Notes under the pieces: model-generated
What the model was told of the DNA's origin: nothing
Seen by the model: the letters and a program-made list of their open reading frames with translations, nothing else
The model's database searches: none
In this document: positions 1 to 64,000 of the stretch, one piece after another
Layout: each line of letters opens with the position of its first letter
How positions within the stretch are numbered: position 1 is the stretch's first letter
Made by a program: the position numbers and the translations under genes
DNA from: Calditrichota bacterium
GTDB taxonomy: Bacteria; CLD3
Assembly: GCA_008501735.1 (NCBI GenBank)
Contig: QQUF01000005.1
Span: 8,634-72,633, forward strand
Reading direction: 5' to 3'
DNA length: 64,000 bases

Positions 1-891
1 TTAAAAACAAAAAACGGAATTTCTATTAGGTTAATGTTCAGAGGGAATAGGATTTCAACTCACGACCAAAATCGTGGAGCAATTCCTTTTAAAGACCAAG
101 TTCTTGCAATGAATCACGCTCATATGCTTGGGTTAGTTAAAGATGTTCTTGGTTCGTCACAGTTTGAAGTTCCTGACTTAGAGCCAAGTTCAACAGTGAT
201 TCCGGCAGAAAATTTAGATTTAATTATGCTCGAAAATGTTTTGAGAATGTTTAATGCAAAAAGTTCAACTTCTACTTCTTTGTACCAACATTGGCTACAA
301 GCTAAAGAAGATGGACTTGAAAAATTCAATTATGCTGGTCACGAAATTATTACTAATGAACTTAGCACAAACGGTAAGTTAAGTTACTTAATGGACACTC
401 CTTCGACTAAAGATAAAATTGATAAGACAATTGACCCTCAATTTTTATTTGATAACGGAGTTTGTACACCTTCACAATATTCTCAGATTAGAAATTCTTC
501 CACAATGGCTTTTGGAATTGTAACGGAATATTTGAGAAATAAAGGAATGGTTTTAGTTGATACCAAAACAGAACACGGAATTAATGCGAAAGGGCAAATT
601 GTTGCTGCTGACGAATTATACACAATGGATTCTTCAAGATTTTGGAAACTCAACGATGACGGTTCTTTAATGACAAAAGACGGAAGTCCTGTGTCTTTTT
701 CAAAAGAATTTGCAAGAGGAATGGTAAAAGAAAAAGGTCAACAATTTACAGCAGAGCAATCAAACCAAATTGCAATCAGATATATTGACGGAGTTCAAAA
801 CTTGACAGGACAAGAATTCAAACCTGATTTAAGACCAAGAGACGAAAGAATTATCGAATCCACAAATATGATTTTGGATTATTTGGTTTAA
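1..891 (+). CDS. purC: SAICAR synthetase (PurC), 5' end outside the window
   Basis: Phosphoribosylaminoimidazole-succinocarboxamide synthase joins aspartate to CAIR using ATP in cytosolic de novo purine synthesis. The reading frame is open from base 1 (codons before the ATG at 34 continue into RISTHD), so the gene starts upstream of the window and 34 is an internal Met. The C-terminal half carries the two family signatures: LVDTKTEHG, and DELYTMDSSRFW about 18 residues later. The conserved C-terminus (PDLRPRDERIIE) is intact. A 17-bp-stem hairpin follows the stop. The last 81 bp recur at 2698-2778 with only silent differences. purN, for another step of the pathway, lies at 45271-45870. Confidence 0.95.
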   Translation, partial: LKTKNGISIRLMFRGNRISTHDQNRGAIPFKDQVLAMNHAHMLGLVKDVLGSSQFEVPDLEPSSTVIPAENLDLIMLENVLRMFNAKSSTSTSLYQHWLQAKEDGLEKFNYAGHEIITNELSTNGKLSYLMDTPSTKDKIDKTIDPQFLFDNGVCTPSQYSQIRNSSTMAFGIVTEYLRNKGMVLVDTKTEHGINAKGQIVAADELYTMDSSRFWKLNDDGSLMTKDGSPVSFSKEFARGMVKEKGQQFTAEQSNQIAIRYIDGVQNLTGQEFKPDLRPRDERIIESTNMILDYLV

Positions 892-898
892 AGTTCCT

Positions 899-940
899 GT
901 TATACTCAGACCTTATCAAATAGTAAGGTCTGAGTATAAC
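899..940. terminator. Perfect 17-bp hairpin after purC
   Basis: Arms 899-915 and 924-940 are perfectly complementary around an 8-nt loop (TCAAATAG). It sits 7 bp after the purC stop and 12 bp before the convergent GNAT stop, so it can serve both genes. There is no T-run, so intrinsic termination is uncertain; it may be one of the dispersed hairpins of this genome. Confidence 0.6.
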
Positions 941-952
941 GATTGATGCACT

Positions 953-1516
953 TTATCTTAGTTGTTTTCGCATTACATAATAATTATCATACTCTTTATT
1001 TATCTCGAAATCGTATCTTTTGTATAATTCCAACGGTCCTTTGAAATTACTTGCACAGGATAACTCTCCTTTCCTTGGATACGCTTCAATATAATCATAG
1101 TCTTTATTTGAATAATCCGTAATAATCTTTTCAAGAATCTTTTGAGCAATTCCTTGTCTTCTATAATCAGGATGAATTAAAAAACAAACAATTGAACAAA
1201 CCTTATCATCAGGATTATCAATGTAATCATAGTCTTTTAATAATCTTTGATAATTTAACCTGTTATTTGCATTACACCATCCGATTGGTTTATCATTATC
1301 AAATACCAAATAACCTGTCATCTTATTTTCATTGATAAGTTTGATTACGCCAGAACGGTTTGAATCACGAGTACAGGTTGTTATATCTCCAATAAAATGA
1401 TAGTCGATACAATAACAACTTGACCAATCAGGGTTTTCTTTGAAAATCATATTGTCAAAGAAAAACAGATAATCATCTTTTAAATCTTTAGTCAATGGTC
1501 TTATTTCAATATTCAT
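953..1516 (-). CDS. GNAT-family N-acetyltransferase
   Basis: Likely acetyl-CoA-dependent N-acetyltransferase, 187 aa, cytosolic. The acetyl-CoA-binding motif A is visible as FLIHPDYRRQGIA at about residues 112-124 (the R/Q-x-x-G-x-A pyrophosphate loop), after a beta strand of the right spacing (GYLVFDNDKPIGWCNA, 69-84). The substrate cannot be told. It is on the minus strand, 36 bp downstream of the hydrolase at 1553-2554, and could be co-transcribed with it. Both lie between the two copies of the purC 3' end, so they look like inserted cargo rather than part of the purine locus. Confidence 0.85.
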   Translation of the reverse strand: MNIEIRPLTKDLKDDYLFFFDNMIFKENPDWSSCYCIDYHFIGDITTCTRDSNRSGVIKLINENKMTGYLVFDNDKPIGWCNANNRLNYQRLLKDYDYIDNPDDKVCSIVCFLIHPDYRRQGIAQKILEKIITDYSNKDYDYIEAYPRKGELSCASNFKGPLELYKRYDFEINKEYDNYYVMRKQLR

Positions 1517-1552
1517 TTTATTCCTTCTTTTTAATTCTAAAAAATAAAAGAA

Positions 1553-2554
1553 TTACTCGTTCATAAATTTTATTAGTGGTTTGATGAAACTTTCAAATTT
1601 TTCAATATGTGGTAAATGACCAACATTTTTTATTTCAACCAATTGAGCATTCGGAATACTTTTTTGTGTTTTTTTACCTAATTCGCCATAAAGTCCCATT
1701 GTTTTTCTAACTTCTTCGGAGACTAATGGTTTTCCAAGTGCTGTTCTGTCTCTTGTACCGATTATTAGTAAGGTCGGAACTTTGATGTTTCCAAACTCAT
1801 AAACAACAGGCTGTGTGAAAATCATATCGTAAGTTAGTGCAGCATTCCAAGCAATTCTTTTGTAGTCTGAATTTAAAGTCCAACCAGCTAATAAATTCAC
1901 CCATTGGTCGTACTCATTTTTCCATTTGTTGTCGTAGTAGCTTTCAAGTTGATATTTTTTTATACCTTCATAACTTTTTTTAAGTTCATTTTGATACCAC
2001 CATTCTACAGGTTTGTATGGAACTATTATTTTCCAATCTTCAAGACCAATTGGGTTTTCCAAGACTAATTTTTGAGTTGTATTCGGATACATTAAAGTAA
2101 AACGAGTAGCGAGCATTCCACCCATTGAATGTCCTAAAACAGAAGTTTCTTTAACTTCCAAAAAATCTAGTAAAGTTTTCGTATTCTTTGCTAATTGCTG
2201 AAAAGTGTAATGAAAATTTGCAGGTTTTGAGGATTTCCCAAAACCGATTTGGTCGGGAACAATTACTCTAATTCCTTCTTTGGTTAATGCTTCAATCGTT
2301 GTTTCCCAGTAAGCACCATTAAAATTTTTTCCGTGAAAAAGCACAATGTTTTTTCCATTGTAATTTTCGGGTTTAATATCCATATACGCCATTTTCAAAT
2401 TTTGCTCTTGAATATTTAATTTTAAAAATGAAACAGGATAAGGATATTCGTAATTTGATAATTCAATATCAAGCCATTGTAATTTATTGGTTTGAGCGAT
2501 AGAAAATTGAATTGCTAAGATTATTAATAGTGCTGTTGCAAAATATTTTTTCAT
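1553..2554 (-). CDS. Exported alpha/beta hydrolase
   Basis: 333-aa alpha/beta-hydrolase with an N-terminal signal peptide (about residues 1-21, ending SIAQ), so probably periplasmic or exported. Catalytic elements: oxyanion HG at 74-75, nucleophile elbow GHSMGG at 141-146 (Ser143), acid in GTRDRT (Asp269), and catalytic His in VGHLPHIE (His313). The order and spacing fit an intact esterase, lipase or epoxide-hydrolase-like enzyme; the substrate cannot be inferred. It is the upstream gene of a possible two-gene unit with the GNAT gene. Confidence 0.88.
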   Translation of the reverse strand: MKKYFATALLIILAIQFSIAQTNKLQWLDIELSNYEYPYPVSFLKLNIQEQNLKMAYMDIKPENYNGKNIVLFHGKNFNGAYWETTIEALTKEGIRVIVPDQIGFGKSSKPANFHYTFQQLAKNTKTLLDFLEVKETSVLGHSMGGMLATRFTLMYPNTTQKLVLENPIGLEDWKIIVPYKPVEWWYQNELKKSYEGIKKYQLESYYDNKWKNEYDQWVNLLAGWTLNSDYKRIAWNAALTYDMIFTQPVVYEFGNIKVPTLLIIGTRDRTALGKPLVSEEVRKTMGLYGELGKKTQKSIPNAQLVEIKNVGHLPHIEKFESFIKPLIKFMNE

Positions 2555-2697
2555 TTTTTCCTTGTTGGTTATTGTTTTACACTAAGTGATTTGATTATTA
2601 ACTGATTTTACGCAAAGTAGTAAAAGTTATTTATTTACAATTGTTCCAAAGTTAATTTGTTTTTCGAAGTTTTAAGATGTATTTCTTAAAATTATTA

Positions 2698-2778
2698 CAA
2701 GAATTCAAACCTGACTTAAGACCAAGAGACGAAAGAATTATTGAATCAACCAATATGATTTTGGATTATTTGGTTTAA
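2698..2778 (+). pseudogene. Detached second copy of the last 81 bp of purC
   Basis: These 81 bp match 811-891 base for base except at four positions. All four are third-codon changes that leave the peptide unchanged (GAT/GAC, ATC/ATT, TCC/TCA, ACA/ACC), and the stop codon is included. Upstream of 2698 similarity stops at once, so there is no full gene. Purely synonymous divergence means this tail evolved under selection in a working purC, in another strain or before the rearrangement. It marks the right edge of an insertion that placed 892-2697 after purC. Confidence 0.85.
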
Positions 2779-2903
2779 CGGTTTCGGCTATGCGTAGTGT
2801 GGGATTTCAAGGCACTTACCTTTCAATTTAGCACTTAGTTTCTTTAATGTAATTAATTTCATATTAGCACTTTAGCCCACATTACGTATAGCCATTGTTG
2901 GGC
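2773..2903. other. attC-like palindromic recombination site
   Basis: A 131-bp element bounded by GTTTAAC (2773-2779) and GTTGGGC (2897-2903), fitting the integron attC outer boxes RYYYAAC and GTTRRRY on either strand. Inside, arms 2786-2803 (starting GGCTATGCG) and 2876-2893 (ending CGTATAGCC) pair at 16 of 18 positions around a 72-nt spacer, like the folded L boxes of an attC. The left box overlaps the stop codon of the purC tail. The right box lies 5 bp beyond the stop of the minus-strand nuclease gene, the usual place for attC in a cassette. No integrase gene is in the window. Confidence 0.5.
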
Positions 2904-2908
2904 GTTCG

Positions 2909-4972
2909 TTATTCTTTTTCAGCATATTTTATCGTCAGTTCGTCTTCTGAATCAAATATTGTCAATGCGTGTTTTATCTTCTCAAATTTTCCAATATTGT
3001 CAATGTTTCCTTCAATGAAATAAGTGTCGTTTATTGCAACTGCTTGTCTCGGATTTCCTTCTTTTGGGTTTTTGGTTAATGTTATTTTCTCAGCCAAGTC
3101 TGTTGTGAAAAATGTCTCTGGCTGTAAGTCAAAAAGTTGCTTAAATACTTCTACATACAATTTAGCGACTTGATTAACTTCTATTTTTTGGTCGAAGAAA
3201 ATAGCGTACTCTAATTTTTTATGTTTTGGGTCTTCTGCTTCAAAAATGTTCACTTCGTTGTTTTCGTCTCTTTCATCTAATTCGATTTGTGGCATTTGCC
3301 AAATTTTCAAAAATCGTTCTGCAAGAAGGTCAAAGCGTCTTTCTATTTCTGCTTTATCCCATTTGTCTGCAATTGACAAATATTTATTAAGCCACAAGCG
3401 ACTGTCTTTATAGCCTGCATTTTCTAAATCTCTTTTAAACACAAATGGTTTGTTTCCAAGTTTTCCATTGTTACCCGATAATGTCAAATTACCAATTGTG
3501 TTCAAATAGGTTTCTTTGATTAAGTTGTATTCATCTGCTCCTAAATCCACTTTCCATTTAGGGTCAGGGTTTTGTGGAAAAATATGTTCTATGGTTATAT
3601 CTGCATTTCCTTCAATTATTACTGGTTCGTTATTTTCAAAATTCTCAAGTCGTTCAAGTAGGTAAGTTCTGTTTTTGGATTTTATGTTGTAAACATCTTT
3701 TAGTTTCAGGCTTTCAACAACTTCTTTGTTTTTTGGAAAACGTTGTGAGCCTGGTCTTTTTAGTAACCATTTTTGCAGGGACAATAAATAATCGTTTTTA
3801 TCCACTTTTTCGTAAAGTGTCATAAATATTTTATTCAGTGCGTTTGTAGGCAAACCAACAATAAATCTTCTCCAAGCAAAGGATTGTATGAAATCCAAAA
3901 CTTTTATAAATGTTGCTTTATCAATTACGTTTTCTGAATAGTCTTCATAAACTTTCATTAAAAACGGATAAGCCACATTTATTTCAAGTCTGTTTATGTA
4001 TTCAAGTTGTAATCTTATGTCTTTGTCCGTCTCGTTTTTTGGATTTAGTAGTTTATTATAAAACTTAACAAGCGATTTTATTGGTGCAAGGTTGGTTTCT
4101 AATTCTTGTAAGTCAGTTGTTGGAAACTTTGCTTTAAACTCCAAATAAACTTTGCTTTTATTTGGGATTTTATTGTTTACTAAAGTCAAATAATCTCTAA
4201 TAAAATCAGAAACTTTGCTTGTATTCAAGGTTTCATCTTTTGCGAGTTTCTCAATGATTTCCCAATAGTTGTTATAAATCTTATTTTGGTCTCTACGATT
4301 GAGACCCATTAAAATATAGTTTCTAATTAAGTCTGCTTGTGATAATTCAAGACCTGTTGAGTTTAAACTTTCAAAAATTCTTTGAGGGTCGTCTTTTTCT
4401 CTATCAAGCGAAATTTCTACAAACATCAGTTTTGAAAGCCCTTTCAATACGAACTCAAAATTTTCTTCAGTTATCCTGCTTTTAAAATAGTTGAAGTTGT
4501 CAATTACTTTCGAGAAGTCACTAAACTCTTCATCTTTATCGCTTCTTAAAAGGTATTTTATTGCTTTGTCGTTATTTTCAGTTGGTCGAAGTTTTAATTT
4601 TTCTTCTTCGGGTGCAAACTTATTTGTGAGATATGTTTCTGAAATTTCGGCTTCAAGTCCTTTATCTCCAATTTCAATTGCCAAACGATAAAGAGCCAAA
4701 TAAATTAAAGTCAAAGTAGTCAATCTTTGCTGTCCGTCAATTACAGTCAGTTCTTTAATTCGTGAAGAAGTGTAAACGTCATCGTGAACATAAACAACAC
4801 TACCGATGAAATGTGCATTCATTTTATTACTCGTTCCAACTTCCAAAATATCATCTAAAAGTTGTTTGCATTGACTTGTCGACCAATCATAATTTCTTTG
4901 GTAAACTGGAATTACAAATTGTGTCTTATTTGAAGATAAAAAGTCTTCTACTTTCGTTTCGTTTGCTTTCAT
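2909..4972 (-). CDS. GmrSD-like DUF262/DUF1524 nuclease
   Basis: 687-aa single-chain protein. The N-terminal DUF262 (ParB/sulfiredoxin-like NTPase) domain has the YQRNYDW start region (24-30) and the diagnostic DGQQR motif at 79-83. The DUF1524 His-Me/HNH nuclease domain has IEHIFPQNP near residue 460 followed by the TIGNLTLSGNNGKLGN helix. A C-terminal domain of about 110 aa follows the nuclease. This is the architecture of fused GmrS-GmrD type IV restriction enzymes, which cleave modified (for example glucosylated hydroxymethylcytosine) phage DNA; many DUF262 homologues are antiphage. No methylase or partner is adjacent, fitting a stand-alone defence gene. Both sides carry attC-like sequences. 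Confidence 0.88.
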   Translation of the reverse strand: MKANETKVEDFLSSNKTQFVIPVYQRNYDWSTSQCKQLLDDILEVGTSNKMNAHFIGSVVYVHDDVYTSSRIKELTVIDGQQRLTTLTLIYLALYRLAIEIGDKGLEAEISETYLTNKFAPEEEKLKLRPTENNDKAIKYLLRSDKDEEFSDFSKVIDNFNYFKSRITEENFEFVLKGLSKLMFVEISLDREKDDPQRIFESLNSTGLELSQADLIRNYILMGLNRRDQNKIYNNYWEIIEKLAKDETLNTSKVSDFIRDYLTLVNNKIPNKSKVYLEFKAKFPTTDLQELETNLAPIKSLVKFYNKLLNPKNETDKDIRLQLEYINRLEINVAYPFLMKVYEDYSENVIDKATFIKVLDFIQSFAWRRFIVGLPTNALNKIFMTLYEKVDKNDYLLSLQKWLLKRPGSQRFPKNKEVVESLKLKDVYNIKSKNRTYLLERLENFENNEPVIIEGNADITIEHIFPQNPDPKWKVDLGADEYNLIKETYLNTIGNLTLSGNNGKLGNKPFVFKRDLENAGYKDSRLWLNKYLSIADKWDKAEIERRFDLLAERFLKIWQMPQIELDERDENNEVNIFEAEDPKHKKLEYAIFFDQKIEVNQVAKLYVEVFKQLFDLQPETFFTTDLAEKITLTKNPKEGNPRQAVAINDTYFIEGNIDNIGKFEKIKHALTIFDSEDELTIKYAEKE

Positions 4973-5014
4973 TTATTCAATTCAGTTCAATGTTTGTTCG
5001 GGTTTTCTAATGAC

Positions 5015-5097
5015 GCCCAACATCTTAATAAACGCATTGCGTTTATCGGGACTATAACTTGAGTTTTTATTCGTTTATTACGCAACATTGTTTTTAA
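5015..5097. other. Degenerate attC-like element upstream of the nuclease gene
   Basis: GCCCAAC at 5015-5021 (GTTGGGC on the minus strand) fits an attC outer box. It is followed by a small palindrome around 5028-5047 (AATAAACGCATTGCGTTTAT) and an imperfect inverted copy of the outer arm at 5071-5090 (TCGTTTATTACGCAACATTG). The far box does not fit the consensus, so the site is partial or decayed. On the minus strand this would be the left boundary of a cassette holding the nuclease gene and ending at the 2773-2903 site. Confidence 0.35.
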
Positions 5098-5244
5098 CAT
5101 ATGTTTGTTTTTCAATTAATTCTAAACTAAAATTTTACTAACGGAAAACAAATTGAAATTTTATTTCCTTCAAAAATTAATTCTGAATAATTTAAATTGC
5201 ACAACGTTTAGCTTCCCAAACTTTTAACTTTATCGGAAAAATCA

Positions 5245-6645
5245 ATGAAAAAATTATTAGCAATTTTACTCTTAGGACTTACAATTCCACTCTTTGCACA
5301 AACCTCATTAAATATGACAATGCTTTCTAACTTAACTCTTGCACCTTACATTCACGGAAATACAAGAAGTGGAACTGCTGATGTTTGGTATGACAACGGA
5401 TTTTGTTTTGTTGCTCAAAGAGATTCAGGTTTTGTAATTATTGATGTTAGTAGCCCAACAAACCCACAAATTGTTTTTACTTTTAATCCTGGTGATTCCT
5501 ATGTCCAAGATGTGAAGACATTAAACAACTTACTTTTTGCTACAAACGAATCTAATAATGGAATCGGTTTTTACATTTTTGACATTACAAACCCGACAAA
5601 TCCAATTGAATTACAGCCTTTCAGCTATACAGGAAAAGGATTTCACAACGTTTGGATTGAACCAAATGCACTTTATGGAGCTTCAAATGTCTCTAAAGAA
5701 ATTGAGATTTACGACTACTCAAATATAAATTCTTTAACACTGATTGGAACGGTAAACGGCAATCCGTCAATTAACGGTGAAATTCACGATTTGGTAGTTG
5801 TTGACGACAAACTTTACGGTGCTTTTATTGTTGCAAATGGAGGTTTCGTTGTGGCTGATGTTTCTGACCCAACAAATCCGGTGAATGAAATTGTTGTAGG
5901 TTATCCGAATTCTTTTACTCACAATGTTTTTCCTTCACAAGATGGAAACTACATTTTTACTACTGATGAAAATGCTCCAAATTCTACACAACCTGCAGGT
6001 TTTATGCGAGTTTGGGACATTAGCGATCCAAATAACATTTCTCAAGTTGCTCAGTATTCGGCGGATTCAACAGTTGTGATTCACAACGTAATTATCAAAA
6101 ATAATTTTGCGATAATTTCACACTACCAAGAAGGAGTTAGAATTCTTGACGTTACGAATCCTGTGCAGCCTCAAGAAATTGCATTTTACGATACTTTCCC
6201 AATAAATAATTTGCCTGCAATTAACGATGTCTTTAATGGCTGTTGGGGAGTTTACCCGAATGGAAATTTGATTTATGCTTCTGATATTCAGAATGGATTT
6301 TTCGTATTACAAGCAGATTCAATCACAACTTCCGTTCAAGAGTCGAATAATTTTGCAGTTAAGAAAAAGACTTTTGAACTTAGTCAAAATTACCCGAATC
6401 CATTTAACCCGACAACGGTTTTTCCTTTAGAGTTAAAAGAAAAATCAAATGTTAAACTCACGATTTTTGATGTTAAGGGTAGAGTAGTTTCGGAAATTGA
6501 AAATTCTGTTTTAAGTGCAGGAGATTACGACTTTTCTTGGAACGGAACTGATAGATTTGGCAAACAAGTTTCAAGTGGAACTTACTTTTTGAATGCAGAA
6601 GTGAATGGGTTTTTGCAAGTAATGAAAGTAACACTTTTAAAATAA
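5245..6645 (+). CDS. Secreted LVIVD-type beta-propeller protein, T9SS cargo
   Basis: 466 aa with a signal peptide (1-19, ending PLFAQ). The body has repeated units of the form FVIIDVSSPTNPQIV, FYIFDITNPTNPIEL, FVVADVSDPTNPVNE, VRILDVTNPVQPQEI, which is the LVIVD repeat found in choice-of-anchor-type extracellular propellers. The last 90 residues are the T9SS sorting domain: FELSQNYPNPFNPTT, then VKLTIFDVKGRV, FSWNGTD and VSSGTYF. It should be exported and surface-bound or released by type IX secretion; ligand unknown. Monocistronic, with a hairpin following the stop. Confidence 0.85.
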   Translation: MKKLLAILLLGLTIPLFAQTSLNMTMLSNLTLAPYIHGNTRSGTADVWYDNGFCFVAQRDSGFVIIDVSSPTNPQIVFTFNPGDSYVQDVKTLNNLLFATNESNNGIGFYIFDITNPTNPIELQPFSYTGKGFHNVWIEPNALYGASNVSKEIEIYDYSNINSLTLIGTVNGNPSINGEIHDLVVVDDKLYGAFIVANGGFVVADVSDPTNPVNEIVVGYPNSFTHNVFPSQDGNYIFTTDENAPNSTQPAGFMRVWDISDPNNISQVAQYSADSTVVIHNVIIKNNFAIISHYQEGVRILDVTNPVQPQEIAFYDTFPINNLPAINDVFNGCWGVYPNGNLIYASDIQNGFFVLQADSITTSVQESNNFAVKKKTFELSQNYPNPFNPTTVFPLELKEKSNVKLTIFDVKGRVVSEIENSVLSAGDYDFSWNGTDRFGKQVSSGTYFLNAEVNGFLQVMKVTLLK

Positions 6646-6654
6646 ATTTCCTAT

Positions 6655-6690
6655 ACCTATCAGATGGCTCAAAGCCATCAGATAGGTTTT
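6655..6690 (+). terminator. Hairpin with TCAAA loop, copy 1
   Basis: 15-nt arms (6655-6669 and 6673-6687, one A-A mismatch) around CAA, followed by TTTT. It lies 9 bp after the stop of the LVIVD gene and serves as a likely intrinsic terminator. An almost identical hairpin follows the next gene at 7278-7310. Confidence 0.65.
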
Positions 6691-6706
6691 AAAAATAAAA
6701 AAATCA

Positions 6707-7267
6707 ATGACTAAAAATTTTACAAAAATTGCTTTTACTGAAAGTGTAAAGAAGGTTCAAGAAAAGTTTGGTTCAAGAGATGCTTACTCAAGGTTTGAGG
6801 AAGTTGAAAAATTTGAACTAACTCAAAATGAGAAATTTTTTATTGCCGAAAGAGACAGTTTTTACTTGGCAACAGTTGGCGAAAACGGATTTCCTTATTT
6901 ACAACATCGAGGAGGTCCAAAAGGCTTTTTGAAAATCCTCGACGATTCAACAATCGGATTCGCAGACTTCAGTGGAAACAAACAATTCATAAGTGTTGGG
7001 AATATCATTTCAACTAAAAAAGCGACTTTGTTTTTGATGGATTACCGTTCAAAAACTCGTCTCAAAATTTGGGCTGAGTCCTCAATCTTAGAACTTAGTG
7101 AAAATCCTGAGCTTTTGGAAAAACTTAGACCTAAAGATTACAAAGCGAATGTTGAACGAATGATTATTTTTAGAATTGTTGGCTACGACTGGAATTGTCC
7201 TCAGCACATTACTGAACGATATTCTTTAGAGGAATTAGAAATGCTTGGTAAAAAATTTGAAAAGTAG
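6707..7267 (+). CDS. Pyridoxamine 5'-phosphate oxidase-family (PPOX) flavoprotein
   Basis: 186 aa, cytosolic. The split-barrel FMN-binding fold shows as FFIAERDSFYLATVGENGFPYLQHRGGPKGF (about 43-73, described here as a strand, a G-x-P-x-x-x-H/R-G-G turn and a strand), then IGFADFSGNKQFIS and TRLKIWAES. Members with this HRGG variant are annotated as PPOX-class FMN-binding oxidoreductases of unknown substrate; it is not PdxH. Confidence 0.8.
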   Translation: MTKNFTKIAFTESVKKVQEKFGSRDAYSRFEEVEKFELTQNEKFFIAERDSFYLATVGENGFPYLQHRGGPKGFLKILDDSTIGFADFSGNKQFISVGNIISTKKATLFLMDYRSKTRLKIWAESSILELSENPELLEKLRPKDYKANVERMIIFRIVGYDWNCPQHITERYSLEELEMLGKKFEK

Positions 7268-7277
7268 AATTTTTCTT

Positions 7278-7313
7278 ACCTATCAGATGGTTCAAAGCCA
7301 TCAGATAGGTTTT
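7278..7313 (+). terminator. Hairpin with TCAAA loop, copy 2
   Basis: Arms 7278-7292 and 7296-7310 repeat the 6655-6690 hairpin with one base changed at the loop edge (GGTT instead of GGCT), followed by TTTT. It sits 10 bp after the PPOX gene stop. The two hairpins bracket that gene, so it could also be read as a gene flanked by direct copies of a repeat. Confidence 0.65.
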
Positions 7314-7397
7314 AATTAACGAATTTATTTTCGCATTAGATTAGCCGTTCAACTTTAGTAAATTGTTTCGATTTAAAACTTAAATAAGAAACAAAAC

Positions 7398-9161
7398 TTG
7401 AAAATTCCTGAACAAAAAATAGATGACATTCGACTTGGCAACGAAATTGTAGATGTCGTTAGTGAGTACGTAATGCTCAAGAAAAAAGGCAAAAACTTTT
7501 GGGGAAATTGTCCTTTTCACCAAGAGAAAACACCTTCTTTTTCCGTAAATCCCGAAAAACAAATTTTTCATTGTTTTGGTTGCCACGTTGGTGGAAACGT
7601 TTTTACTTTCATTATGCAGCACGAAAAAATTGGTTTTGTTGATTCGGTTTTACTTTTGGCTGATAGAGCAGGAATTGATGTTCCCAAAAGTAATGTGAAT
7701 TTTGAACCTGATTCCGAAACCGAAGTTCTTTACAGAGCTAACCAAATGGCTGGTGAGTTTTTTATAAACAATTTAAAAAATCTTCCAAATCCGGCTTTTG
7801 ATTACATCAAATCAAGAGAAATTGACCCAAAATTTATTGAAAAATTTGGACTTGGTTATTCTCCTGATAAATGGGACGGATTTTTGAATTTTTCTAAAAT
7901 TAATCCCGAAAAATTAGAAAATTCTGGTTTAGCAATAAAAAGTGAAAGAGGTAGTTTTTACGACAGATTTCGTGGAAGATTGATGTTTCCGATTTATAAT
8001 CTTTCAAGTAGAATTATTGGATTTACTGCAAGGCAACTTACTGACGATAAAAATTCTCCAAAATACATTAACACACCTGAAACTGATATTTACAACAAAA
8101 GAAGCGTTCTTTATGGGTTAAACTTTGCGAAAGAATCAATTCGTTCTAAAGACAATGTTTACTTAGTTGAAGGAAATATGGATTTTGTGAGGCTTTTCAG
8201 TGAAGGAATTGAAAACACTGTTGCAGGTTCGGGAACTGCTTTGACAGAAAATCAAGTTCAGCTTTTGAGCAGATTTACAAAAAATGTAACGATTGTTTAC
8301 GATGGCGATTCGGCAGGTTCAAAGGCAACAATTCGTGGAGCAGAAGTTTTGGTTTCACAAGGTTTTGATGTAAAAGTTATGACAATGCCCGAAGGTGAAG
8401 ACCCAGATTCTTACGTAAGAACAAAAGGAACTGACGCTTTTTATCTACTTGAAGCAAAATCACTTAGCTTAATTGATTTTTTGATTGCGAGTTTCAAAAA
8501 TGCAGGATTCTTTGAAAACGAAAGAAAGAAATTTGAAGCTGTAAAATATATTTTGGAAGTCGTAACAAAAATCCCAGAACACACGACAAGGAATTTCTTT
8601 CTTAATTCAATTGCTCAAAAAATGGAAGTTGATGAAAATGATTTGCGGAAAGATTACCAAAATATTTTGGCAGGAGTTTTTCGTTATCAAAAGAAGAGTG
8701 AACCGAAGCCAGTCGGGAAAAACTTAGTTCTTGGAACTTTGGTTCCAATTGAAAGAAATATCGCTTTTGCAATGTTGCTTTCGACTGATGCTGTAAAATT
8801 TGTTTCAAAAAATCTTGACGAATTGGAACTTGAAGACAAAATTTCTAATACAATCATTCATAAAATTTTAGACCATTACGATGATTTTGGTGAAGTTAAT
8901 TTTGAAAAATTGATTTCTCAAGTCCAAGATGCGGAAGCAGCAGCTTTTATCACAGAAGCAGCTAACACACAATTGGACGAAGACACAAATGCGTTGAAGA
9001 CAGTTGAAGATACAATTACGAAAATTAGAAAAAAACATCTACAAGATTCTCTTACGAAATTAATTGTACAGCAAAAAAATATTCCAATGAGCGATTTTAC
9101 TGCTCAAATCGAACTCCAAAAAGAAATTATGGAAGTTCAAAAAACGTTAAAAGATTTTTAG
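7398..9161 (+). CDS. dnaG: DNA primase DnaG
   Basis: 587 aa; makes RNA primers at the replication fork with DnaB helicase. CHC2 zinc ribbon: Cys38, His41, Cys59, Cys62, with TPSFSV in between. TOPRIM domain at about 255-345 with VEGNMD and DGDSAG, the metal-binding acidic motifs, then a C-terminal helicase-interaction region of about 140 aa. The start is TTG at 7398, chosen because the family N-terminus (KIPEQKIDDIRLGNEIVDVV) begins exactly there and no ATG is available nearby. No rpoD or rpsU is adjacent, so this is not the classical macromolecular-synthesis operon. Confidence 0.96.
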   Translation: MKIPEQKIDDIRLGNEIVDVVSEYVMLKKKGKNFWGNCPFHQEKTPSFSVNPEKQIFHCFGCHVGGNVFTFIMQHEKIGFVDSVLLLADRAGIDVPKSNVNFEPDSETEVLYRANQMAGEFFINNLKNLPNPAFDYIKSREIDPKFIEKFGLGYSPDKWDGFLNFSKINPEKLENSGLAIKSERGSFYDRFRGRLMFPIYNLSSRIIGFTARQLTDDKNSPKYINTPETDIYNKRSVLYGLNFAKESIRSKDNVYLVEGNMDFVRLFSEGIENTVAGSGTALTENQVQLLSRFTKNVTIVYDGDSAGSKATIRGAEVLVSQGFDVKVMTMPEGEDPDSYVRTKGTDAFYLLEAKSLSLIDFLIASFKNAGFFENERKKFEAVKYILEVVTKIPEHTTRNFFLNSIAQKMEVDENDLRKDYQNILAGVFRYQKKSEPKPVGKNLVLGTLVPIERNIAFAMLLSTDAVKFVSKNLDELELEDKISNTIIHKILDHYDDFGEVNFEKLISQVQDAEAAAFITEAANTQLDEDTNALKTVEDTITKIRKKHLQDSLTKLIVQQKNIPMSDFTAQIELQKEIMEVQKTLKDF

Positions 9162-9221
9162 AGAGAATTAATTTTGAAACAAAAAATAATTCTTTAAGTT
9201 TTAGCTAATTCAAACAAATCA

Positions 9222-9292
9222 GTTTAATCAAAATCAGTGGAGAACAAAATATGCTTGTAAATGAAATCAAAATCTTAAGGGTTGTCATTTAA
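9222..9292 (+). other. Leader-like segment with a 13-codon ORF
   Basis: GTTTAATC, then ATCAGTGGAGAA and an A-rich spacer, precede ATG at 9251, which opens a 13-residue peptide (MLVNEIKILRVVI) ending at 9292. GGAG is a plausible Shine-Dalgarno. The same leader, with about 22 of 23 bases conserved, precedes a 46-codon ORF at 36299. The peptide may not be the functional product; the leader itself is the conserved part. No other gene lies in 9162-9626. Confidence 0.35.
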
Positions 9293-9459
9293 TTTTGGCT
9301 GATTAAATTCTCAAAAAACTTCTCAATTTTTTCCCACCAACTTTTTTTACAATCCTTTCCAAAAACACCAATAAAATTATCGAAGAGCATTTTTAGCTCT
9401 TAACAAAATTTTTGCACTCATTTTAGAAAAACGTGAGTTCGAGAAATAATTTTTCCTTT

Positions 9460-9496
9460 AAAGAGCTTCTACAAGCATTTAGAAGCTCTTTTTCAA
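9460..9496 (+). terminator. Hairpin in the dnaG-rsgA gap
   Basis: AAAGAGCTTCT (9460-9470) pairs perfectly with AGAAGCTCTTT (9481-9491) around a 10-nt loop, followed by TT. It could terminate dnaG transcription or a short RNA starting in the leader at 9222. Confidence 0.5.
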
Positions 9497-9509
9497 AGGG
9501 GAACCAGAG

Positions 9510-9595
9510 AACATCTCCCTAAATCCCTCTTCAAAGAGGGACTTAGATTGTGGCAACTTTTAAATTCCTCCTTTGAAGGAGGTTAGGAGGATGTT
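9510..9595. repeat. MITE-like palindromic element
   Basis: AACATCTCCCTAA (9510-9522) and TTAGGAGGATGTT (9583-9595) form terminal inverted repeats. Inside are two further hairpins, CCCTCTTCAAAGAGGG (9525-9540) and CCTCCTTTGAAGGAGG (9567-9582). No coding capacity. It resembles short non-autonomous repeats common between genes of Bacteroidota; no target-site duplication was obvious. Confidence 0.55.
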
Positions 9596-9626
9596 TTTCC
9601 CGAACTCATTTTAGAAATTTAATTTA

Positions 9627-10661
9627 ATGGAGATTTCAACAATGGATTTAATCCGTTTAGGTTGGAACGAATTTTTCAAAAAAGAAAGCACTGGAAGCAA
9701 TACTTTTTATGGTAGAATTTCAGTGGAACATAAAAGCCTTTACAAAATATTTACCGAGTTCGGCGAAATGAAAGCCGTAGTTACAGGAAAAATGAAATTT
9801 AATTCCCAAAGTTCTGTTGATTTACCTGTTGTTGGAGATTGGGTAGTTTTTACAAAAGAAAATGACTTGGCAGTAATTCAAGAAGTCTTGCCAAGAAAGA
9901 GTAAATTCTCAAGAAAAGTCGCAGGAATCGAAACTTCTGAACAAATTGTTGCTTCAAACATTGACCACCTTTTCATAGTTACTTCTTTAAATCAAGACTT
10001 GAATTTGAGAAGGTTAGAAAGATATTTGACACTTGCTTGGGACGGAGGAGCGAATCCTGTCATAATTTTAAGTAAAGCAGACTTAGCCGATGATTTGGAC
10101 GAAATAATTACTCAAGTTGAAACAGTTGCTTGGGGAGTTCCAATTCACGTAACTTCATCTTTAGACGACATTGGCTTTGACGAGCTTGGTGAATACTTTG
10201 AAGGTAATAAAACGATTGCAGTTTTGGGTTCTTCAGGAGTTGGAAAGTCAACTTTGATAAATAAGTTGCTTGGAAACGAAGTTCTTAAAGTCAGTGAAAT
10301 TGGTGAGTACAAAGACAAAGGGAAACACACTACAACACATCGTGAATTACTTTTACTCCCAAAAGGTGGAATCATCATTGATACTCCCGGAATGCGAGAA
10401 ATTCAGATTTGGGAAGGTTCGGAAGGTCTGGAAAAGACTTTTGCTGATGTTGAAGAATTTGCAATGAATTGTAAATTTTCAGATTGCAAACACGAATCTG
10501 AGCCGAATTGTGGAATTAATGAAGCGTTAAGAAATGGTAATTTAGATGAGGCTCGTTTGAAAAGTTACAAAAAGTTGCAACGTGAAATCGCTTACCAAGA
10601 ACGTAAGCAAAACGAAGGTTTACACAAAAATTCCAAGAATCGTTGGAAAGGAATTTGTTAA
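9627..10661 (+). CDS. rsgA: Ribosome small-subunit maturation GTPase RsgA
   Basis: 344 aa. A late 30S assembly GTPase with an N-terminal OB fold (about 28-115), a circularly permuted GTPase domain (G4 LSKAD at 148-152 precedes G1 GSSGVGKS at 201-208; G2 THRE, G3 DTPG at 252-255), and the C-terminal zinc knuckle (Cys282, Cys287, His289, Cys295). All diagnostic parts are present and the length is normal. A second in-frame ATG lies six codons in (MDLIRLG), so the true start is uncertain by 15 bp. Confidence 0.96.
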   Translation: MEISTMDLIRLGWNEFFKKESTGSNTFYGRISVEHKSLYKIFTEFGEMKAVVTGKMKFNSQSSVDLPVVGDWVVFTKENDLAVIQEVLPRKSKFSRKVAGIETSEQIVASNIDHLFIVTSLNQDLNLRRLERYLTLAWDGGANPVIILSKADLADDLDEIITQVETVAWGVPIHVTSSLDDIGFDELGEYFEGNKTIAVLGSSGVGKSTLINKLLGNEVLKVSEIGEYKDKGKHTTTHRELLLLPKGGIIIDTPGMREIQIWEGSEGLEKTFADVEEFAMNCKFSDCKHESEPNCGINEALRNGNLDEARLKSYKKLQREIAYQERKQNEGLHKNSKNRWKGIC

Positions 10662-10668
10662 GGATTTG

Positions 10669-10702
10669 GTAGGGAACAAAGATTTTTGTTCCCTACTTTT
10701 TT
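10669..10702. terminator. Bidirectional terminator between rsgA and the CotH gene
   Basis: GTAGGGAACAAA (10669-10680) pairs perfectly with TTTGTTCCCTAC (10685-10696) around GATT, then a T-run. It begins 8 bp after the rsgA stop and touches the stop of the converging 1251-aa gene. Its centre resembles the 48-bp palindrome at 41720-41767. Confidence 0.8.
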
Positions 10703-13700
10703 ATTTGAGCAGAAGCATTTTCCTAACCTCTGATTTTTTGCCGATTTCGACTTTGCAGAAGTAAACTCCACTTGAAACTTTAGCATCATTTTCATTTGTT
10801 CCATTCCATTCGACTGTGTGAAAACCTGCTTCTTTGGTTTGATTCAAAAGAGTTTTTACCTTTTGTCCAAGGATGTTAAAGATTGAAACTTTAATTTTAG
10901 TTTGACTTGGGATTTCAAAATTTATTCTTGTCGAAACATTAAATGGGTTTGGAAAGTTTTGGAAGATTTTTATAGAATTTGGAAGAATAATTTCATTTTC
11001 AGTTCCTGGTGTTCCGTTCAAAGTAGAAGCTCTCCAACTGCTTGCTAAAGAATTGTCTAAGTCCGTAGAAATGAGTTCTAAGGTTTTACCACTTCCGTTT
11101 GCTTCTGTTGTCCAAGGGCTTGAAGTTTGGTAAAAAACAGAATCAACTGTCGTTCCTAAAGCATTCGAGAGTTTTAATCTTTCACCTTCATTACTTAGGT
11201 TAAAATTTAAACCTGTTATGAAATTTTGAACGTTAGGGAAATGAGAAGTGAATTTTTGTAAATCTGAAATTAAAACTAAATAGCTTTTTGCGTCTAAAAT
11301 AGTTTGAGGCGGAAAAGTAAAAATATTATTTGAATCTGAATCCGTGAAAGTCCAATTAGAAATGTCAACTTCAAAGTCCTGTGTGTTATAAAATTCAATC
11401 CATTCTCCAACATTAAAACTTTGCGAAGGATTGTAATTAATTTCATTAAAAATAATTAGTTCCGAAGTGTCCAAAAATGGAATTGCTCCAATGTCAATTC
11501 TTGTTCCGTCAACATCAAAAGGACTTTGTGGATTTCCAGAATTTATGCAAGGAGAAGTTGGTAAAAGTTGGAAATTATTTTGATTTGGCTCAATGAATTG
11601 AGGATTTGCAAAAATATTTCCAATTCCTTCTAATTCTTCCAAATCGCTTAAACTGTAGGAAAATTCAAATTCAGAAAGTCCGTCTTTGTAAAAAGTTAGT
11701 GAGTCAGAAAGCGAGAAAATTGAATTTTCAATTTTGGCAAATCCACCACCGAAACCAATATTTTTTTCGAAAGCTGAAAGTGAAATCGCATTTTTATAAA
11801 AGGTGTTGTTAGTAACTTTTATAACGGAACTGTCTTTTGTTGCACAACCAATTCCATTTCTTAAGACTAAATTTCTTTCTAAAATCGCAGTAGATTTTTC
11901 GCCAATTGAGATTCCTTTGTCAAAACAATATTCGATGAAATTATTTTTGATTAAAATGTTTTCGGAATTTTCTCCGATGTCGATTCCGTCATCTTTTGAG
12001 CCGTAAATTGAATTGTTTTCAATTAATCCATTTTCGATTCTGTCAAAATCAATCGCATCGCCGCTTTGAACAATTTGAAATTCACAATCTTTTATTACTG
12101 ACCCAGTAGAGTTTTTGATATTTATAAATTCGCCAAAGTTTGTTGAATCAAAAACGCAGTTTGAAATTTCGATTTGGCTTGAATTTGCGAAAACGGAATT
12201 AGCGTTGTTCTTGAAAGTGGAACTTGAAATTTGAACATTAGAACTTTGAATTGAGACAGCAGAAGGAGAAGTAAAAGCGTCTAAACCTAAGGAAGCATTT
12301 TCGATTTCAACAAAGTTAAAAGTTGAACTTTGAGAGTTGTTAAGTAAAATTGCTCCCCAGTTTTCAGAATTTAATTTATTGATTTTTATAGGTTTTTCAG
12401 GAGTTCCAGAAAAATGAATTTCACCTTCAACGATTAAATTTACTGACTCGTCAAAAAGCAAAGAAACACCTGCTTCAATGTTTAAAATTGCTCCTTCTTT
12501 TATTGTGATGTCTTGGTCTGAGATGTAAGGCGAATTTGCTTCACTAAAAGTTATATTCCCTTCAATTTCTTGCGGAATTTTTGTGCCTTCTTTGATAACA
12601 AAATCATTTCTTGTGTCAAAAGCTTTGATTGTATTTGTTCCGTCAGATGCGTATAAAGTCCAAAAATAATCTCCAGCTTCAAGAGAGTCAGTAGAAAGCG
12701 TAAAGTTCGTCCCTTCAATGTTGTAAATGAATTTCACATCGCTTGTATAATTTCTCAAAGGACTGTATTTCAAAGTGTAAGTTAATTCATCACCATTTGG
12801 GTCGGTTGAAGGAATCCAACTGAAATCAACTTGGTTTACATTTTCTTTAGTGATTTTATTTGCACGAAAAGGTCTTGGGTAGTTTGAAAATTGATTTTGA
12901 AGGAAATTGTATCTGTCATTAATAAAATTTTTGACGTTAGTTACTCCGTCATTCCAATCTGTAATATTTTCAATCAAGTCAGTTGTGTCGTCCAAAATTG
13001 GTTGCTCAAAGGCAATTACCAAAGAATCGATAATTGGAAAAATGTGCTGAGAATTAAAAATCGTGGATTGTAATTCGTTAATTCTATTTTGAATGTCAGA
13101 AAAGATTTGAGGATTAATTAATGCTCTTTGGTGCAGTGGATTATCAGATTCCCAAGTGTTTGAGCCGTGATTGTAAATAAGATTTGAACCATAAACATAA
13201 AAGGATTTGTCCATATCCCAAGGAAGCATAAACCATTTGTTTTCGGCTAAATTATGGTACAAATAATAATTGTGATAGTAAGTGCTTCCATTTGCCAAAA
13301 GGATATTCATCGCAAAAATATTAATCATTTCATCGTAAAAAGTATTTTGAACAAAGAAGTTGTAAAATTCGGAATCGGAAACAAGGTTTACGTCTGACAT
13401 TAATTTTATCAAATCATCTCTAACTGCTTCGTCATTTGTTTTTTTCTCCCAATAGAGAAATGCGTCATCGTAAATACTTAATGTTGCTCCATCTCTTGTT
13501 GCTTTGTAAAGATTGTCGTTTGGATTTAAAATGTTGGATTCCAAAAAATCGTTGTCAATATTTTCAATTCTAATATAAAAGCCCAAATATTCGCCATTGA
13601 GATAAATCTTCGCAGGTTCAGCTTCAAAGCTAATTTGTCCTGATTCACGCATCAAAAGGCTTGAAAGAATACTATTCAAATAACTTTTATCTAAGTAATC

Positions 13701-14456
13701 TGCATTAAAATTTAACGTTTCTCTTCCATTGACAAAATTTTCGTTATTGAATTTTAGTTTTAAAGATTTTTTGGGAAATTCTCTTGAACTGTCTCCACGA
13801 ATTCTAATTCTTGTGTTGTTCCAAGTTTGACCTTCGTAAGTCAAAGTGCTTGAAATGTAAATGTCTTGACTGTAGTTTTCAGAAATATAAGCGAAACTGT
13901 CTGCGTTGCATTCAATGTGGTATTCTTTAATTTCAGTCAAAAAACTCAAATTACTTTTATTTGGTGAAGGCTCAGAAATGAAATTCCTAAATTCTTGACC
14001 GTCAACTAAACTTCCAAAAGAATTATTCGGAGCTTGTTGAGTAAATGAAATTGTGTCAATAACTGAACCATTCGGAGCAAAAATTCCGATTTGTTCACCG
14101 CTTCCACTAAGTTTAAAATTTGCGTGTAAAATACCTTGTTCGGGTTGGTTGTCTAACCAAAAAACTAAAAAGCTATTCGGAGGAATTGTAGTTAGAGTAG
14201 AGTTGTTCTGTGGAATTTGAAATTTTGTTGGTGTTGTAAAATCATCGGTTAAATAAAATCCACCTAAATCAATCGGGTTAGTCCCAAAATTATAAATTTC
14301 GACCCAATCTTCAAATTCACCAAATTCGTCAGTACAACAATTGTCGTTAATTGCAAGAAATTCATTAATAACTAAAGTTTCGGTTTGAGCATTTACGATT
14401 TGAAAGGAAATTGCGAAAAGTAGAGATAAAAATTTTGAAACTTGAGGGATTCGCAT
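10701..14456 (-). CDS. Giant secreted CotH/lamin-tail/beta-helix protein, T9SS cargo
   Basis: 1251 aa. Signal peptide 1-23 (ending VNAQ); lamin-tail domain at about 25-150 (LVINEFLAIND, DWVEIYNFG); CotH-like domain at about 175-520 with RIRGDSSREFPKKSLKLKF and LPWDMDKSFY, the kinase-type acidic motif of spore-coat CotH; Fn3-like segment; right-handed beta-helix at about 640-960 (repeated IENNSIYGSKDDGIDIGENS-type rungs); second lamin-tail domain (INEINYNPSQ, EWIEFYN); T9SS sorting tail. CotH domains phosphorylate or bind extracellular proteins, so surface-protein modification is possible but unproven. Starts 4 bp after the lipoprotein gene stops, so it is translated in the same operon. Confidence 0.88.
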   Translation of the reverse strand: MRIPQVSKFLSLLFAISFQIVNAQTETLVINEFLAINDNCCTDEFGEFEDWVEIYNFGTNPIDLGGFYLTDDFTTPTKFQIPQNNSTLTTIPPNSFLVFWLDNQPEQGILHANFKLSGSGEQIGIFAPNGSVIDTISFTQQAPNNSFGSLVDGQEFRNFISEPSPNKSNLSFLTEIKEYHIECNADSFAYISENYSQDIYISSTLTYEGQTWNNTRIRIRGDSSREFPKKSLKLKFNNENFVNGRETLNFNADYLDKSYLNSILSSLLMRESGQISFEAEPAKIYLNGEYLGFYIRIENIDNDFLESNILNPNDNLYKATRDGATLSIYDDAFLYWEKKTNDEAVRDDLIKLMSDVNLVSDSEFYNFFVQNTFYDEMINIFAMNILLANGSTYYHNYYLYHNLAENKWFMLPWDMDKSFYVYGSNLIYNHGSNTWESDNPLHQRALINPQIFSDIQNRINELQSTIFNSQHIFPIIDSLVIAFEQPILDDTTDLIENITDWNDGVTNVKNFINDRYNFLQNQFSNYPRPFRANKITKENVNQVDFSWIPSTDPNGDELTYTLKYSPLRNYTSDVKFIYNIEGTNFTLSTDSLEAGDYFWTLYASDGTNTIKAFDTRNDFVIKEGTKIPQEIEGNITFSEANSPYISDQDITIKEGAILNIEAGVSLLFDESVNLIVEGEIHFSGTPEKPIKINKLNSENWGAILLNNSQSSTFNFVEIENASLGLDAFTSPSAVSIQSSNVQISSSTFKNNANSVFANSSQIEISNCVFDSTNFGEFINIKNSTGSVIKDCEFQIVQSGDAIDFDRIENGLIENNSIYGSKDDGIDIGENSENILIKNNFIEYCFDKGISIGEKSTAILERNLVLRNGIGCATKDSSVIKVTNNTFYKNAISLSAFEKNIGFGGGFAKIENSIFSLSDSLTFYKDGLSEFEFSYSLSDLEELEGIGNIFANPQFIEPNQNNFQLLPTSPCINSGNPQSPFDVDGTRIDIGAIPFLDTSELIIFNEINYNPSQSFNVGEWIEFYNTQDFEVDISNWTFTDSDSNNIFTFPPQTILDAKSYLVLISDLQKFTSHFPNVQNFITGLNFNLSNEGERLKLSNALGTTVDSVFYQTSSPWTTEANGSGKTLELISTDLDNSLASSWRASTLNGTPGTENEIILPNSIKIFQNFPNPFNVSTRINFEIPSQTKIKVSIFNILGQKVKTLLNQTKEAGFHTVEWNGTNENDAKVSSGVYFCKVEIGKKSEVRKMLLLK

Positions 14457-14460
14457 TTTG

Positions 14461-15984
14461 CTAATTTGGAATTAAACCTAAATCTTTACCGTCATTTCCT
14501 GCGTTCTTTCCAATTGATTCAGGGAGTAAAAAGTAAGATTCATCAAAAATGGGCGTTTCTTCAAGACAATTCGTACAGTCATTAAAATCGGTATCTTTTA
14601 AAATTGAGAAACTAACTTCAATTGCACCTTCGACAGGTTGCATCGAACCTAAGTCCAAATTTAAAACATTGTCTTTGTTGTCAATTATTATCGAATTAGT
14701 AACATTCATATGACCAAAATAACCCCAATCATAAGAATCACCAAATCTTAATCCAACATCATTTCCAACAATCACACAGTGGTCAATTATAACATTTGGC
14801 TCATTGTAACCTGCTTCAATTCCTTGGTTACAACCTTTAACAACGGAGTTGAAAATTTTAATGTTATTTCCTTGGGAACAAGCAATACCTTCGTGCATAA
14901 AACCTTCAATCCAACAATTGTTGATTTCTAAATTTGCCCAATTGTGGTCGATTCCATCATCACGCCCAATCATAAAAACAGAATTTTCTACTTTAGAATA
15001 TTCATCAGAGTAGAAATGAGGTCGGTAAAAATAAAATCCATCATTGTCGTCATCGATAAATTTACCGTCATCAATTGGCATTTCAAGAATGTGAGAATTT
15101 GAAATTTTGGCTAAACTTTCTTTAAATTCTCCGCCTGTATCGCAACGAGTAACTAAACAATTATCAATTGTAACTTTTGCTTTTTCAGCTCCAAATGCCT
15201 TACCAACATTGTCCATAAAAAAACAATTTTCAAAATTTGATTCTGCATTATCGCCTGTGTAAACAACGGCTTGACTTAAAGAATGTCCAAAAACTTTATT
15301 AGGATGTCCACCACCACGAGTAAAAAAAGTATATTCAAAATTTGCTACTGAATTTTGGTTGTGGTAAGTAATTCCGCCCCAAGCGTTGTTCCAATTTGTT
15401 GAAGAAAAGTGAACAGGTTTCTCTAATGTTCCTAGAACTTCAATTTCCCCAAAAATTCGAATATTTACTGTATCTGAAAGTAAAACCCTTGTTCCTTCTA
15501 AAATTGTAAGTTTTACGCCTTGTGGAATTGTTAGGCTCTTGGTGATAATTCTATCAAATTCAGAATCCCAAGTTTGAGACTCGGCTAAAGTTTCTTGGTA
15601 TTCTTTTTGTGGGATTTCTGTCTTTAAAATAACAGTTCTGTTTCCTGTAAAATTCTCTAAACCAATTGTGAAATTCGAATCAGCTTGAACTCGTGTCATA
15701 ATGCTTCCAACACCTTTTCTAATGCTAAAGAAATCACGATTTGCAAAAGCGTTTTCGAAATCCAAGTGGATATTTTTAGAGAAATTTTTATTTGTAGAAC
15801 CATCAGAACTCTTCACTCGAATAACGATAGGTAGATTTTGGTCTGAAAGAGTTTGGGAAGGAGAAATTACTTGGATTTCACCTTCAGTTAAATCTGGTTC
15901 TTCGATAATAATTTTTGAACCAGAATCGCCGCTACAACTAAACAGCAGTGAAAATGAAAATAAGAAAAGAAATCTAATCTTCAA
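14461..15984 (-). CDS. Beta-helix lipoprotein
   Basis: 507 aa. Lipoprotein signal (LLFSC, acylated Cys at residue 17), then a Ser/Gly/Asp linker. Most of the chain is a right-handed parallel beta-helix with rungs such as VTIDNCLVTRCDTGGEF, AKISNSHILEMP, LEINNCWIEGFMHEGIA and VIIDHCVIVGNDVGLRF. The N-terminal part of the helix (GVKLTILEGTRVLLSDTVNI) resembles the matching rung in the neighbouring 1251-aa protein, so the pair may act together on the outer membrane. No catalytic motif recognised. It sits 2 bp after ccmE and 4 bp before the CotH gene, in one operon. Confidence 0.82.
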   Translation of the reverse strand: MKIRFLFLFSFSLLFSCSGDSGSKIIIEEPDLTEGEIQVISPSQTLSDQNLPIVIRVKSSDGSTNKNFSKNIHLDFENAFANRDFFSIRKGVGSIMTRVQADSNFTIGLENFTGNRTVILKTEIPQKEYQETLAESQTWDSEFDRIITKSLTIPQGVKLTILEGTRVLLSDTVNIRIFGEIEVLGTLEKPVHFSSTNWNNAWGGITYHNQNSVANFEYTFFTRGGGHPNKVFGHSLSQAVVYTGDNAESNFENCFFMDNVGKAFGAEKAKVTIDNCLVTRCDTGGEFKESLAKISNSHILEMPIDDGKFIDDDNDGFYFYRPHFYSDEYSKVENSVFMIGRDDGIDHNWANLEINNCWIEGFMHEGIACSQGNNIKIFNSVVKGCNQGIEAGYNEPNVIIDHCVIVGNDVGLRFGDSYDWGYFGHMNVTNSIIIDNKDNVLNLDLGSMQPVEGAIEVSFSILKDTDFNDCTNCLEETPIFDESYFLLPESIGKNAGNDGKDLGLIPN

Positions 15985-15986
15985 CT

Positions 15987-16406
15987 TTAGTATTCCATTG
16001 TCGTTGTCGTGTAATCGTTTTCATATTTTGAAGCACATTTTGCTTGAATGTGGTCAGCTTCAAAAACTCCATTTCCAACATAATTCCCTGTTGCAACGAC
16101 TTCTGCTTCTGTTGCATTGTGAAAAGTGTCAGGTAATGGGTGGTCTCCGACATATTTTACTCTCATATTTTGTTCTGCAAAGGTGATTTTGAACTCAACT
16201 TGCTTGTTCACTTTTTTTATTGAATTTTCAACCAAATCACCTTTGACTTTGAGAGGAGTGTTTAGGACAGTACTTCCTTTAGCATAAACTTCGTCAACTG
16301 TGTAGAAGTATTGTTTGTTTTCTGTGAAACTTGAAATTGCAAGACTAACCATTGAGATAACAATTACTCCAACGGCAATCATAAATTTTATTTGTTTACT
16401 TTTCAT
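15987..16406 (-). CDS. ccmE: CcmE-like haem chaperone, CxxxY type
   Basis: 139 aa. One N-terminal membrane anchor (about 6-26), then the CcmE OB fold: VKGDLVENSIKKVNKQVEFKI, VKYVGDHPLPDTFHNATEAEVV, GVFEADHIQAKC. In most bacteria the last motif ends in the haem-binding His; here Cys124 replaces it in C-A-S-K-Y (124-128). That matches the known CxxxY variant of CcmE seen in some anaerobes and archaea. It should carry haem to the cytochrome c maturation machinery. No other ccm gene lies in the window; it is embedded between acylphosphatase and a beta-helix lipoprotein. Confidence 0.85.
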   Translation of the reverse strand: MKSKQIKFMIAVGVIVISMVSLAISSFTENKQYFYTVDEVYAKGSTVLNTPLKVKGDLVENSIKKVNKQVEFKITFAEQNMRVKYVGDHPLPDTFHNATEAEVVATGNYVGNGVFEADHIQAKCASKYENDYTTTTMEY

Positions 16407-16420
16407 TTAATTTTCCTTTG

Positions 16421-16690
16421 CTAATAAGCAATTTTAAAATCGTCAAAATCTTTTTCAATTGAGTCAAATTCAATTTTTACATTTCTAACATCGGAAAACC
16501 TGTTTCCGACTTCTATCTCTTCAATAAACAAATTGAGTTTCGTTTGTGTTCCAATTGCTTCGATAAAAACATCACCGTTTTGTAAATTTTTTACAAATCC
16601 AGAAAGTCCGTAATGCAAAGCGGTTTTTTGGACGAAAAAACGAAATCCAACACCTTGAACAATACCTTGTACAGTTAATCTAACAAGCAT
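16421..16690 (-). CDS. acyP: Acylphosphatase
   Basis: 89 aa, the normal length. Signature VQGIVQGVGFRFFV (7-20) with catalytic Arg17, and GFVKNLQNGDVFIEA (31-45) with catalytic Asn35. It hydrolyses acyl-phosphates such as carbamoyl- or 1,3-bisphosphoglycerate in the cytosol. It starts 39 bp after the sigma-54 activator stop and ends 14 bp before ccmE, so it is probably part of that transcript. Confidence 0.95.
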   Translation of the reverse strand: MLVRLTVQGIVQGVGFRFFVQKTALHYGLSGFVKNLQNGDVFIEAIGTQTKLNLFIEEIEVGNRFSDVRNVKIEFDSIEKDFDDFKIAY

Positions 16691-16729
16691 TTTTCAATGA
16701 ACTTTCTTAAGTTAACTAAGTTAAAAGTT

Positions 16730-18103
16730 TTAATCAACACTTCTCGAAATACCATAAGTTTTCATCTTTTTATGTAAGTTTGTTCTTTCGATTCCAAGAA
16801 TTTTCGATGCCTGTGAAATGTTCCAATCTGACTTTTCTAAAGTCGCCAAAATGTAGTCTTTTTCAACTTTATTCTTCAAATCTTTTAATGAAGGTTCGTC
16901 GTCTAAAATCGGAGAAAATGAAGTTTGCGAAGTGTTTGCAGAGTTTGTGTGAATGTTTAAATCTGAAAGTCTGATAATTCCATTTGAATTGTCAACCATT
17001 ACGACCAAACGCTCAACAACATTTTCCAATTCACGAACATTGCCTTTCCATTCGGCATTTGAAAGCTCGTTTACAACTTCTTCCGAAAATACTTTGACCT
17101 GTGTACCATTTTCTTCTGCATATTTTTCTGCAAAAAATTTGATGAGTAACGGAATGTCTTCTTTTCGTTCTCTTAAAGGAGGAAGGAAAATTGGAACAAC
17201 ATTCAAACGAAAATAAAGGTCTTCTCTAAACTTTCCTTCTTTGCATTCTTGTTGCAAATTTTTGTTTGTTGCGGCAATGACTCTTACGTCAACTTTTTCG
17301 ATTTTTTCGCTACCGACTTTTTGAATTTCGCCTTCTTGCAAAACTCTAAGGACTTTTGCTTGAACTTTCAAACTCATATCACCGATTTCGTCAAGGAAAA
17401 TTGTTCCGCCATTTGCAGCACTAAATTTGCCTTCTGTTTCACGAATCGAACCAGTGTAAGCTCCTTTAGTTGAACCGAAAAGTTCAGACTCAATTAAATT
17501 TTCGGGGATTGCGGCACAGTTTACTTTGACAAAAGGATTGTTTGAAATTTGGCTTTTTGAGTGAATAGCTTTTGCAATTAATTCTTTTCCCGTTCCGCTT
17601 TCACCCAAAACTAAAACTCGCGATTTCGTAGGAGCTACTTTGTTAATTTGGATTTGAATGCTTTGCATTCCTTGACTTATGCCAATCATTTCCAAATTAC
17701 CAACAGTGCTTTTTAGATTTTGGTTTTCTTTAATTAAATTAAATCTTTCGAGAGCGTGTTCTGCGACGAGTAGGACTTTTTCCTTTGTAAAAGGTTTTTC
17801 AATGAAATCGTAAGCACCAAGTTTTGTGGATTCGACAGCGTGTTCGATTGTTCCGTGACCAGAAATCATAACAACAGAACATTCAGGGTAGAGTTCTTTA
17901 ATCTTTTGTAACGCCTCAATTCCGCTCATTCCACCCATTTTAATGTCTAAAAAAATTAAGTTTGGAATTTCTTGAGTCAAAATTTCTAACGCTTCTTCAC
18001 CTGATTCTGCTAAAAGAACATTGTTTCCTTGTCCTAAAAAAATCATTTGAAGAGAACGCCTGATATTTTTTTCGTCGTCAACAATTAAAATTTTTGGCTT
18101 CAT
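16730..18103 (-). CDS. NtrC-type sigma-54-dependent response regulator
   Basis: 457 aa. Receiver domain 1-115 with phospho-acceptor Asp53 and Lys103; AAA+ domain at about 140-370 with Walker A GESGTGKE (167-174) and Walker B FLDEIGD (236-242); C-terminal Fis-type HTH (NISQASKILGIERTNLHKKMKTYGI). The sigma-54-contacting loop reads GAYTGS (214-219) instead of canonical GAFTGA; the essential Thr remains, and Tyr for Phe is a known tolerated change. The cognate kinase is not adjacent; the hybrid kinase at 18883-20520 is a nearby candidate. Start ATG at 18103 is preceded by a T-rich stretch. Confidence 0.93.
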   Translation of the reverse strand: MKPKILIVDDEKNIRRSLQMIFLGQGNNVLLAESGEEALEILTQEIPNLIFLDIKMGGMSGIEALQKIKELYPECSVVMISGHGTIEHAVESTKLGAYDFIEKPFTKEKVLLVAEHALERFNLIKENQNLKSTVGNLEMIGISQGMQSIQIQINKVAPTKSRVLVLGESGTGKELIAKAIHSKSQISNNPFVKVNCAAIPENLIESELFGSTKGAYTGSIRETEGKFSAANGGTIFLDEIGDMSLKVQAKVLRVLQEGEIQKVGSEKIEKVDVRVIAATNKNLQQECKEGKFREDLYFRLNVVPIFLPPLRERKEDIPLLIKFFAEKYAEENGTQVKVFSEEVVNELSNAEWKGNVRELENVVERLVVMVDNSNGIIRLSDLNIHTNSANTSQTSFSPILDDEPSLKDLKNKVEKDYILATLEKSDWNISQASKILGIERTNLHKKMKTYGISRSVD

Positions 18104-18127
18104 TTTTAGAGTCTTTTTAAAAGAAAA

Positions 18128-18162
18128 AAAGTCTTCACTAAAAAGTAAAGACTTTGGTAGAA
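18128..18162 (-). terminator. Intrinsic terminator of clpP
   Basis: On the minus strand AAAGTCTT (18155-18148) and AAGACTTT (18135-18128) pair around a 12-nt loop and are followed by a T-run. It is 23 bp after the clpP stop and before the response regulator start at 18103. Confidence 0.75.
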
Positions 18163-18177
18163 ATTTGTTTTTAAAAT

Positions 18178-18792
18178 TTAGGCAATGTCGCTTCGGTTAG
18201 TAATAATTTTGTCAATCAAACCGTATTCGATAGATTCTTCAGGGCTTAACCAATAATCTCTTTCAGTGTCATCAACAACTCTTTCCATTGACTGACCTGT
18301 GTGAGTTGAAATTATTTGATTAATCTTTTCTTTAGCCATCATAATTTCATTTGCAGCAATTTCGAGGTCAGAAGCTTGACCATAAATTTGTCCGTGAACG
18401 CTTGGTTGGTGAATTAAAAGACGAGAGTTAGGAAAAGCAAATCGCTGACCTTTTTCACCACCAAGAAGAATGATAATTGCAATACTTGCACAAAGCCCTG
18501 CAGCAACTGTTCTTACTTTTGGTTGAACGAAATTCATTGTGTCAAAAATTGAAAATCCAGAAAAGATTTCTCCTCCTGGTGAATTTATGAAAACAGTAAT
18601 TTCTTTTTCTGGGTCTTCTTGTTCTAAAAACAATAATTGAGCATTTACTTCTTTTGCCAATTTGCTGTCAACCGCATCATTAATAGTAATGACTCTACTT
18701 TTTAATAATCTGTAATAAGGACTTTCGGGTGATTTTGATTTGTCTTTTGAGTTATTTTCGTCGTCGTTGTTAAAAATTTCAAATTTTGACAT
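18178..18792 (-). CDS. clpP: ATP-dependent Clp protease proteolytic subunit
   Basis: 204 aa. Barrel-forming serine protease that degrades unfolded proteins with ClpX or ClpA. Catalytic triad in place: Ser103 in GLCASIAI, His128 in LLIHQPS, Asp179 in TERDYWLS. The N-terminal 25 residues are acidic/Ser-rich and longer than usual. The nucleophile segment lacks the common AASMG spelling (CASIA), but the Ser is correctly placed. No clpX or tig is adjacent. Confidence 0.95.
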   Translation of the reverse strand: MSKFEIFNNDDENNSKDKSKSPESPYYRLLKSRVITINDAVDSKLAKEVNAQLLFLEQEDPEKEITVFINSPGGEIFSGFSIFDTMNFVQPKVRTVAAGLCASIAIIILLGGEKGQRFAFPNSRLLIHQPSVHGQIYGQASDLEIAANEIMMAKEKINQIISTHTGQSMERVVDDTERDYWLSPEESIEYGLIDKIITNRSDIA

Positions 18793-18882
18793 TTTTTTCC
18801 TTTTTGTAAAACTAATTTCAAATTAAGGGCAAAATATAGATTTTTCCGATGCTTTTTCAAAATATAAAAAGTAAGTATTAAA

Positions 18883-20520
18883 CTATTCTAATGAAGTTTT
18901 AATGGCTTTCAATAATTCTCGCATATTATAAGGTTTAAAAAGGAATTTAGAACCTTTTTCCATTGATAAATTTAATTTAAGATTTTCAGTCGTGTGTCCA
19001 CTTGTAAATAAAATTTTAGAATTTGGCCTGAATGTCTGAATCTGTTTTCGTAGCTCTAAACCACTTTTCTTAGGTAGAACAATATCTGCAAAGATTAAAT
19101 CAATTTTGTTAATATTTTGTAAAAATATTACAAGAGCTTCTTCTGCACTTTTTGCTTCTAAAGTTTTATATCCATTTTCGGTAAGAATAATTTTTGCAAT
19201 TTCTCTCACTTCGCTTTCATCTTCAACAATCAAAATTAATTCACCTTTTCCTTGAAAATCTTTAAAAATGTAATTTTCGGATTTTGTAACCTTTGTGGTT
19301 AAAACTAAACTTGGAAAATAGATATTAAATTTTGTACCTTTATTTTTACTTGATATTACATTTACCCAACCATCGTGTTGTTTGATAATTCCATAAACAA
19401 CTGATAATCCTAAACCTGTCCCATTTCCACTTTGTTTGGTTGAGAAAAATGGCTCAAAAATCTTTAGAGTAGTTTCCTCATCCATTCCAATTCCATTATC
19501 TTCGATTGAAAGACAAACGAATTCACCAGCTCTAGAATAAGGTATTTGAGAAGTTAGCTCCTTTGTCACAGAAACATTTTTGGTTTGAATTGTAATTTTA
19601 CCACCATTTGGAAGTGCATCTTTTGAATTCACTAGAAGTTGTAAAATTATTTGTTCAATTTGATTTTGGTCAGCTCGAATTTGTTTGATGTTAAAATCAT
19701 AAATTGTGTTAATGAAAATGTTATTTCCAATAATTCTTTGGAAAAATTTTTCCATATTTACAATTGTCAAATTCAAATCGAAAACATCTTGAATTAAAAT
19801 TTGCTTCCTACTAAATGCTAAAAGTTGTTCTGTCAGGTCATTTGCTTTTTTTGATGCAGATTGAATTTCAGATATTTTAATTAAAAGCTCTTTGCTTTCA
19901 TTTAATTCTTTAGCTAGAACATCACTATTACCTAAAATTGTTGTTAAAAGATTTTTAAAGTCGTGAGCAATTCCTCCTGCTAAATCTCCAATTGCCTCTA
20001 ATTTTTGAGATTGAAATAATTGTTTCTCTATCTTTCTTTTCTCAAAATTTTCCTTAAGTAATTCTTGATTAATTCGTTTTAGCTTTGCAGTTCTTTTTTC
20101 AACGAGTTCCTCGAGCTGTTCGTGATATTTTTTAATAGATTCTGCTGATTCGACTTTTTGAGTAATGTCAGTTAAAAAAACTGTTAATCCAATTATTTCA
20201 CTGTTTCTATTTTTAACAGGATTGTAAGTATTTTCAAAAAATAGACGGTTCGGAGGCTCTCCATATTTTTCTATAAGAGTAAACCGTTCACCAAGTAATG
20301 CCCTATCAAAATTTTTTTTAGCTTTTTTTCTATCTTCAATAATCTTAATTATTTTAAGCATATTCATTCCAACTTCAATTTCAACACCCCAAATTTTATG
20401 AATTGTATCTTTGTGGTTTTGATTAAAAGCTAAGTACTCATAATTTTTGTTAAGTGCAAAAATTACAATGTTTTTTGGGCTTTCGATTATTGCGGAAAGT
20501 AAATTTGTAGAATCTTTCAT
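18883..20520 (-). CDS. Hybrid histidine kinase (PAS-HisKA-HATPase-REC)
   Basis: 545 aa with no membrane segment, so cytosolic sensing. PAS fold at about 8-125 ([32 protein letters not shown]); coiled coil 125-175; H-box [15 protein letters not shown] with His186; HATPase with N box, DNGIGMD and [15 protein letters not shown]-terminal receiver from about 428 (VEDESEV; phospho-Asp in FADIVLP near 478). The architecture matches soluble PAS hybrid kinases that pass phosphate to a response regulator elsewhere. The response regulator at 16730-18103 is close but separated by clpP and a terminator. Confidence 0.92.
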
Positions 20521-20663
20521 TTCAATATTTTTTTATTTTCAAAAGATAAGTGAGAAAATTAATTTAATAAAATAAATTTGATTTAATATTTTTTGTATTG
20601 AATTTCCTATATTCTACTTTTATTTAGAATAAAAGTAAAATTTTAGTAGAAATAGTAGTTTTA

Positions 20664-21815
20664 ATGTCAAATTCAAATAGTATTTTCCAAATATTAATTG
20701 TTGTTTTTGATGATATGATAGGTCTTTCTAGATTACCTAAGACTCTCAAAAAATCGAATTGTGAAGTAACATTAATTTCTCCACCTGACCTACTTGTAAC
20801 GAAATCAAAATACATTTCCAGTCGAATAGTTACTCCTAAAGATATCACAAAAACAGTCGAGACTTTGAAAGAACATTTGAATGAGAATTCTCAGAAATAC
20901 GATTTTGTAATAGTAGGAGATGAATCATTATTAGGAGAATTTACTAAACTCAGAAATGAAGATTGGTTGAGAAAAGTGATTCCTGTTCCTGATATTGAAA
21001 AATTAGAAATTGTTAATTCTAAATTTAGATTTATTGAAGAAGCACAAAAAATTAACCTTATGATTCCTTTTGCTCACTTGTGTAAATCTTTAAAGGAAGT
21101 AAAAGAATATGCAACAAAAATTGGTTTCCCTTTAGTTATCAAAGAGGAAGTAAGTACTTGTGGGCAAGGTGTAAGAATTGTAAAATCAGAAGAAGAATTA
21201 GAAAAATTTTATTATCAACTCAAAGCTAGGACAGATATTTTAATACAAGAATTTGTTGATGGAAGAGTCGGAACAACAGAAGTTTTTTTCAACAAAGGTG
21301 TTCCAATTTGTTGGTTTTCTTCATTCAGCTTAGTTTGTTTACCGAGTGTTACAGGAATGTCTTGTATGCGTGAAATTGGGGATTTTCCAGAAATTGAAAA
21401 CCTTTTAAAGGGAGTCGGAAAACTAACAGGGTTTTCTGGTTTTGGTGGAATTGACTGGATTTTAGATTCTAAGGATACTTATTTAAAATTGATAGAATTT
21501 AACCCGAGACCGACTCCTGCTTATCATTTCGGAGAAATTGCAGAAGTAAATTTTTCCAAAGCTCTTAGACAAACGCTTGAAAAACAGGAAACTCAAATAC
21601 AAAGACCATATTTACCGCCAAGAACCAAAGATAGATTTTTATACTTATTTCCTCAAGATGTTCACAGAATTCTGAACGATAGAAAAATTATAAAATTGTT
21701 CCGTTGGATTCCTTTTAAAAAAACATCAAAGGATTTGCCATTAGATGATTTAGGTTTACTAATAACTCATTTATGGCGAATTTTAAAGCTTGGTTACAAT
21801 ATTTTGAAAAAGTAA
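20664..21815 (+). CDS. ATP-grasp carboxylate-amine ligase-like protein
   Basis: 383 aa. ATP-grasp fold: FPLVIKEEVSTCGQGVRIV (about 154-172, ATP-binding Lys and loop), ILIQEFVDGRVGTTEVFF (192-209), GGIDWILDSKDTYLKLIEFNPRP (metal-binding Glu/Asn near 283). Such enzymes form an acyl-phosphate and join it to an amine; the substrates cannot be read from the sequence. Only 42 bp separate it from a PLP-dependent decarboxylase-like gene on the same strand, suggesting a shared pathway for a small amino-acid or peptide product. Confidence 0.8.
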   Translation: MSNSNSIFQILIVVFDDMIGLSRLPKTLKKSNCEVTLISPPDLLVTKSKYISSRIVTPKDITKTVETLKEHLNENSQKYDFVIVGDESLLGEFTKLRNEDWLRKVIPVPDIEKLEIVNSKFRFIEEAQKINLMIPFAHLCKSLKEVKEYATKIGFPLVIKEEVSTCGQGVRIVKSEEELEKFYYQLKARTDILIQEFVDGRVGTTEVFFNKGVPICWFSSFSLVCLPSVTGMSCMREIGDFPEIENLLKGVGKLTGFSGFGGIDWILDSKDTYLKLIEFNPRPTPAYHFGEIAEVNFSKALRQTLEKQETQIQRPYLPPRTKDRFLYLFPQDVHRILNDRKIIKLFRWIPFKKTSKDLPLDDLGLLITHLWRILKLGYNILKK

Positions 21816-21857
21816 AGTCAATTTAGTAGGATAGATTTTTAATAAAAAAGTAGCAAA

Positions 21858-23258
21858 ATGATTAAAACAGGACTTAAAACAAAACTTAAAAGTTTTATTG
21901 AAGACAGGCAAAAAGAAAAGATTGAAGATTTTGGGCATCTTAATCCAAGTTTATGGAATTTGAAATTGGCTGATGGAGAATTGAGAACGAATAATTTTTC
22001 GTTTTCAGAAATTGAAAAAAGTTATGGCTCACCTCTTTTTATTGTTGATGAAACAAAAGTTCGTGAAAATGCAAAAATCTTCTTAAATGAGTTTCAAAAG
22101 CAAATTCCTGAAATCGAAACATTCTTTTCTTACAAAACAAATTCTGTTCCCGGAATGCTTAAAATTTTTCATAGTGAAGGATTCGGTGCAGAAGTTACTT
22201 CCGAATACGAACTTTGGCTTGCCCAAAAACTTGGAGTAAAACCTGAAAAAATAATTTTTGATGGAAGAGCAAAGTCAGTTGCAAGTCTTGAAAATGCAGT
22301 TAACTCTCAAATTCGCCTCATAAATATTGATACTTTCGAAGAGATTGAAAGATTAAAATCCGTAACTGAAAAACTTGGAAAATCAATTGATGTTGGAATC
22401 AGAATTCAAACTGGTGAAGGTTGGAAAGGACAATTTGGATTTTCAATCGCTAAAAATGAAGCCTTTGAAGCTGTAAAGAAAATCTCAGAAACAAAAAATC
22501 TCAATTTTATTGCTTTACATTTTCATCTTGGAACTCTTATAAAAAGGCTAAGTAAATACACAGTTGCTTTAGATTCTGCATTTTCATTTGCAGTTTCTTT
22601 GAAAGAAAAGTTAGGATTAGAAGTTAAAATTTTTGACATTGGAGGAGGTTATGGTGTTCCAACTGTGAAGCAAGTGTTGAATTCTGAGCAAGAACTTTCT
22701 GATAGAATAGGTGTTCCAGTTTTTCCACCTCAAGACGTAAATTTTCCTTCTTACAAAGATTTTGCCAATGCAATTGGAGAAAAAAATCGAGAGCTTTCTA
22801 ACAAATTTAGTTTTGCTCCCAAATTCTTTTGTGAGCCAGGTAGAATAGTAGCAAGTTCTGCACAAAGTTTGCTTTTGAAAGTTGTAGAAATCAAAGAACG
22901 TTCAGATTCCCCAACAATTGCAATTATGAATGGCGGAATGAACATTGCAAGTCCACTTCGAGGTGAGTACAAAGAAGCCTTTGCAGTAAATAAAATGGAA
23001 GAAACGGAAAGAATTAACTACAAAATTGTCGGTCCAACTTGTAACCCTGGTGATACACTTTATCCTGCAAAGTTTTTTCCAAAACTCAATGTTGGTGATT
23101 TGGTTCTAGTTGTTGATGCAGGAGCATATTTTACTTCTTACTCAAATAGTTTTTGTTTCCCAAAACCTGCGATAATTGTTGTGAATGACAAAAAACACTA
23201 CCTTTCACGTAAAGCAGAAACATTCGATTACATTAACCAAAACGATTTAGAGTTTTAA
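21858..23258 (+). CDS. Diaminopimelate/ornithine decarboxylase-like PLP enzyme (fold type III)
   Basis: 466 aa. Alanine-racemase-like barrel plus C-terminal beta domain. PLP Lys93 in FFSYKTN; HFHLGT (221-226); phosphate-binding GGGYG (262-266); CEPGR (325-329); active-site Cys395 in GPTCNPGD. All family landmarks are present, so it is probably active. The first 45 residues extend beyond typical LysA, and lysine-pathway genes are not adjacent. With the ATP-grasp gene upstream, decarboxylation of an amino acid or conjugated amino acid other than diaminopimelate is plausible, as in the BtrJ/BtrK pair of butirosin synthesis, though no carrier-protein gene is present. Confidence 0.85.
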   Translation: MIKTGLKTKLKSFIEDRQKEKIEDFGHLNPSLWNLKLADGELRTNNFSFSEIEKSYGSPLFIVDETKVRENAKIFLNEFQKQIPEIETFFSYKTNSVPGMLKIFHSEGFGAEVTSEYELWLAQKLGVKPEKIIFDGRAKSVASLENAVNSQIRLINIDTFEEIERLKSVTEKLGKSIDVGIRIQTGEGWKGQFGFSIAKNEAFEAVKKISETKNLNFIALHFHLGTLIKRLSKYTVALDSAFSFAVSLKEKLGLEVKIFDIGGGYGVPTVKQVLNSEQELSDRIGVPVFPPQDVNFPSYKDFANAIGEKNRELSNKFSFAPKFFCEPGRIVASSAQSLLLKVVEIKERSDSPTIAIMNGGMNIASPLRGEYKEAFAVNKMEETERINYKIVGPTCNPGDTLYPAKFFPKLNVGDLVLVVDAGAYFTSYSNSFCFPKPAIIVVNDKKHYLSRKAETFDYINQNDLEF

Positions 23259-23927
23259 TTCATTCTGAATTGGAAAGATGACAGAAGGATTGTCGTTAGC
23301 AGGAGAGTTAATTGAACTTGAAACTTGAAATGCTTTCATTTTTTCTGACTGAAAAGGCTGGAGAAAACCGTTAAGTTCATTTGTCGTAAGTGAATTGTCT
23401 AACCAATCTTTTTCAATTTCTCTTGGCAAAATAACAGGCATTCGATTGTGAATTCCAGACATTAATTCATTTGGCTCGGTTGTAATTACTGTAAAACTTT
23501 TGATGAATTCGCCGCTTGGACTTTTCCAATTTTCCCAAAGTCCTGCAATGGCAAAAGGTTCTTCATTTTTAAGAGTAATTCTCATTGGAATTTTATTTTT
23601 ACCAACTCTTTTCCACTCATAAAATCCGTCAGCTAAAACTAAACAACGTCTGTTTGTATAGGCATTTTTAAAACTTGGTTTTTCAGTAAGAGTTTCACCT
23701 CGTGCGTTGATTAATTTATTTCCGATTTTGATGTCTTTTGCCCAAAATGGAATCAAACCCCAACGGAAAAGATGAATTTCACTTGGATTTAGATTTGTGA
23801 TAACTGGAAGATTTTGCGTCGGAGCAGCATTAAATCTTGGAAAAAGTGTTTCTTGTTCTGGAATAATTACACCGAATCTTTTCTTTAAAATTTCTTCTTC
23901 AACAATAATTGAAAATCTACCGCACAT
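23247..23927 (-). CDS. SRAP/HMCES-family abasic-site protein (YedK-like)
   Basis: SOS-response-associated peptidase family; it forms a thiazolidine crosslink with abasic sites in single-stranded DNA. I place the start at ATG 23927 so that, after Met removal, Cys2 of MCGRF is N-terminal, as the chemistry requires; an upstream in-frame TTG at 23939 would bury it. Other landmarks: RFNAAPTQ, catalytic Glu in DGFYEWKR, catalytic His in GIHNRMPVIL. About 226 aa, the usual length. It converges on the decarboxylase gene with a 12-bp overlap of 3' ends. Confidence 0.93.
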   Translation of the reverse strand: MCGRFSIIVEEEILKKRFGVIIPEQETLFPRFNAAPTQNLPVITNLNPSEIHLFRWGLIPFWAKDIKIGNKLINARGETLTEKPSFKNAYTNRRCLVLADGFYEWKRVGKNKIPMRITLKNEEPFAIAGLWENWKSPSGEFIKSFTVITTEPNELMSGIHNRMPVILPREIEKDWLDNSLTTNELNGFLQPFQSEKMKAFQVSSSINSPANDNPSVIFPIQNELKL

Positions 23928-24020
23928 CTTTTGCTCCAAATTTTTTGTGTTTCCGAAAGTTTTATCTTTAATTTATTGACTTTAAAATAATTCACAAAAT
24001 TATTTAAATGGAATTTAAAA

Positions 24021-24473
24021 ATGGAAATAAAAATTAAAAAAGCCACACAGGAAGATTCAAAAATTGTAATTCGGTTTTTAAAGGAGTTGTATTTAGAATT
24101 GGGTGAAGAAAAGGAGTCAATTGAATATTTAGACGAGGAATTTCTTTCCGATTTTTTTGCAACTGAAACAACTAAAATATTTTTAGCGTTTTTCAATGAA
24201 ATCCAAGTTGGGATAATTACTCTCACTGAATCACAAGCAATTTACACAGGTGGAAAATTTGGCTTAATTGATGAACTATTTGTTTTACCTGAATTTCGTT
24301 CAATTCAAATTGGTCAGAAATTATTAGATTTTATTAAAGAAATTGGCAAACAGAATAATTGGAAAAGAATTGATGTTACAGCTCCTTCAGATTCAAAATT
24401 TGAAAGAACTGTCAATTTTTACAAAAGAAATGGCTTCGTTTTTACAGGTCCCAAATTAAAATTTAAGGTTTAA
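24021..24473 (+). CDS. GNAT-family N-acetyltransferase
   Basis: 150 aa, cytosolic. Core GNAT strands and motif A: GLIDELFVLPEFRSIQIGQKLLDF (about 83-106; R-x-x-x-I-G pyrophosphate loop), and C-terminal FYKRNGFVFTG. Substrate unknown. First of a tight same-strand cluster (4 bp to the next gene), divergent from the SRAP gene with a 93-bp shared upstream region. Confidence 0.85.
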   Translation: MEIKIKKATQEDSKIVIRFLKELYLELGEEKESIEYLDEEFLSDFFATETTKIFLAFFNEIQVGIITLTESQAIYTGGKFGLIDELFVLPEFRSIQIGQKLLDFIKEIGKQNNWKRIDVTAPSDSKFERTVNFYKRNGFVFTGPKLKFKV

Positions 24474-24476
24474 AAA

Positions 24477-24851
24477 ATGATTTTTAGAGTGGCAAGGCAT
24501 ACAAACGATTTTGAACCAATAATTAATTTCTACAATGAAATTCTCGGTTTGGAAATTCTTGGAAATTTTAAAAACCATAATGGTTATGATGGTATTTTCT
24601 TTGGTAAAGAAGGTTTAGATTGGCATTTGGAATTCACAAAATCCGAAACTAAAGCAGAACACAAATTTGACGATGACGATTTGTTGGTTTTTTATCCTAA
24701 GACAAAAGAAGAATTTGAAAAAATTATGAAAAATATTGAGTTAAATAGAATTGAAAAAATCTCACCAAAAAATCCCTATTGGAAGGAAAATGGTATTTTA
24801 ATTTCTGACCCTGACGGATTCAAAGTAGTAATTTGTAAACAAGGATACTAG
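24477..24851 (+). CDS. VOC-family (glyoxalase/bleomycin-resistance fold) protein
   Basis: 124 aa, one pair of beta-alpha-beta-beta-beta modules. N-terminal RVARHTNDFEPIINFYNEILGLE and the C-terminal ISDPDGFKVVICKQ are typical VOC sequences, with candidate metal ligands His6, His56 (DWHLEF) and a C-terminal acidic residue. It may be a dioxygenase, lyase or small-molecule-binding protein. Starts 3 bp after the GNAT stop. Confidence 0.8.
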   Translation: MIFRVARHTNDFEPIINFYNEILGLEILGNFKNHNGYDGIFFGKEGLDWHLEFTKSETKAEHKFDDDDLLVFYPKTKEEFEKIMKNIELNRIEKISPKNPYWKENGILISDPDGFKVVICKQGY

Positions 24852-24871
24852 TAATAAAATGGGAAAAAGGA

Positions 24872-25324
24872 TTGAAAAATATATTTGACAAAAAAGTAAC
24901 GAATGAAATGGTTGAACGCATTGGCAAACTTCAGCCAAACTCAAAAGCTGTTTGGGGAAAAATGAATATTGCGCAAATGTTAGCTCATTGCAATGTTAGT
25001 TACGAATTGGTTTACGAGAATAAAATACCCAAACCAAGCGGAATCAAAAAGCTATTCCTAAAATTTGTGATTAAGCCTTTTGTGGTCGGAGAAAAGCCTT
25101 TTCGCAAAAATGGCAAAACTGCACCTGAATTTTTAATGGTTGATAAAAAAGATTTTGAATTTGAAAAGAAGAGATTGGTAGATTTTTTGTATAAAACACA
25201 AGAACTTGGAGAAGGGCACTTTCATAACAAAGAGTCTCATTCTTTCGGTGTTTTAACAAAAACAGAGTGGAATAATTTGTTTTATAAACATCTTGACCAC
25301 CATTTACAACAATTTGGAGTTTAG
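24872..25324 (+). CDS. DinB-like four-helix protein (DUF1569 type)
   Basis: 150 aa. MNIAQMLAHCNVSYE and the C-terminal HLDHHLQQFGV supply the His residues expected of the metal-binding DinB/YfiT-like fold; KPFRKNGKTAPEFL is typical of the DUF1569 branch. Function unknown; relatives are thiol-dependent transferases. The start is TTG at 24872, since the nearby ATG at 24859 is in another frame and stops after nine codons. It is 20 bp downstream of the VOC gene. Confidence 0.75.
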   Translation: MKNIFDKKVTNEMVERIGKLQPNSKAVWGKMNIAQMLAHCNVSYELVYENKIPKPSGIKKLFLKFVIKPFVVGEKPFRKNGKTAPEFLMVDKKDFEFEKKRLVDFLYKTQELGEGHFHNKESHSFGVLTKTEWNNLFYKHLDHHLQQFGV

Positions 25325-25328
25325 TGTT

Positions 25329-26156
25329 TTGAAAAATTATTTGTCAAAAAAACTAGATTGGCGAACAGCAGAAGTCACTTTTACTTACAGCGAAGTTTCA
25401 CTTTGGTCTTCTCAATTTGGTAACTTAATGTTCGAGCATTTGCCGATTTCTAAGTTTAAAAATGTTCTTGATATTGGCTTTGGGGCAGGATTTCCACTTT
25501 TGGAAATTGCTCAAAGGTTTGGTAAAAACTCTAAAGTTTATGGAATTGACCCTTGGACAGAAGCAGTAAAAATTGCACGTAAAAAAGCTAAAATCTTGGG
25601 AATTGAAAATGTTGAAATTTTGGAATCAGATGCTTCAAATTTAGATTTTGAAAATGATTTTTTTGATTTAGCTGTTTGCAATTTGGGAATTAATAATTTT
25701 GAAAATCCTGAAAAAGTGATGTCAGAAGTCCAGAGAACTTTAAAGCCAAATGCAAAATTTTGCACTACTTCAAATCTTAGTGGTTCTTTTGAAGAGTTTT
25801 ACCAAGTTTATGGTGAAACACTAAAAGAACTTGGTCTTGGGCATTTACAAAGTAAACTTGAAGAACAGAAAGCACATAGAGGAACAATTGAATCTTTTAC
25901 AGAATTATTTGATAAAGCCGGATTGAAAATTACTAAAAAAGTCGAAGACAAATTCCACTGGAGATTCGCCGACGGAACTTCCCTTTTAAATTATGCATTT
26001 GTTTTAATTGGTTTTCTTGAAGGTTGGCGAGGAATTATAGAACCTGAAATTGAAGAGCAGGTTTTTGAAAAATTAGAATCAAATCTTAATAAACTGGCAG
26101 AGTCTAAAAGTGAATTGAGATTAACAATCCCAATGGTTTATTTTGAGTGTGAATAG
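25329..26156 (+). CDS. Class I SAM-dependent methyltransferase
   Basis: About 275 aa. SAM-binding motif I VLDIGFGAGFPLLEIA, motif II acidic VYGIDPW, motif IV DLAVCNLGINNF, resembling UbiE/Methyltransf_11 enzymes. I set the start at TTG 25329, 4 bp after the preceding stop, since an upstream in-frame TTG (25293) would lie inside the previous gene and adds residues with no family support. Substrate unknown. It ends the four-gene cluster begun at 24021. Confidence 0.85.
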   Translation: MKNYLSKKLDWRTAEVTFTYSEVSLWSSQFGNLMFEHLPISKFKNVLDIGFGAGFPLLEIAQRFGKNSKVYGIDPWTEAVKIARKKAKILGIENVEILESDASNLDFENDFFDLAVCNLGINNFENPEKVMSEVQRTLKPNAKFCTTSNLSGSFEEFYQVYGETLKELGLGHLQSKLEEQKAHRGTIESFTELFDKAGLKITKKVEDKFHWRFADGTSLLNYAFVLIGFLEGWRGIIEPEIEEQVFEKLESNLNKLAESKSELRLTIPMVYFECE

Positions 26157-26319
26157 TTTTAACAAAAGCCAATTTCCAAAAATTGAAAATTGGTTTAAAT
26201 GAAAAGAGAATAAATTTATTAAACCCAACCAAACCTTAGTACGGTGAAATCAAATTTTAGGTAAGAATTACATATTTTCTGTTGGTATTGTATGCAAATT
26301 GTATTTTTCGGGCTTTTAA

Positions 26320-26736
26320 CTAATCGTTCCAAGGATTGTACGAACCAAAGTTCCAAATGTAATCTTCAATATCTTTGCACGTATAACCTCTGCCACCGTA
26401 TTCTTCATCTCTAATTTCTATAAGAATTTTTGCACCAGCAGCAACGGCTTTCTCATAATGTTCATCAATTTTTTCGACTATGATATAAGATGCTTGAGTA
26501 TTATTTCCATTGAGTTTTTTTGGTGTTCTTACCAAATTACCATATTCGTTTTCATTTTCAGAATTGAGCATAATCATAGAATTCCCATATGTCAATTGTG
26601 CGTGTACAATTGTATCATTTTCTCCTTGAACTATAAGGTGTTTTTCAAATCCGAATGCATTGCATAGCCATTCAATTGCTGTTGGTGCATTTTTATATTG
26701 CATTGTTGGGATAATGCAGGCTTTATTTTCTTTCAT
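26320..26736 (-). CDS. VOC-family protein (PhnB/glyoxalase-like)
   Basis: 138 aa. Motifs MQYKNAPTAIEWLCNAFGFEKHLIVQ, HAQLTYGNSMIMLNS and a C-terminal GGRGYTCKDIEDYIWNFGSYNPW (given here as landmarks at about 12-37, 45-59 and 114-136) are typical of the glyoxalase-fold branch often annotated bleomycin-resistance-like. The acidic residue of IEDYIWNFGSY would be a metal ligand. Isolated gene; the 163 bp after its stop (26157-26319) show nothing I can assign. Confidence 0.8.
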   Translation of the reverse strand: MKENKACIIPTMQYKNAPTAIEWLCNAFGFEKHLIVQGENDTIVHAQLTYGNSMIMLNSENENEYGNLVRTPKKLNGNNTQASYIIVEKIDEHYEKAVAAGAKILIEIRDEEYGGRGYTCKDIEDYIWNFGSYNPWND

Positions 26737-26808
26737 AGTTTAAGCGTGCCTAAAAAATTCTAATGAAGAACATTATTTTCTATTTTGAATATTGTCTAGC
26801 TGCCTTGT

Positions 26809-28941
26809 TTATGTATCTAATTTATCAATTTCGTGGGTCATATATTCTTGATATAATTTTGAAATTGATTTAGGCTCGCCAAGTATGGTAAGAATATCAT
26901 TATCCAACAAAATTGTTGAACCATTTGGAGTAAAGGTTTTATTATCCCTTTCAACCAAAGCAATTAAAACATCTTTGGGTAGCTGAATTTCTTTTAATTG
27001 AAGACCAACCATCGCCTCTTGCGGAGTTCCATTTAATAGTTTTATGCTCACAAAACGTTCATTTTGTAACAAATACTCTTTGATTTCTCGGTGACTATTC
27101 ATATTGAGCAGAGTTTTCACGATATCTTCTCGTTCTAAAATATCAAGGAGCCTTGACAACATTCGTAATTGTTGTTTAGGTTTTTCAACAGAATTAATTA
27201 AAAATACACAGATTTGTACTGGAGTTTTCAATTCGTTGTCTTTAATCGGAAAAGTGCCACCAATTGGTGTTTTGGAAATAAATATGTGTATTGAAGGATA
27301 TAAAACATCTTTGAATTTCGCATGAAAAACCAAAACGTTTGGTAAGGTTATTAATGAATCATCGGATTCAGAATGCATAAATTTTTGAATGTCTTCTTCT
27401 TTGCAAATGTTTAACTTGTTACAAAAATTATCGGAGACTTTATTTAAAATATTCTTAAAAATGGTTGGGGTTTTTAATATCGAAATTTTCGATTTTATAA
27501 TCGTTTCGTCAAAAGGGTCGCCTTCGCGAAGACCTTTTTCTTTTAATATTGTCATTAACTCATTTTCAAGCTCATCGTATCGGTTTTGACCCAAATGTGC
27601 AAACCAATGAAAAATTGCCCCTTCTCGGATCACTTTTCCACGCGAATGGAAATGATACCAAAGTAACCCAACGACAATGATTCCTGTGGCAAAAAGAAAT
27701 GGCATCCAACCAAGATAAATAATTAATACACAAGAAATAACAATTCCTGCTATTTGCATATATGGATAAAGTGGTGATAAATATCCTGGGTCGTATGATT
27801 CAATTTTGCTGTTTCTGAAAACAATAACAGAGAAATTGACAAAAATAAAAATAAGCAATTGGAATGTGCTTGCTAATTTTACGATTCCTTCTTCCGATAA
27901 TACAAGAATGAATAAAATGATTATTGCAGTTGTAAACAATATTGCAATAACTGGGCTTCCATTCTTCCCTAATCTTGAAAAAATAGAAGGAAATAAATCG
28001 TCACGTGCCATTGCAAAGGGATATCGTGAAGAAGATAAAAGACCAGCATTTCCTGTTGAAGCAAAGGCGGCAAGAGCAGCTATTGACATTAACATTACTC
28101 CGGAATTTTCAGGCAACCATTTAAACATTTGTTTTGCTGCAGTGGCAGCCGGAGCCATATCATTTGCAAAGTCTGATTGAGGTATAACCGCAACCATAAT
28201 AAAAACTCCCAAGCCATAAATAATACCTGTTACAATCAATGACAGAATCATTCCAAGAGGAATGTTTCTTTCTGGTTTTTTAATTTCTTCTGCAATACTT
28301 GCAATTTTGGTTAAACCAAGATACGAAACAAAAACAAAACCTATTGTTGTAAACATGCCTTCCATTCCATTAGAAAAGAATGGAGTTAAGTTAGCATCAA
28401 TAGAATCCTTTTTGACGGATTCCAACCAAAAAATGGAGAAAAAACCATCGGCAATAAAAGTTATCAAAATTGCTGTTAAAAATACCACAAACACTTTTTG
28501 AAAAGCAGATGTTTTTTTCGCTCCTACTAGATTTACAGCCATAAAGAAAAGCGTTGTAATAATGGAAACCGTTTTTATGGGAACTTCCCAGAAAATTGAG
28601 GCATAAGCACCAATACCGATGATTGCAAAAGCTGTTTTTAACATTAATGCAAAATAAGTTCCCAACCCTCCAATTGTACCCATTATTGGACCTAAACTTC
28701 TGTCTAAAAAGAAATATGCACCACCTGACTTGGGCAAAGCACTCGATATTTCAGCAATGCTGAACATAGCCGGTAAAATTAAGATTCCTGCAAGCATATA
28801 AGCCAAAAACACAGATGGTCCTGTGTAATGAGATGCAATTCCGGGTAATAAAAAGAATCCTGAACTAAACATTGCCCCAGTGCTAATTGCAAAAACATCG
28901 AACAGTCCTAAGTCTTTTTTTAATTTATTTGTTTTAGCCAT
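26809..28941 (-). CDS. APC-family amino-acid permease with cytosolic regulatory domains
   Basis: 710 aa. Residues 1-430 hold about twelve hydrophobic segments of the APC superfamily, with the substrate-binding unwound helix SSGFFLLPG near 27-35 and conserved LPKSGGAYFF. The C-terminal third is soluble: a PTS-EIIA-2-like/universal-stress-like region at about 490-625, then a TrkA-C (RCK-C) domain at about 640-700 (VSIKLLNGTPQEAMVGLQLKEI, TILLDNDILTILGE). The RCK-type tail suggests gating by a nucleotide or second messenger. Monocistronic; substrate not inferable. Confidence 0.85.
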   Translation of the reverse strand: MAKTNKLKKDLGLFDVFAISTGAMFSSGFFLLPGIASHYTGPSVFLAYMLAGILILPAMFSIAEISSALPKSGGAYFFLDRSLGPIMGTIGGLGTYFALMLKTAFAIIGIGAYASIFWEVPIKTVSIITTLFFMAVNLVGAKKTSAFQKVFVVFLTAILITFIADGFFSIFWLESVKKDSIDANLTPFFSNGMEGMFTTIGFVFVSYLGLTKIASIAEEIKKPERNIPLGMILSLIVTGIIYGLGVFIMVAVIPQSDFANDMAPAATAAKQMFKWLPENSGVMLMSIAALAAFASTGNAGLLSSSRYPFAMARDDLFPSIFSRLGKNGSPVIAILFTTAIIILFILVLSEEGIVKLASTFQLLIFIFVNFSVIVFRNSKIESYDPGYLSPLYPYMQIAGIVISCVLIIYLGWMPFLFATGIIVVGLLWYHFHSRGKVIREGAIFHWFAHLGQNRYDELENELMTILKEKGLREGDPFDETIIKSKISILKTPTIFKNILNKVSDNFCNKLNICKEEDIQKFMHSESDDSLITLPNVLVFHAKFKDVLYPSIHIFISKTPIGGTFPIKDNELKTPVQICVFLINSVEKPKQQLRMLSRLLDILEREDIVKTLLNMNSHREIKEYLLQNERFVSIKLLNGTPQEAMVGLQLKEIQLPKDVLIALVERDNKTFTPNGSTILLDNDILTILGEPKSISKLYQEYMTHEIDKLDT

Positions 28942-29181
28942 ATTATTTCAATTATTTATTACAATGGTTTTGATAGTTTGAGACACTATATCTAAATTTA
29001 AACGTATTTCTTTTTTCGTTCGTTTATCACGAAATACAAAGTTAAAAAAATATTTGTTTTTAAAGTTTTTTAAGCAAAATCGTAATTTATTTATTAAGCA
29101 ATTTAGATATAGGAGTTTGAAAAACCAAGAAAATTAGGAAAAGGGTTTTAAAAGTCTGAAAATTGAAAATTACAGTAAAAG

Positions 29182-29213
29182 GTTGTTTCCTGCCTTCGCA
29201 GGAATGACACAAC
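29182..29213. repeat. Short palindromic repeat
   Basis: TTCCTGC/GCAGGAA (29187-29193, 29198-29204) around CTTC, nested in GTTGT/ACAAC outer arms. This type of short hairpin is widespread between genes. In the gene-poor stretch 28942-29666 I see this repeat, the ORF remnant at 29233-29524 and otherwise AT-rich DNA with no recognisable element. Confidence 0.45.
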
Positions 29214-29232
29214 AAGAAGAGTGTAAATTAAA

Positions 29233-29524
29233 TTATCTATAAAAAGTGTAAGCAACGGCAATCAAAGTCGCTATGAGGTAACTCATAAATTCCGAATATT
29301 TGTAACCTGCTTTTTTTGAGATTTTTAAACTAATATTATAATTTTCTATTGTGATTTTTAAGTCTTTTCTTGCCTTAAAATATGTCCAATCGAAATGTAA
29401 AGACAAGCTACATCAATTGAATTTTCCTGCTTATTTGCTTTAAAAATTTCAAGACTTTTTGCAATTTTGCAAGTTCTTCTTCCAAAACAAGAATTTCGTT
29501 TAACTCAAGGTTAAAGTTATGCAT
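29233..29524 (-). pseudogene. Frame-disrupted small ORF remnant
   Basis: Starting at ATG 29524, the minus strand encodes a Leu/Glu-rich helical peptide (MHNFNLELNEILVLEEEL...). After CAAAAAG a -1 shift restores a second helix (SLEIFKANKQENSIDVACLY). A third frame then carries DLKITIENYNISLKISKKAG and a hydrophobic end (YLIATLIAVAYTFYR) up to the stop at 29233. Three successive frames with protein-like composition suggest a decayed gene or two overlapping small genes. I do not recognise the family. Confidence 0.35.
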
Positions 29525-29666
29525 AACAAAATCAAAAATTTATTGCAAGTAAGTTTAATAAAAACAATTTTTTCGAGATTTTGCAAAAAAATATTTTTAA
29601 TCTAATTTTAAGTTTGTATTAACTTAACCTTTTAATTTAAAACTTGAATCAAATTGTTAAAAAACA

Positions 29667-30806
29667 TTGTACACTTACCAAGAAGAAAATAGATTTTTTG
29701 CTCAAATCTCAACAGGACTTGAGGAATACGGAGCAGATGAGTTAAGGGAACTCGGAGCTGAAAATGTGAATCCTGTCTTTAGAGGAATTCATTTTGAAGC
29801 TAATTTAGAAACGATTTACAGAATAAATTATAACTCAAGACTTTTATCGAGAGTGCTTGCACCAATTAAAACTTTTAAATGCCATAGCACAAAGTATCTT
29901 TACAGAATTGTTCAAGGAATAGATTGGACTGAATTTCTTGATATTGATGGAACATTTGCTATCTTCGCACACACTTCAAACAGTAGCATTCGACATTCGC
30001 AATATGCAGCACTTTGTGTAAAAGATGCAATTGCAGACTTTTACAAAGATAAATTTGGAAGAAGACCAGACGTTGACAAATACAATCCTGATGTTTGGGT
30101 TAGTCTTCACATTGACAACGACAACGCAGTTTTGAGCATTGACACTTCAGGAGGTTCTTTGCACAAAAGAGGTTACAGAAGAGAAGCTCTCGAAGCTCCA
30201 ATGATTGAGACTTTAGCAGCAGGAATTATCCGAGTCTCTGGTTGGAAAGGTGAAAAACCACTTTACGACCCAATGTGCGGTTCGGGAACTTTGCTTTGTG
30301 AAGCAATTATGAGTTACTGCAAAATTCCAAGTGGATTTTTAAAAGATAGATTTGGCTTTGAATGCTTGCCAGATTTTGACAGAAGTGTTTGGGAAAAAGT
30401 TAAAAAAGAATCGGATTCCCAAATTCGTGAACTACCAGAAGGCTTAGTCTTTGGAAGTGATATTTCTTCAAAAGCGATTCGGCTGACAGAAAGAAATATC
30501 AGAGGAATTCTCCCTAACCACAATATTTCGCTTTTAGCAAAAGATTTCAATAGTATTGATGAAATTAAAGATTCTGTGATTGTTACAAATCCGCCTTACG
30601 GAATTAGAATGAATAATTCTGATGACCTTGGAGGTTTTTACAAAGAAATTGGTGACTTCTTTAAACAGAAATGCACAAACTCTATTGCCTTTGTTTATTT
30701 CGGTGAAAGAGAATATCTCAAAAGAATTGGATTAAGAACTTCAATGAAAATGCCACTTTCAAACGGTGGATTGGATGGAAGACTCGGGAAATTTGAGATT
30801 TATTAA
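29667..30806 (+). CDS. THUMP-domain rRNA guanine-N2 methyltransferase, RlmL/YpsC-like
   Basis: 379 aa. N-terminal ferredoxin-like/THUMP region (FFAQISTGLEEYGADELREL to about residue 160), then a class I SAM methyltransferase domain with DPMCGSGTLLCEA motif I and catalytic NPPYG for base-N2 methylation. It corresponds to the RlmL N-terminal half (m2G2445 of 23S rRNA) without the RlmK part. The start must be TTG 29667: a TAA at 29658 lies in frame just upstream and no ATG follows before conserved sequence. Confidence 0.9.
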   Translation: MYTYQEENRFFAQISTGLEEYGADELRELGAENVNPVFRGIHFEANLETIYRINYNSRLLSRVLAPIKTFKCHSTKYLYRIVQGIDWTEFLDIDGTFAIFAHTSNSSIRHSQYAALCVKDAIADFYKDKFGRRPDVDKYNPDVWVSLHIDNDNAVLSIDTSGGSLHKRGYRREALEAPMIETLAAGIIRVSGWKGEKPLYDPMCGSGTLLCEAIMSYCKIPSGFLKDRFGFECLPDFDRSVWEKVKKESDSQIRELPEGLVFGSDISSKAIRLTERNIRGILPNHNISLLAKDFNSIDEIKDSVIVTNPPYGIRMNNSDDLGGFYKEIGDFFKQKCTNSIAFVYFGEREYLKRIGLRTSMKMPLSNGGLDGRLGKFEIY

Positions 30807-30912
30807 TCAAATATTTCTGTCCACGAAACACACGGAAGACACGAAAGAAGCAAAACTAGAAAAGTGTAAAAAAGTAAAATAGGATTGAAGGCTTTTAGTC
30901 TGTTAAAAATGC

Positions 30913-31551
30913 TTAATTTTCCAATTCACTTTTCAAGACTTGCCAAACATTTTCAGCAACAATTTTATGTCCTTCAATGTTTGGGTGAATTCCGTCAGCA
31001 ATGTTTAACTTCTTGTCACCCGCAACTCCGTCTAACAAAAATGGAATTAGTGGGATTTTGTTTTCTTCTGCAAGAGTAGGGAAGACTTGGGCAAATTCTT
31101 TTGCGTAATCAATTCCCAAATTCGGAGGAACTAACATTCCTGCGAGAATGATTTTCGTTTCAGGATTTTTTTCCAAAACATTGTCGATAATTTTTTGAAG
31201 ATTTTGTTTAGTAACTTTAGGCGAAATTCCTCTCAAGCCGTCGTTTGCACCAAGTTCTAAAACGAAAACATCAATTTTTCTTTTTAAAATCCAATTTATT
31301 CTTCTAAGTCCTCCAGCAGTTGTTTCTCCACTTAAACCTGCGTTTACAGCTTCGTAGTTTAGTTTGGAAGAATCAATTTTTGTTTGAATTAAATTTGGAA
31401 AAGCATTATCTGTTCCGATTCCGTAACCAGCTGTTAGGCTGTCACCAAAAAACAAAACTCTCTTTTTATCTTCTTTATTTTCTGCAAAAACTGAAACGAA
31501 TAAAATTAGTGAAATACAAAATCCGAAAAAAGTGTTTGTAAAAATCCGCAT
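30913..31551 (-). CDS. tesA: Periplasmic SGNH/GDSL esterase, TesA-like
   Basis: 212 aa with a signal peptide (1-23, ending VFAE). SGNH blocks: I FFGDSLTAGYG (Ser38), II GLSGETTAGG, III LGANDGLRG, V DGIHPNIEGH (catalytic Asp/His). This is the multifunctional arylesterase/thioesterase I/lysophospholipase family. It is divergent from an ABC ATPase gene with 97 bp between starts, the same arrangement as E. coli tesA-ybbA. Confidence 0.9.
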   Translation of the reverse strand: MRIFTNTFFGFCISLILFVSVFAENKEDKKRVLFFGDSLTAGYGIGTDNAFPNLIQTKIDSSKLNYEAVNAGLSGETTAGGLRRINWILKRKIDVFVLELGANDGLRGISPKVTKQNLQKIIDNVLEKNPETKIILAGMLVPPNLGIDYAKEFAQVFPTLAEENKIPLIPFLLDGVAGDKKLNIADGIHPNIEGHKIVAENVWQVLKSELEN

Positions 31552-31648
31552 TCTTTAATTCCTTTGCTACCTATTTAATTTTTAGAAACTTATTTCAAAG
31601 TTCTCTCGTTGATACTTTTTAACTAACTCAAAATAAGAAAATTGCTTA

Positions 31649-32326
31649 ATGAAATCTAATATTTTACGTGTTGAAAACCTTACCAAAACTTATTCAAACT
31701 CAGATAGAATTCTCAAAGTTTTAAATAATGTTTCATTTGAAGTCGAAGAAGGAACAACTTGCTCAATTGTTGGTGCTTCAGGAAGCGGAAAAACAACTTT
31801 GCTTGGACTTTGTGCAGGACTTGACAGAAGTTCATCAGGTTCAATTTCTCTAAACGGAAAAAAAATGGAAAACCTCGACGAAAATGAAAGAGCAAAAGTC
31901 AGAAACCAATTTGTAGGTTTTGTTTTCCAAAATTTCCAATTGATTCCAACTCTCACAGCTTTAGAAAATGTAATGGTTCCTTTAGAACTTAGAGGTGAAA
32001 AAAATGTCGGTGATTTTGCAAAAGAATTGCTAAATAGAGTTGGGCTTGGAGATAGAGTAGAGCATTTTCCAACTCAACTTTCAGGAGGCGAGCAACAAAG
32101 AGTTGCGTTAGCGAGAGCTTTTATTAACAAACCGAAAATTTTGTTTGCAGACGAGCCAACAGGAAATCTTGACGCAGAGACGAGCCACAAAGTCGAAGAA
32201 TTGATTTTTGACCTAAACAAAGAGCAAGGAACTACTTTGGTTCTTGTAACTCACGACCCTGAACTTGCTCAAAGAACTCAAAAAATTGTGCGTTTAAAAG
32301 GTGGCGAAGTTTTGGCAGAAAATTAG
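31649..32326 (+). CDS. ABC transporter ATP-binding protein, LolD/YbbA type
   Basis: 225 aa. Walker A GASGSGKT (42-49), Q-loop FQNFQLIPTLTALENVM, signature LSGGEQQRVALARA, Walker B LFADEPTGNLD and H-loop VTHD. This belongs to the lipoprotein-release/MacB-like subgroup. Its permease should be a FtsX/LolC-type protein, but the next gene is an unrelated minus-strand zinc-ribbon gene, so the membrane partner is elsewhere or lost. Confidence 0.93.
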   Translation: MKSNILRVENLTKTYSNSDRILKVLNNVSFEVEEGTTCSIVGASGSGKTTLLGLCAGLDRSSSGSISLNGKKMENLDENERAKVRNQFVGFVFQNFQLIPTLTALENVMVPLELRGEKNVGDFAKELLNRVGLGDRVEHFPTQLSGGEQQRVALARAFINKPKILFADEPTGNLDAETSHKVEELIFDLNKEQGTTLVLVTHDPELAQRTQKIVRLKGGEVLAEN

Positions 32327-32331
32327 ATTTT

Positions 32332-32544
32332 CTAACGAAATTTTACTTTTCTGCCAAAAATCCTTACTTCACTAAATTGCAAGAAAACTTCTTTTGCAAC
32401 CCAAAGCAGTAAAACAAAAACAATTGCAGCGATTGAGCAACCGAGAGCATTATTTTGAGATTTTGTGGGACAACCACAGTGCGGACAAGACAACGCTTTT
32501 GTGCTAACTTCTTTTGCACATTCTTTACATTTTTTTAAAGCCAT
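32332..32544 (-). CDS. Small zinc-ribbon membrane protein
   Basis: 70 aa. Two CxxC pairs (KKCKECAKE, SCPHCGCPT) form an N-terminal zinc ribbon, followed by one transmembrane helix (about 36-53). Similar short proteins are annotated zinc-ribbon-containing, function unknown. It converges with the ABC ATPase gene (5-bp gap). Confidence 0.75.
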   Translation of the reverse strand: MALKKCKECAKEVSTKALSCPHCGCPTKSQNNALGCSIAAIVFVLLLWVAKEVFLQFSEVRIFGRKVKFR

Positions 32545-32644
32545 TCTGTAAATCTTTCAATTAAAAATATTTTTTTATGCGACTGACAATATGTTGTCAA
32601 AGGTAATTTGTATTTTATTTAATTTAATTAAATAAGGAGTTCTT

Positions 32645-33010
32645 ATGAATTCAAAATTTACTAATCTCTTACTTACCATTTCAACTATTTTATCAATAGT
32701 TGGTATCTTTTCTATAATTGTATTTTACTGGATTGTAAAAAAGGAAGAAAAACTTCTTGGAGCACAAAATAGTACTGTGCCTAATAATTTGATTCACAAT
32801 AACCTAGCAACAAGTGAAGAAATGCTAATTTCTGCTGCAAGTAAACTAGCTGTGGAAAAAGAGTCTAGAGGGAATAAGTTTAAAGATAGATTTATTGGCT
32901 CATCAATTATTAGTTTAATTCTAGCAGGTCTTGGTTACATTGCTGATAAATTTTTTGACTTTCTTTTAGAACCTACTTTAAAAGAAATTTTTGATTCTTA
33001 CCTATTTTAG
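32645..33010 (+). CDS. Hypothetical protein with two membrane segments
   Basis: 121 aa. A strong AAGGAG ribosome site sits 7 bp upstream of the ATG. Hydrophobic helices at about 9-30 and 88-104; the middle is polar and Lys/Glu-rich. No recognised family. Its last 9 bp overlap the 3' end of the converging thioredoxin-fold gene. Confidence 0.7.
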   Translation: MNSKFTNLLLTISTILSIVGIFSIIVFYWIVKKEEKLLGAQNSTVPNNLIHNNLATSEEMLISAASKLAVEKESRGNKFKDRFIGSSIISLILAGLGYIADKFFDFLLEPTLKEIFDSYLF

Positions 33011-33592
33011 CTCTAGTAATGGAATTATTTCTTGCTCAATTGCTTCACCTTTGTTCTTTGCGTACCAAAGGTGAAGTTTTGGATAGAATTCTTCTTTGCT
33101 TTTGCCTTGAACTTTTTCATTTTTTATTAATTCTGCCGCAGGTTTCGGTCTTGGTCCCCAAAGGAAAATCTCATTTTGGTTTTTGTCAAAAGCTACGAGT
33201 TTTGGAATGCTTTCAGTTCCGTTTGTCAAGTATTGACTCATAATGTCAAGGTTTGTGTCTCTCAAAATTATTCGAAAAGTGATGTTCGTATTTTCATTTG
33301 CAATTGCTGCGATGTAAGGCAAAATCTGAGCAGAATCTCCACACCAATTTTCAGTAATTACCATCCAAGTTTGAGATTCTGAAATGGAGTTCACAGCTTT
33401 TCTCATTTCTTCGCTAATTTTGTAAGTTTTGTGAACTCTTTGGGTTCTTTGTAAATTTAAAACGATGTACTGTGAAATTTCATCAGTCAAATTTTGTTCT
33501 TTTATTTCTTTTACTTTAGCTTCAAATTCACTTGTAAACTGTTCGTAAGTTATTCCATTGCGAATTTGGTTATTTTCAAATATTGATTTCAA
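33002..33592 (-). CDS. Thioredoxin-fold protein with WCGDS active-site variant
   Basis: 196 aa, no signal peptide. Thioredoxin fold at about 75-165: MVITENWCGDSAQILPYIAAI replaces the CxxC motif with C-G-D-S, keeping one Cys; SIPKLVAFD provides the cis-Pro (IP). Widespread in Bacteroidota as thioredoxin-family proteins; with a single Cys, a disulfide reductase role is unlikely and glutathionylation-like or peroxidase-like chemistry is possible. Confidence 0.82.
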   Translation of the reverse strand: MKSIFENNQIRNGITYEQFTSEFEAKVKEIKEQNLTDEISQYIVLNLQRTQRVHKTYKISEEMRKAVNSISESQTWMVITENWCGDSAQILPYIAAIANENTNITFRIILRDTNLDIMSQYLTNGTESIPKLVAFDKNQNEIFLWGPRPKPAAELIKNEKVQGKSKEEFYPKLHLWYAKNKGEAIEQEIIPLLELK

Positions 33593-33704
33593 TTTTGTAA
33601 TTCCTTTTTAAAAAGTTAAAAACCAATAAACTTTAGCAAAAATTTTGACTTTTTATTCCAAATTTCTTAGTAAATTTTAAGATTAATTTTAATTAGAGAT
33701 ATTA

Positions 33705-34676
33705 ATGAAATATAGTAACAGTGTTTTAGAACTTATTGGGAATACTCCTTTGATTCGTTTGAACAAAGTTGCAGACCCGAATGGTGCGATTGTGCTTGGA
33801 AAAGCAGAATTTATGAATCCTGGAAGTAGCATCAAAGACAGAATCGGTATCAAAATGATTGAAGCCGCTGAAAAAGATGGAACTTTAAAATCTGGTGGAA
33901 CTATTGTAGAAGCAACCTCTGGAAATACTGGAGTTGGTTTGGCACTTGCAGCTTCAATTAAAAATTACAAAATGATTATTGTAATTCCTGACAAAATGAG
34001 CAAAGAGAAAATCAGTTTGTTGAAAGCTTTTGGAGCAGAAGTAATTGTTGTTTCGGCAAAACATTCTCACGACCACCCAGATTATTATGTGAATTTTGCG
34101 AGAAGATTGGCAAAGGAAACTCCAAATTCACTTTTTGCAAACCAATTTTACAATCAAAATAATCCTTTGACCCATTACCAAACTACTGGTCCTGAAATTT
34201 GGGAACAAACAGAAGGAAAAATTTCTGCTTTTGTTGCAGGAATGGGAACAGGTGGGACAATAAGTGGTGTCGGTAAATTTCTTAAAGAAAAAAATCCAAA
34301 TGTAAAAATTATCGGTGCAGACCCAATTGGCTCAGTAATAAAATCTTACAAAGAAAATATTACAAATTTTGAAGGACAACCATATTTAGTTGAAGGAATT
34401 GGTGGTGACACCGTTCACGGAACTTTACACGCAGAGTTTATTGATGAAGTCATTAATGTTAGTGACAAAGACAGTTTTGCAATGTCAAGAAGACTTGCTC
34501 GTGAAGAAGGAATTTTTGTTGGTGGTTCAACAGGAACAATTGTTCACATAGCAACCCAAATTGCCTCCAATATGACTCCTAGTGAAGTTGTTGTTTGTAT
34601 TCTTTGTGATACGGGTGAAAGGTATTTAAGTAAAAATCACTCGGAAGAATGGATGCAAGAAAACAACTTCCTTTAA
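33705..34676 (+). CDS. cysK: Cysteine synthase A
   Basis: 323 aa. O-acetylserine sulfhydrylase: makes cysteine from O-acetylserine and sulfide with PLP. PLP-binding Lys44 in SSIKDRIG, substrate loop TSGNTG (70-75), PLP-phosphate loop GTGGTISG, and SSTGT-like GGSTGT near the C-terminus. No cysE or sulfate-assimilation gene adjacent. The membrane aminopropyltransferase-like gene follows 20 bp later on the same strand. Confidence 0.95.
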   Translation: MKYSNSVLELIGNTPLIRLNKVADPNGAIVLGKAEFMNPGSSIKDRIGIKMIEAAEKDGTLKSGGTIVEATSGNTGVGLALAASIKNYKMIIVIPDKMSKEKISLLKAFGAEVIVVSAKHSHDHPDYYVNFARRLAKETPNSLFANQFYNQNNPLTHYQTTGPEIWEQTEGKISAFVAGMGTGGTISGVGKFLKEKNPNVKIIGADPIGSVIKSYKENITNFEGQPYLVEGIGGDTVHGTLHAEFIDEVINVSDKDSFAMSRRLAREEGIFVGGSTGTIVHIATQIASNMTPSEVVVCILCDTGERYLSKNHSEEWMQENNFL

Positions 34677-34696
34677 TCTTTAAATTCTAAAATCAT

Positions 34697-36205
34697 TTGA
34701 TTGCTTACTCTCTTCTTTTCTGTGTAATTGTCATTGCTTCTTGCGGCTTGATTTATGAACTAATCGCAGCAACTTTAGCAAGTTACCTTCTTGGCGACAG
34801 TGTTACACAGTTCTCAACAATTATTGGAATTTACCTTTTTTCAATGGGAATAGGTTCTTACCTGTCCAAGTATTTTGATAAAAAACTTTTGGACAGGTTC
34901 ATTGAAATTGAAATCGCAGTCGGTTTTTTCGGTGGAATCTTAGCAACCTGTTTGTTTTTTCTTTTTGAATTTGTTGACCAATTTAGAATCATTCTTTATT
35001 GTTTTGTAACTTTAATTGGAATTCTTGTTGGTTTAGAAATTCCGATATTACTTAGAATCTTAAAAGACAAAATCGAATTTAAAGACTTAGTTTCAAAAGT
35101 TTTGGCGTTGGATTACATCGGTGGACTTTTCGCATCACTAGTTTTTCCTTTCTTTTTTGTCCCTAATTTTGGTTTAATTAGCACTTCATTTTTATTTGGC
35201 TTACTAAATTCATTCGTTGCCTTTTGGGCAATTTGGATTTTTAGAGAACGTCTTGAAGATTTTAAAAAATTAATTTCAATGTGTTCTATTGTGATTTTAG
35301 TTTTATTAATTGGGTTGTTTTATTCAGAGAAAATTTCTGAAACTTTAGACAATAATTTTTACTCCGACAAAATCATTTTTACCAAAAAATCACCTTACCA
35401 AAAGTTAGTTGTAACTTCAAGTCAAGCCGATGTAAAGTTGTTCATAAATGGGAATTTACAGTTTAGTTCATTAGACGAATATCGTTACCACGAAGCATTA
35501 GTTTTACCTGCTTTGAGTTTTGTGAAGAATCCGCAAAATATTTTGATTCTTGGAGGAGGCGATGGACTCGCAATTCGAGAAATTTTAACTCATGTTGAAG
35601 ACTTTGAAAAAATAACTTTAGTAGATTTAGACCCTGAAATGACTAAAACTTTTTCTGAAAATTTAGATTTAGTTCGACTAAATGACGGCTCATTGTTAGA
35701 AGAAAAAGTTGAAATTTTTAATGAAGATGCTTTCATATGGACTAGAAATTGTGAGGTTAAATATGATTTAATAATTTGTGATTTTCCTGACCCAAGTAAT
35801 TACTCTTTGGGCAAATTATACTCAAATACCTTTTACAATTACATTTCTAATATTTTAAAAGATGAAGGAATTTTGACTGTTCAATCAACTTCTCCATTTT
35901 TTGCAAAAAAATCATTTTGGTGCATTGAAAACACGATTCGCAGTACAGGTTTTCAAACGAAACCTTATCACATTTTTGTTCCAACTTTTGGCGAATGGGG
36001 TTTTGTTTTAGCTTCAAAGAAAGATTTCCAAAAACAAAATAAATTTGATTTAGATTCTCAATTTTTGAACAATGAAATCCTTAATTCAATGTTTAAATTT
36101 CCAAAAGATATTTCAGAAATTCCAACAGAAATAAACAAACTCAATAATCAAATTTTAATTCGCTACTATTCCGAAGAAGAAGAAAGAGCTAATAAATCTT
36201 TTTAA
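34697..36205 (+). CDS. Membrane spermidine-synthase-like protein
   Basis: 502 aa. About seven hydrophobic helices in residues 1-215 (for example SLLFCVIVIASCGLIYELIA), then a cytosolic spermidine-synthase-like domain with LILGGGDGLAIREIL (SAM/decarboxy-SAM-binding loop) and LIICDFPDPSNYSLGKLYS (the usual D-x-x-D-P gate). Such fusions are annotated polyamine aminopropyltransferase. The only possible start is TTG 34697: an in-frame TAA sits at 34688-34690. Confidence 0.85.
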   Translation: MIAYSLLFCVIVIASCGLIYELIAATLASYLLGDSVTQFSTIIGIYLFSMGIGSYLSKYFDKKLLDRFIEIEIAVGFFGGILATCLFFLFEFVDQFRIILYCFVTLIGILVGLEIPILLRILKDKIEFKDLVSKVLALDYIGGLFASLVFPFFFVPNFGLISTSFLFGLLNSFVAFWAIWIFRERLEDFKKLISMCSIVILVLLIGLFYSEKISETLDNNFYSDKIIFTKKSPYQKLVVTSSQADVKLFINGNLQFSSLDEYRYHEALVLPALSFVKNPQNILILGGGDGLAIREILTHVEDFEKITLVDLDPEMTKTFSENLDLVRLNDGSLLEEKVEIFNEDAFIWTRNCEVKYDLIICDFPDPSNYSLGKLYSNTFYNYISNILKDEGILTVQSTSPFFAKKSFWCIENTIRSTGFQTKPYHIFVPTFGEWGFVLASKKDFQKQNKFDLDSQFLNNEILNSMFKFPKDISEIPTEINKLNNQILIRYYSEEEERANKSF

Positions 36206-36270
36206 CTCATTTCAATAAATGTGATATGAGTCAAAGACTTTCCATTTTTTTAATCTCATCTTAATGCAAT

Positions 36271-36439
36271 GTTTAATCTTTAATCAGTGGAGAAAAAAAT
36301 GGAAATTCGAACCCAAAAAACAAATGAAGAAGCCTTAATTGAGAACAGAAGAAAGAAAACTGACAGACGTAAGAAAGAAATTCCTGTAGATAATTTGTCT
36401 CACAAAGACAGAAGAAAAGATGAAAGAAGAAACTCTTAA
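36271..36439 (+). CDS. Small highly charged basic protein (46 aa) with conserved leader
   Basis: ATG 36299 to TAA 36439 encodes 46 residues of which about half are Arg, Lys, Asp or Glu (RRKKTDRRKKEIPVD, HKDRRKDERR). Composition suggests RNA or DNA binding or a ribosome-associated role. The leader from 36271 (GTTTAATC, ATCAGTGGAGAA) contains a GGAG ribosome site and recurs at 9222. The coding part spans 36299-36439. It is followed by a good terminator, which supports an independent transcription unit. Confidence 0.6.
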
Positions 36440-36471
36440 AAAGATAAATTCACTTACTACTTCCCCCTACG

Positions 36472-36507
36472 AAAGATCAACTTATAAATCAGTTGGTCTT
36501 TTTTTTA
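36472..36507 (+). terminator. Rho-independent terminator
   Basis: AAAGATCAACT (36472-36482) pairs with AGTTGGTCTTT (36491-36501; one G-U) around an 8-nt loop, followed by T-run to 36506. It ends the small basic ORF and abuts the stop of the converging hydrolase gene. Confidence 0.8.
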
Positions 36508-37020
36508 TGAAATTTTCAAAACATTTTTCAAAAATACCTCAAAAATATCTCCAATGTTTTTAAGCTCACTTGTCAATCTGTGGTCACTATCCACTAAATG
36601 GAGTGTTATTTTATTCTCATTGGCATAAGAAATTACATTTTCAGTTGGTACAACTACGTCATTCCAACCTTGAACAATTTCAATAATTTTTGCAGTTGGT
36701 TTAGGATTTTGAATTTCAAATCCTTCAAGGAAAACAGCAGGTGCAAGAACAAACAAACCATCAGGATTCAGTTCTTTAGACGAAACTAAAGAGACATAAC
36801 CTCCCATACTCGAACCAACTAAAACTAATTTGTTGATTGCTTGTGGCTTTTTTGCAAGTAGCATCTTTACTCTTTCGTTAGGATTCATCTCAGATGAATA
36901 ATCTGGGCTCATAACATTAAATCCAAGTCTTTTAGCAATCGAGGCTAAATGCTTAATTTTTGTCCCCCAAGGTCCACTCTCTTTTCCGTGTGAAAAACAC
37001 ACTAAATTTATTGGTTTCAT
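36505..37020 (-). CDS. Small alpha/beta-hydrolase (YqiA/RBBP9-like esterase)
   Basis: 171 aa, cytosolic. Opening FSHGKESGPWG, nucleophile elbow GSSMGGYVS (Ser69-region), acid in GWNDVVVP and catalytic His in DSDHRL near 145. Lacks a lid domain, as in short serine hydrolases such as YqiA. Substrate unknown. The gene is short, but the catalytic triad is complete. Confidence 0.82.
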   Translation of the reverse strand: MKPINLVCFSHGKESGPWGTKIKHLASIAKRLGFNVMSPDYSSEMNPNERVKMLLAKKPQAINKLVLVGSSMGGYVSLVSSKELNPDGLFVLAPAVFLEGFEIQNPKPTAKIIEIVQGWNDVVVPTENVISYANENKITLHLVDSDHRLTSELKNIGDIFEVFLKNVLKIS

Positions 37021-37109
37021 TTAAATTCCTATCTTTTTATACTCTAAATTTGGAGTAATTTATTAAATTTTAGTATAAAATATTAACCCTAAAAATTGTT
37101 GTTTTAAAA

Positions 37110-37718
37110 ATGATTGTTAAAGTTGCAGAAGAAAAAGATTATGCGAGAATTAGTAAACTAAGAATAGAGGCTTATAAAAAAGCAACTGGAATGAAAATTT
37201 CCGACAACTCTTTTCTTTTTTTTGAAAATGATAAACGCCCTGGTATTGTACTTTTTGTTGAAGATGAAAGCGGAAATGCAATTTCTACTTTGAAAGGGGT
37301 TAAAGTTACAAATATTGAAGAATTGGAAAAGGTCTTTGATATTAAAATTCATTCAGATTTAGAATTTCCAGTTTTTGTTTTTGAAAAACTTGCTACTGCC
37401 TTTGAATTCCGTAGAAATGGGATTTCAAGAATATTAAGAATTATTTTTTTTGAGTATTGTTTGAAGTCTAAAATAAAAAATATCACTCTTACTGCTCAAG
37501 AAGATGCTTCAAGAATTAAATTATTAAAAAAAATGGGATACAAAATTGAAATTGCAGATATTAGTCAAAGGAAAATTACATCTTTTGACAATAGTAGTAG
37601 AGCGGTTTTTGCAGTTCTAAATTGTAACTCTTTTGAAAGAGCTATTGAAGTCAACAAACAGGATTTTGATTTGAAAAAGTTTGAGTTTGACGAGAGTGTC
37701 AAAACTCTTTTGAGTTAG
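37110..37718 (+). CDS. GNAT/acyl-homoserine-lactone-synthase-fold protein
   Basis: 202 aa. EFRRNGISRILRIIFFEYCLKSKIKNITLTAQEDASRIKLLKKMGYKI at about 108-156 is a GNAT-like motif A/B with the R-x-x-G-I loop and a C-terminal GY. It is longer than typical GNAT and closer to the autoinducer-synthase-like/GNAT-fold acyltransferases. Overlaps the next convergent gene by 4 bp. Function unknown. Confidence 0.65.
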   Translation: MIVKVAEEKDYARISKLRIEAYKKATGMKISDNSFLFFENDKRPGIVLFVEDESGNAISTLKGVKVTNIEELEKVFDIKIHSDLEFPVFVFEKLATAFEFRRNGISRILRIIFFEYCLKSKIKNITLTAQEDASRIKLLKKMGYKIEIADISQRKITSFDNSSRAVFAVLNCNSFERAIEVNKQDFDLKKFEFDESVKTLLS

Positions 37719-38704
37719 TAACCTTCTTCCAAATCAACTAAATTCAACAAATCGGTTCTTCCTTTTGCCAATCGGTTAAAGTTCTCTACAACATCTTTCC
37801 AGTAATGAGGTTTATCTCTTGTTGGACCAGCTCTGTGAGGACTCATCAAAATATTTTCTAATTCTTGAAAAGGTAGGTTAAAGGGATAAGATTTCCCTTC
37901 TGTATTCTTTTCAACTCTGTATTTGTACCAAACGTCAATTCCTGCTCCACAAATTAGTTTTTCTTTTAAGGCGGTGAAAAGTGCCTTTTCATTTATTACT
38001 TCACCTCTCCCAACATTTACGATAAAACCTTTTCTCCCTAAAAGTCTAAGTTCTTTTTCGCTAATAAAATCTTTAGTTTTTTCTGTTAAAGGGAGAGTTA
38101 CAATTACCGAATCAACTTCTTTGAAAAAATCAGATTTGTTCTTAATTGTATAAATTTTATCAAAGTTTGAAAGTTTAATTTGTGGCTTCGTACGTTTTAA
38201 TCCGTAAACTGCTTTTACGAAAGGCTTAAGCATTTCTGCGACAAAGTTTCCAATTGCTCCTGTTCCAATAACTCCGATAATTTTATCTTCAAAGTTATTG
38301 GTAAAGTGTAAATCCAGTCTGTTTTCCCACTTCCCTTCGTTTATCATTTGGTGAGCTTGTATTAAATTATTGGTCAAACAAAGTAGCATTGCAACAGAAT
38401 ATTGTGCAGCAGATTTTGCATTTCCGTGATTGTTTGCCAAAAGCACATTCGGATATTTCTTCACAATTTCAGTTACATTTTGAACACCAATCCAAGGGAT
38501 TTGCACAAGTTTCACTTTTGGAGAACTCCTAAGTATTGTTTCCAAAAACCTTGGAGCAACAATAATTTCAGCATCTTTTGAAAGAGAAATTAGATTTTCT
38601 TCTTCAATGTTTTCAGGAAAAATAAATTCAACTTTTGGATTTACATTTTCGAGCAAGTAATCTTTAATCTTTTCAGTAACCGTTGTAGTAAATACAGCTT
38701 TCAT
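37715..38704 (-). CDS. D-isomer-specific 2-hydroxyacid dehydrogenase family
   Basis: 329 aa, NAD(P)-dependent. Rossmann motif GVIGTGAIG (about 143-151); catalytic Arg in NVGRGEVINE; active-site acid and His in SPHRAG (near 294). It most resembles phosphoglycerate-dehydrogenase-like and glyoxylate-reductase-like enzymes without an ACT domain. Substrate unresolved. Confidence 0.88.
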   Translation of the reverse strand: MKAVFTTTVTEKIKDYLLENVNPKVEFIFPENIEEENLISLSKDAEIIVAPRFLETILRSSPKVKLVQIPWIGVQNVTEIVKKYPNVLLANNHGNAKSAAQYSVAMLLCLTNNLIQAHQMINEGKWENRLDLHFTNNFEDKIIGVIGTGAIGNFVAEMLKPFVKAVYGLKRTKPQIKLSNFDKIYTIKNKSDFFKEVDSVIVTLPLTEKTKDFISEKELRLLGRKGFIVNVGRGEVINEKALFTALKEKLICGAGIDVWYKYRVEKNTEGKSYPFNLPFQELENILMSPHRAGPTRDKPHYWKDVVENFNRLAKGRTDLLNLVDLEEGY

Positions 38705-38894
38705 AAAACATATTCTTCATTTTTTGTAAAAATTCTGATTTAAACTAAAGAATTAACTCCTGATTCTAAAGTAATTTTATAAATCAATCTCACAAAAGAC
38801 GAAATATCATCACCAAAACTTTTGCCCTTGTTACAAAAATTGTGAAAGTCATCACAAATGGCTGTTAAAGCTCCTAAAACTTTGATTTTAAAAT

Positions 38895-38909
38895 TGGCAT
38901 ACGGTTTGA
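38895..38909 (+). promoter_or_regulatory. Sigma-54-like promoter of the 611-aa T9SS gene
   Basis: TGGCAT (38895-38900), five bases, then TTGA (38906-38909): the -24/-12 spacing of sigma-54 promoters, with the -12 GC changed to GA. The ATG at 38970 is 61 bp downstream. The short repeat TCATCAC occurs at 38807-38813 and 38849-38855, at distances where activator sites could lie. The rest of 38705-38969 shows no ORF. Confidence 0.45.
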
Positions 38910-38969
38910 GTAAACCAAAGTGAAATCAATTTTGAAAACAATTAACAATTAATTTTTAGGAACAAAAAA

Positions 38970-40805
38970 ATGAAAACTTTAAAACTAAACTCAAAAAGAT
39001 TTTCAAATCTCGTTACTTTAACAAGCCTCGCAACTGCATCAATTTTAACAGTTGGTTTATTAACAAGTGCACAAGCTCAAAGTTCAATTTCATTTCAAAT
39101 CGATAACTTTTTTGGAAATCCTTCTTGTGGACCAGAAATGTTTACCGACCAAAACGGAATCTTAAATCCTGACCCAACTTGCGACCCTTGTGGACCACTT
39201 ACTTTTACAGCTTTTGAACAATTCGGTTACAACAACGGACTTGGTCCTCAAGGTGAAGCAGCAACAACTTCAAGTGTTTCAAATAATAATATGCCAGTTG
39301 CAGCTTTAGCTCCAGCAGACGTTGGAAACGCTTCTTTAATTATTGACCAAACATTTGGACTTTCAAGTTTTGAACACACAGCTGACCAAAATGACCCTGC
39401 AACTTTCGGTTCTTGGGGAGATCACAGACAGTATGTTGGCGGACACGCTTACATAGTTGTTGACGGAGACACAGTTCTTGAAGTTGGAAGCATTACTTTT
39501 GACCTTTGGGTGAATTATCCAGCTCCTTTTGGACAAGGGAATATTTCTTCTGGCTTTGGAATGGGTTATTTATACGGATTAGACGACGACCCAAATTGGG
39601 TTGCTGCTTTAGACCCACAAGGAACGGGGCAAATTAATTTTAACTTAAACTCAATGTCGCCAACTGCGATAGTTTTTCCACCTAACTCACCTTGTCAGAC
39701 CCGTTATGGCTACTACGATGTAAATGTAACAATTAGCCCGAATGCAATTCCAAGAATTGTTGAGTTTGGAGAACTTCCTTTTGGAAATGGTGCTTTGAGT
39801 TTTCAAAATTCACAAGTCGATTTTAATTTTGAAATGGGAGTTGGTGGTGGAGAACAATTTAACCAATTTGATGTGATGGCAATGAGAGTCGAAGATGCTC
39901 CAGACGGAAATTTACCCGAAGGAATTAATTCAATCGAACAAAATCACTTCTGGCACTTAGGCACAACGATGGAAAGTTTTGAAACTGACGTAACTTTTGA
40001 CCTTACTGACATTACTTTAGCAGGAAATCCTTCAAACTATAGAATCTTAAGAAAGCCTGATGGAAGTAATGATTGGCAAATTTTTGGAGACATTTCTCTT
40101 CTAAACGGTGGAACAGAATTACGTGCAAACAATGTTACAGGATTCAGTGATTGGGCAATCGGAGATGTTGGCGACGGAGCTTTACCTGTTGAATTGCAAA
40201 GTTTTGAAGCAAATGTTAACGGTAGAAATGTAGAACTTACTTGGACAACTGCAACTGAAACTGACAATCAAGGATTTGTAGTCGAGCGTTCTTTAGACAG
40301 TGAAAATTTTATCGAAATCGCAAGTTACAAAACAAGCGTAGCTTTGATTGGAAGAGGAACTTCTGCTTCTGAAACTAATTACAAATACACAGATTCAAGA
40401 GTTTCAAATGGTTCAACTTACTACTACAGGCTCGTTGACGTTTCCTACGAAGGGATTAGAAATGAAAACGAAATTATCAAAATTAGTGTCAGAAATGAGA
40501 ATACTGAATCTGAAATCCTAAATCTTGACTACGAATTGAAACAAAATTTCCCTAATCCTTTCAATCCTTCAACTCAAATCAATTTCTCAATCGCAAGAGC
40601 TGGACAAGTAACTCTTAATGTTTACAACGTTTCAGGTCAATTGGTTAAGACTTTAGTAAACAACGCATTTGACAAAGGAAATTACAATGTTGAGTGGAAT
40701 GGGACAAACTCGAATGGTTCGCAAGTTTCAAGTGGAGTTTACCTTTACAAACTCACAACTTCAAACGGATTTTCAGCGACTAAAAAAATGTTCTTAATCA
40801 AATAA
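38970..40805 (+). CDS. Secreted T9SS cargo protein with Fn3-like and sorting domains
   Basis: 611 aa. Signal peptide to about residue 36 (LLTSAQAQ). The N-terminal 390 residues form a domain I do not recognise (Cys-rich opening CGPEMFTDQ, CDPCGP, beta-rich). A Fn3-like module at about 405-510 (LQSFEANVNGRNVELTWTTATETDNQGFVVERS) is followed by the sorting tail (KQNFPNPFNPST, VEWNGTN, VSSGVYLYKL). The Fn3-like module is shared, in diverged form, with the array at 52715-61513. It is single-gene, ends with a clear terminator and probably depends on the upstream sigma-54-like promoter. Confidence 0.82.
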   Translation: MKTLKLNSKRFSNLVTLTSLATASILTVGLLTSAQAQSSISFQIDNFFGNPSCGPEMFTDQNGILNPDPTCDPCGPLTFTAFEQFGYNNGLGPQGEAATTSSVSNNNMPVAALAPADVGNASLIIDQTFGLSSFEHTADQNDPATFGSWGDHRQYVGGHAYIVVDGDTVLEVGSITFDLWVNYPAPFGQGNISSGFGMGYLYGLDDDPNWVAALDPQGTGQINFNLNSMSPTAIVFPPNSPCQTRYGYYDVNVTISPNAIPRIVEFGELPFGNGALSFQNSQVDFNFEMGVGGGEQFNQFDVMAMRVEDAPDGNLPEGINSIEQNHFWHLGTTMESFETDVTFDLTDITLAGNPSNYRILRKPDGSNDWQIFGDISLLNGGTELRANNVTGFSDWAIGDVGDGALPVELQSFEANVNGRNVELTWTTATETDNQGFVVERSLDSENFIEIASYKTSVALIGRGTSASETNYKYTDSRVSNGSTYYYRLVDVSYEGIRNENEIIKISVRNENTESEILNLDYELKQNFPNPFNPSTQINFSIARAGQVTLNVYNVSGQLVKTLVNNAFDKGNYNVEWNGTNSNGSQVSSGVYLYKLTTSNGFSATKKMFLIK

Positions 40806-40824
40806 ATCCACATAGATTTTCACG

Positions 40825-40858
40825 AAAGCGGAAGCGAAAGTTTCCGCTTTTTTTATTT
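40825..40858 (+). terminator. Rho-independent terminator
   Basis: AAAGCGGAA (40825-40833) pairs with TTCCGCTTT (40842-40850), followed by a T-run. It ends the 611-aa T9SS gene 20 bp after its stop. Confidence 0.85.
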
Positions 40859-40870
40859 AGGAGAAACAAA

Positions 40871-41689
40871 ATGCAATCGCAAATTTTTAAGATTTTAACA
40901 ATAATTTTTCCAATGATTTTTCTGGGTTGTAGCCAAAAGGTTTTAAGCCAAACTTATTCAACAAAATTAAAAGAAAATTCAACTTCCATTATGGAGGAAA
41001 ATATTACTGAAAAGAAAATAAATGGAGTTTGGACAAAACAGAAAAAAGAGGTTTCCATCTTTGGCAGAAATGGAAAATTAGTGGATAAAATACATTTCAA
41101 ATGGAAAAATGGGACTTGGACAAAGTCTGGAAAAACAAGTTTTACTTACTCAAATGGAAATCCGACAACTAAATTTTATCGTTCAATTTTAACAAATGGC
41201 GACCTTGCTGAATCGAACAAAGAGGTGAACTTTTACGATTCCAAAAACAGGCTAATCAAAACTTCAACTTACTTTTACTTAAATATAATTTCGGATTGGG
41301 TTTCGGAAGGCGAAACTAAGGTTGAGTACAATGCTTTTGGTAAAGTTAAAAGCAAAAATTTAGAGCAAGTTTTGGACAAAAATTCAAAAATTACTTCCAA
41401 AGAAATTTATACTTACGACTCAAAGAAAAGACTTGTAAAAATTCTGACTGAAAATTTTAATCACCAAAAAAAGTTAGAATCGAAATTTGAAAAGAAAATT
41501 AAATACAATTCAAAAGGTAAAATTTCAGTTGAAGAGGTTTGGAACAGTGGTTTATATTTTGCAAACGAGCCATTTTTAGAGGAAAAGACAGAATATTTTT
41601 ACAACTCAAAAGGAAAATTAACTAAGAAAGTTTCTTCCAGAAAAGTTGGAAATCAGCTCAAAGAATCCACAAGAGAAATTTTAAAATAA
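40871..41689 (+). CDS. Lipoprotein with YD/Rhs-like repeats
   Basis: 272 aa. Lipoprotein signal (MIFLGC; acylated Cys near residue 20). The mature part has repeats with YDSKNRLIK, YNAFGKVKS, YDSKKRLVK, YNSKGKISV and YNSKGKLTK cores, about 25-40 residues apart, which build an antiparallel sheet as in Rhs/YD-repeat proteins. Probably outer-membrane or periplasmic; no toxin domain is attached. Function unknown. Confidence 0.75.
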   Translation: MQSQIFKILTIIFPMIFLGCSQKVLSQTYSTKLKENSTSIMEENITEKKINGVWTKQKKEVSIFGRNGKLVDKIHFKWKNGTWTKSGKTSFTYSNGNPTTKFYRSILTNGDLAESNKEVNFYDSKNRLIKTSTYFYLNIISDWVSEGETKVEYNAFGKVKSKNLEQVLDKNSKITSKEIYTYDSKKRLVKILTENFNHQKKLESKFEKKIKYNSKGKISVEEVWNSGLYFANEPFLEEKTEYFYNSKGKLTKKVSSRKVGNQLKESTREILK

Positions 41690-41719
41690 AAGTAGAGACG
41701 CACGGCTAGTGCACCTAAA

Positions 41720-41767
41720 GAGTTTCGTAGTAGTGAACAAAAATTTTTGTTCACTACTACGAAACTC
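41720..41767. repeat. 48-bp perfect palindrome overlapping the holA stop
   Basis: Two 24-bp arms (41720-41743 and 41744-41767) are exact reverse complements with no spacer, centred on AAAAATTTTT. The stop codon and last residues of holA lie in the right arm. The core (GAACAAAxATTTTTGTTC) is shared with the 10669-10702 hairpin. Confidence 0.8.
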
Positions 41768-42761
41768 CAGTAATAATTTTTACAAAAGCAGTTTCTAAAA
41801 GTAGTTTTTGGCTCGTTTGAATGGACTTGAATTCTAAGTCAAGTTTGAGCAAAATTGCAAAAACATTTTCAATTTCGTCAGTGGAGTAGAGTCTTGACAT
41901 TTGAATTAATTCTTTTACAAAAAATTCTACTGGTGTGTCCAAAATTCTTTGTCTTGCAATTTCGTAAGTTGGTTTTGAAGCAATTTCGCGTGAGTGCAAT
42001 TTCCATAAATTTGTAAAAAGGCTGTAAAGTTGAATTACAATCAAAATTCCTGCTTTGTTGTCTTGCTCAAAAATGTTATTGAGAATCTCGAATGATTTTT
42101 TCAAATCTTTTCTACCGACGGCATTCCTGAGTGCAAAAACATCAAAGTTTTTAGAATTTGCTGTAACTTTTTCAATGTCTTCTTTAGAAATTTCGTCTTT
42201 ACTTTTATCAAAAATTAATAATTTCTCAACTTCGTTTACGAGGTCGCGAATTGAACTTCCAACGTAAGTTGCAAGTATTCCAGCATTGGAAACATTGATT
42301 TTTTTGCCTCTTGAACGTACGTAGTTTACAACCCAATCAGGAATTTCATTGTCGTAAAGTTTTCTAAAATCAAAATTTGTGGAGTTTTTCAAAAGGTTTT
42401 TGTAAAAGGCTTTTGTCTTGTCGATTTTGCCCGAAGCTGCTAAAACCAAACAAGTTGTGTCGAAAGGCTTCTTGGAATAATCTTGAATTTGTTTTTTAGA
42501 TTTTTGGTCAAATCTTTCGATGTTGCTAACGATTACCATTCTCTTTTCTGCAAAAACAGGAAAAGCTGAAACCGTCTCCAAAACTTTTGAAAAATTGACT
42601 TCTTCTGCATCAAATTTATTAAAGTTGAAATCGAAATCTTGCGGAGTCAAAACTGTCTCTTGTAGTTCTTCAATTGCAATTTTTTTTAAGTAATCATCTT
42701 CACCGTGAAAGAAAAAGACGGGAGAAATTGTTTGTGGGATTGTAAATTTTTTGTAAGCCAA
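41757..42761 (-). CDS. holA: DNA polymerase III subunit delta
   Basis: 334 aa. Clamp-loader delta: FFFHGEDDYLKK start, then an AAA+-like domain without a Walker A, TVSAFPVFAEKRMVIV and the linked helices typical of HolA (CLVLAASGKIDK, IRDLVNEVEKLLIF, DVFALRNAVGRKDLKKSFEI). It opens the sliding clamp for the replisome. It begins 21 bp after a LytTR response regulator stop and ends in a palindrome that could terminate it. Confidence 0.9.
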   Translation of the reverse strand: MAYKKFTIPQTISPVFFFHGEDDYLKKIAIEELQETVLTPQDFDFNFNKFDAEEVNFSKVLETVSAFPVFAEKRMVIVSNIERFDQKSKKQIQDYSKKPFDTTCLVLAASGKIDKTKAFYKNLLKNSTNFDFRKLYDNEIPDWVVNYVRSRGKKINVSNAGILATYVGSSIRDLVNEVEKLLIFDKSKDEISKEDIEKVTANSKNFDVFALRNAVGRKDLKKSFEILNNIFEQDNKAGILIVIQLYSLFTNLWKLHSREIASKPTYEIARQRILDTPVEFFVKELIQMSRLYSTDEIENVFAILLKLDLEFKSIQTSQKLLLETAFVKIITGVS

Positions 42762-42781
42762 TACTTGTTTTCCAACAATTT

Positions 42782-43483
42782 TTAGTGATTAAAGAGTTCG
42801 TGAAGTTCTTTGTATTTTTGGCGACTTAAAGGAAGACTTTCACCATTTTTGAGATTTACGCAGTAAGTTCCACCTCCAACGTGTTTGTAAGATTCAATTT
42901 CAGTGATTTCAACAAAGTAAGAACGGTGAATCCTAATGAAATTTGAGGGCAAAATCTGTCCGAGTCTGTCCATTGTTTTGTCTAAAAGTTCGATTCTTCC
43001 GTCTTTTAAATGAGCCTCAACATAAATTCCTGCTGCTTTGAAAAAGTAAATTTCTTCAATTTCCAAAAGAACATTTTCGTTGTTTTTTCTAACGGAAAGG
43101 TATTTTGTTGTGGAGTTTAATTCAACTCTTTCAAAGAATCGGTCGAAAGAATTTCTAAGTCTTCTTTCGTCAAAAGGCTTAGGAACAAAATCCAAAACTC
43201 CAAACTGAAATGCTTCGATTGCTCTGTCTGTATTAGCCGAAACAACAACTGTGTGAAAAGAGCCTGAAAGAGCTAATTTGAGCAAATCAAAACCATCTTT
43301 TCCATTCAAGTTTAAATCTAAAAGGCAAAGGTCAATTTGATTTTCAAAAAGGTAATTTGACGCATTTTCTAAAGTGTGTTTGATTTCAATTTCTAAAGCT
43401 TCTTGGTCGTGTAAAATCTTTTTACAACAACGTTCAATAAATTTTGCAATTGGTCTTTCGTCTTCAACTATTAAAATTTTCAT
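42782..43483 (-). CDS. LytTR-type response regulator
   Basis: 233 aa. Receiver with phospho-Asp56 (CLLDLNLNGKDG) and conserved KPF; C-terminal LytTR DNA-binding domain at about 130-233 (YLSVRKNNENVLLEIEEIYFFKAAGIYVEAHL and FIRIHRSYFV landmarks). Such regulators bind direct repeats upstream of surface or quorum-related genes. The kinase gene lies 6 bp upstream, so the pair is a two-component system. Confidence 0.92.
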   Translation of the reverse strand: MKILIVEDERPIAKFIERCCKKILHDQEALEIEIKHTLENASNYLFENQIDLCLLDLNLNGKDGFDLLKLALSGSFHTVVVSANTDRAIEAFQFGVLDFVPKPFDERRLRNSFDRFFERVELNSTTKYLSVRKNNENVLLEIEEIYFFKAAGIYVEAHLKDGRIELLDKTMDRLGQILPSNFIRIHRSYFVEITEIESYKHVGGGTYCVNLKNGESLPLSRQKYKELHELFNH

Positions 43484-43489
43484 TTTTTC

Positions 43490-45277
43490 TTAAATTTTAT
43501 TTTTTATCAAAATATTTACTTGCCAAAGTCCATCTTTTAAGCCGTAATTCATTTCCCATTTCTTAGGGTAACACTCTTCCAAACGAGTTTTTATGTAACG
43601 AATTCCCATTCCTTCGGAAATTTGTTCGTCGTTTGATTTTTCTAATTCTTTCAAAAGTGAGCCGTTGTTTACTAATTTAAAATGTGTGTTTCCATCTAAT
43701 TTTTCACAACTCAAAGTAAAAGTTCCGTTTTCGCCAGATTCAAATGCGTGAGTCAAACCGTTCTCAATTAAAGTATGAAAAATCATTGGAGGAACCATTT
43801 CCGATTCAGGCAAATTAATTTGTTCTAATTTGAATTTTGCATCTTTCCGCAGGCTCATCAATTCAAGGTGAGTTTCGCAGAGCTTGATTTCCTCAAAAAG
43901 TGGAATTTCTTTTTTGGAAGCGATTTTGTTTACCAAACGAAATTCGTCAGCTAAAGCCTGAATGAGTTCAACAGCTTTTTGCGGACTTTCCTCAATCCAA
44001 CTAATAATTGAAAAAAGTGTGTTAGACAGAAAATGAGGTTGAATATTTTTTTTGAGCAAATCTGTTTCAAGTTTAGCAGAAAAAAGTCTTGAGGATTCGA
44101 GTTGTTCAGACTGCTCACGAATTTGGCGACTAATTGAAAGATTCACACAAAAAACAAGTGCGATAATTCCAATTGTGTAACCAAAAGAAAGAATTCCAAA
44201 TGCAAAGAGAAAGGCTAAAATTACTTGAGCTGTAATTCCAATGAAAATTGTAAAACTTCCTATCCTTCGTTTCTTTACCGCATAAATTGCTAATCCAATC
44301 GGATAAAAAGAGAGTAAGAAAATTGATTCTCTGCCGATTAATAGAAATAATAAAATTGATAAAGTTGCAATTATTCCAATGTGTAAATTTCTCTTTGGAA
44401 TCTCAAAATTATTAATGAAAAAGACACTTAAAAGTATTAGGCTCAATGGGCTTACAATGTAGTAGAAACTATCAAAATAAGGTAGCAAAGCAATATTAAT
44501 GTTATTCTGTAAATTGTAAGTAGTGAATACTAAATCAATTAAACCAACAAAACAATAAATTGCAAAAAGTAAGTAAGCTCTGTGCCTTCCTCCTCCAAAA
44601 AACATTGCAAAATTGAAAAGCATTGCCAGAAAGAAAACTGTTCCGTTTAGAACCTGAATATTGAAAAAAGTCTCTAAAACGTCGTGAACTTCTTCGTGAT
44701 ACCCAATTTCGATTTGAGGATAAACGAAAGGCTCATTAGAGTTTTGGTTTGAAAGACGAATTGCAATTGTGTGTTTCCCATTTGTAGTAATGTCTTTAGG
44801 CATTTTGGCAAGTTGAAAGACTTCACCAGCTATTTCATTTTCAAGTGAATTAGAAACACTTCCATTTTGCAAAATCAAATTACCGTCCCAATAAATTTCA
44901 TAAGCAGATACGAGAGTTGAAGTATTCATTGCCAAAAAATCGAATTCTCTTAACTCTCCTTCAAGGTTAATACTTTGGCGATACCAACGAACTCCTTTGT
45001 AATTTTCTGAAAGGGATTCTAAACCTTGCCATTTTGAGTCGTCGAAATTTGGGTTTGCAAATTCAGGATTATCTTCAAAAATAACTTTCCATTGCTGAAT
45101 TAAATTAATACCACTTGAGTCAAGATTAAAAGTGATGTTTCCAAGTTCACTTTGTGCAAACAGATTATTACACAAAAGGAAGATAAAAAGAACCAAAATA
45201 GGATTGCGGACTTTAGTCCGTTTTGAGTGAGAGCCTGACTTTTGAGTCAGACACTCACAATTTTTAAATTTTAACAA
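43490..45277 (-). CDS. LytS-like membrane histidine kinase
   Basis: 595 aa. N-terminal signal anchor region (ending NLFAQ), extracellular Ig/galactose-binding-like domain (about 45-190), seven hydrophobic helices (about 205-385), then the histidine-kinase domain of the LytS/YpdA type with KNIQPHFLSNTLFSIISW (phospho-His near 414) and a HATPase with NGLTHAFE and GMGIRYIKTRL. The start is TTG 45277, overlapping the purN stop. The first 30 residues are encoded by two nested hairpins and may not be original. Confidence 0.88.
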   Translation of the reverse strand: MLKFKNCECLTQKSGSHSKRTKVRNPILVLFIFLLCNNLFAQSELGNITFNLDSSGINLIQQWKVIFEDNPEFANPNFDDSKWQGLESLSENYKGVRWYRQSINLEGELREFDFLAMNTSTLVSAYEIYWDGNLILQNGSVSNSLENEIAGEVFQLAKMPKDITTNGKHTIAIRLSNQNSNEPFVYPQIEIGYHEEVHDVLETFFNIQVLNGTVFFLAMLFNFAMFFGGGRHRAYLLFAIYCFVGLIDLVFTTYNLQNNINIALLPYFDSFYYIVSPLSLILLSVFFINNFEIPKRNLHIGIIATLSILLFLLIGRESIFLLSFYPIGLAIYAVKKRRIGSFTIFIGITAQVILAFLFAFGILSFGYTIGIIALVFCVNLSISRQIREQSEQLESSRLFSAKLETDLLKKNIQPHFLSNTLFSIISWIEESPQKAVELIQALADEFRLVNKIASKKEIPLFEEIKLCETHLELMSLRKDAKFKLEQINLPESEMVPPMIFHTLIENGLTHAFESGENGTFTLSCEKLDGNTHFKLVNNGSLLKELEKSNDEQISEGMGIRYIKTRLEECYPKKWEMNYGLKDGLWQVNILIKNKI

Positions 45278-45870
45278 AATTTCACCCGTTTACCTTTGAT
45301 TTCAAATTTTCCATTTATCACCAAGTCAAGTGCTTTAGCGAAGATTCTATGTTCAACTTCCAAAACTCTTTTTGCCAAGTCGTCAGTAGAATCTTCAAAT
45401 AGGACAGGAACAGTTTCTTGCAAAATTATTGGACCTTCGTCGTAGTTTTCATTTACAAAATGAACTGTTGGACCTGAAAATTGAGTTCCAGATTTCAAAA
45501 CCGCTTCGTGAATGTATTTTCCATACATTCCAATTCCGCCAAAAGAAGGAAGTAGAGCAGGGTGAATGTTGATAATTTTGTTTGAATATTTTTGAATGAT
45601 TGTTGCAGAAATTTTTCTTAAAAACCCTGCAAGGACAATTAATTCAATTCCATTTTCAAGAAGAAAATCCAAAACAATATTTTCGTTTTCTTCTGAAAAT
45701 TCTGACGACTTGAAAGCCTTTGTTTTGATTCCATTTTCAGAACCAAGTTCCAAAATCCTTGCATCTTTTTTGTTACTGATGACTAAGCTAAAGTCTGCAT
45801 TCGGAATTTTTGCTCTCAAAAGTGCTTCAAAGTTAGAACCTCTTCCTGAGCCAAAAACTGCAATTTTCAT
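45271..45870 (-). CDS. purN: Phosphoribosylglycinamide formyltransferase
   Basis: 199 aa. Transfers formyl from 10-formyl-THF to GAR in purine synthesis. N-terminal FGSGRGSNFEAL phosphate loop, catalytic Asn/His in INIHPALLPSFGG, catalytic Asp in NENYDEGPIIL. It overlaps the beta-helix gene upstream by 4 bp and the kinase start downstream by 7 bp, so it is translationally linked to unrelated genes. A T9SS gene directly before purN is unusual. Confidence 0.94.
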   Translation of the reverse strand: MKIAVFGSGRGSNFEALLRAKIPNADFSLVISNKKDARILELGSENGIKTKAFKSSEFSEENENIVLDFLLENGIELIVLAGFLRKISATIIQKYSNKIINIHPALLPSFGGIGMYGKYIHEAVLKSGTQFSGPTVHFVNENYDEGPIILQETVPVLFEDSTDDLAKRVLEVEHRIFAKALDLVINGKFEIKGKRVKFC

Positions 45871-47414
45871 TTAATAAAAACCATTTTTTTAGTTTGACTA
45901 AATTTGTTTCCTGTTTCAATTCGGTAAAAAAAAACTCCACTTGCAACTTGTTTGTTACCAAAATTTGTTCCGTTCCAAACAACAGTTCCTTGTGGTTCTG
46001 TCAAAGTAAATTCATTGACCTTTTCACCGAGAATGTTAAAGATTACTAATTTACTTTCGTAATTCCAATTTCCCAATTCGTAATTAATTAAAGTTTGTGG
46101 GTTGAATGGATTAGGATAGTTTTGTGAAAGTGAAAAAAGTTCTAGGAAAACAAATTCATTTTCTTCAATTTTAGAAACTGCGTTAAACTCAAAAGCTCCA
46201 ATGTCAGGTAAACTATCTCTTAAAAAACCTCGTTGGTCTGTCAATGGTGAATTAAGTTGTGAACCATTGTTTATTGCAATGCTGTTTGGAGAAAGTCCAA
46301 TTGTCTTAGAAAAACCTCCATTGTCTGCTAAAGGTAGAAGACCAACTGAAGGCAAAGATACATTGAAAAAATCTACGAAAGTTTGTCCTGTGAATGTAGA
46401 ATTTAAGGAGTCTGAAATGATATTAAAACCACCAGAAATGAAATCACCGTAACAATTACTTGGAGCTACTCCTCCAATACTATCCCAATGGTTATCTACA
46501 ATTATTGAATTTTTGATTAACACATTTCCACCATCATTGTAAACTCCTCCTCCAAGTTGTCCTGTTGAAACCCAATTGTTTGTAATTGTACAATTTTCAA
46601 TTGTTACATTTGTGCTATCAAAAATATAAATTCCACCTCCGAACTTATCCAAAGAATAATTAACATTTTCAGAAATTGTACAATTTCTTATCAATCCATT
46701 TTGCGAAGTCAGTCGAAGAGATGGATAAACGAATTCATTTGAGGCAATAAGACTATTTTTAAAAATTAAGGAATCTGCTCCTATTCCAATATGTCCTTCG
46801 TTATCTTTAAAAACTAGATTTTCGATAATTGCAAAATCTGAGCTGATACCAAAATTGTTATCATCATTATTTTGGCATTTAATATTCTTTAAATCAACCT
46901 TTTCGCTTATTATGTGATAGTCACCAGTATTGTTATAGAAATTGGTATTTTTTATTCTTATGTAATTGTATGAAAACGACAAAAGAATTGTGTTGTTAGA
47001 ACAATCTAAGATATTACAATTTTCAATAATTATGTTAAATCCTAAATTTTGAATCACAGTACTTGAACTCCCCATACCATTTTTAAGTGATAAATTTAAA
47101 AAACTCATAGTATCGGTGAAAGTTGAATCAAGATTTAAAAGATAAAAAAAGCCTCCTGTTCCATTAGACCTATTTATTATTACTTCATTGCTTCCACCAT
47201 CAATTGTTAAGACTTTATCTTCTAATACATAAGGTTCCCCCGACAGCCAAATAGTATTAACATTACTACTAAAAAGAATCGTATCTCCATTTGCAGATAT
47301 TTCTATTTTTTCCCTTAGAGTTCCTATTCCCGAATCATTACTACTTGTTACAGTGTGAATTGCTCCAAAGACATTTGAAACTAAAAGAATTGTAAGAAAA
47401 ATTAGAATTTTCAT
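45867..47414 (-). CDS. Secreted beta-helix protein, T9SS cargo
   Basis: 515 aa. Signal peptide 1-18 (NVFGA). Pectate-lyase-like right-handed beta-helix with choice-of-anchor-Q-type repeats (NLSLKNGMG, IIIENCNILDCSNN, VTIENCTITNNWV, VLIKNSIIVDNH), then SPLTDQRGFLRDSLPDIGAFEF, typical of this family. T9SS tail: FSLSQNYPNPFNPQT, TVVWNGTNFGNKQVASGVFF. The leader and first 150 bp match the next gene closely, so the two are recent duplicates. Terminal 4 bp overlap with purN. Confidence 0.87.
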   Translation of the reverse strand: MKILIFLTILLVSNVFGAIHTVTSSNDSGIGTLREKIEISANGDTILFSSNVNTIWLSGEPYVLEDKVLTIDGGSNEVIINRSNGTGGFFYLLNLDSTFTDTMSFLNLSLKNGMGSSSTVIQNLGFNIIIENCNILDCSNNTILLSFSYNYIRIKNTNFYNNTGDYHIISEKVDLKNIKCQNNDDNNFGISSDFAIIENLVFKDNEGHIGIGADSLIFKNSLIASNEFVYPSLRLTSQNGLIRNCTISENVNYSLDKFGGGIYIFDSTNVTIENCTITNNWVSTGQLGGGVYNDGGNVLIKNSIIVDNHWDSIGGVAPSNCYGDFISGGFNIISDSLNSTFTGQTFVDFFNVSLPSVGLLPLADNGGFSKTIGLSPNSIAINNGSQLNSPLTDQRGFLRDSLPDIGAFEFNAVSKIEENEFVFLELFSLSQNYPNPFNPQTLINYELGNWNYESKLVIFNILGEKVNEFTLTEPQGTVVWNGTNFGNKQVASGVFFYRIETGNKFSQTKKMVFIK

Positions 47415-47436
47415 TTTGACTCTCCTTTTTTTAAAG

Positions 47437-47469
47437 AGACCTGACAGGTTTTCAAAACCTGTCAGGTCT
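47437..47469. repeat. 16-bp-stem hairpin between the beta-helix genes
   Basis: AGACCTGACAGGTTTT (47437-47452) and AAAACCTGTCAGGTCT (47454-47469) are perfect reverse complements separated by one base. It lies 6 bp downstream of the 47476 stop and upstream of the next start. It resembles hairpins dispersed in many Bacteroidota genomes and could terminate the upstream gene. Confidence 0.65.
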
Positions 47470-47475
47470 TTAACC

Positions 47476-48948
47476 CTATTTTATAAAAACCATTTTTTTA
47501 GTTTGACTAAATTTGTTTCCTGTTTCAATTCTATAAAAATAAACTCCACTTGAAACTTGTTTGTTACCAAAATTTGTTCCGTTCCAAACAACAGTTCCTT
47601 GTGTTTCTGACAAAGTAAATTCTTTGACCTTTTCACCGAGAATGTTAAAGATTACTAATTTACTTTCGTAATTCCAATTTCCCAATTCGTAATTAATTAA
47701 AGTTTGTGGATTAAAAGGATTAGGAAAATTTTGTGAGAGTTGAAAGAGTTCAGGGGAAACAAATTCATTTTCTTCAATTCTAGAAACTGCGTTAAACTCA
47801 AAAGCTCCAATGTCTGGCAAACTGTCTCTCAAAAATCCTCTTTGGTCTGTTAGTGGTGAATTAAGTTGTGAACCATTGTTAAATGCAATGCTGTTTGGAG
47901 AAAGTCCGATTGTTTCTGTAAAGCCTCCATTATCTGCTAATGGTAAAAGTCCAAGTGAAGTGGAATCTACGTTGTAAAAATCTACGAATGTTTGTCCTGT
48001 AATTGTTGATCCCGAAGTATCTGCAATTATGTTGAATCCACCTGAAACAAAATCACCTGATAAATTACTTGGTGAGCCACCAGCCGTATTGTTTGCAATT
48101 ATTGAGTTTCTGATTGTTACATTTCCACCTTCATTGTAGATTCCTCCTCCAAGTTGTCCTGATAAAATAGAATTGTCTGTTATAGTGCAGTTTTGAATTT
48201 CTACATTGGAGCTGTCGAAGAAGTAAATCCCTGACCCATTATTGACCAAAGCTTCATTAGAATTTCCTGTTATCGTACTATTTTTAATCAATCCATTTTT
48301 TGTAAACAATATAAAACTTGAACTACTAGAAATATTACCTGTAATAAGACTTTTATTAAAATCTAACGTATCTGAATCAATAATAAATGAACCATTATTG
48401 CTTTGAAATGAAATATTTTCAATTAGAACCGAACTTACAGCTAAAAAATAACAATCACCAGTATTGTTATGAAAGTTAGAATTTATAGCTTTCACATACT
48501 TAGTTCCCAAAATATGAAGAATACGTCCATTTATATAATTTAAGATGTCACAATTTTCTATTTCCATATTCATACCAATATTAAAAATAGCTGAGTCAGT
48601 ATCTCCATCACCATTTATTAATGATAAGTTAGCAAAATAGGTTGTGTCAATAAAGGTTAAATCTTGACTAAATAATTCAAAAAAACCACCTATTCCTGCA
48701 AATCTATTTATCGTTACTCCATTACTTCCACCATCAATTGTTAACGCTTTTTCATCTAATAAATAAGGTTCTCCTGAAAGCCAAACAGTATTCACATTGT
48801 TACTAAATAAAATAGTATCTCCATTTGCAGATATTTCTATCTTTTCCCTTAGAGTTCCTATTCCCGAATCATTACTACTTGTTACAGTGTGAATTGCTCC
48901 AAAGACATTTGAAACTAAAAGAATTGTAAGAAAAATTAGAATTTTCAT
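47476..48948 (-). CDS. Secreted beta-helix protein, T9SS cargo (paralogue)
   Basis: 490 aa from ATG 48948, chosen since it aligns exactly with the start of the 45867-47414 paralogue and has AGGAGAG seven bases upstream; seven further codons upstream are in frame but not conserved. Signal peptide (NVFGA), beta-helix with the same rung order (LSLINGDGDTD, VTIRNSIIANNTAGG), the SPLTDQRG block, and a sorting tail with VSSGVYFYR. Its first 90 bp are almost identical to the paralogue, but the middle is strongly diverged. Confidence 0.86.
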   Translation of the reverse strand: MKILIFLTILLVSNVFGAIHTVTSSNDSGIGTLREKIEISANGDTILFSNNVNTVWLSGEPYLLDEKALTIDGGSNGVTINRFAGIGGFFELFSQDLTFIDTTYFANLSLINGDGDTDSAIFNIGMNMEIENCDILNYINGRILHILGTKYVKAINSNFHNNTGDCYFLAVSSVLIENISFQSNNGSFIIDSDTLDFNKSLITGNISSSSSFILFTKNGLIKNSTITGNSNEALVNNGSGIYFFDSSNVEIQNCTITDNSILSGQLGGGIYNEGGNVTIRNSIIANNTAGGSPSNLSGDFVSGGFNIIADTSGSTITGQTFVDFYNVDSTSLGLLPLADNGGFTETIGLSPNSIAFNNGSQLNSPLTDQRGFLRDSLPDIGAFEFNAVSRIEENEFVSPELFQLSQNFPNPFNPQTLINYELGNWNYESKLVIFNILGEKVKEFTLSETQGTVVWNGTNFGNKQVSSGVYFYRIETGNKFSQTKKMVFIK

Positions 48949-48974
48949 TTTGACTCTCCTTTTTTTCAAGAGAC

Positions 48975-51878
48975 CTATTTAATAAAAACCATTTTTTTAG
49001 TTTGACTAAATTTATTTCCTGTTTCAATTCGGTAGAAATAAACGCCACTCGAAACTTGTTTGTTACCAAAATTTGTTCCGTTCCAAACAACAGTTCCTTG
49101 TGGTTTTGTAAGTTCAAATTCTTTAACTGTCTCACCCAAAACGTTAAAAATTACCAACCTACTTTTCTCGTAATTCGTAATTCGTAATTCGTAATTAATC
49201 GAAGTCGTTGGGTTAAAAGGGTTTGGATAATTTTGAGAAAGTGAAAATGTTTTTGGAATTGAGTTTTGGTGTTCAGAAACTGAAACTGTTTGCCCAAATT
49301 CGGACAAGATTTTTTTCAAAAGTTGCAAGTTTGTTGTTGTTGCCAAAGTGTCGTCAGATTGAACAGAAGCTAAATCAAAGCCCATTAAAATTGCTTTCCA
49401 ATTTGTGCCGTTTGTTTGTGAAATCGCAACTCCTTCGTTTCCGAGTTCGCCGTAAGCACCAAGTGGAATCGCATTTCCACTCAAACTTAAAATGTCTTTT
49501 GAGGTTTGGAAGTTGTCGTAGTTTGCACCTTTTGTTCTCATTAATTTATTTTGCAAAAGTCCTTCACCTTTAACAAAGTCGTTTGAATTTGAGTGATTTC
49601 CGTTTGCAGAAACTTCGAGCAAATTCATCAAAGTTCCACCATTTTCACTTTGAACGATGTTTTGTCCGGTGAGTAGCAAATTTCCACCAGAATTCAAGTA
49701 ATCCACCAAAAACTGTTCTTGTGAATTTGACAAAACGTCTCCACTTTTTGAATCCGAATACCAAACAACAACGGAAGGTTGAGCGAGTAAACTAAGTTCT
49801 GAAATTTGTGGCAAGGTTGGAGTTTCATCTAAATCCCAAAGCACAAAATCCAAGTCAGTTTCAAACATTAAGTTTTTGTAAACCGAATCAACAGCCGAAG
49901 AATTGTCTGCTCCAAAAAGTAAAACCGAAGCCTCTGAACCACTGTAATCCAAAATCAAATTTTGCCCTGAGTTTACAGAAATTTGAGTCAATTCTTTTTG
50001 TAGAAATGGAAATTCGGGCAAAAATTCGATTCTGTAATTTTCTTCGGGAAGTGTTAAACTGTAGTTTCCGTTTGCGTCAGTTGTTGTGAAATCAAACTCA
50101 AACTCACCAAATTCAGTTTCAGCATAAACTACGACTTCGCCTAGAATTGAATTTCCCAAATCATCGGTAAAAGTTCCTGAAATTGTTCCCGTTGAATTTG
50201 GAATCAAAGAAATATTTTGCGTAAAAGGAGTTCCGACCGAAAGTTGTGGAATGTTTGAAATTATCGTTGGTTGGTAGCCAAACGCTTTTACTTCCAAAGT
50301 GATTGTGTCCAAAATTGGTTTTGCTGTAAAACTTCCATCAATTGCAGATTCAAAAACTTGTTCAGTTTCAACGACTTTTACAACTGCAAAAGGAATCGGA
50401 TTTCCATTTGAATTGTCGGAAATGTCGCCGACAATAAAGTAAGGTGAAACTTCACCAGCAGCAGCGAGAACGTCAATTCTTCCTGTTCCATAAGCATTGT
50501 CGTCTCCGGGAGAACCAAAGTCAGTTGCAGTGTTTAGCAAAGAAGATTTTGCTTGAGAAACTGTAATCAAAGGGTCAATTTGTCTTAAAAGTGCAATTGT
50601 TGCAGCAGCGACAGGAGCAGAGTAGGAAGTTCCTGAAACAGGTTTTGTTCCGCCTCCTTGCAATGCGTTTGCAGCTGCGATTAAATTATAACCTTGAACA
50701 ACAACTTCAGGTTTGATTTTGTAAATTGATTGATGAGGAGGTGGAACAATTACTCCACTTGCACAACCCGAAGGTCCACGAGAACTAAATCCTGAAATTG
50801 TTGTTTGGTCAGGGTGGAGTGAACCAATGCAAAAAACTTGAACTTCCGAAATTGCTCCTGCTCCGTATTGTCCGATTGTTTTTGGTTCTGGTCCGTCGTT
50901 TCCTGCTGACCAAATTGCTGAAACTCCGATTGATTCGATTGATTGAATTGTCTGAAAAGCTGAAAGAGGAGCACAACCACCATAATTTCCGTTGTAAGAA
51001 TTGTTAATTACATCGAGTTTATTCAAAACATTTGCAGGTAAACCCGAAACCCAAGTGAAAGCTGAAAATGGATTTTGCAAACCGTTCACGATTCCGTCTT
51101 CGTGTTTTGAAGAAATCCACCAAGCTCCAGGAGCAGTTCCAATTGTGTCAGTTGCTGTTCTTCCGCACATTAAACTGATTGTTGAAGTCCCGTGAGTCGA
51201 AGTGTCCAAATCTTCTGGAAAAGTCGAACCTTGTCCGACAGCATCAAACCAAGCATTTTGAGGCAAAACATTTGGTTGTAAACCGTACCAACTCGAAGCC
51301 AAATGAGTGTGGTTTCCATCAACTCCTGAATCAATGTTCATCACAATTCTGCCTGTTCCATCAATTCCGAGTTTCCAAAGTTTAGTGGCTTTAATTGCGT
51401 GGAAAACATCGGAAGAAGTGTCAATTTGTGCAGGAGAATATTTTGTGTGGATTGGTTTTTCGTAAGTTGGTTCTTCGTAAAGTTCAATTTCTTGAATTTC
51501 GGCAAAAGACTCTAATTCGTAAATTAATTCTGGTTTTGGATTTTTGATAAAAATAGAATTTGTAAGAAAAAGAGATTCGTAATTTTCATAATTTCGATTT
51601 TGAATTTCCAAAAAACTGATGACATTTTTTTGAGTTCTGTTTGCAAGTTCTTTGAGCTTAGGAACTAAAATGTCTCTTCTTTGTGAGTTTGTAAGTCTTG
51701 CATTTTTGTAGATTTCGTTGAAATTTTGTAAATCAAATTGTTCTTCAAAGAAGAGGTAAACTGAAACATCTTCGCTTTTTCTTAACTTTGAAGCTAAGTT
51801 TTCAGAAATTGTGGCGAATGCAAAACTGATAGAAATAGTTAGTGAAAGGAAAGTTAACAGAATAGATTTGAAGGTCAT
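48975..51878 (-). CDS. Subtilisin-like (S8) protease, T9SS cargo
   Basis: 967 aa. Signal peptide 1-22 and a propeptide-like region up to about 150; S8 catalytic domain 165-470 with Asp183 (MNIDSGVDG), His229 (THGTST), oxyanion Asn327 (AGNDGPEP) and Ser418 (GTSYSAP); carboxypeptidase-regulatory-like domain near 485-560 and a second near 565-645; ThuA/glutamine-amidotransferase-like region (655-850, LNSGGNLLLTGQNIV); T9SS sorting tail. All catalytic residues are present. The tail is nearly identical at DNA level to the two beta-helix genes. It precedes them on the same strand, so the trio may be co-transcribed. Confidence 0.92.
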   Translation of the reverse strand: MTFKSILLTFLSLTISISFAFATISENLASKLRKSEDVSVYLFFEEQFDLQNFNEIYKNARLTNSQRRDILVPKLKELANRTQKNVISFLEIQNRNYENYESLFLTNSIFIKNPKPELIYELESFAEIQEIELYEEPTYEKPIHTKYSPAQIDTSSDVFHAIKATKLWKLGIDGTGRIVMNIDSGVDGNHTHLASSWYGLQPNVLPQNAWFDAVGQGSTFPEDLDTSTHGTSTISLMCGRTATDTIGTAPGAWWISSKHEDGIVNGLQNPFSAFTWVSGLPANVLNKLDVINNSYNGNYGGCAPLSAFQTIQSIESIGVSAIWSAGNDGPEPKTIGQYGAGAISEVQVFCIGSLHPDQTTISGFSSRGPSGCASGVIVPPPHQSIYKIKPEVVVQGYNLIAAANALQGGGTKPVSGTSYSAPVAAATIALLRQIDPLITVSQAKSSLLNTATDFGSPGDDNAYGTGRIDVLAAAGEVSPYFIVGDISDNSNGNPIPFAVVKVVETEQVFESAIDGSFTAKPILDTITLEVKAFGYQPTIISNIPQLSVGTPFTQNISLIPNSTGTISGTFTDDLGNSILGEVVVYAETEFGEFEFDFTTTDANGNYSLTLPEENYRIEFLPEFPFLQKELTQISVNSGQNLILDYSGSEASVLLFGADNSSAVDSVYKNLMFETDLDFVLWDLDETPTLPQISELSLLAQPSVVVWYSDSKSGDVLSNSQEQFLVDYLNSGGNLLLTGQNIVQSENGGTLMNLLEVSANGNHSNSNDFVKGEGLLQNKLMRTKGANYDNFQTSKDILSLSGNAIPLGAYGELGNEGVAISQTNGTNWKAILMGFDLASVQSDDTLATTTNLQLLKKILSEFGQTVSVSEHQNSIPKTFSLSQNYPNPFNPTTSINYELRITNYEKSRLVIFNVLGETVKEFELTKPQGTVVWNGTNFGNKQVSSGVYFYRIETGNKFSQTKKMVFIK

Positions 51879-52065
51879 TTTTCTCTCGCTTCTTTGGTTA
51901 AGGTTGTTTCAATTTAAAAAGATTTGTGGTTTTTAACCATAAATTATTTATTGTCAAAATAACTATTTGGCTTCAAAATCTTTTAACTAAAAAATTGCTT
52001 TAGCGAATTGTAAAATGTGATTAACTTTGGCTGGGCGTTTAAAAAAACATTTTCAGGAAAAAACA

Positions 52066-52659
52066 ATGTCGAATGACAACAAAAATTTTTTGTCAATTTT
52101 AGGTGGAGTTGCGTTAGTTGCTGATTTGGTAACTTTGGGACAATTCATTGTAAGTGGTAGAATTTTGAACTTTTGGAATGTTCAATGGATAATCGGAATT
52201 GTGTTTGTGGTTGGATTGCTTGTTGTTGGTTTTGGCTTGCTTTCGATGGCAAAAGCAAAAGAACTTTCTTCCAAAATTGAACCCGTTCTCGGTGGTATTT
52301 TCGGACTTCTTACGATGTCAATTTATCTTTATTTTGGCTATTTCCAAGTTTTTGAAGGAAATGGAATTTCAAGCTATTTGGGCTATTTGTTTTTATTTAT
52401 AATTTTTTCATTAATCACTTTAACGTGCTTCTTAGACGTTCCAACTCGTAAAATAAAATATCCACTTTACATAAATTACACTTCTTATGGATTTGCAGTT
52501 TGTAATTTGATTTTCATATTTTTCCTAATTTACAAATACATTTTTAGTAGCTCAGTTTTTACAATCTTTTCATTATTTGGTGAATTGACAATTTTGGTTC
52601 TTGGTGCCGTATTTTTCCTTTTCTTTTTTAATTTAAATTCTAAAAATTCAGAAGCATAA
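52066..52659 (+). CDS. Integral membrane protein of unknown function
   Basis: 197 aa starting at ATG 52066 (AGGA ribosome site nine bases upstream); an in-frame TTG at 52027 gives a charged extension without support. Five to six hydrophobic helices (for example WIIGIVFVVGLLVVGFGLLSM, IFGLLTMSIYLYFGYF), with a central polar loop. No family recognised. It is on the opposite strand to its neighbours. Confidence 0.7.
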   Translation: MSNDNKNFLSILGGVALVADLVTLGQFIVSGRILNFWNVQWIIGIVFVVGLLVVGFGLLSMAKAKELSSKIEPVLGGIFGLLTMSIYLYFGYFQVFEGNGISSYLGYLFLFIIFSLITLTCFLDVPTRKIKYPLYINYTSYGFAVCNLIFIFFLIYKYIFSSSVFTIFSLFGELTILVLGAVFFLFFFNLNSKNSEA

Positions 52660-52688
52660 AAAAACCCAACAAAATTAATTGTCAGGCT
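52658..52688. terminator. Terminator between the membrane protein and the propeller array
   Basis: CCCAACAA (52665-52672) pairs with TTGTCAGG (52679-52686; two wobbles) around TTAATT-type loop. The minus-strand reading gives stem then a T-run, suiting the array transcript that ends at 52715. Confidence 0.6.
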
Positions 52689-52714
52689 TTTTAATTGTAA
52701 GAGAGAGTAAAAAA

Positions 52715-55054
52715 TTATTTGAGTAAAATCATTTTGTTTGTTTTAGTGAAAGTTCCTGCTTGGAGTTTGTAAAAATAAGTTCCATTTGAAACAGACTTTC
52801 CATTTTCGTCTGTTCCGTTCCAAACAACATTGTGTGAACCTTCTTTTTGGAGTCCACTTGTTAGTTCTTTTACAAATTCACCTTTTATGTTGTAAATCTT
52901 AAGATTAACTCTTGTGTCTTTAGCAATTTGGTAAGAAATTGTTGTGCTTGGGTTGAATGGATTGGGGAAGTTTTGAGCTAATTTGTATTCTTTCTTAGAA
53001 ATTACTTCTTCTTCACCAAGAACAAATTTTACAGCTTGGGATTGAGTTTCGTGTTTAGTTTCAAGCCCATTAGTTTCAACATCAGAAATGTAGTAAGTGT
53101 AAGTTTCGCCATTACGAAATTCTGAATTATCAACAAACGAGTAGTTGTTTTGGAAGGTTGAGTTTCCTTGTCCTAAAAGTTTATTATGACTTTTGTAAGA
53201 AGCGATTTGAATGAAGTTTCCGTTACCTGTTTTTCTATAAACATTAAAGCCTTCATTTTCAGTTTCAGAAGCAGTTGTCCAAGTAAGTTGAATTGAGTTT
53301 TCAATTTGATGAGCAGAGAAAGAATCAAGTTCAATTGCAAGAGGAGCATCTGAATTTCCCGATGCAATTGTGTTTAAAATTAAGTTGTCGTGGTAACCAT
53401 CGCTATTACCTCCTGCATCTTTTCTACTTTGCATTCTGATTCTAATTGTTCTTGTTCCGACTGGAGCAAGTCTTGTATCTGTAATTTGAGTCCAAGTTTG
53501 TCCTGGGTGTAAGAAACCAGAGTCGTAAGTATCAAGAACTGTTGTATTTGTTGCATCTCTGTATTCAAGAATAATTTTAGATTCATCAGACCCATTAAAG
53601 TCAGCTACATAACTGCTCCAATAAAAAGTTGCAGTTCCAGCATCAATTGAATCACTGAATTCGGAGACATCAATATCTTGTTGTAGCTCGGCAGTCCCTG
53701 TAGTTGCACCAGCATAAAAGTAATTAGAGCCAGTTTGAGCAGAAGGATTTGAGGTTCTTTGAGTCCAGTTTGTTCCACTAATTTCAGTCCAACTTGGAAT
53801 CTCTCCACCAACAAGAGCATCTTCACAACCTCCGTTTGAAACTAAATTTTTAGTCAAATAAATATAAGCTGAACCTGATGCACTTCCTGCATCATCATCT
53901 CCTTGAGCTCCAGTAATTGCATAGTTTCCACTAATTGAAACTGAAAAACCAAATCTATCACTTGAAGCATCATCATTTGCAGTCAATTTAGATTGTTGAC
54001 TCCAAGATGTTCCACTTCTATTAAAAATATAAGCAGAACCTGAATTACTTCCTGCATCATCATCTCCTTGAGCTCCAACAATCGCATAATCTCCACTTAT
54101 TGAAACGGACCAACCGAATTGGTCAGCTGTTGCCGCATCACTTGCAGTTAACTTTGTTTGTTGTGACCAACTTACTCCACTTCTATTAAAAATGTAGGCT
54201 GCACCTGAAGAGCTTCCTGCATCATCATCTTCTCGAGCTCCAACAACTGCATAATCTCCACTAATTGAAACGGACCAACCAAAAAAGTCAGCTGCCGCCG
54301 CATCACTTGCAGTAAGTTTTGCTTGTTGGCTCCAAGATGTTCCTGTTCTGTGAAAGATATAAGCAGAACCTGAACCATTTCCTCCATCATCATCTCCAGA
54401 AGCTCCAATAATTACATAATCGCCACTTATAGAAACTGATTGACCAAAATTATCACCTGAAGTCGCATCATTTGCGTTGAATTTAGCTTGCTGTGTCCAA
54501 GAAGTTCCGCTTCTATGAAAAATGTAAACTGAACCACCTATTATTCCATTAAGAATGGTGCTTATAACTGCGTAATCTCCATCTATTGAAACCGAATAAC
54601 CAAATTGGTCATTTTCTTCAGCATCGCTCGCATTTAGTTTTGCTTGTTGTGTCCAAGAAGTTCCGCTTCTATGAAAAATGTAAGCTGAGCCTGTTAAATC
54701 TGCCCCATCATCATCTTGAATTGCTGAAACAATCGCATAATCTCCGCTTATAGATACTGAATATCCAAAAGTATCTTCAATAGCTGCATCATTTGCAGTC
54801 AATTTTGTTTGCTGACTCCATGAGTTTCCATTGCGGAAGTAAATGTAAGCTGAGCCTGAGGCATTTCCAGCATCATCATCAAAACGAGCTCCAACAACTG
54901 CATAATTTCCAGATACAGAAACTGAATTACCAAAAGAGTCACCAGCTGCTGCATCATTAGAAACAATTTTTTCTTCGTATTCTGCAAAGCAATTCGTGAA
55001 AATCCCGAAGCTAAGTGCTAAGGTTGGTAAAAGTGTTTTAGTTAGTTTTTTCAT
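52715..55054 (-). CDS. Seven-unit FG-GAP-like propeller protein, T9SS cargo (array gene 4)
   Basis: 779 aa. Signal peptide 1-24 (NCFA). Seven FG-GAP-like units of about 55 residues (about 25-405) with core FGxSVSISGDYAIVGA, an acid loop DDDAGxxSG and SAYIFxRSGTSWSQQ; the third unit is irregular. A jelly-roll/CBM-like domain follows (about 410-560; GCEDALVGGEIPSW, SRKDAGGNSDGYHDNL), then a Fn3-like module (about 570-680; QLTWTTASETENEGFNVYRK) and the sorting tail. Likely a cell-surface seven-bladed propeller with Ca-binding loops, for adhesion or glycan binding; no enzymatic motif. Last gene of the array. Confidence 0.88.
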   Translation of the reverse strand: MKKLTKTLLPTLALSFGIFTNCFAEYEEKIVSNDAAAGDSFGNSVSVSGNYAVVGARFDDDAGNASGSAYIYFRNGNSWSQQTKLTANDAAIEDTFGYSVSISGDYAIVSAIQDDDGADLTGSAYIFHRSGTSWTQQAKLNASDAEENDQFGYSVSIDGDYAVISTILNGIIGGSVYIFHRSGTSWTQQAKFNANDATSGDNFGQSVSISGDYVIIGASGDDDGGNGSGSAYIFHRTGTSWSQQAKLTASDAAAADFFGWSVSISGDYAVVGAREDDDAGSSSGAAYIFNRSGVSWSQQTKLTASDAATADQFGWSVSISGDYAIVGAQGDDDAGSNSGSAYIFNRSGTSWSQQSKLTANDDASSDRFGFSVSISGNYAITGAQGDDDAGSASGSAYIYLTKNLVSNGGCEDALVGGEIPSWTEISGTNWTQRTSNPSAQTGSNYFYAGATTGTAELQQDIDVSEFSDSIDAGTATFYWSSYVADFNGSDESKIILEYRDATNTTVLDTYDSGFLHPGQTWTQITDTRLAPVGTRTIRIRMQSRKDAGGNSDGYHDNLILNTIASGNSDAPLAIELDSFSAHQIENSIQLTWTTASETENEGFNVYRKTGNGNFIQIASYKSHNKLLGQGNSTFQNNYSFVDNSEFRNGETYTYYISDVETNGLETKHETQSQAVKFVLGEEEVISKKEYKLAQNFPNPFNPSTTISYQIAKDTRVNLKIYNIKGEFVKELTSGLQKEGSHNVVWNGTDENGKSVSNGTYFYKLQAGTFTKTNKMILLK

Positions 55055-55084
55055 TTTTATTTCCTAAAGTTTTAATTTTTTTGT

Positions 55085-55123
55085 AAAAGAGAGCGGAAAA
55101 CACACTGAATGTGTGAATTCCGC
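55085..55123 (-). terminator. Terminator between array genes
   Basis: GCGGAA/TTCCGC (55118-55123, 55093-55098 on the other arm) with an inner CACAC/GTGTG stem, then a T-rich run on the minus strand. It lies just beyond the stop of 55146-56612. A similar GCGGAATTC...TTCCGC hairpin follows the 59156 gene. Confidence 0.75.
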
Positions 55124-55145
55124 AAGGGAGTGTTTGTCAGGGAAA

Positions 55146-56612
55146 TTATTTGAGTAAAATCATTTTGTTAGTTTGGGTGAAAGTTCCAGATGTGAGTTTG
55201 TAGAAGTAAGTTCCACTTGAAACTTGATTTCCAAAGCTGTCTGTTCCGTTCCAAACTACATTGTGTGAGCCTTCGTAACGGAAACCATTTGTCAGTTCTT
55301 TGACAAATTCGCCTTTTTCATTGTAAATTTTGAGGATAACTTTTGCGTCATTTGCTAAATTGTAAGAAATTGTTGTGCTTGGATTAAATGGGTTAGGGAA
55401 GTTTTGAGCTAATTCAAATCTTTTTGCTTTCTCAGTTTTGATTTCAAAAAGAACGCTTTGTGCAGATTTTTCGTGCTTAGTTTCAAGTCCGTTTGTTTCA
55501 ACGTCTGAAATTAAGTAAGTGTAGAACTCACCACTTTGTAATTTTGAGTTATCTGTAAAATTATAAAAAGTCTCTACAGAAGTGTTGCCTTGACCTTGAA
55601 GTTCATTATGAGATTTGTACGAAGCAATTTTTGCAAAATTTCCACTTCCTACTTTTCTATAAACGTTAAAACCTTCATTTTCAGTTTCTGAAGCTGTTGC
55701 CCAAGAAAGTTGAATTGAGTTTTCAATTTGGCGAGCAGAGAAAGAATTTAATTCTACTGAAAGAGGTTGATCAACTGCATTATCAATTTCAAGTGCAAAT
55801 GGAGTAATTAAGCCTGTTGTTAAAACATCTTCAACGTTTGAACCGTCTAAGTTTGCTCTTTGGATTTTGTCGGTTCCATCATCAGTCCAATAAATTTTTG
55901 AATTCGCTTTGTCAATTGCTAATCCTTGTGGGCTATCTAATCCGGTTACTAAATCTTCTATACTTGAACCGTCAAAATTTGCTCTTTGAAGTTTATTCGT
56001 TCCATCATCAAGCCAATAAATTTTTGAATTAAAAACATCTAAAGCTAATTCTGTTGGTGTGTTCAATCCTGATGTAATAATATCCTCAACATTTGAACCA
56101 TCTAAACCTGCTCTTTGGATTCTATTTGATGAATTATCAGCCCAATAAACTTTTGAATTTACAACATCAACTTCAACTGCAAGAGGTACTGCAATACCTG
56201 TAACTATGTCTTCAACATTAGAACCATCTAAATCTGCTCTATGGACTTTATCGGTTCCAATATCAACCCAATAAATTTTTGAGTTTGTAGCATCAACTGC
56301 AATATTTCTCGGAAAATTTAATCCGGTAATAATATCTTCGACATTTGAACCATCAAAATCTGCTCTTTTGATTTTATCTATCCCAAAATCAATCCAATAC
56401 ATTTTGGAGTTAATAACATCTAAACTGATTCCAGATGGTGCAGATAAACCAGTTGTAACTAGATCTTCGACATTAGAACCATCAAGGTCTGCTCTTTGGA
56501 TTTTACTTGTCCCAAAATCTGTAAAATACATTTTCGCAGCATAAGTATTTGATGAAAGCGACATTCCTAAAGCAAGTGTTAAAACTGACTTTGTAAGTGT
56601 TAATATTTTCAT
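55146..56612 (-). CDS. YWTD six-blade propeller protein, T9SS cargo (array gene 3)
   Basis: 488 aa. Signal peptide about 1-25. Exactly six YWTD-type repeats of 42-43 residues (NSKIYWVDIGTDKVHRADLDG, then SNVEDIVTG; about 26-283), as in LDL-receptor six-bladed propellers. No CBM-like domain follows; instead the Fn3-like module (LNSFSARQIENSIQLSWATASETENEG) and sorting tail used by its neighbours. It is as if the ligand-facing head were swapped onto a common stalk. Expected at the surface or released. Confidence 0.88.
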   Translation of the reverse strand: MKILTLTKSVLTLALGMSLSSNTYAAKMYFTDFGTSKIQRADLDGSNVEDLVTTGLSAPSGISLDVINSKMYWIDFGIDKIKRADFDGSNVEDIITGLNFPRNIAVDATNSKIYWVDIGTDKVHRADLDGSNVEDIVTGIAVPLAVEVDVVNSKVYWADNSSNRIQRAGLDGSNVEDIITSGLNTPTELALDVFNSKIYWLDDGTNKLQRANFDGSSIEDLVTGLDSPQGLAIDKANSKIYWTDDGTDKIQRANLDGSNVEDVLTTGLITPFALEIDNAVDQPLSVELNSFSARQIENSIQLSWATASETENEGFNVYRKVGSGNFAKIASYKSHNELQGQGNTSVETFYNFTDNSKLQSGEFYTYLISDVETNGLETKHEKSAQSVLFEIKTEKAKRFELAQNFPNPFNPSTTISYNLANDAKVILKIYNEKGEFVKELTNGFRYEGSHNVVWNGTDSFGNQVSSGTYFYKLTSGTFTQTNKMILLK

Positions 56613-56658
56613 TGTTTTTAACCTTTTTAAAATTTTTAATTGAATAATTTGTTAAAGT

Positions 56659-56688
56659 GAAAGCCCCAAAGTTTTTTTTGGGACTCTC
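56659..56688 (-). terminator. Hairpin downstream of the 56707 gene
   Basis: On the minus strand GAGAGTCCCAAA (56688-56677) pairs with TTTGGGGCTTTC (56670-56659; two mismatches/wobbles), with an A-rich loop. It lies 19 bp beyond the stop of 56707-59061. Weak T-run, so partial read-through is likely. Confidence 0.5.
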
Positions 56689-56706
56689 GTTGTTTTGTCG
56701 GGAAAA

Positions 56707-59061
56707 TTATTTGAGTAAAATCATTTTGTTAGTTTGTGTGAAAGTTCCAGATGTGAGTTTGTAGAAGTAAGTTCCACTTGAGACTTGATTTCCATTTTGG
56801 TCAGTTCCGTTCCAATTCACACTGTGTGAGCCTTTGTTCATTTTCTCATTCACAAGTTCTTTCACAAGTTGACCGTTTAAATTGTAAACTTGGAGTTTGA
56901 CTCTTTGGTCTTTTTTGATTTGGAAATTGATTGTTGTGCTTGGATTGAAAGGGTTTGGGAAGTTCTGAGCTAATTCGTAGTCAAGTTTTGTTTGAGTAAC
57001 TTCTCCGTCAAGAATGAATTTTACACTTTGAGCAGATTCTTCGTGTTTAGTCTCAACTCCATTAGTTTCGACATCAGAAATGTAGTAAGTGTAAGTTTCG
57101 CCATTACGAAATTCTGAGTTATCAACAAAGGAATAGCTGTTTGAAGTTGTTGAGTTTAAAGCTCCAACAAGCTCTGAGTTACTTTTGAAAGAAGCGATTT
57201 GAAAGTAGTTTCCGTTTCCGATTTTTCTGTAAACGTTAAAACCTTCGTTTTCAGTTTCAGAAGCAGTTGACCAATTGAGTTGAATTGAGTTTTCAATTTG
57301 ACGAGCTGAAAAAGAATCAAGTTCAATTGCAAGAGGAGTATCTGAATTAGTATCAGAAGTTGTGAACAAAACTAAATTATCGTGGTTTCCATTTGAATCT
57401 GTCCCTTTATCTCTTCTACTTTGCATTCTAATTCTAATTGTTCTTGTTCCTACAGGAGCAAGTCTTGTGTCAGTGATTTCTGTCCAAGTGAGTCCTGGGT
57501 GAAGGAATCCAGAATCATAAGTATCAAGAACAGTTGTATTTGCTGCATCTCTGTATTCGAGAATAATTTTTGCCTCATCTGAACCTTCAAAATCACTCGC
57601 CCAACTACTCCAATTGAAAGTTGCAGTTCCAGCATCAATTGAATCACTGTAATCAGAGACATCAACATCTTGCTGAAGTTCAGCAGTTCCTGATGCAGCA
57701 CCTGCGAAGAAGAAAAAACTTCCTTCTTCTGGGGCAGGATCAAAATCTTTTTGAGTCCAGTTTGTTCCACTGATTTCAGTCCAACTTGGAATCTCTCCAC
57801 CAACAAGTGCCTCTTCACAGCTATGATTTTGAACTAAATTATTTTCTCCAAATATGTAAGCTGAACCTGAATCAGTTCCATCGTCATCATCTCCAAAAGA
57901 GCCAGCTACCATAAAGTCTCCGCTAATTGAAACAGAACCACCAAACCCATCGCTTGCAGCTGCATCATTAGCAGTAAATTTTGCTTGTTGGCTCCAAGAA
58001 GTTAGACTTCTACTAAACAAATAAGCTGAACCTGAACCTGCTCCATCGTCGTCATCTCCAATGGACCCAATAATCACATAATTACCACTAATCGAAACTG
58101 TTTGACCAAAAAAATCATCTGCTGCTGAATCATTTGCAGTTAGTTTTGCTTGTTGGTTCCAAGAGATTCCAGTTCTGTTAAAAACATATGCCGAACCAGA
58201 ATTACTTCCTCCATCATCATCTTGATGAGTTCCAACAACTACATAATCTCCCTCAATTGAAACTGAATAACCAAAATGGTCACTTGCATCTAAATCATTT
58301 GAAACCAATTTTGCTTGTTGGTTCCACGAAGTTCCAGTTCTGTTAAAAATATATGCCGAACCAGAAAAGTTTCCACCATCATCATCTAGTAAAGCTCCAA
58401 CAACTGCATATTCTCCATCTATTGAAACTGAATAACCAAAATAGTCAACAGCAGCCAAATCATTTGAAGCTAATTTTGCTTGTTGTGTCCACGAAGTTCC
58501 AGTTCTGTGAAAAACATATGCTGAACCTGCAAAGTTTGCTACATCATCATCACGATAAGCTCCAACAATTGCATAATCTCCATCTATTGAAACTGAAAAT
58601 CCAAATTCGTCACCTGCTGTAGCATCATTAGCAGTGAGTTTAGCTTGTTGGCTCCAAGAGGTTCCACTTCTTTTAAAAATGTATGCTGAGCCTGACTTAT
58701 TTCCATCATCATCATCTAAATAAGCTCCAATAATTGCATATTCTCCATCTATTGAAACTGAAACTCCAAAATAGTCACCCGGAACACCATCATTTGCGAT
58801 TATTTTTGCTTGTTGAGTCCAAGTGTTACCACTTCGAATATATATGTAAGCTGAACCTTGGTAGTACATTGCACCTAAAACATTGTCTCCTTCGGCTCCA
58901 ACAATTGCGTAATCTCCGTCTATTGATACAGAGGATCCAAATGCATCTGATATATCAGCATCATTTGCAACGATTTTTACTTCATTTTCTGCAAAGCAGC
59001 TTGTAAAGATTCCAAAGCTAAGTGCTAAGGTCGGGATAAGTGTCTTTGTGAAAGTTTTCAT
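56707..59061 (-). CDS. Seven-unit FG-GAP-like propeller protein, T9SS cargo (array gene 2)
   Basis: 784 aa. Same layout as its neighbours: signal peptide 1-24, seven FG-GAP-like units (25-410; SVSIDGDYAIVGAYRDDD type), CBM-like domain with EDALVGGEIPSW-like EEALVGGEIPSW, Fn3-like module, sorting tail (ELAQNFPNPFNPSTT, VSSGTYFYK). Its final 190 bp are nearly identical to those of 59156-61513. The acid loops (DDDGGNFSG) suggest Ca2+ binding. No catalytic motif seen. Confidence 0.88.
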   Translation of the reverse strand: MKTFTKTLIPTLALSFGIFTSCFAENEVKIVANDADISDAFGSSVSIDGDYAIVGAEGDNVLGAMYYQGSAYIYIRSGNTWTQQAKIIANDGVPGDYFGVSVSIDGEYAIIGAYLDDDDGNKSGSAYIFKRSGTSWSQQAKLTANDATAGDEFGFSVSIDGDYAIVGAYRDDDVANFAGSAYVFHRTGTSWTQQAKLASNDLAAVDYFGYSVSIDGEYAVVGALLDDDGGNFSGSAYIFNRTGTSWNQQAKLVSNDLDASDHFGYSVSIEGDYVVVGTHQDDDGGSNSGSAYVFNRTGISWNQQAKLTANDSAADDFFGQTVSISGNYVIIGSIGDDDDGAGSGSAYLFSRSLTSWSQQAKFTANDAAASDGFGGSVSISGDFMVAGSFGDDDDGTDSGSAYIFGENNLVQNHSCEEALVGGEIPSWTEISGTNWTQKDFDPAPEEGSFFFFAGAASGTAELQQDVDVSDYSDSIDAGTATFNWSSWASDFEGSDEAKIILEYRDAANTTVLDTYDSGFLHPGLTWTEITDTRLAPVGTRTIRIRMQSRRDKGTDSNGNHDNLVLFTTSDTNSDTPLAIELDSFSARQIENSIQLNWSTASETENEGFNVYRKIGNGNYFQIASFKSNSELVGALNSTTSNSYSFVDNSEFRNGETYTYYISDVETNGVETKHEESAQSVKFILDGEVTQTKLDYELAQNFPNPFNPSTTINFQIKKDQRVKLQVYNLNGQLVKELVNEKMNKGSHSVNWNGTDQNGNQVSSGTYFYKLTSGTFTQTNKMILLK

Positions 59062-59092
59062 TTTGTAATCCTATTTTTTAAATTCTCTTTTT

Positions 59093-59133
59093 GTTTAAAA
59101 AGAGCGGAAAACCCGCTTGGCGTGAATTCCGCT
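59093..59133 (-). terminator. Terminator between array genes
   Basis: AGCGGAA/TTCCGCT (59103-59109 and 59127-59133) with an inner GCC/GGC-rich part, followed on the minus strand by CTTTTTAAAC. It lies 23 bp after the stop of 59156-61513, so transcription of the array is stepped down at each junction. Confidence 0.75.
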
Positions 59134-59155
59134 GAGAGATTGTTTGTCGGGGAAA

Positions 59156-61513
59156 TTATTTGAGTAAAATCATTTTGTTAGTTTGTGTGAAAGTTCCTGC
59201 TGAAATCTTGTAGAAGTAAGTGCCACTAGAGACTTGATTTCCATTTTGGTCAGTTCCGTTCCAATTCACACTGTGTGAACCTTTGTTCATTTTCTCATTC
59301 ACAAGTTCTTTCACAAGTTGACCGTTTAAATTGTAAACTTGGAGTTTGACTCTTTGGTCTTTTTTGATTTGGAAATTGATTGTTGTGCTTGGATTGAAAG
59401 GGTTTGGAAAGTTCTGAGCTAATTCGTAGTCAAGTTTTGTTTGGGTAACTTCTCCGTCAAGAATGAATTTTACACTTTGAGAATTGTCTTCGTGCTTTGT
59501 TTCAAGACCATTTGTTTCAACATCTGAAATGTAGTAAGTGTAAGTTTCTCCGCTACGAAGTTCAGAATCATCTACAAAAGTGTAGTTGTTTGAGAACGTC
59601 GAGTTTAAAGCTCCTACAAGTTCTGAATTTCTTTTGTAAGAAGCGATTTGAATAAAATTAGAATCACTTATTTTTCTGTAAACATTAAAACCTTCGTTTT
59701 CAGTTTCAGAAGCAGTTGTCCAAGAAAGTTGAATTGAGTTTTCAATTTGACGAGCTGTGAAAGAATCAAGTTCAACTGCAAGGGGTTGGTCAGCATCAGA
59801 AGTTGCAAAAGTTAAAAGTGAAAGATTGTCGTGGTAACCATCGCTATTACCTCCTGCATCTTTTCTACTTTGCATTCTGATTCTAACTGTTCTTGTTCCA
59901 ACAGGAGCAAGTCTTGTGTCAGTAACTTGAGTCCAAGTTTGTCCTGGGTGTAAGAAACCAGAGTCGTAAGTATCAAGAACTGTTGTATTTGTTGCATCTC
60001 TGTATTCGAGAATAATTTTAGATTCGTCAGAACCATTGAAATCAGCTACAAAGCTACTCCAAACGAATGTCGCTTCACCTGCATCAATGCTAATTGAATG
60101 TGAAGAGACATCAATATCTTGTTGTAGTTCAGCAGTTCCTGTAGTTGCTCCAGCATAAAAGTAATCTGAGCCTTCTTGAGCAGAAGGGTTCGAATTTCTT
60201 TGAGTCCAATTCGTTCCACTAATTTCAGTCCAATTTGGAATCTCACCACCAACAAGTGCATCTTCACAACCTGCATTTGAAACTAAGTTTCCTGAATTTG
60301 TAGTATCGTAAACATAAGCTGAACCTGAATCAGTTCCACCGTCATCATCAAAATAAGCTCCAGCAATTGTATTATTTCCTCTTATAGAAACTGAAATGCC
60401 AAATTTATCGCTTGCTCCAGCATCGCTTGCAGTCAGTTTTGCTTGTTGTATCCACGAAGTTCCACTTCTGCTAAAAACATAAGCAGAACCTGAATCAGCT
60501 TCTCCATCATTATCCATGTAAGCTCCAATAACTGTATAATCTCCATCTATTGAAACTGACTTACCAAAAAAATCAAGTCCTCCTGCATCACTTGCAGTTA
60601 ATTTATCTTGTTGTGTCCAAGAAGTTCCACTTCTATGAAAAATATAAGCGGAACCTGAAGCATTTCCACCATCATCATCATGATCAGCCCCTATAACTGC
60701 ATAATCTCCACTAATTGAAACCGAATGACCAAAAAAGTCACTTTCCGCAGCATCACTTGCAGTTAGTTTAGCTTGTTGTGTCCACGAAGTTCCACTTCTA
60801 TGAAAGATATAAGCGGAACCTGAATTACTTCCTGCGTCGTCATTTCTATCAGCACCAATAACAGTATAATCTCCGTTAATTGATACTGACCTCCCAAAAA
60901 TATCACCTGCTGCTGCATCACTTGCAGTTAATTTGGCTTGTTGGCTCCAAGAAGTTCCACTTCTATGAAAGATATAAGCTGCACCTGAACCACCTCCTCC
61001 ATCATCATCTCCATTAGCACCAACAACTACATAATCTCCATCAATTGAGACTGAAGAACTAAAATTATCGCCAGCTGCCGCATCATTTGCAGTTAGTTTT
61101 GCTTCTTGACTCCAAGAAGCTCCACTTCTTTTGAAAACATAAGATGAACCTGATGAACTTCCTCCATCATCATCTCCATTTGCTCCAACAACTGCATAAT
61201 CTCCACTAATTGAAACTGAAAGACCAAATTTGTCATCTGCCGCTGCATCATTTGCAGTTATCTTAGCTTGCTGTGTCCACGAAGTTCCACTTTTATGAAA
61301 GATATAAGCTGAACCTGAGGAATTTCCACCATCATCATCTTGATAAGCTCCAACGATAGCATAATCTCCATCAATTGAAACTGAATAACCAAAAAAGTCA
61401 CTTGCTGCATCATCATTAGCAACAATTTTATGTTCAGTTTGTGCAAAGCAACTTGTAAAGATTCCAAAGCTGAGTGCTAAGGTCGGAATAAGTGTTTTTG
61501 TAAAAGTTTGCAT
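59156..61513 (-). CDS. Seven-unit FG-GAP-like propeller protein, T9SS cargo (array gene 1)
   Basis: 785 aa, first gene behind the sigma-54-like promoter. Signal peptide 1-24 (SCFAQ); seven FG-GAP-like units (about 25-405); CBM-like domain (GCEDALVGGEIPNW, 415-565); Fn3-like module (SFTARQIENSIQLSWTTA); sorting tail. Every unit keeps the SVSI-x-GDY strand and most keep a DDDGG acidic loop. Opposite-strand open frames inside the repeats arise from the tandem codons and are not genes. Start ATG 61513 has an AGGA-like site (TAGTAGGAC) upstream. Confidence 0.9.
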   Translation of the reverse strand: MQTFTKTLIPTLALSFGIFTSCFAQTEHKIVANDDAASDFFGYSVSIDGDYAIVGAYQDDDGGNSSGSAYIFHKSGTSWTQQAKITANDAAADDKFGLSVSISGDYAVVGANGDDDGGSSSGSSYVFKRSGASWSQEAKLTANDAAAGDNFSSSVSIDGDYVVVGANGDDDGGGGSGAAYIFHRSGTSWSQQAKLTASDAAAGDIFGRSVSINGDYTVIGADRNDDAGSNSGSAYIFHRSGTSWTQQAKLTASDAAESDFFGHSVSISGDYAVIGADHDDDGGNASGSAYIFHRSGTSWTQQDKLTASDAGGLDFFGKSVSIDGDYTVIGAYMDNDGEADSGSAYVFSRSGTSWIQQAKLTASDAGASDKFGISVSIRGNNTIAGAYFDDDGGTDSGSAYVYDTTNSGNLVSNAGCEDALVGGEIPNWTEISGTNWTQRNSNPSAQEGSDYFYAGATTGTAELQQDIDVSSHSISIDAGEATFVWSSFVADFNGSDESKIILEYRDATNTTVLDTYDSGFLHPGQTWTQVTDTRLAPVGTRTVRIRMQSRKDAGGNSDGYHDNLSLLTFATSDADQPLAVELDSFTARQIENSIQLSWTTASETENEGFNVYRKISDSNFIQIASYKRNSELVGALNSTFSNNYTFVDDSELRSGETYTYYISDVETNGLETKHEDNSQSVKFILDGEVTQTKLDYELAQNFPNPFNPSTTINFQIKKDQRVKLQVYNLNGQLVKELVNEKMNKGSHSVNWNGTDQNGNQVSSGTYFYKISAGTFTQTNKMILLK

Positions 61514-61569
61514 TTGTTTAGTCCTACTAAATTTTGTTTAGAGTTTAATTTCTTTTTCTAAACTCTTAG

Positions 61570-61584
61570 TCAACTGCTGTGCCA
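61570..61584 (-). promoter_or_regulatory. Sigma-54-like promoter of the propeller array
   Basis: Minus strand: TGGCAC (61584-61579), five bases, TTGA (61573-61570). This matches the consensus TGGCAC-N5-TTGC at nine of ten fixed bases. Start site predicted near 61558, giving a leader of about 45 nt that contains a GTTTAGA/TCTAAAC hairpin (61536-61563). Same -12 variant (TTGA) as at 38895-38909. Confidence 0.6.
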
Positions 61585-61648
61585 AATGAGAAAATGCATT
61601 CTAATGCTTGAAATAGAGGTTTTGGGGATTTATGGTTTTTAAGAAGTT

Positions 61649-61801
61649 GTATGATTTATCGAACAGTAGTTGCTTTGTAAAATGAAACTAAGTGCAAAAA
61701 TGTAGTTTGGAAGTACTCAAGAAAGGCTTTGTATGAAATATCGTACAGGATTTTAACTGTGCGATTTTTCATACACTAATTCTGTACGTTTTTTAGAACA
61801 G
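61649..61801. promoter_or_regulatory. Repeated palindromic activator-site candidates
   Basis: GTATGAWWTATCGWACAG occurs at 61649-61666 and 61731-61748, and in inverted form at 61757-61774. The latter two form an inverted repeat with 16 of 18 bases paired across 8 nt. A fourth, CTGTACG...GAACAG, is at 61782-61801. They lie about 90-245 bp upstream of the predicted start site, the range of enhancer sites for sigma-54 activators, and the activator gene is next door. The remaining bases of 61514-61960 hold no ORF. Confidence 0.55.
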
Positions 61802-61860
61802 TTTGAGTTTTTGGAATTTTTGTTAGGAGTGAGTTTGAAAAGTGGTTTTGAGGTCTAAAC

Positions 61861-61951
61861 GTTGCAACAGCTTTGAGCCGTTGCATAGAATTATATTCTT
61901 AAAAGAAAAAGTTTTTGATTTTCGATAGTAACGTTTCAAGCGTTACTATCG
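61861..61951. repeat. Two dispersed-type hairpins after the activator gene
   Basis: TGCAAC-AGC/GCCGTTGCA around TTTGA (about 61863-61886), and perfect 11-bp arms CGATAGTAACG/CGTTACTATCG around TTTCAAG (61923-61933, 61941-61951). The second lies 10 bp after the activator stop, so it may terminate it, though there is no T-run. Loop contents (CTTTGA, TTTCAAG) match the loop class seen at 6655, 7278, 9525 and 47437. Confidence 0.6.
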
Positions 61952-61960
61952 ATTCGCACT

Positions 61961-64000
61961 TTAGAGATTGTGTTTTTTCAAAAGTCGGTAGAGCTTTTCT
62001 CTTTTTACATCAAGTGTAATTGCTGTTTTAGACTTGTTGCCGCTGTTCTTCTTTAATTCTGAAGCAAGTATTTTTTTCATTACGAAGTCAAGTTTCTCGT
62101 CTAAAGTATCTCCAGCGAAATCCTCGGATTCAGATGTTCTAATTTGTTTCGTCGGTTGGTTCTTTTGTACAAAACCCAACTCTTTGGGGTTTATTGGTAA
62201 ATTATCTTTTTTCATTACAAGTCCTTTGGCAATGGTATTTTCTAATTCTCTTACATTGCCAGACCAGTTCTGTTCTTGCAAAAGAATTAAGGAATCAGGT
62301 GTAAGTCCTGCAACTTTCTTGCCAGCATCTTTGCAAAGTTTTTCTAAAAAGAAATTTGCAAGTAAAGGAATGTCTTCTGATCGCTCTCGTAAAGGTGGAA
62401 CTTCGATTTTTAAAACATTCAAGCGGTGGTAAAGGTCTTCTCTGAAATTTCCTTTTTTAACTTCATTCTCTAAATTTTTGTGAGTTGCCACAATCACTCG
62501 TAAATCAATTTTTACAGCCTTTTCACCACCGACTCTGGTAATCTCTTTTTCCTGAATTGCTCTAAGGAACTTCGCTTGCAGTTCTAAAGACAATTCTCCG
62601 ATTTCATCAAGGAAAAGTGTTCCGCCATTTGAAAGTTCAAACTTTCCTCTTTTGACTGAAATTGCTCCTGTGAATGAGCCTTTCTCGTGTCCGAAGAGTT
62701 CGCTTTCGGCTAAGTCTTTTGGAATTGTTGCACAATTTAAAACAACGAATGGTTTTGAATTTCGATTACTGAGTTTGTGCAAAGCTCCTGCAACAAGTTC
62801 TTTTCCTGTTCCTGTTTCTCCGTGAATGTAAACAGGGAAATTTACTTTTGAAGCATTTTCGATTGCACTGTAAAGCTCTTGCATTTTCAGACTGTTCCCA
62901 ACGAAAATTCCAAGCCCACGAATTTCTGATTCTATTTTAAGTTTGAGTGCTTCTTGTTGCCTCAAAAGAATTGGTGAAAGAACTTTTGCAATGTCTTCAA
63001 CTTGCTTCAAATCTTCTTTGCTAAAAAATCCGAATTTTATTTTTGTCCTTTGGAGATACAAAGCTCCACAAATTTTTCCGCTAATTTCCAAAGGAACTGC
63101 GATTACTGAAAGAAATGCTTTGCCAACTACACTTAGATTTTCTTGGAATTGCTCCGTGTGAGTTGCGTCTTCAATGAGAATTGCCTTTTGGTTTTCGATT
63201 GCCTTAGAAAGAATTCCTGAACTGTAATCAATTTCTTCGTCTTGTAGTTTTGAAGAAATCGCACAGGTTTCAAATTCATTTGTTTTTTCATTTTTTAAAA
63301 TTATTTGACAACCGTTGGCTTTGTATTCGTCTGTTAAAAACCCAAGAATTTCAGAAAAGGCTGTTTCGGGATTCATCCATTTTACTAAGGACTTTAAAAG
63401 GTCAGGACTAACTGTTTTCGGTCGAAAAACCAATGTTTTGAGTTTTTCGGCTCTAATTTTATACAGTAATACATTACTCTCTTTGAAAAGTAACTCAGCT
63501 TTTTCAATAGCTTTTTCTTTGTAGGAATCAATTTCATCTAAACTCAAAACCTTTGTACCTAAGTCATAGCTTTTGATTCCAAGTTTTGTGATGTAAAAAA
63601 GTGCATCAGAAGTAATATTTTCCTGTTTTGATTTTTCTGAAACCATTTTGAAAAAATGAATAGCCTCTTCGTGCTTTCCTTCTTCAAATTTAAGTAGATT
63701 TGTTAAGTTGTTAATTTTGTAATAAAAAACTTCAAAATCTCCATTCTCCGTAATTTCCAAAGATTTTTGAACCAATCTTTTAACTTCTTTAAACTCCCCA
63801 TTTTCATATAAAAGTTCTGCTTTTTCGAGAGAAAATTGAGCTAAGTAATGACTATGGTTTAATCCCTCTGCAAGTGAAATAGCTTTGTCAAAACACTCCA
63901 ATGATTTTGCATAATTTTTCTTAGAACTATATATTTTGGCTTCGTAAAAAATACAGAATGAAAGTCCATTTTTATTTTGCAATTCTTCATAGATTTCTCT
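61961..64000 (-). CDS. Sigma-54-dependent activator with TPR and GAF sensors, start outside the window
   Basis: At least 679 codons in the window; the frame is open to base 64000 without an ATG or stop, so the N-terminus is missing. TPR-like helices (YAKSLECFDKAISLAEG, FEEGKHEEAIHFFKM) at the visible N-terminus, GAF domain (about 215-350; KAILIEDATHTEQF, AFLSVIAVPLEISG), AAA+ domain with GETGTGKE, canonical GSFTGA loop, FLDEIGE and RxxR fingers, then a short HTH (TAITLDVKREKLYRLLKKHNL). No receiver domain, so it is not phospho-controlled. It lies upstream of the propeller array, on the same strand. Confidence 0.93.
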   Translation of the reverse strand, partial: REIYEELQNKNGLSFCIFYEAKIYSSKKNYAKSLECFDKAISLAEGLNHSHYLAQFSLEKAELLYENGEFKEVKRLVQKSLEITENGDFEVFYYKINNLTNLLKFEEGKHEEAIHFFKMVSEKSKQENITSDALFYITKLGIKSYDLGTKVLSLDEIDSYKEKAIEKAELLFKESNVLLYKIRAEKLKTLVFRPKTVSPDLLKSLVKWMNPETAFSEILGFLTDEYKANGCQIILKNEKTNEFETCAISSKLQDEEIDYSSGILSKAIENQKAILIEDATHTEQFQENLSVVGKAFLSVIAVPLEISGKICGALYLQRTKIKFGFFSKEDLKQVEDIAKVLSPILLRQQEALKLKIESEIRGLGIFVGNSLKMQELYSAIENASKVNFPVYIHGETGTGKELVAGALHKLSNRNSKPFVVLNCATIPKDLAESELFGHEKGSFTGAISVKRGKFELSNGGTLFLDEIGELSLELQAKFLRAIQEKEITRVGGEKAVKIDLRVIVATHKNLENEVKKGNFREDLYHRLNVLKIEVPPLRERSEDIPLLANFFLEKLCKDAGKKVAGLTPDSLILLQEQNWSGNVRELENTIAKGLVMKKDNLPINPKELGFVQKNQPTKQIRTSESEDFAGDTLDEKLDFVMKKILASELKKNSGNKSKTAITLDVKREKLYRLLKKHNL

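Follow-up and report, generated by a model that had tools for sequence, protein, structure and literature searches.

Giant predicted sigma-54 activators with private palindromes beside genes for T9SS-tailed propeller proteins: an apparently multiplied regulatory cassette in a Calditrichota genome

Palindromic sites lying between a gene for a sigma-54 activator and genes for propeller proteins raise the question of whether the activator switches on its neighbors through these sites or whether the sites serve some other regulator. The first-pass annotation of the window (the whole 64,000-nucleotide stretch analyzed here) proposed a circuit running from the activator through the palindromes and a sigma-54 promoter to propellers exported by the type IX secretion system (T9SS). 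Our computations established the anatomy of this module, its repetition at about twelve loci, the confinement of three operators to their own modules and a match between operators and the helix-turn-helix (HTH) domains of the activators, all of which support that proposal. We therefore regard it as likely that the window carries one cassette of a multiplied family, in which a giant activator would act through private palindromes to switch on the adjacent propeller genes. The features of the module are as follows.

L047:3-3254 (contig C47), minus strand: N-terminal kinase-AAA_16-TPR part of the activator (Pfam Pkinase, AAA_16)
61961-64000, minus strand: C-terminal part of the activator, with the end of TPR, GAF, sigma-54 AAA+ with GSFTGA, and HTH (Pfam)
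61922-61952, minus strand: intrinsic-terminator-like hairpin after the activator gene (93% complementary, 1-nt loop, then an A/T-rich tail)
61783-61800, minus strand: operator copy 1, TGTTCTAAAAAACGTACA (11/14, the weakest; centre 209 bp from the -24 GG)
61758-61775, minus strand: operator copy 2, TGTATGAAAAATCGCACA (12/14; centre 184 bp from the -24 GG)
61730-61747, minus strand: operator copy 3, TGTACGATATTTCATACA (13/14; centre 156 bp from the -24 GG)
61648-61665, minus strand: operator copy 4, promoter-proximal, TGTTCGATAAATCATACA (12/14; centre 74 bp from the -24 GG)
61570-61584, minus strand: predicted sigma-54 promoter TGGCAC-N5-TTGA, predicted transcript start near 61558
59156-61513, minus strand: array gene 1, 785 aa, seven FG-GAP_2 repeats, T9SS type A tail (Pfam, AlphaFold2)
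56707-59061, minus strand: array gene 2, FG-GAP_2 propeller, T9SS tail (Pfam; 94-bp gap)
55146-56612, minus strand: array gene 3, Ldl_recept_b (YWTD) propeller, T9SS tail (Pfam; 94-bp gap)
52715-55054, minus strand: array gene 4, FG-GAP_2 propeller, T9SS tail (Pfam; 91-bp gap)

The three near-identical 18-bp sites and the fourth site that had been noticed between activator and array are present, and they fit an 18-bp dyad, TGTACGA-N4-TCGTACA, in four copies (61648-61800), a result matched by none of 100 dinucleotide shuffles. GTATGAWWTATCGWACAG occurs exactly at 61649-61666 and 61731-61748 (plus strand) and, with two mismatches, on the opposite strand at 61757-61774; these three matches upstream of the array compare with a shuffle mean of 0.25, and 0/100 shuffles reached three. 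When the 4.14-Mb genome was searched for the site, as had been suggested, all three full matches to GTATGANNNATCGNACAG lay upstream of the window array; no other site was within one mismatch, the next best having two.

The promoter reported downstream of these sites was found on the minus strand as TGGCACAGCAGTTGA (61584-61570), 70 bp ahead of the array gene, whose start at 61513 was confirmed. Like most of its sister promoters, it has TTGA at -12 where TTGC is the textbook form, a departure that counts against the proposed circuit. Absence of rpoN, which would have spoken against the circuit, does not apply here, as the genome has a single rpoN with an intact RpoN box (ARRTVNKYREQ). The pattern TGGCAY-N5-T(T/A)(G/A) was present in 14/14 array-upstream regions tested (shuffle mean 0.16) and the strict form TTGGCAY-N5-TTG in 12 of the 14 (shuffle mean 0.013), although these shuffle counts overstate independence because the regions tested had already been inspected when the broad promoter expression and several of the operators were defined. 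Genome-wide, the strict form has 51 sites, versus 17 for a reversed control. Together, the promoter and the class of the activator suggest that the arrays depend on sigma-54. Operator geometry is alike across modules despite differing operator sequences: most modules have an operator centre at 66-100 bp and another at 122-171 bp from the -24 GG, often with a further one at 184-258 bp. Elsewhere in the window, another T9SS cargo gene (38970-40805), which has no adjoining giant activator, is preceded at a distance of about 60 bp by TTGGCATACGGTTTG (38894-38908, plus strand).

The activator had been described as a protein with TPR, GAF and GSFTGA, and all three are present; however, the window holds only its C-terminal 679 residues, and that description omitted the kinase and AAA_16 domains, owing to the contig break, as well as the membership of a multiplied family. 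The end of the window is the end of its contig (C10), and the last 29 bp of C10 are the first 29 bp of C47, a string that is unique among the loci fetched. Joining the two contigs gives an uninterrupted frame of 1,754 aa, a length close to that of the paralogs, in the order Ser/Thr kinase, AAA_16, TPR, GAF, sigma-54 AAA+ and HTH. A chimera was also considered, and since the 29-bp overlap is shorter than the 127 bp shared by two other contig ends, we treat the join that yields the full activator as probable. By domain tests the protein is assigned to the bacterial enhancer-binding proteins: it matches PF00158 over profile positions 2-168 of 168 (E=2e-68), with Walker A and B motifs reading GETGTGKE and LFLDEI and the loop reading KGSFTGA (GAFTGA, GSFTGA or GAFSGA in most paralogs). 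Pfam HTH_8, scored in 16/24 family members, fell below threshold on the window protein, though the latter aligned with members that score it. Of the motifs expected in an active Hanks-type Ser/Thr kinase (the Lys of VAIK, HRD and DFG), the array-linked giants keep the ATP lysine (ALK) and HRDLKPAN, and DFG reads DFD.

The AlphaFold2 model of array gene 1 has 28 strands in residues 26-403, where pLDDT is mostly high, and low confidence in much of the linker region; its top Foldseek matches in the PDB are integrin alpha chains (E about 1e-19). We therefore interpret the modeled fold as a seven-bladed, integrin-type FG-GAP propeller of seven four-stranded blades. The cargo tail scored 41.7 bits against Por_Secre_tail (cut-off 23), and SprA of the T9SS machinery is present in the genome (SprA_N, E=7e-38); export of the propellers is read from this tail, and they would be attached to the cell surface. 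Array gene 2 has no operators of its own and is probably in one operon with array gene 1, and array genes 3 and 4 are predicted to belong to the same operon, which would be transcribed from the promoter ahead of array gene 1. A terminator-like hairpin was seen between array genes 1 and 2 (59103-59117, minus strand); if real, it would lower the expression of the arrays beyond it. Two further giant-activator loci have very large MAM-domain proteins as cargo, one of which has no T9SS tail in Pfam.

This genome appears to carry the regulatory cassette in at least twelve copies, of which the window module is one. Strong PF00158 domains number 37, and about 20 of these lie within open frames 1,100-1,800 residues long; among 24 aligned family members Pkinase was found in 20, AAA_16 in 19, TPR in 22 and GAF in 19. 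Mean identity among modules was lowest for TPR (0.23), followed by HTH (0.38), AAA+ (0.60) and kinase (0.62), which portrays the giants as combining a variable input (TPR), a constant engine (kinase and AAA+) and a variable address (HTH). The long activator also occurs in relatives of the same family and class, whereas FG-GAP arrays were found in 0/10 relatives; the kinase-activators are thus older, and the arrays and the expansion of the cassette are specific to the host lineage. The full cassette pattern comes essentially from one genome, although in a genome of the same family (G001) a TTTTGGCACATTACTTGAAA promoter and a TGCCTTG-N3-CAAGGCA dyad follow one giant activator (L095) and lie ahead of genes for other proteins.

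In the tandem clusters (C47-C10 and C24) the modules might form a cascade, in which one activator turns on its array and the next activator, and so on, producing an ordered surface program. The order activator-array-activator-arrays-activator-arrays, with all genes on one strand and 111-136 bp of spacing ahead of each following activator, would fit such an arrangement. However, a hairpin resembling a terminator (identified by eye) lies in the 136 bp that precede the window activator on C47, and isolated modules exist (C5, C13 and C50), so that we consider a cascade unlikely and favor separate control of each array by its own activator.

Operators of the modules were sought de novo by a spaced-dyad search, as fixed 16-mer windows miss odd-length palindromes. 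The array-upstream regions contain 2-5 copies of a palindrome private to the module, and in 8 of the 16 regions 3' of or beside activators a private repeated dyad exceeded 100/100 shuffles; further array promoters paired to an activator also beat shuffles.

Window: TGTACGA-N4-TCGTACA (0/100 shuffles)
C47_mid: TAGTCA-N3-TGACTA (0/100 shuffles)
C24_A: TGTAACA-N3-TGTTACA (0/100 shuffles)
C13: TGGCTCT-N5-AGAGCCA (0/100 shuffles)
C1_end: TTAGGC-N5-GCCTAA (0/100 shuffles)
C5: GTTACAA-N-TTGTAAC (0/100 shuffles)
C38_3p: AACGTAAC-N6-GTTACGTT (0/100 shuffles)
C55: TTTCCTTATAAGGAAA (0/100 shuffles)
C50: GACACAATTTGTGTC (from an array whose activator lies elsewhere in the module)
C1_start: TGTAAGGAATTCCTTACA (from an array whose activator lies elsewhere in the module)
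C38 regulon: TGTACTG-N4-CAGTACA (from arrays whose activator lies elsewhere in the module; before five tandem arrays, each with its own promoter)
C24_B: GGGTCTA-N3 (weak, 22/100 shuffles)

When the same dyad test was applied to 48 other intergenic regions, one passed, which proved to be that of the fifth C38 array, leaving 0/47 true controls. No convincing dyad was found at four giant-activator loci with a promoter-like site (C47_mid2, C48_L055, C48_L043 and C32_L040). In a genome-wide search for the window, C38 and C5 operators, sites with 0-1 mismatch occurred only in the module to which each belongs; a mobile element or REP-like repeat was rejected as an identity for these three, as their close matches are confined in this way. 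At L044:11709-12101, a giant activator with an HTH similar to the NNKRLDRLL family has at its 3' end two GGCGATTCGCC-type dyads that resemble the C1_end operators; no sigma-54 promoter was seen there.

Similarity between operators tracked that between HTHs across 12 modules (Mantel r=0.62, p=5e-5), and did so when AAA+ was controlled for (partial Mantel r=0.61, p=5e-5), whereas r was lower for kinase (0.20), AAA_16 (0.26), TPR (0.22), GAF (0.02) and AAA+ (0.28); the modules are related by duplication, and both the shuffles and the Mantel tests control for kinship only in part. By eye, HTHs ending in ..KLYRLLKKHN pair with TGTA-N10-TACA (window, C1_start and C38 regulon), those ending in ..RTQVHRIL with an ACAAWTTGT core (C5, C50 and C24_A), and NNKRLDRLLKKH HTHs with TAGTCA and TTAGGC sites (C47_mid and C1_end). 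The operators of C50 were predicted from its HTH to resemble those of C5 and C24_A before its upstream DNA was read, and its GACACAATTTGTGTC sites share the ACAAWTTGT core. This co-variation is the main reason for thinking that each activator very probably reads its adjacent operators, and it is from co-variation that we infer DNA binding.

Adjacency alone would be no proof of pairing, since duplicated blocks carry neighbors along, and the palindromes could in principle serve a different, unlinked regulator or repressor, the activator being adjacent only as part of a duplicated block; the four giant loci without dyads would be compatible with this. However, operators resemble one another in accordance with the HTHs of their modules' activators and scarcely with the other domains of these proteins, and the match holds whether the activator lies upstream (window, C5) or downstream (C50, C1_start) of the array, which makes an unlinked regulator very improbable. 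The idea that the arrays use housekeeping promoters, with the sigma-54-like sites and dyads as relics of duplication, can hardly be credited: sigma-70-like matches do occur, though no more often than in shuffles, whereas every module has retained promoter hexamers and dyads, and the operators have changed jointly with the HTHs, which would not be expected of decay.

In the preferred reading, in which each array is controlled by its adjacent activator, the giant regulator, probably cytoplasmic and composed of kinase, AAA_16 STAND-like NTPase, TPR, GAF, AAA+ and Fis-type HTH, would bind its own palindrome, which is present in 2-5 copies located 66-260 bp ahead of a -24/-12 promoter. Once its sensory part became active, the AAA+ ring would hydrolyze ATP and open the sigma-54 promoter, and the adjoining genes for type IX-exported propeller proteins would be transcribed. 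Because different palindromes match different HTHs, the cassettes would be insulated from one another even though sigma factor, activator engine and promoter type are common to all of them. The putative sensor is the TPR/GAF part, with the divergent TPR region presumably setting the signal. A more tentative extension, which we think rather unlikely, is that duplication has built an insulated sigma-54 repertoire from a constant engine, fast-diverging TPR sensors and HTHs with private operators, and private propeller sets, in which each TPR sensor displays its own integrin-like adhesin, one signal for one surface protein; if true, this would be a recognition repertoire and not merely many regulators. 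Perhaps the TPR sensors read a cognate peptide, surface contact or the MPYK membrane peptides encoded beside several arrays. These small ORFs, of 42-48 residues, most of them starting with MPYK or MSYK and having a charged stretch and one hydrophobic helix, occupy the interval from the sigma-54 promoter to the array in several modules and are absent from the window module.

L114:4473-4604, 7557-7724, 10043-10210 and 6924-7064: MPYK/MSYK-type small ORFs
L046:4776-4922; L045:8354-8482; L047 within 8689-8830 (minus strand): MPYK/MSYK-type small ORFs

The polysaccharide-utilization loci of Bacteroidota each have one hybrid two-component or ECF/anti-sigma regulator, with many paralogous loci per genome. 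The cassettes resemble them in dedicating one regulator to each of many paralogous surface-protein loci and differ in regulator class and sigma factor, the cargo of the Bacteroidota loci being sugar-uptake complexes. With NtrC, NifA and NorR the giants share PF00158, a GAFTGA-type loop (here often GAFSGA), a Fis-type HTH and enhancers upstream of -24/-12 promoters, but their input is an assembly of roughly 1,300 residues comprising kinase, AAA_16, TPR and GAF; all NCBIfam activator equivalogs scored below their cut-offs. The nearest known parallel is the control of PEP-CTERM proteins by sigma-54: their genes have upstream a 17-nt motif, which may be repeated, and about 63 nt further on a -24/-12 element (PMC1569441), and RpoN dependence of one PEP-CTERM gene has been shown experimentally (PMC9850573). 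The cassettes are like the PrsK-PrsR-PrsT system in placing cargo with an export-sorting C-terminus under sigma-54 promoters, with a TPR protein in the circuit. There, however, a single regulator with a single 17-nt motif controls all the cargo of a genome, the sensor is a separate histidine kinase and the targets of PrsR carry PEP-CTERM sorting signals, whereas here many regulators have private palindromes, kinase, TPR and GAF are fused to the activator, and the cargo is predicted to be exported by the T9SS, with Por_Secre_tail or CHU_C tails. The different cargo signal and the score of the PrsR model (TIGR02915, 319.5 bits, below the cut-off of 502.6) rule out a PrsR/PEP-CTERM regulator. Sigma-54 has been described as a controller of the bacterial exterior and of surface-related genes (PMC3162934); that work concerns envelope biosynthesis and precursor transport, has the general theme of sigma-54 and the surface in common with ours, and a search of its text found neither Bacteroidetes nor protein kinase. 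The first-pass annotation was aware of no described system joining these parts, and we likewise found none in the open-access literature searched, nor a description there of kinase-fused sigma-54 activators, alone or paired with T9SS cargo; the kinase-STAND-TPR-GAF-sigma-54 fusions are thus a candidate regulator class.

About twelve paralogous activator-operator pairs, apparently without shared operators, coexist with one sigma factor in one cell. With this natural set, the long-standing question of how insulation arises between duplicated transcription circuits can be put to a direct test, and orthogonal sigma-54 parts might be drawn from it. At the level of promoters, the set also suggests how a T9SS bacterium times the display of particular propeller proteins.

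Several observations concern the history of the modules. Two contigs, at the start of L046 and the end of L041, terminate in an identical 127-bp stretch within the kinase domains of different activators; the kinase halves are therefore nearly identical while the HTHs and operators differ, which we take as a sign of domain exchange. A stand-alone activator of 334 residues (L060:5341-6345), consisting of AAA+ and HTH only and 60% identical to the window activator, follows an array whose promoter has TGTAAGG-N4-CCTTACA sites; this truncated form is possibly still functional. Two neighboring C38 arrays have upstream regions (L114:9593-10222 and 12092-12721) that are identical as far as shown, pointing to recent tandem duplication or gene conversion. 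Finally, L052:8442-9374 and L060:6346-6795 share an intergenic repeat around CTCCTCCTT..AAGGAGGAG and GCTTCGCTTGAATTT, which is perhaps a miniature mobile element.
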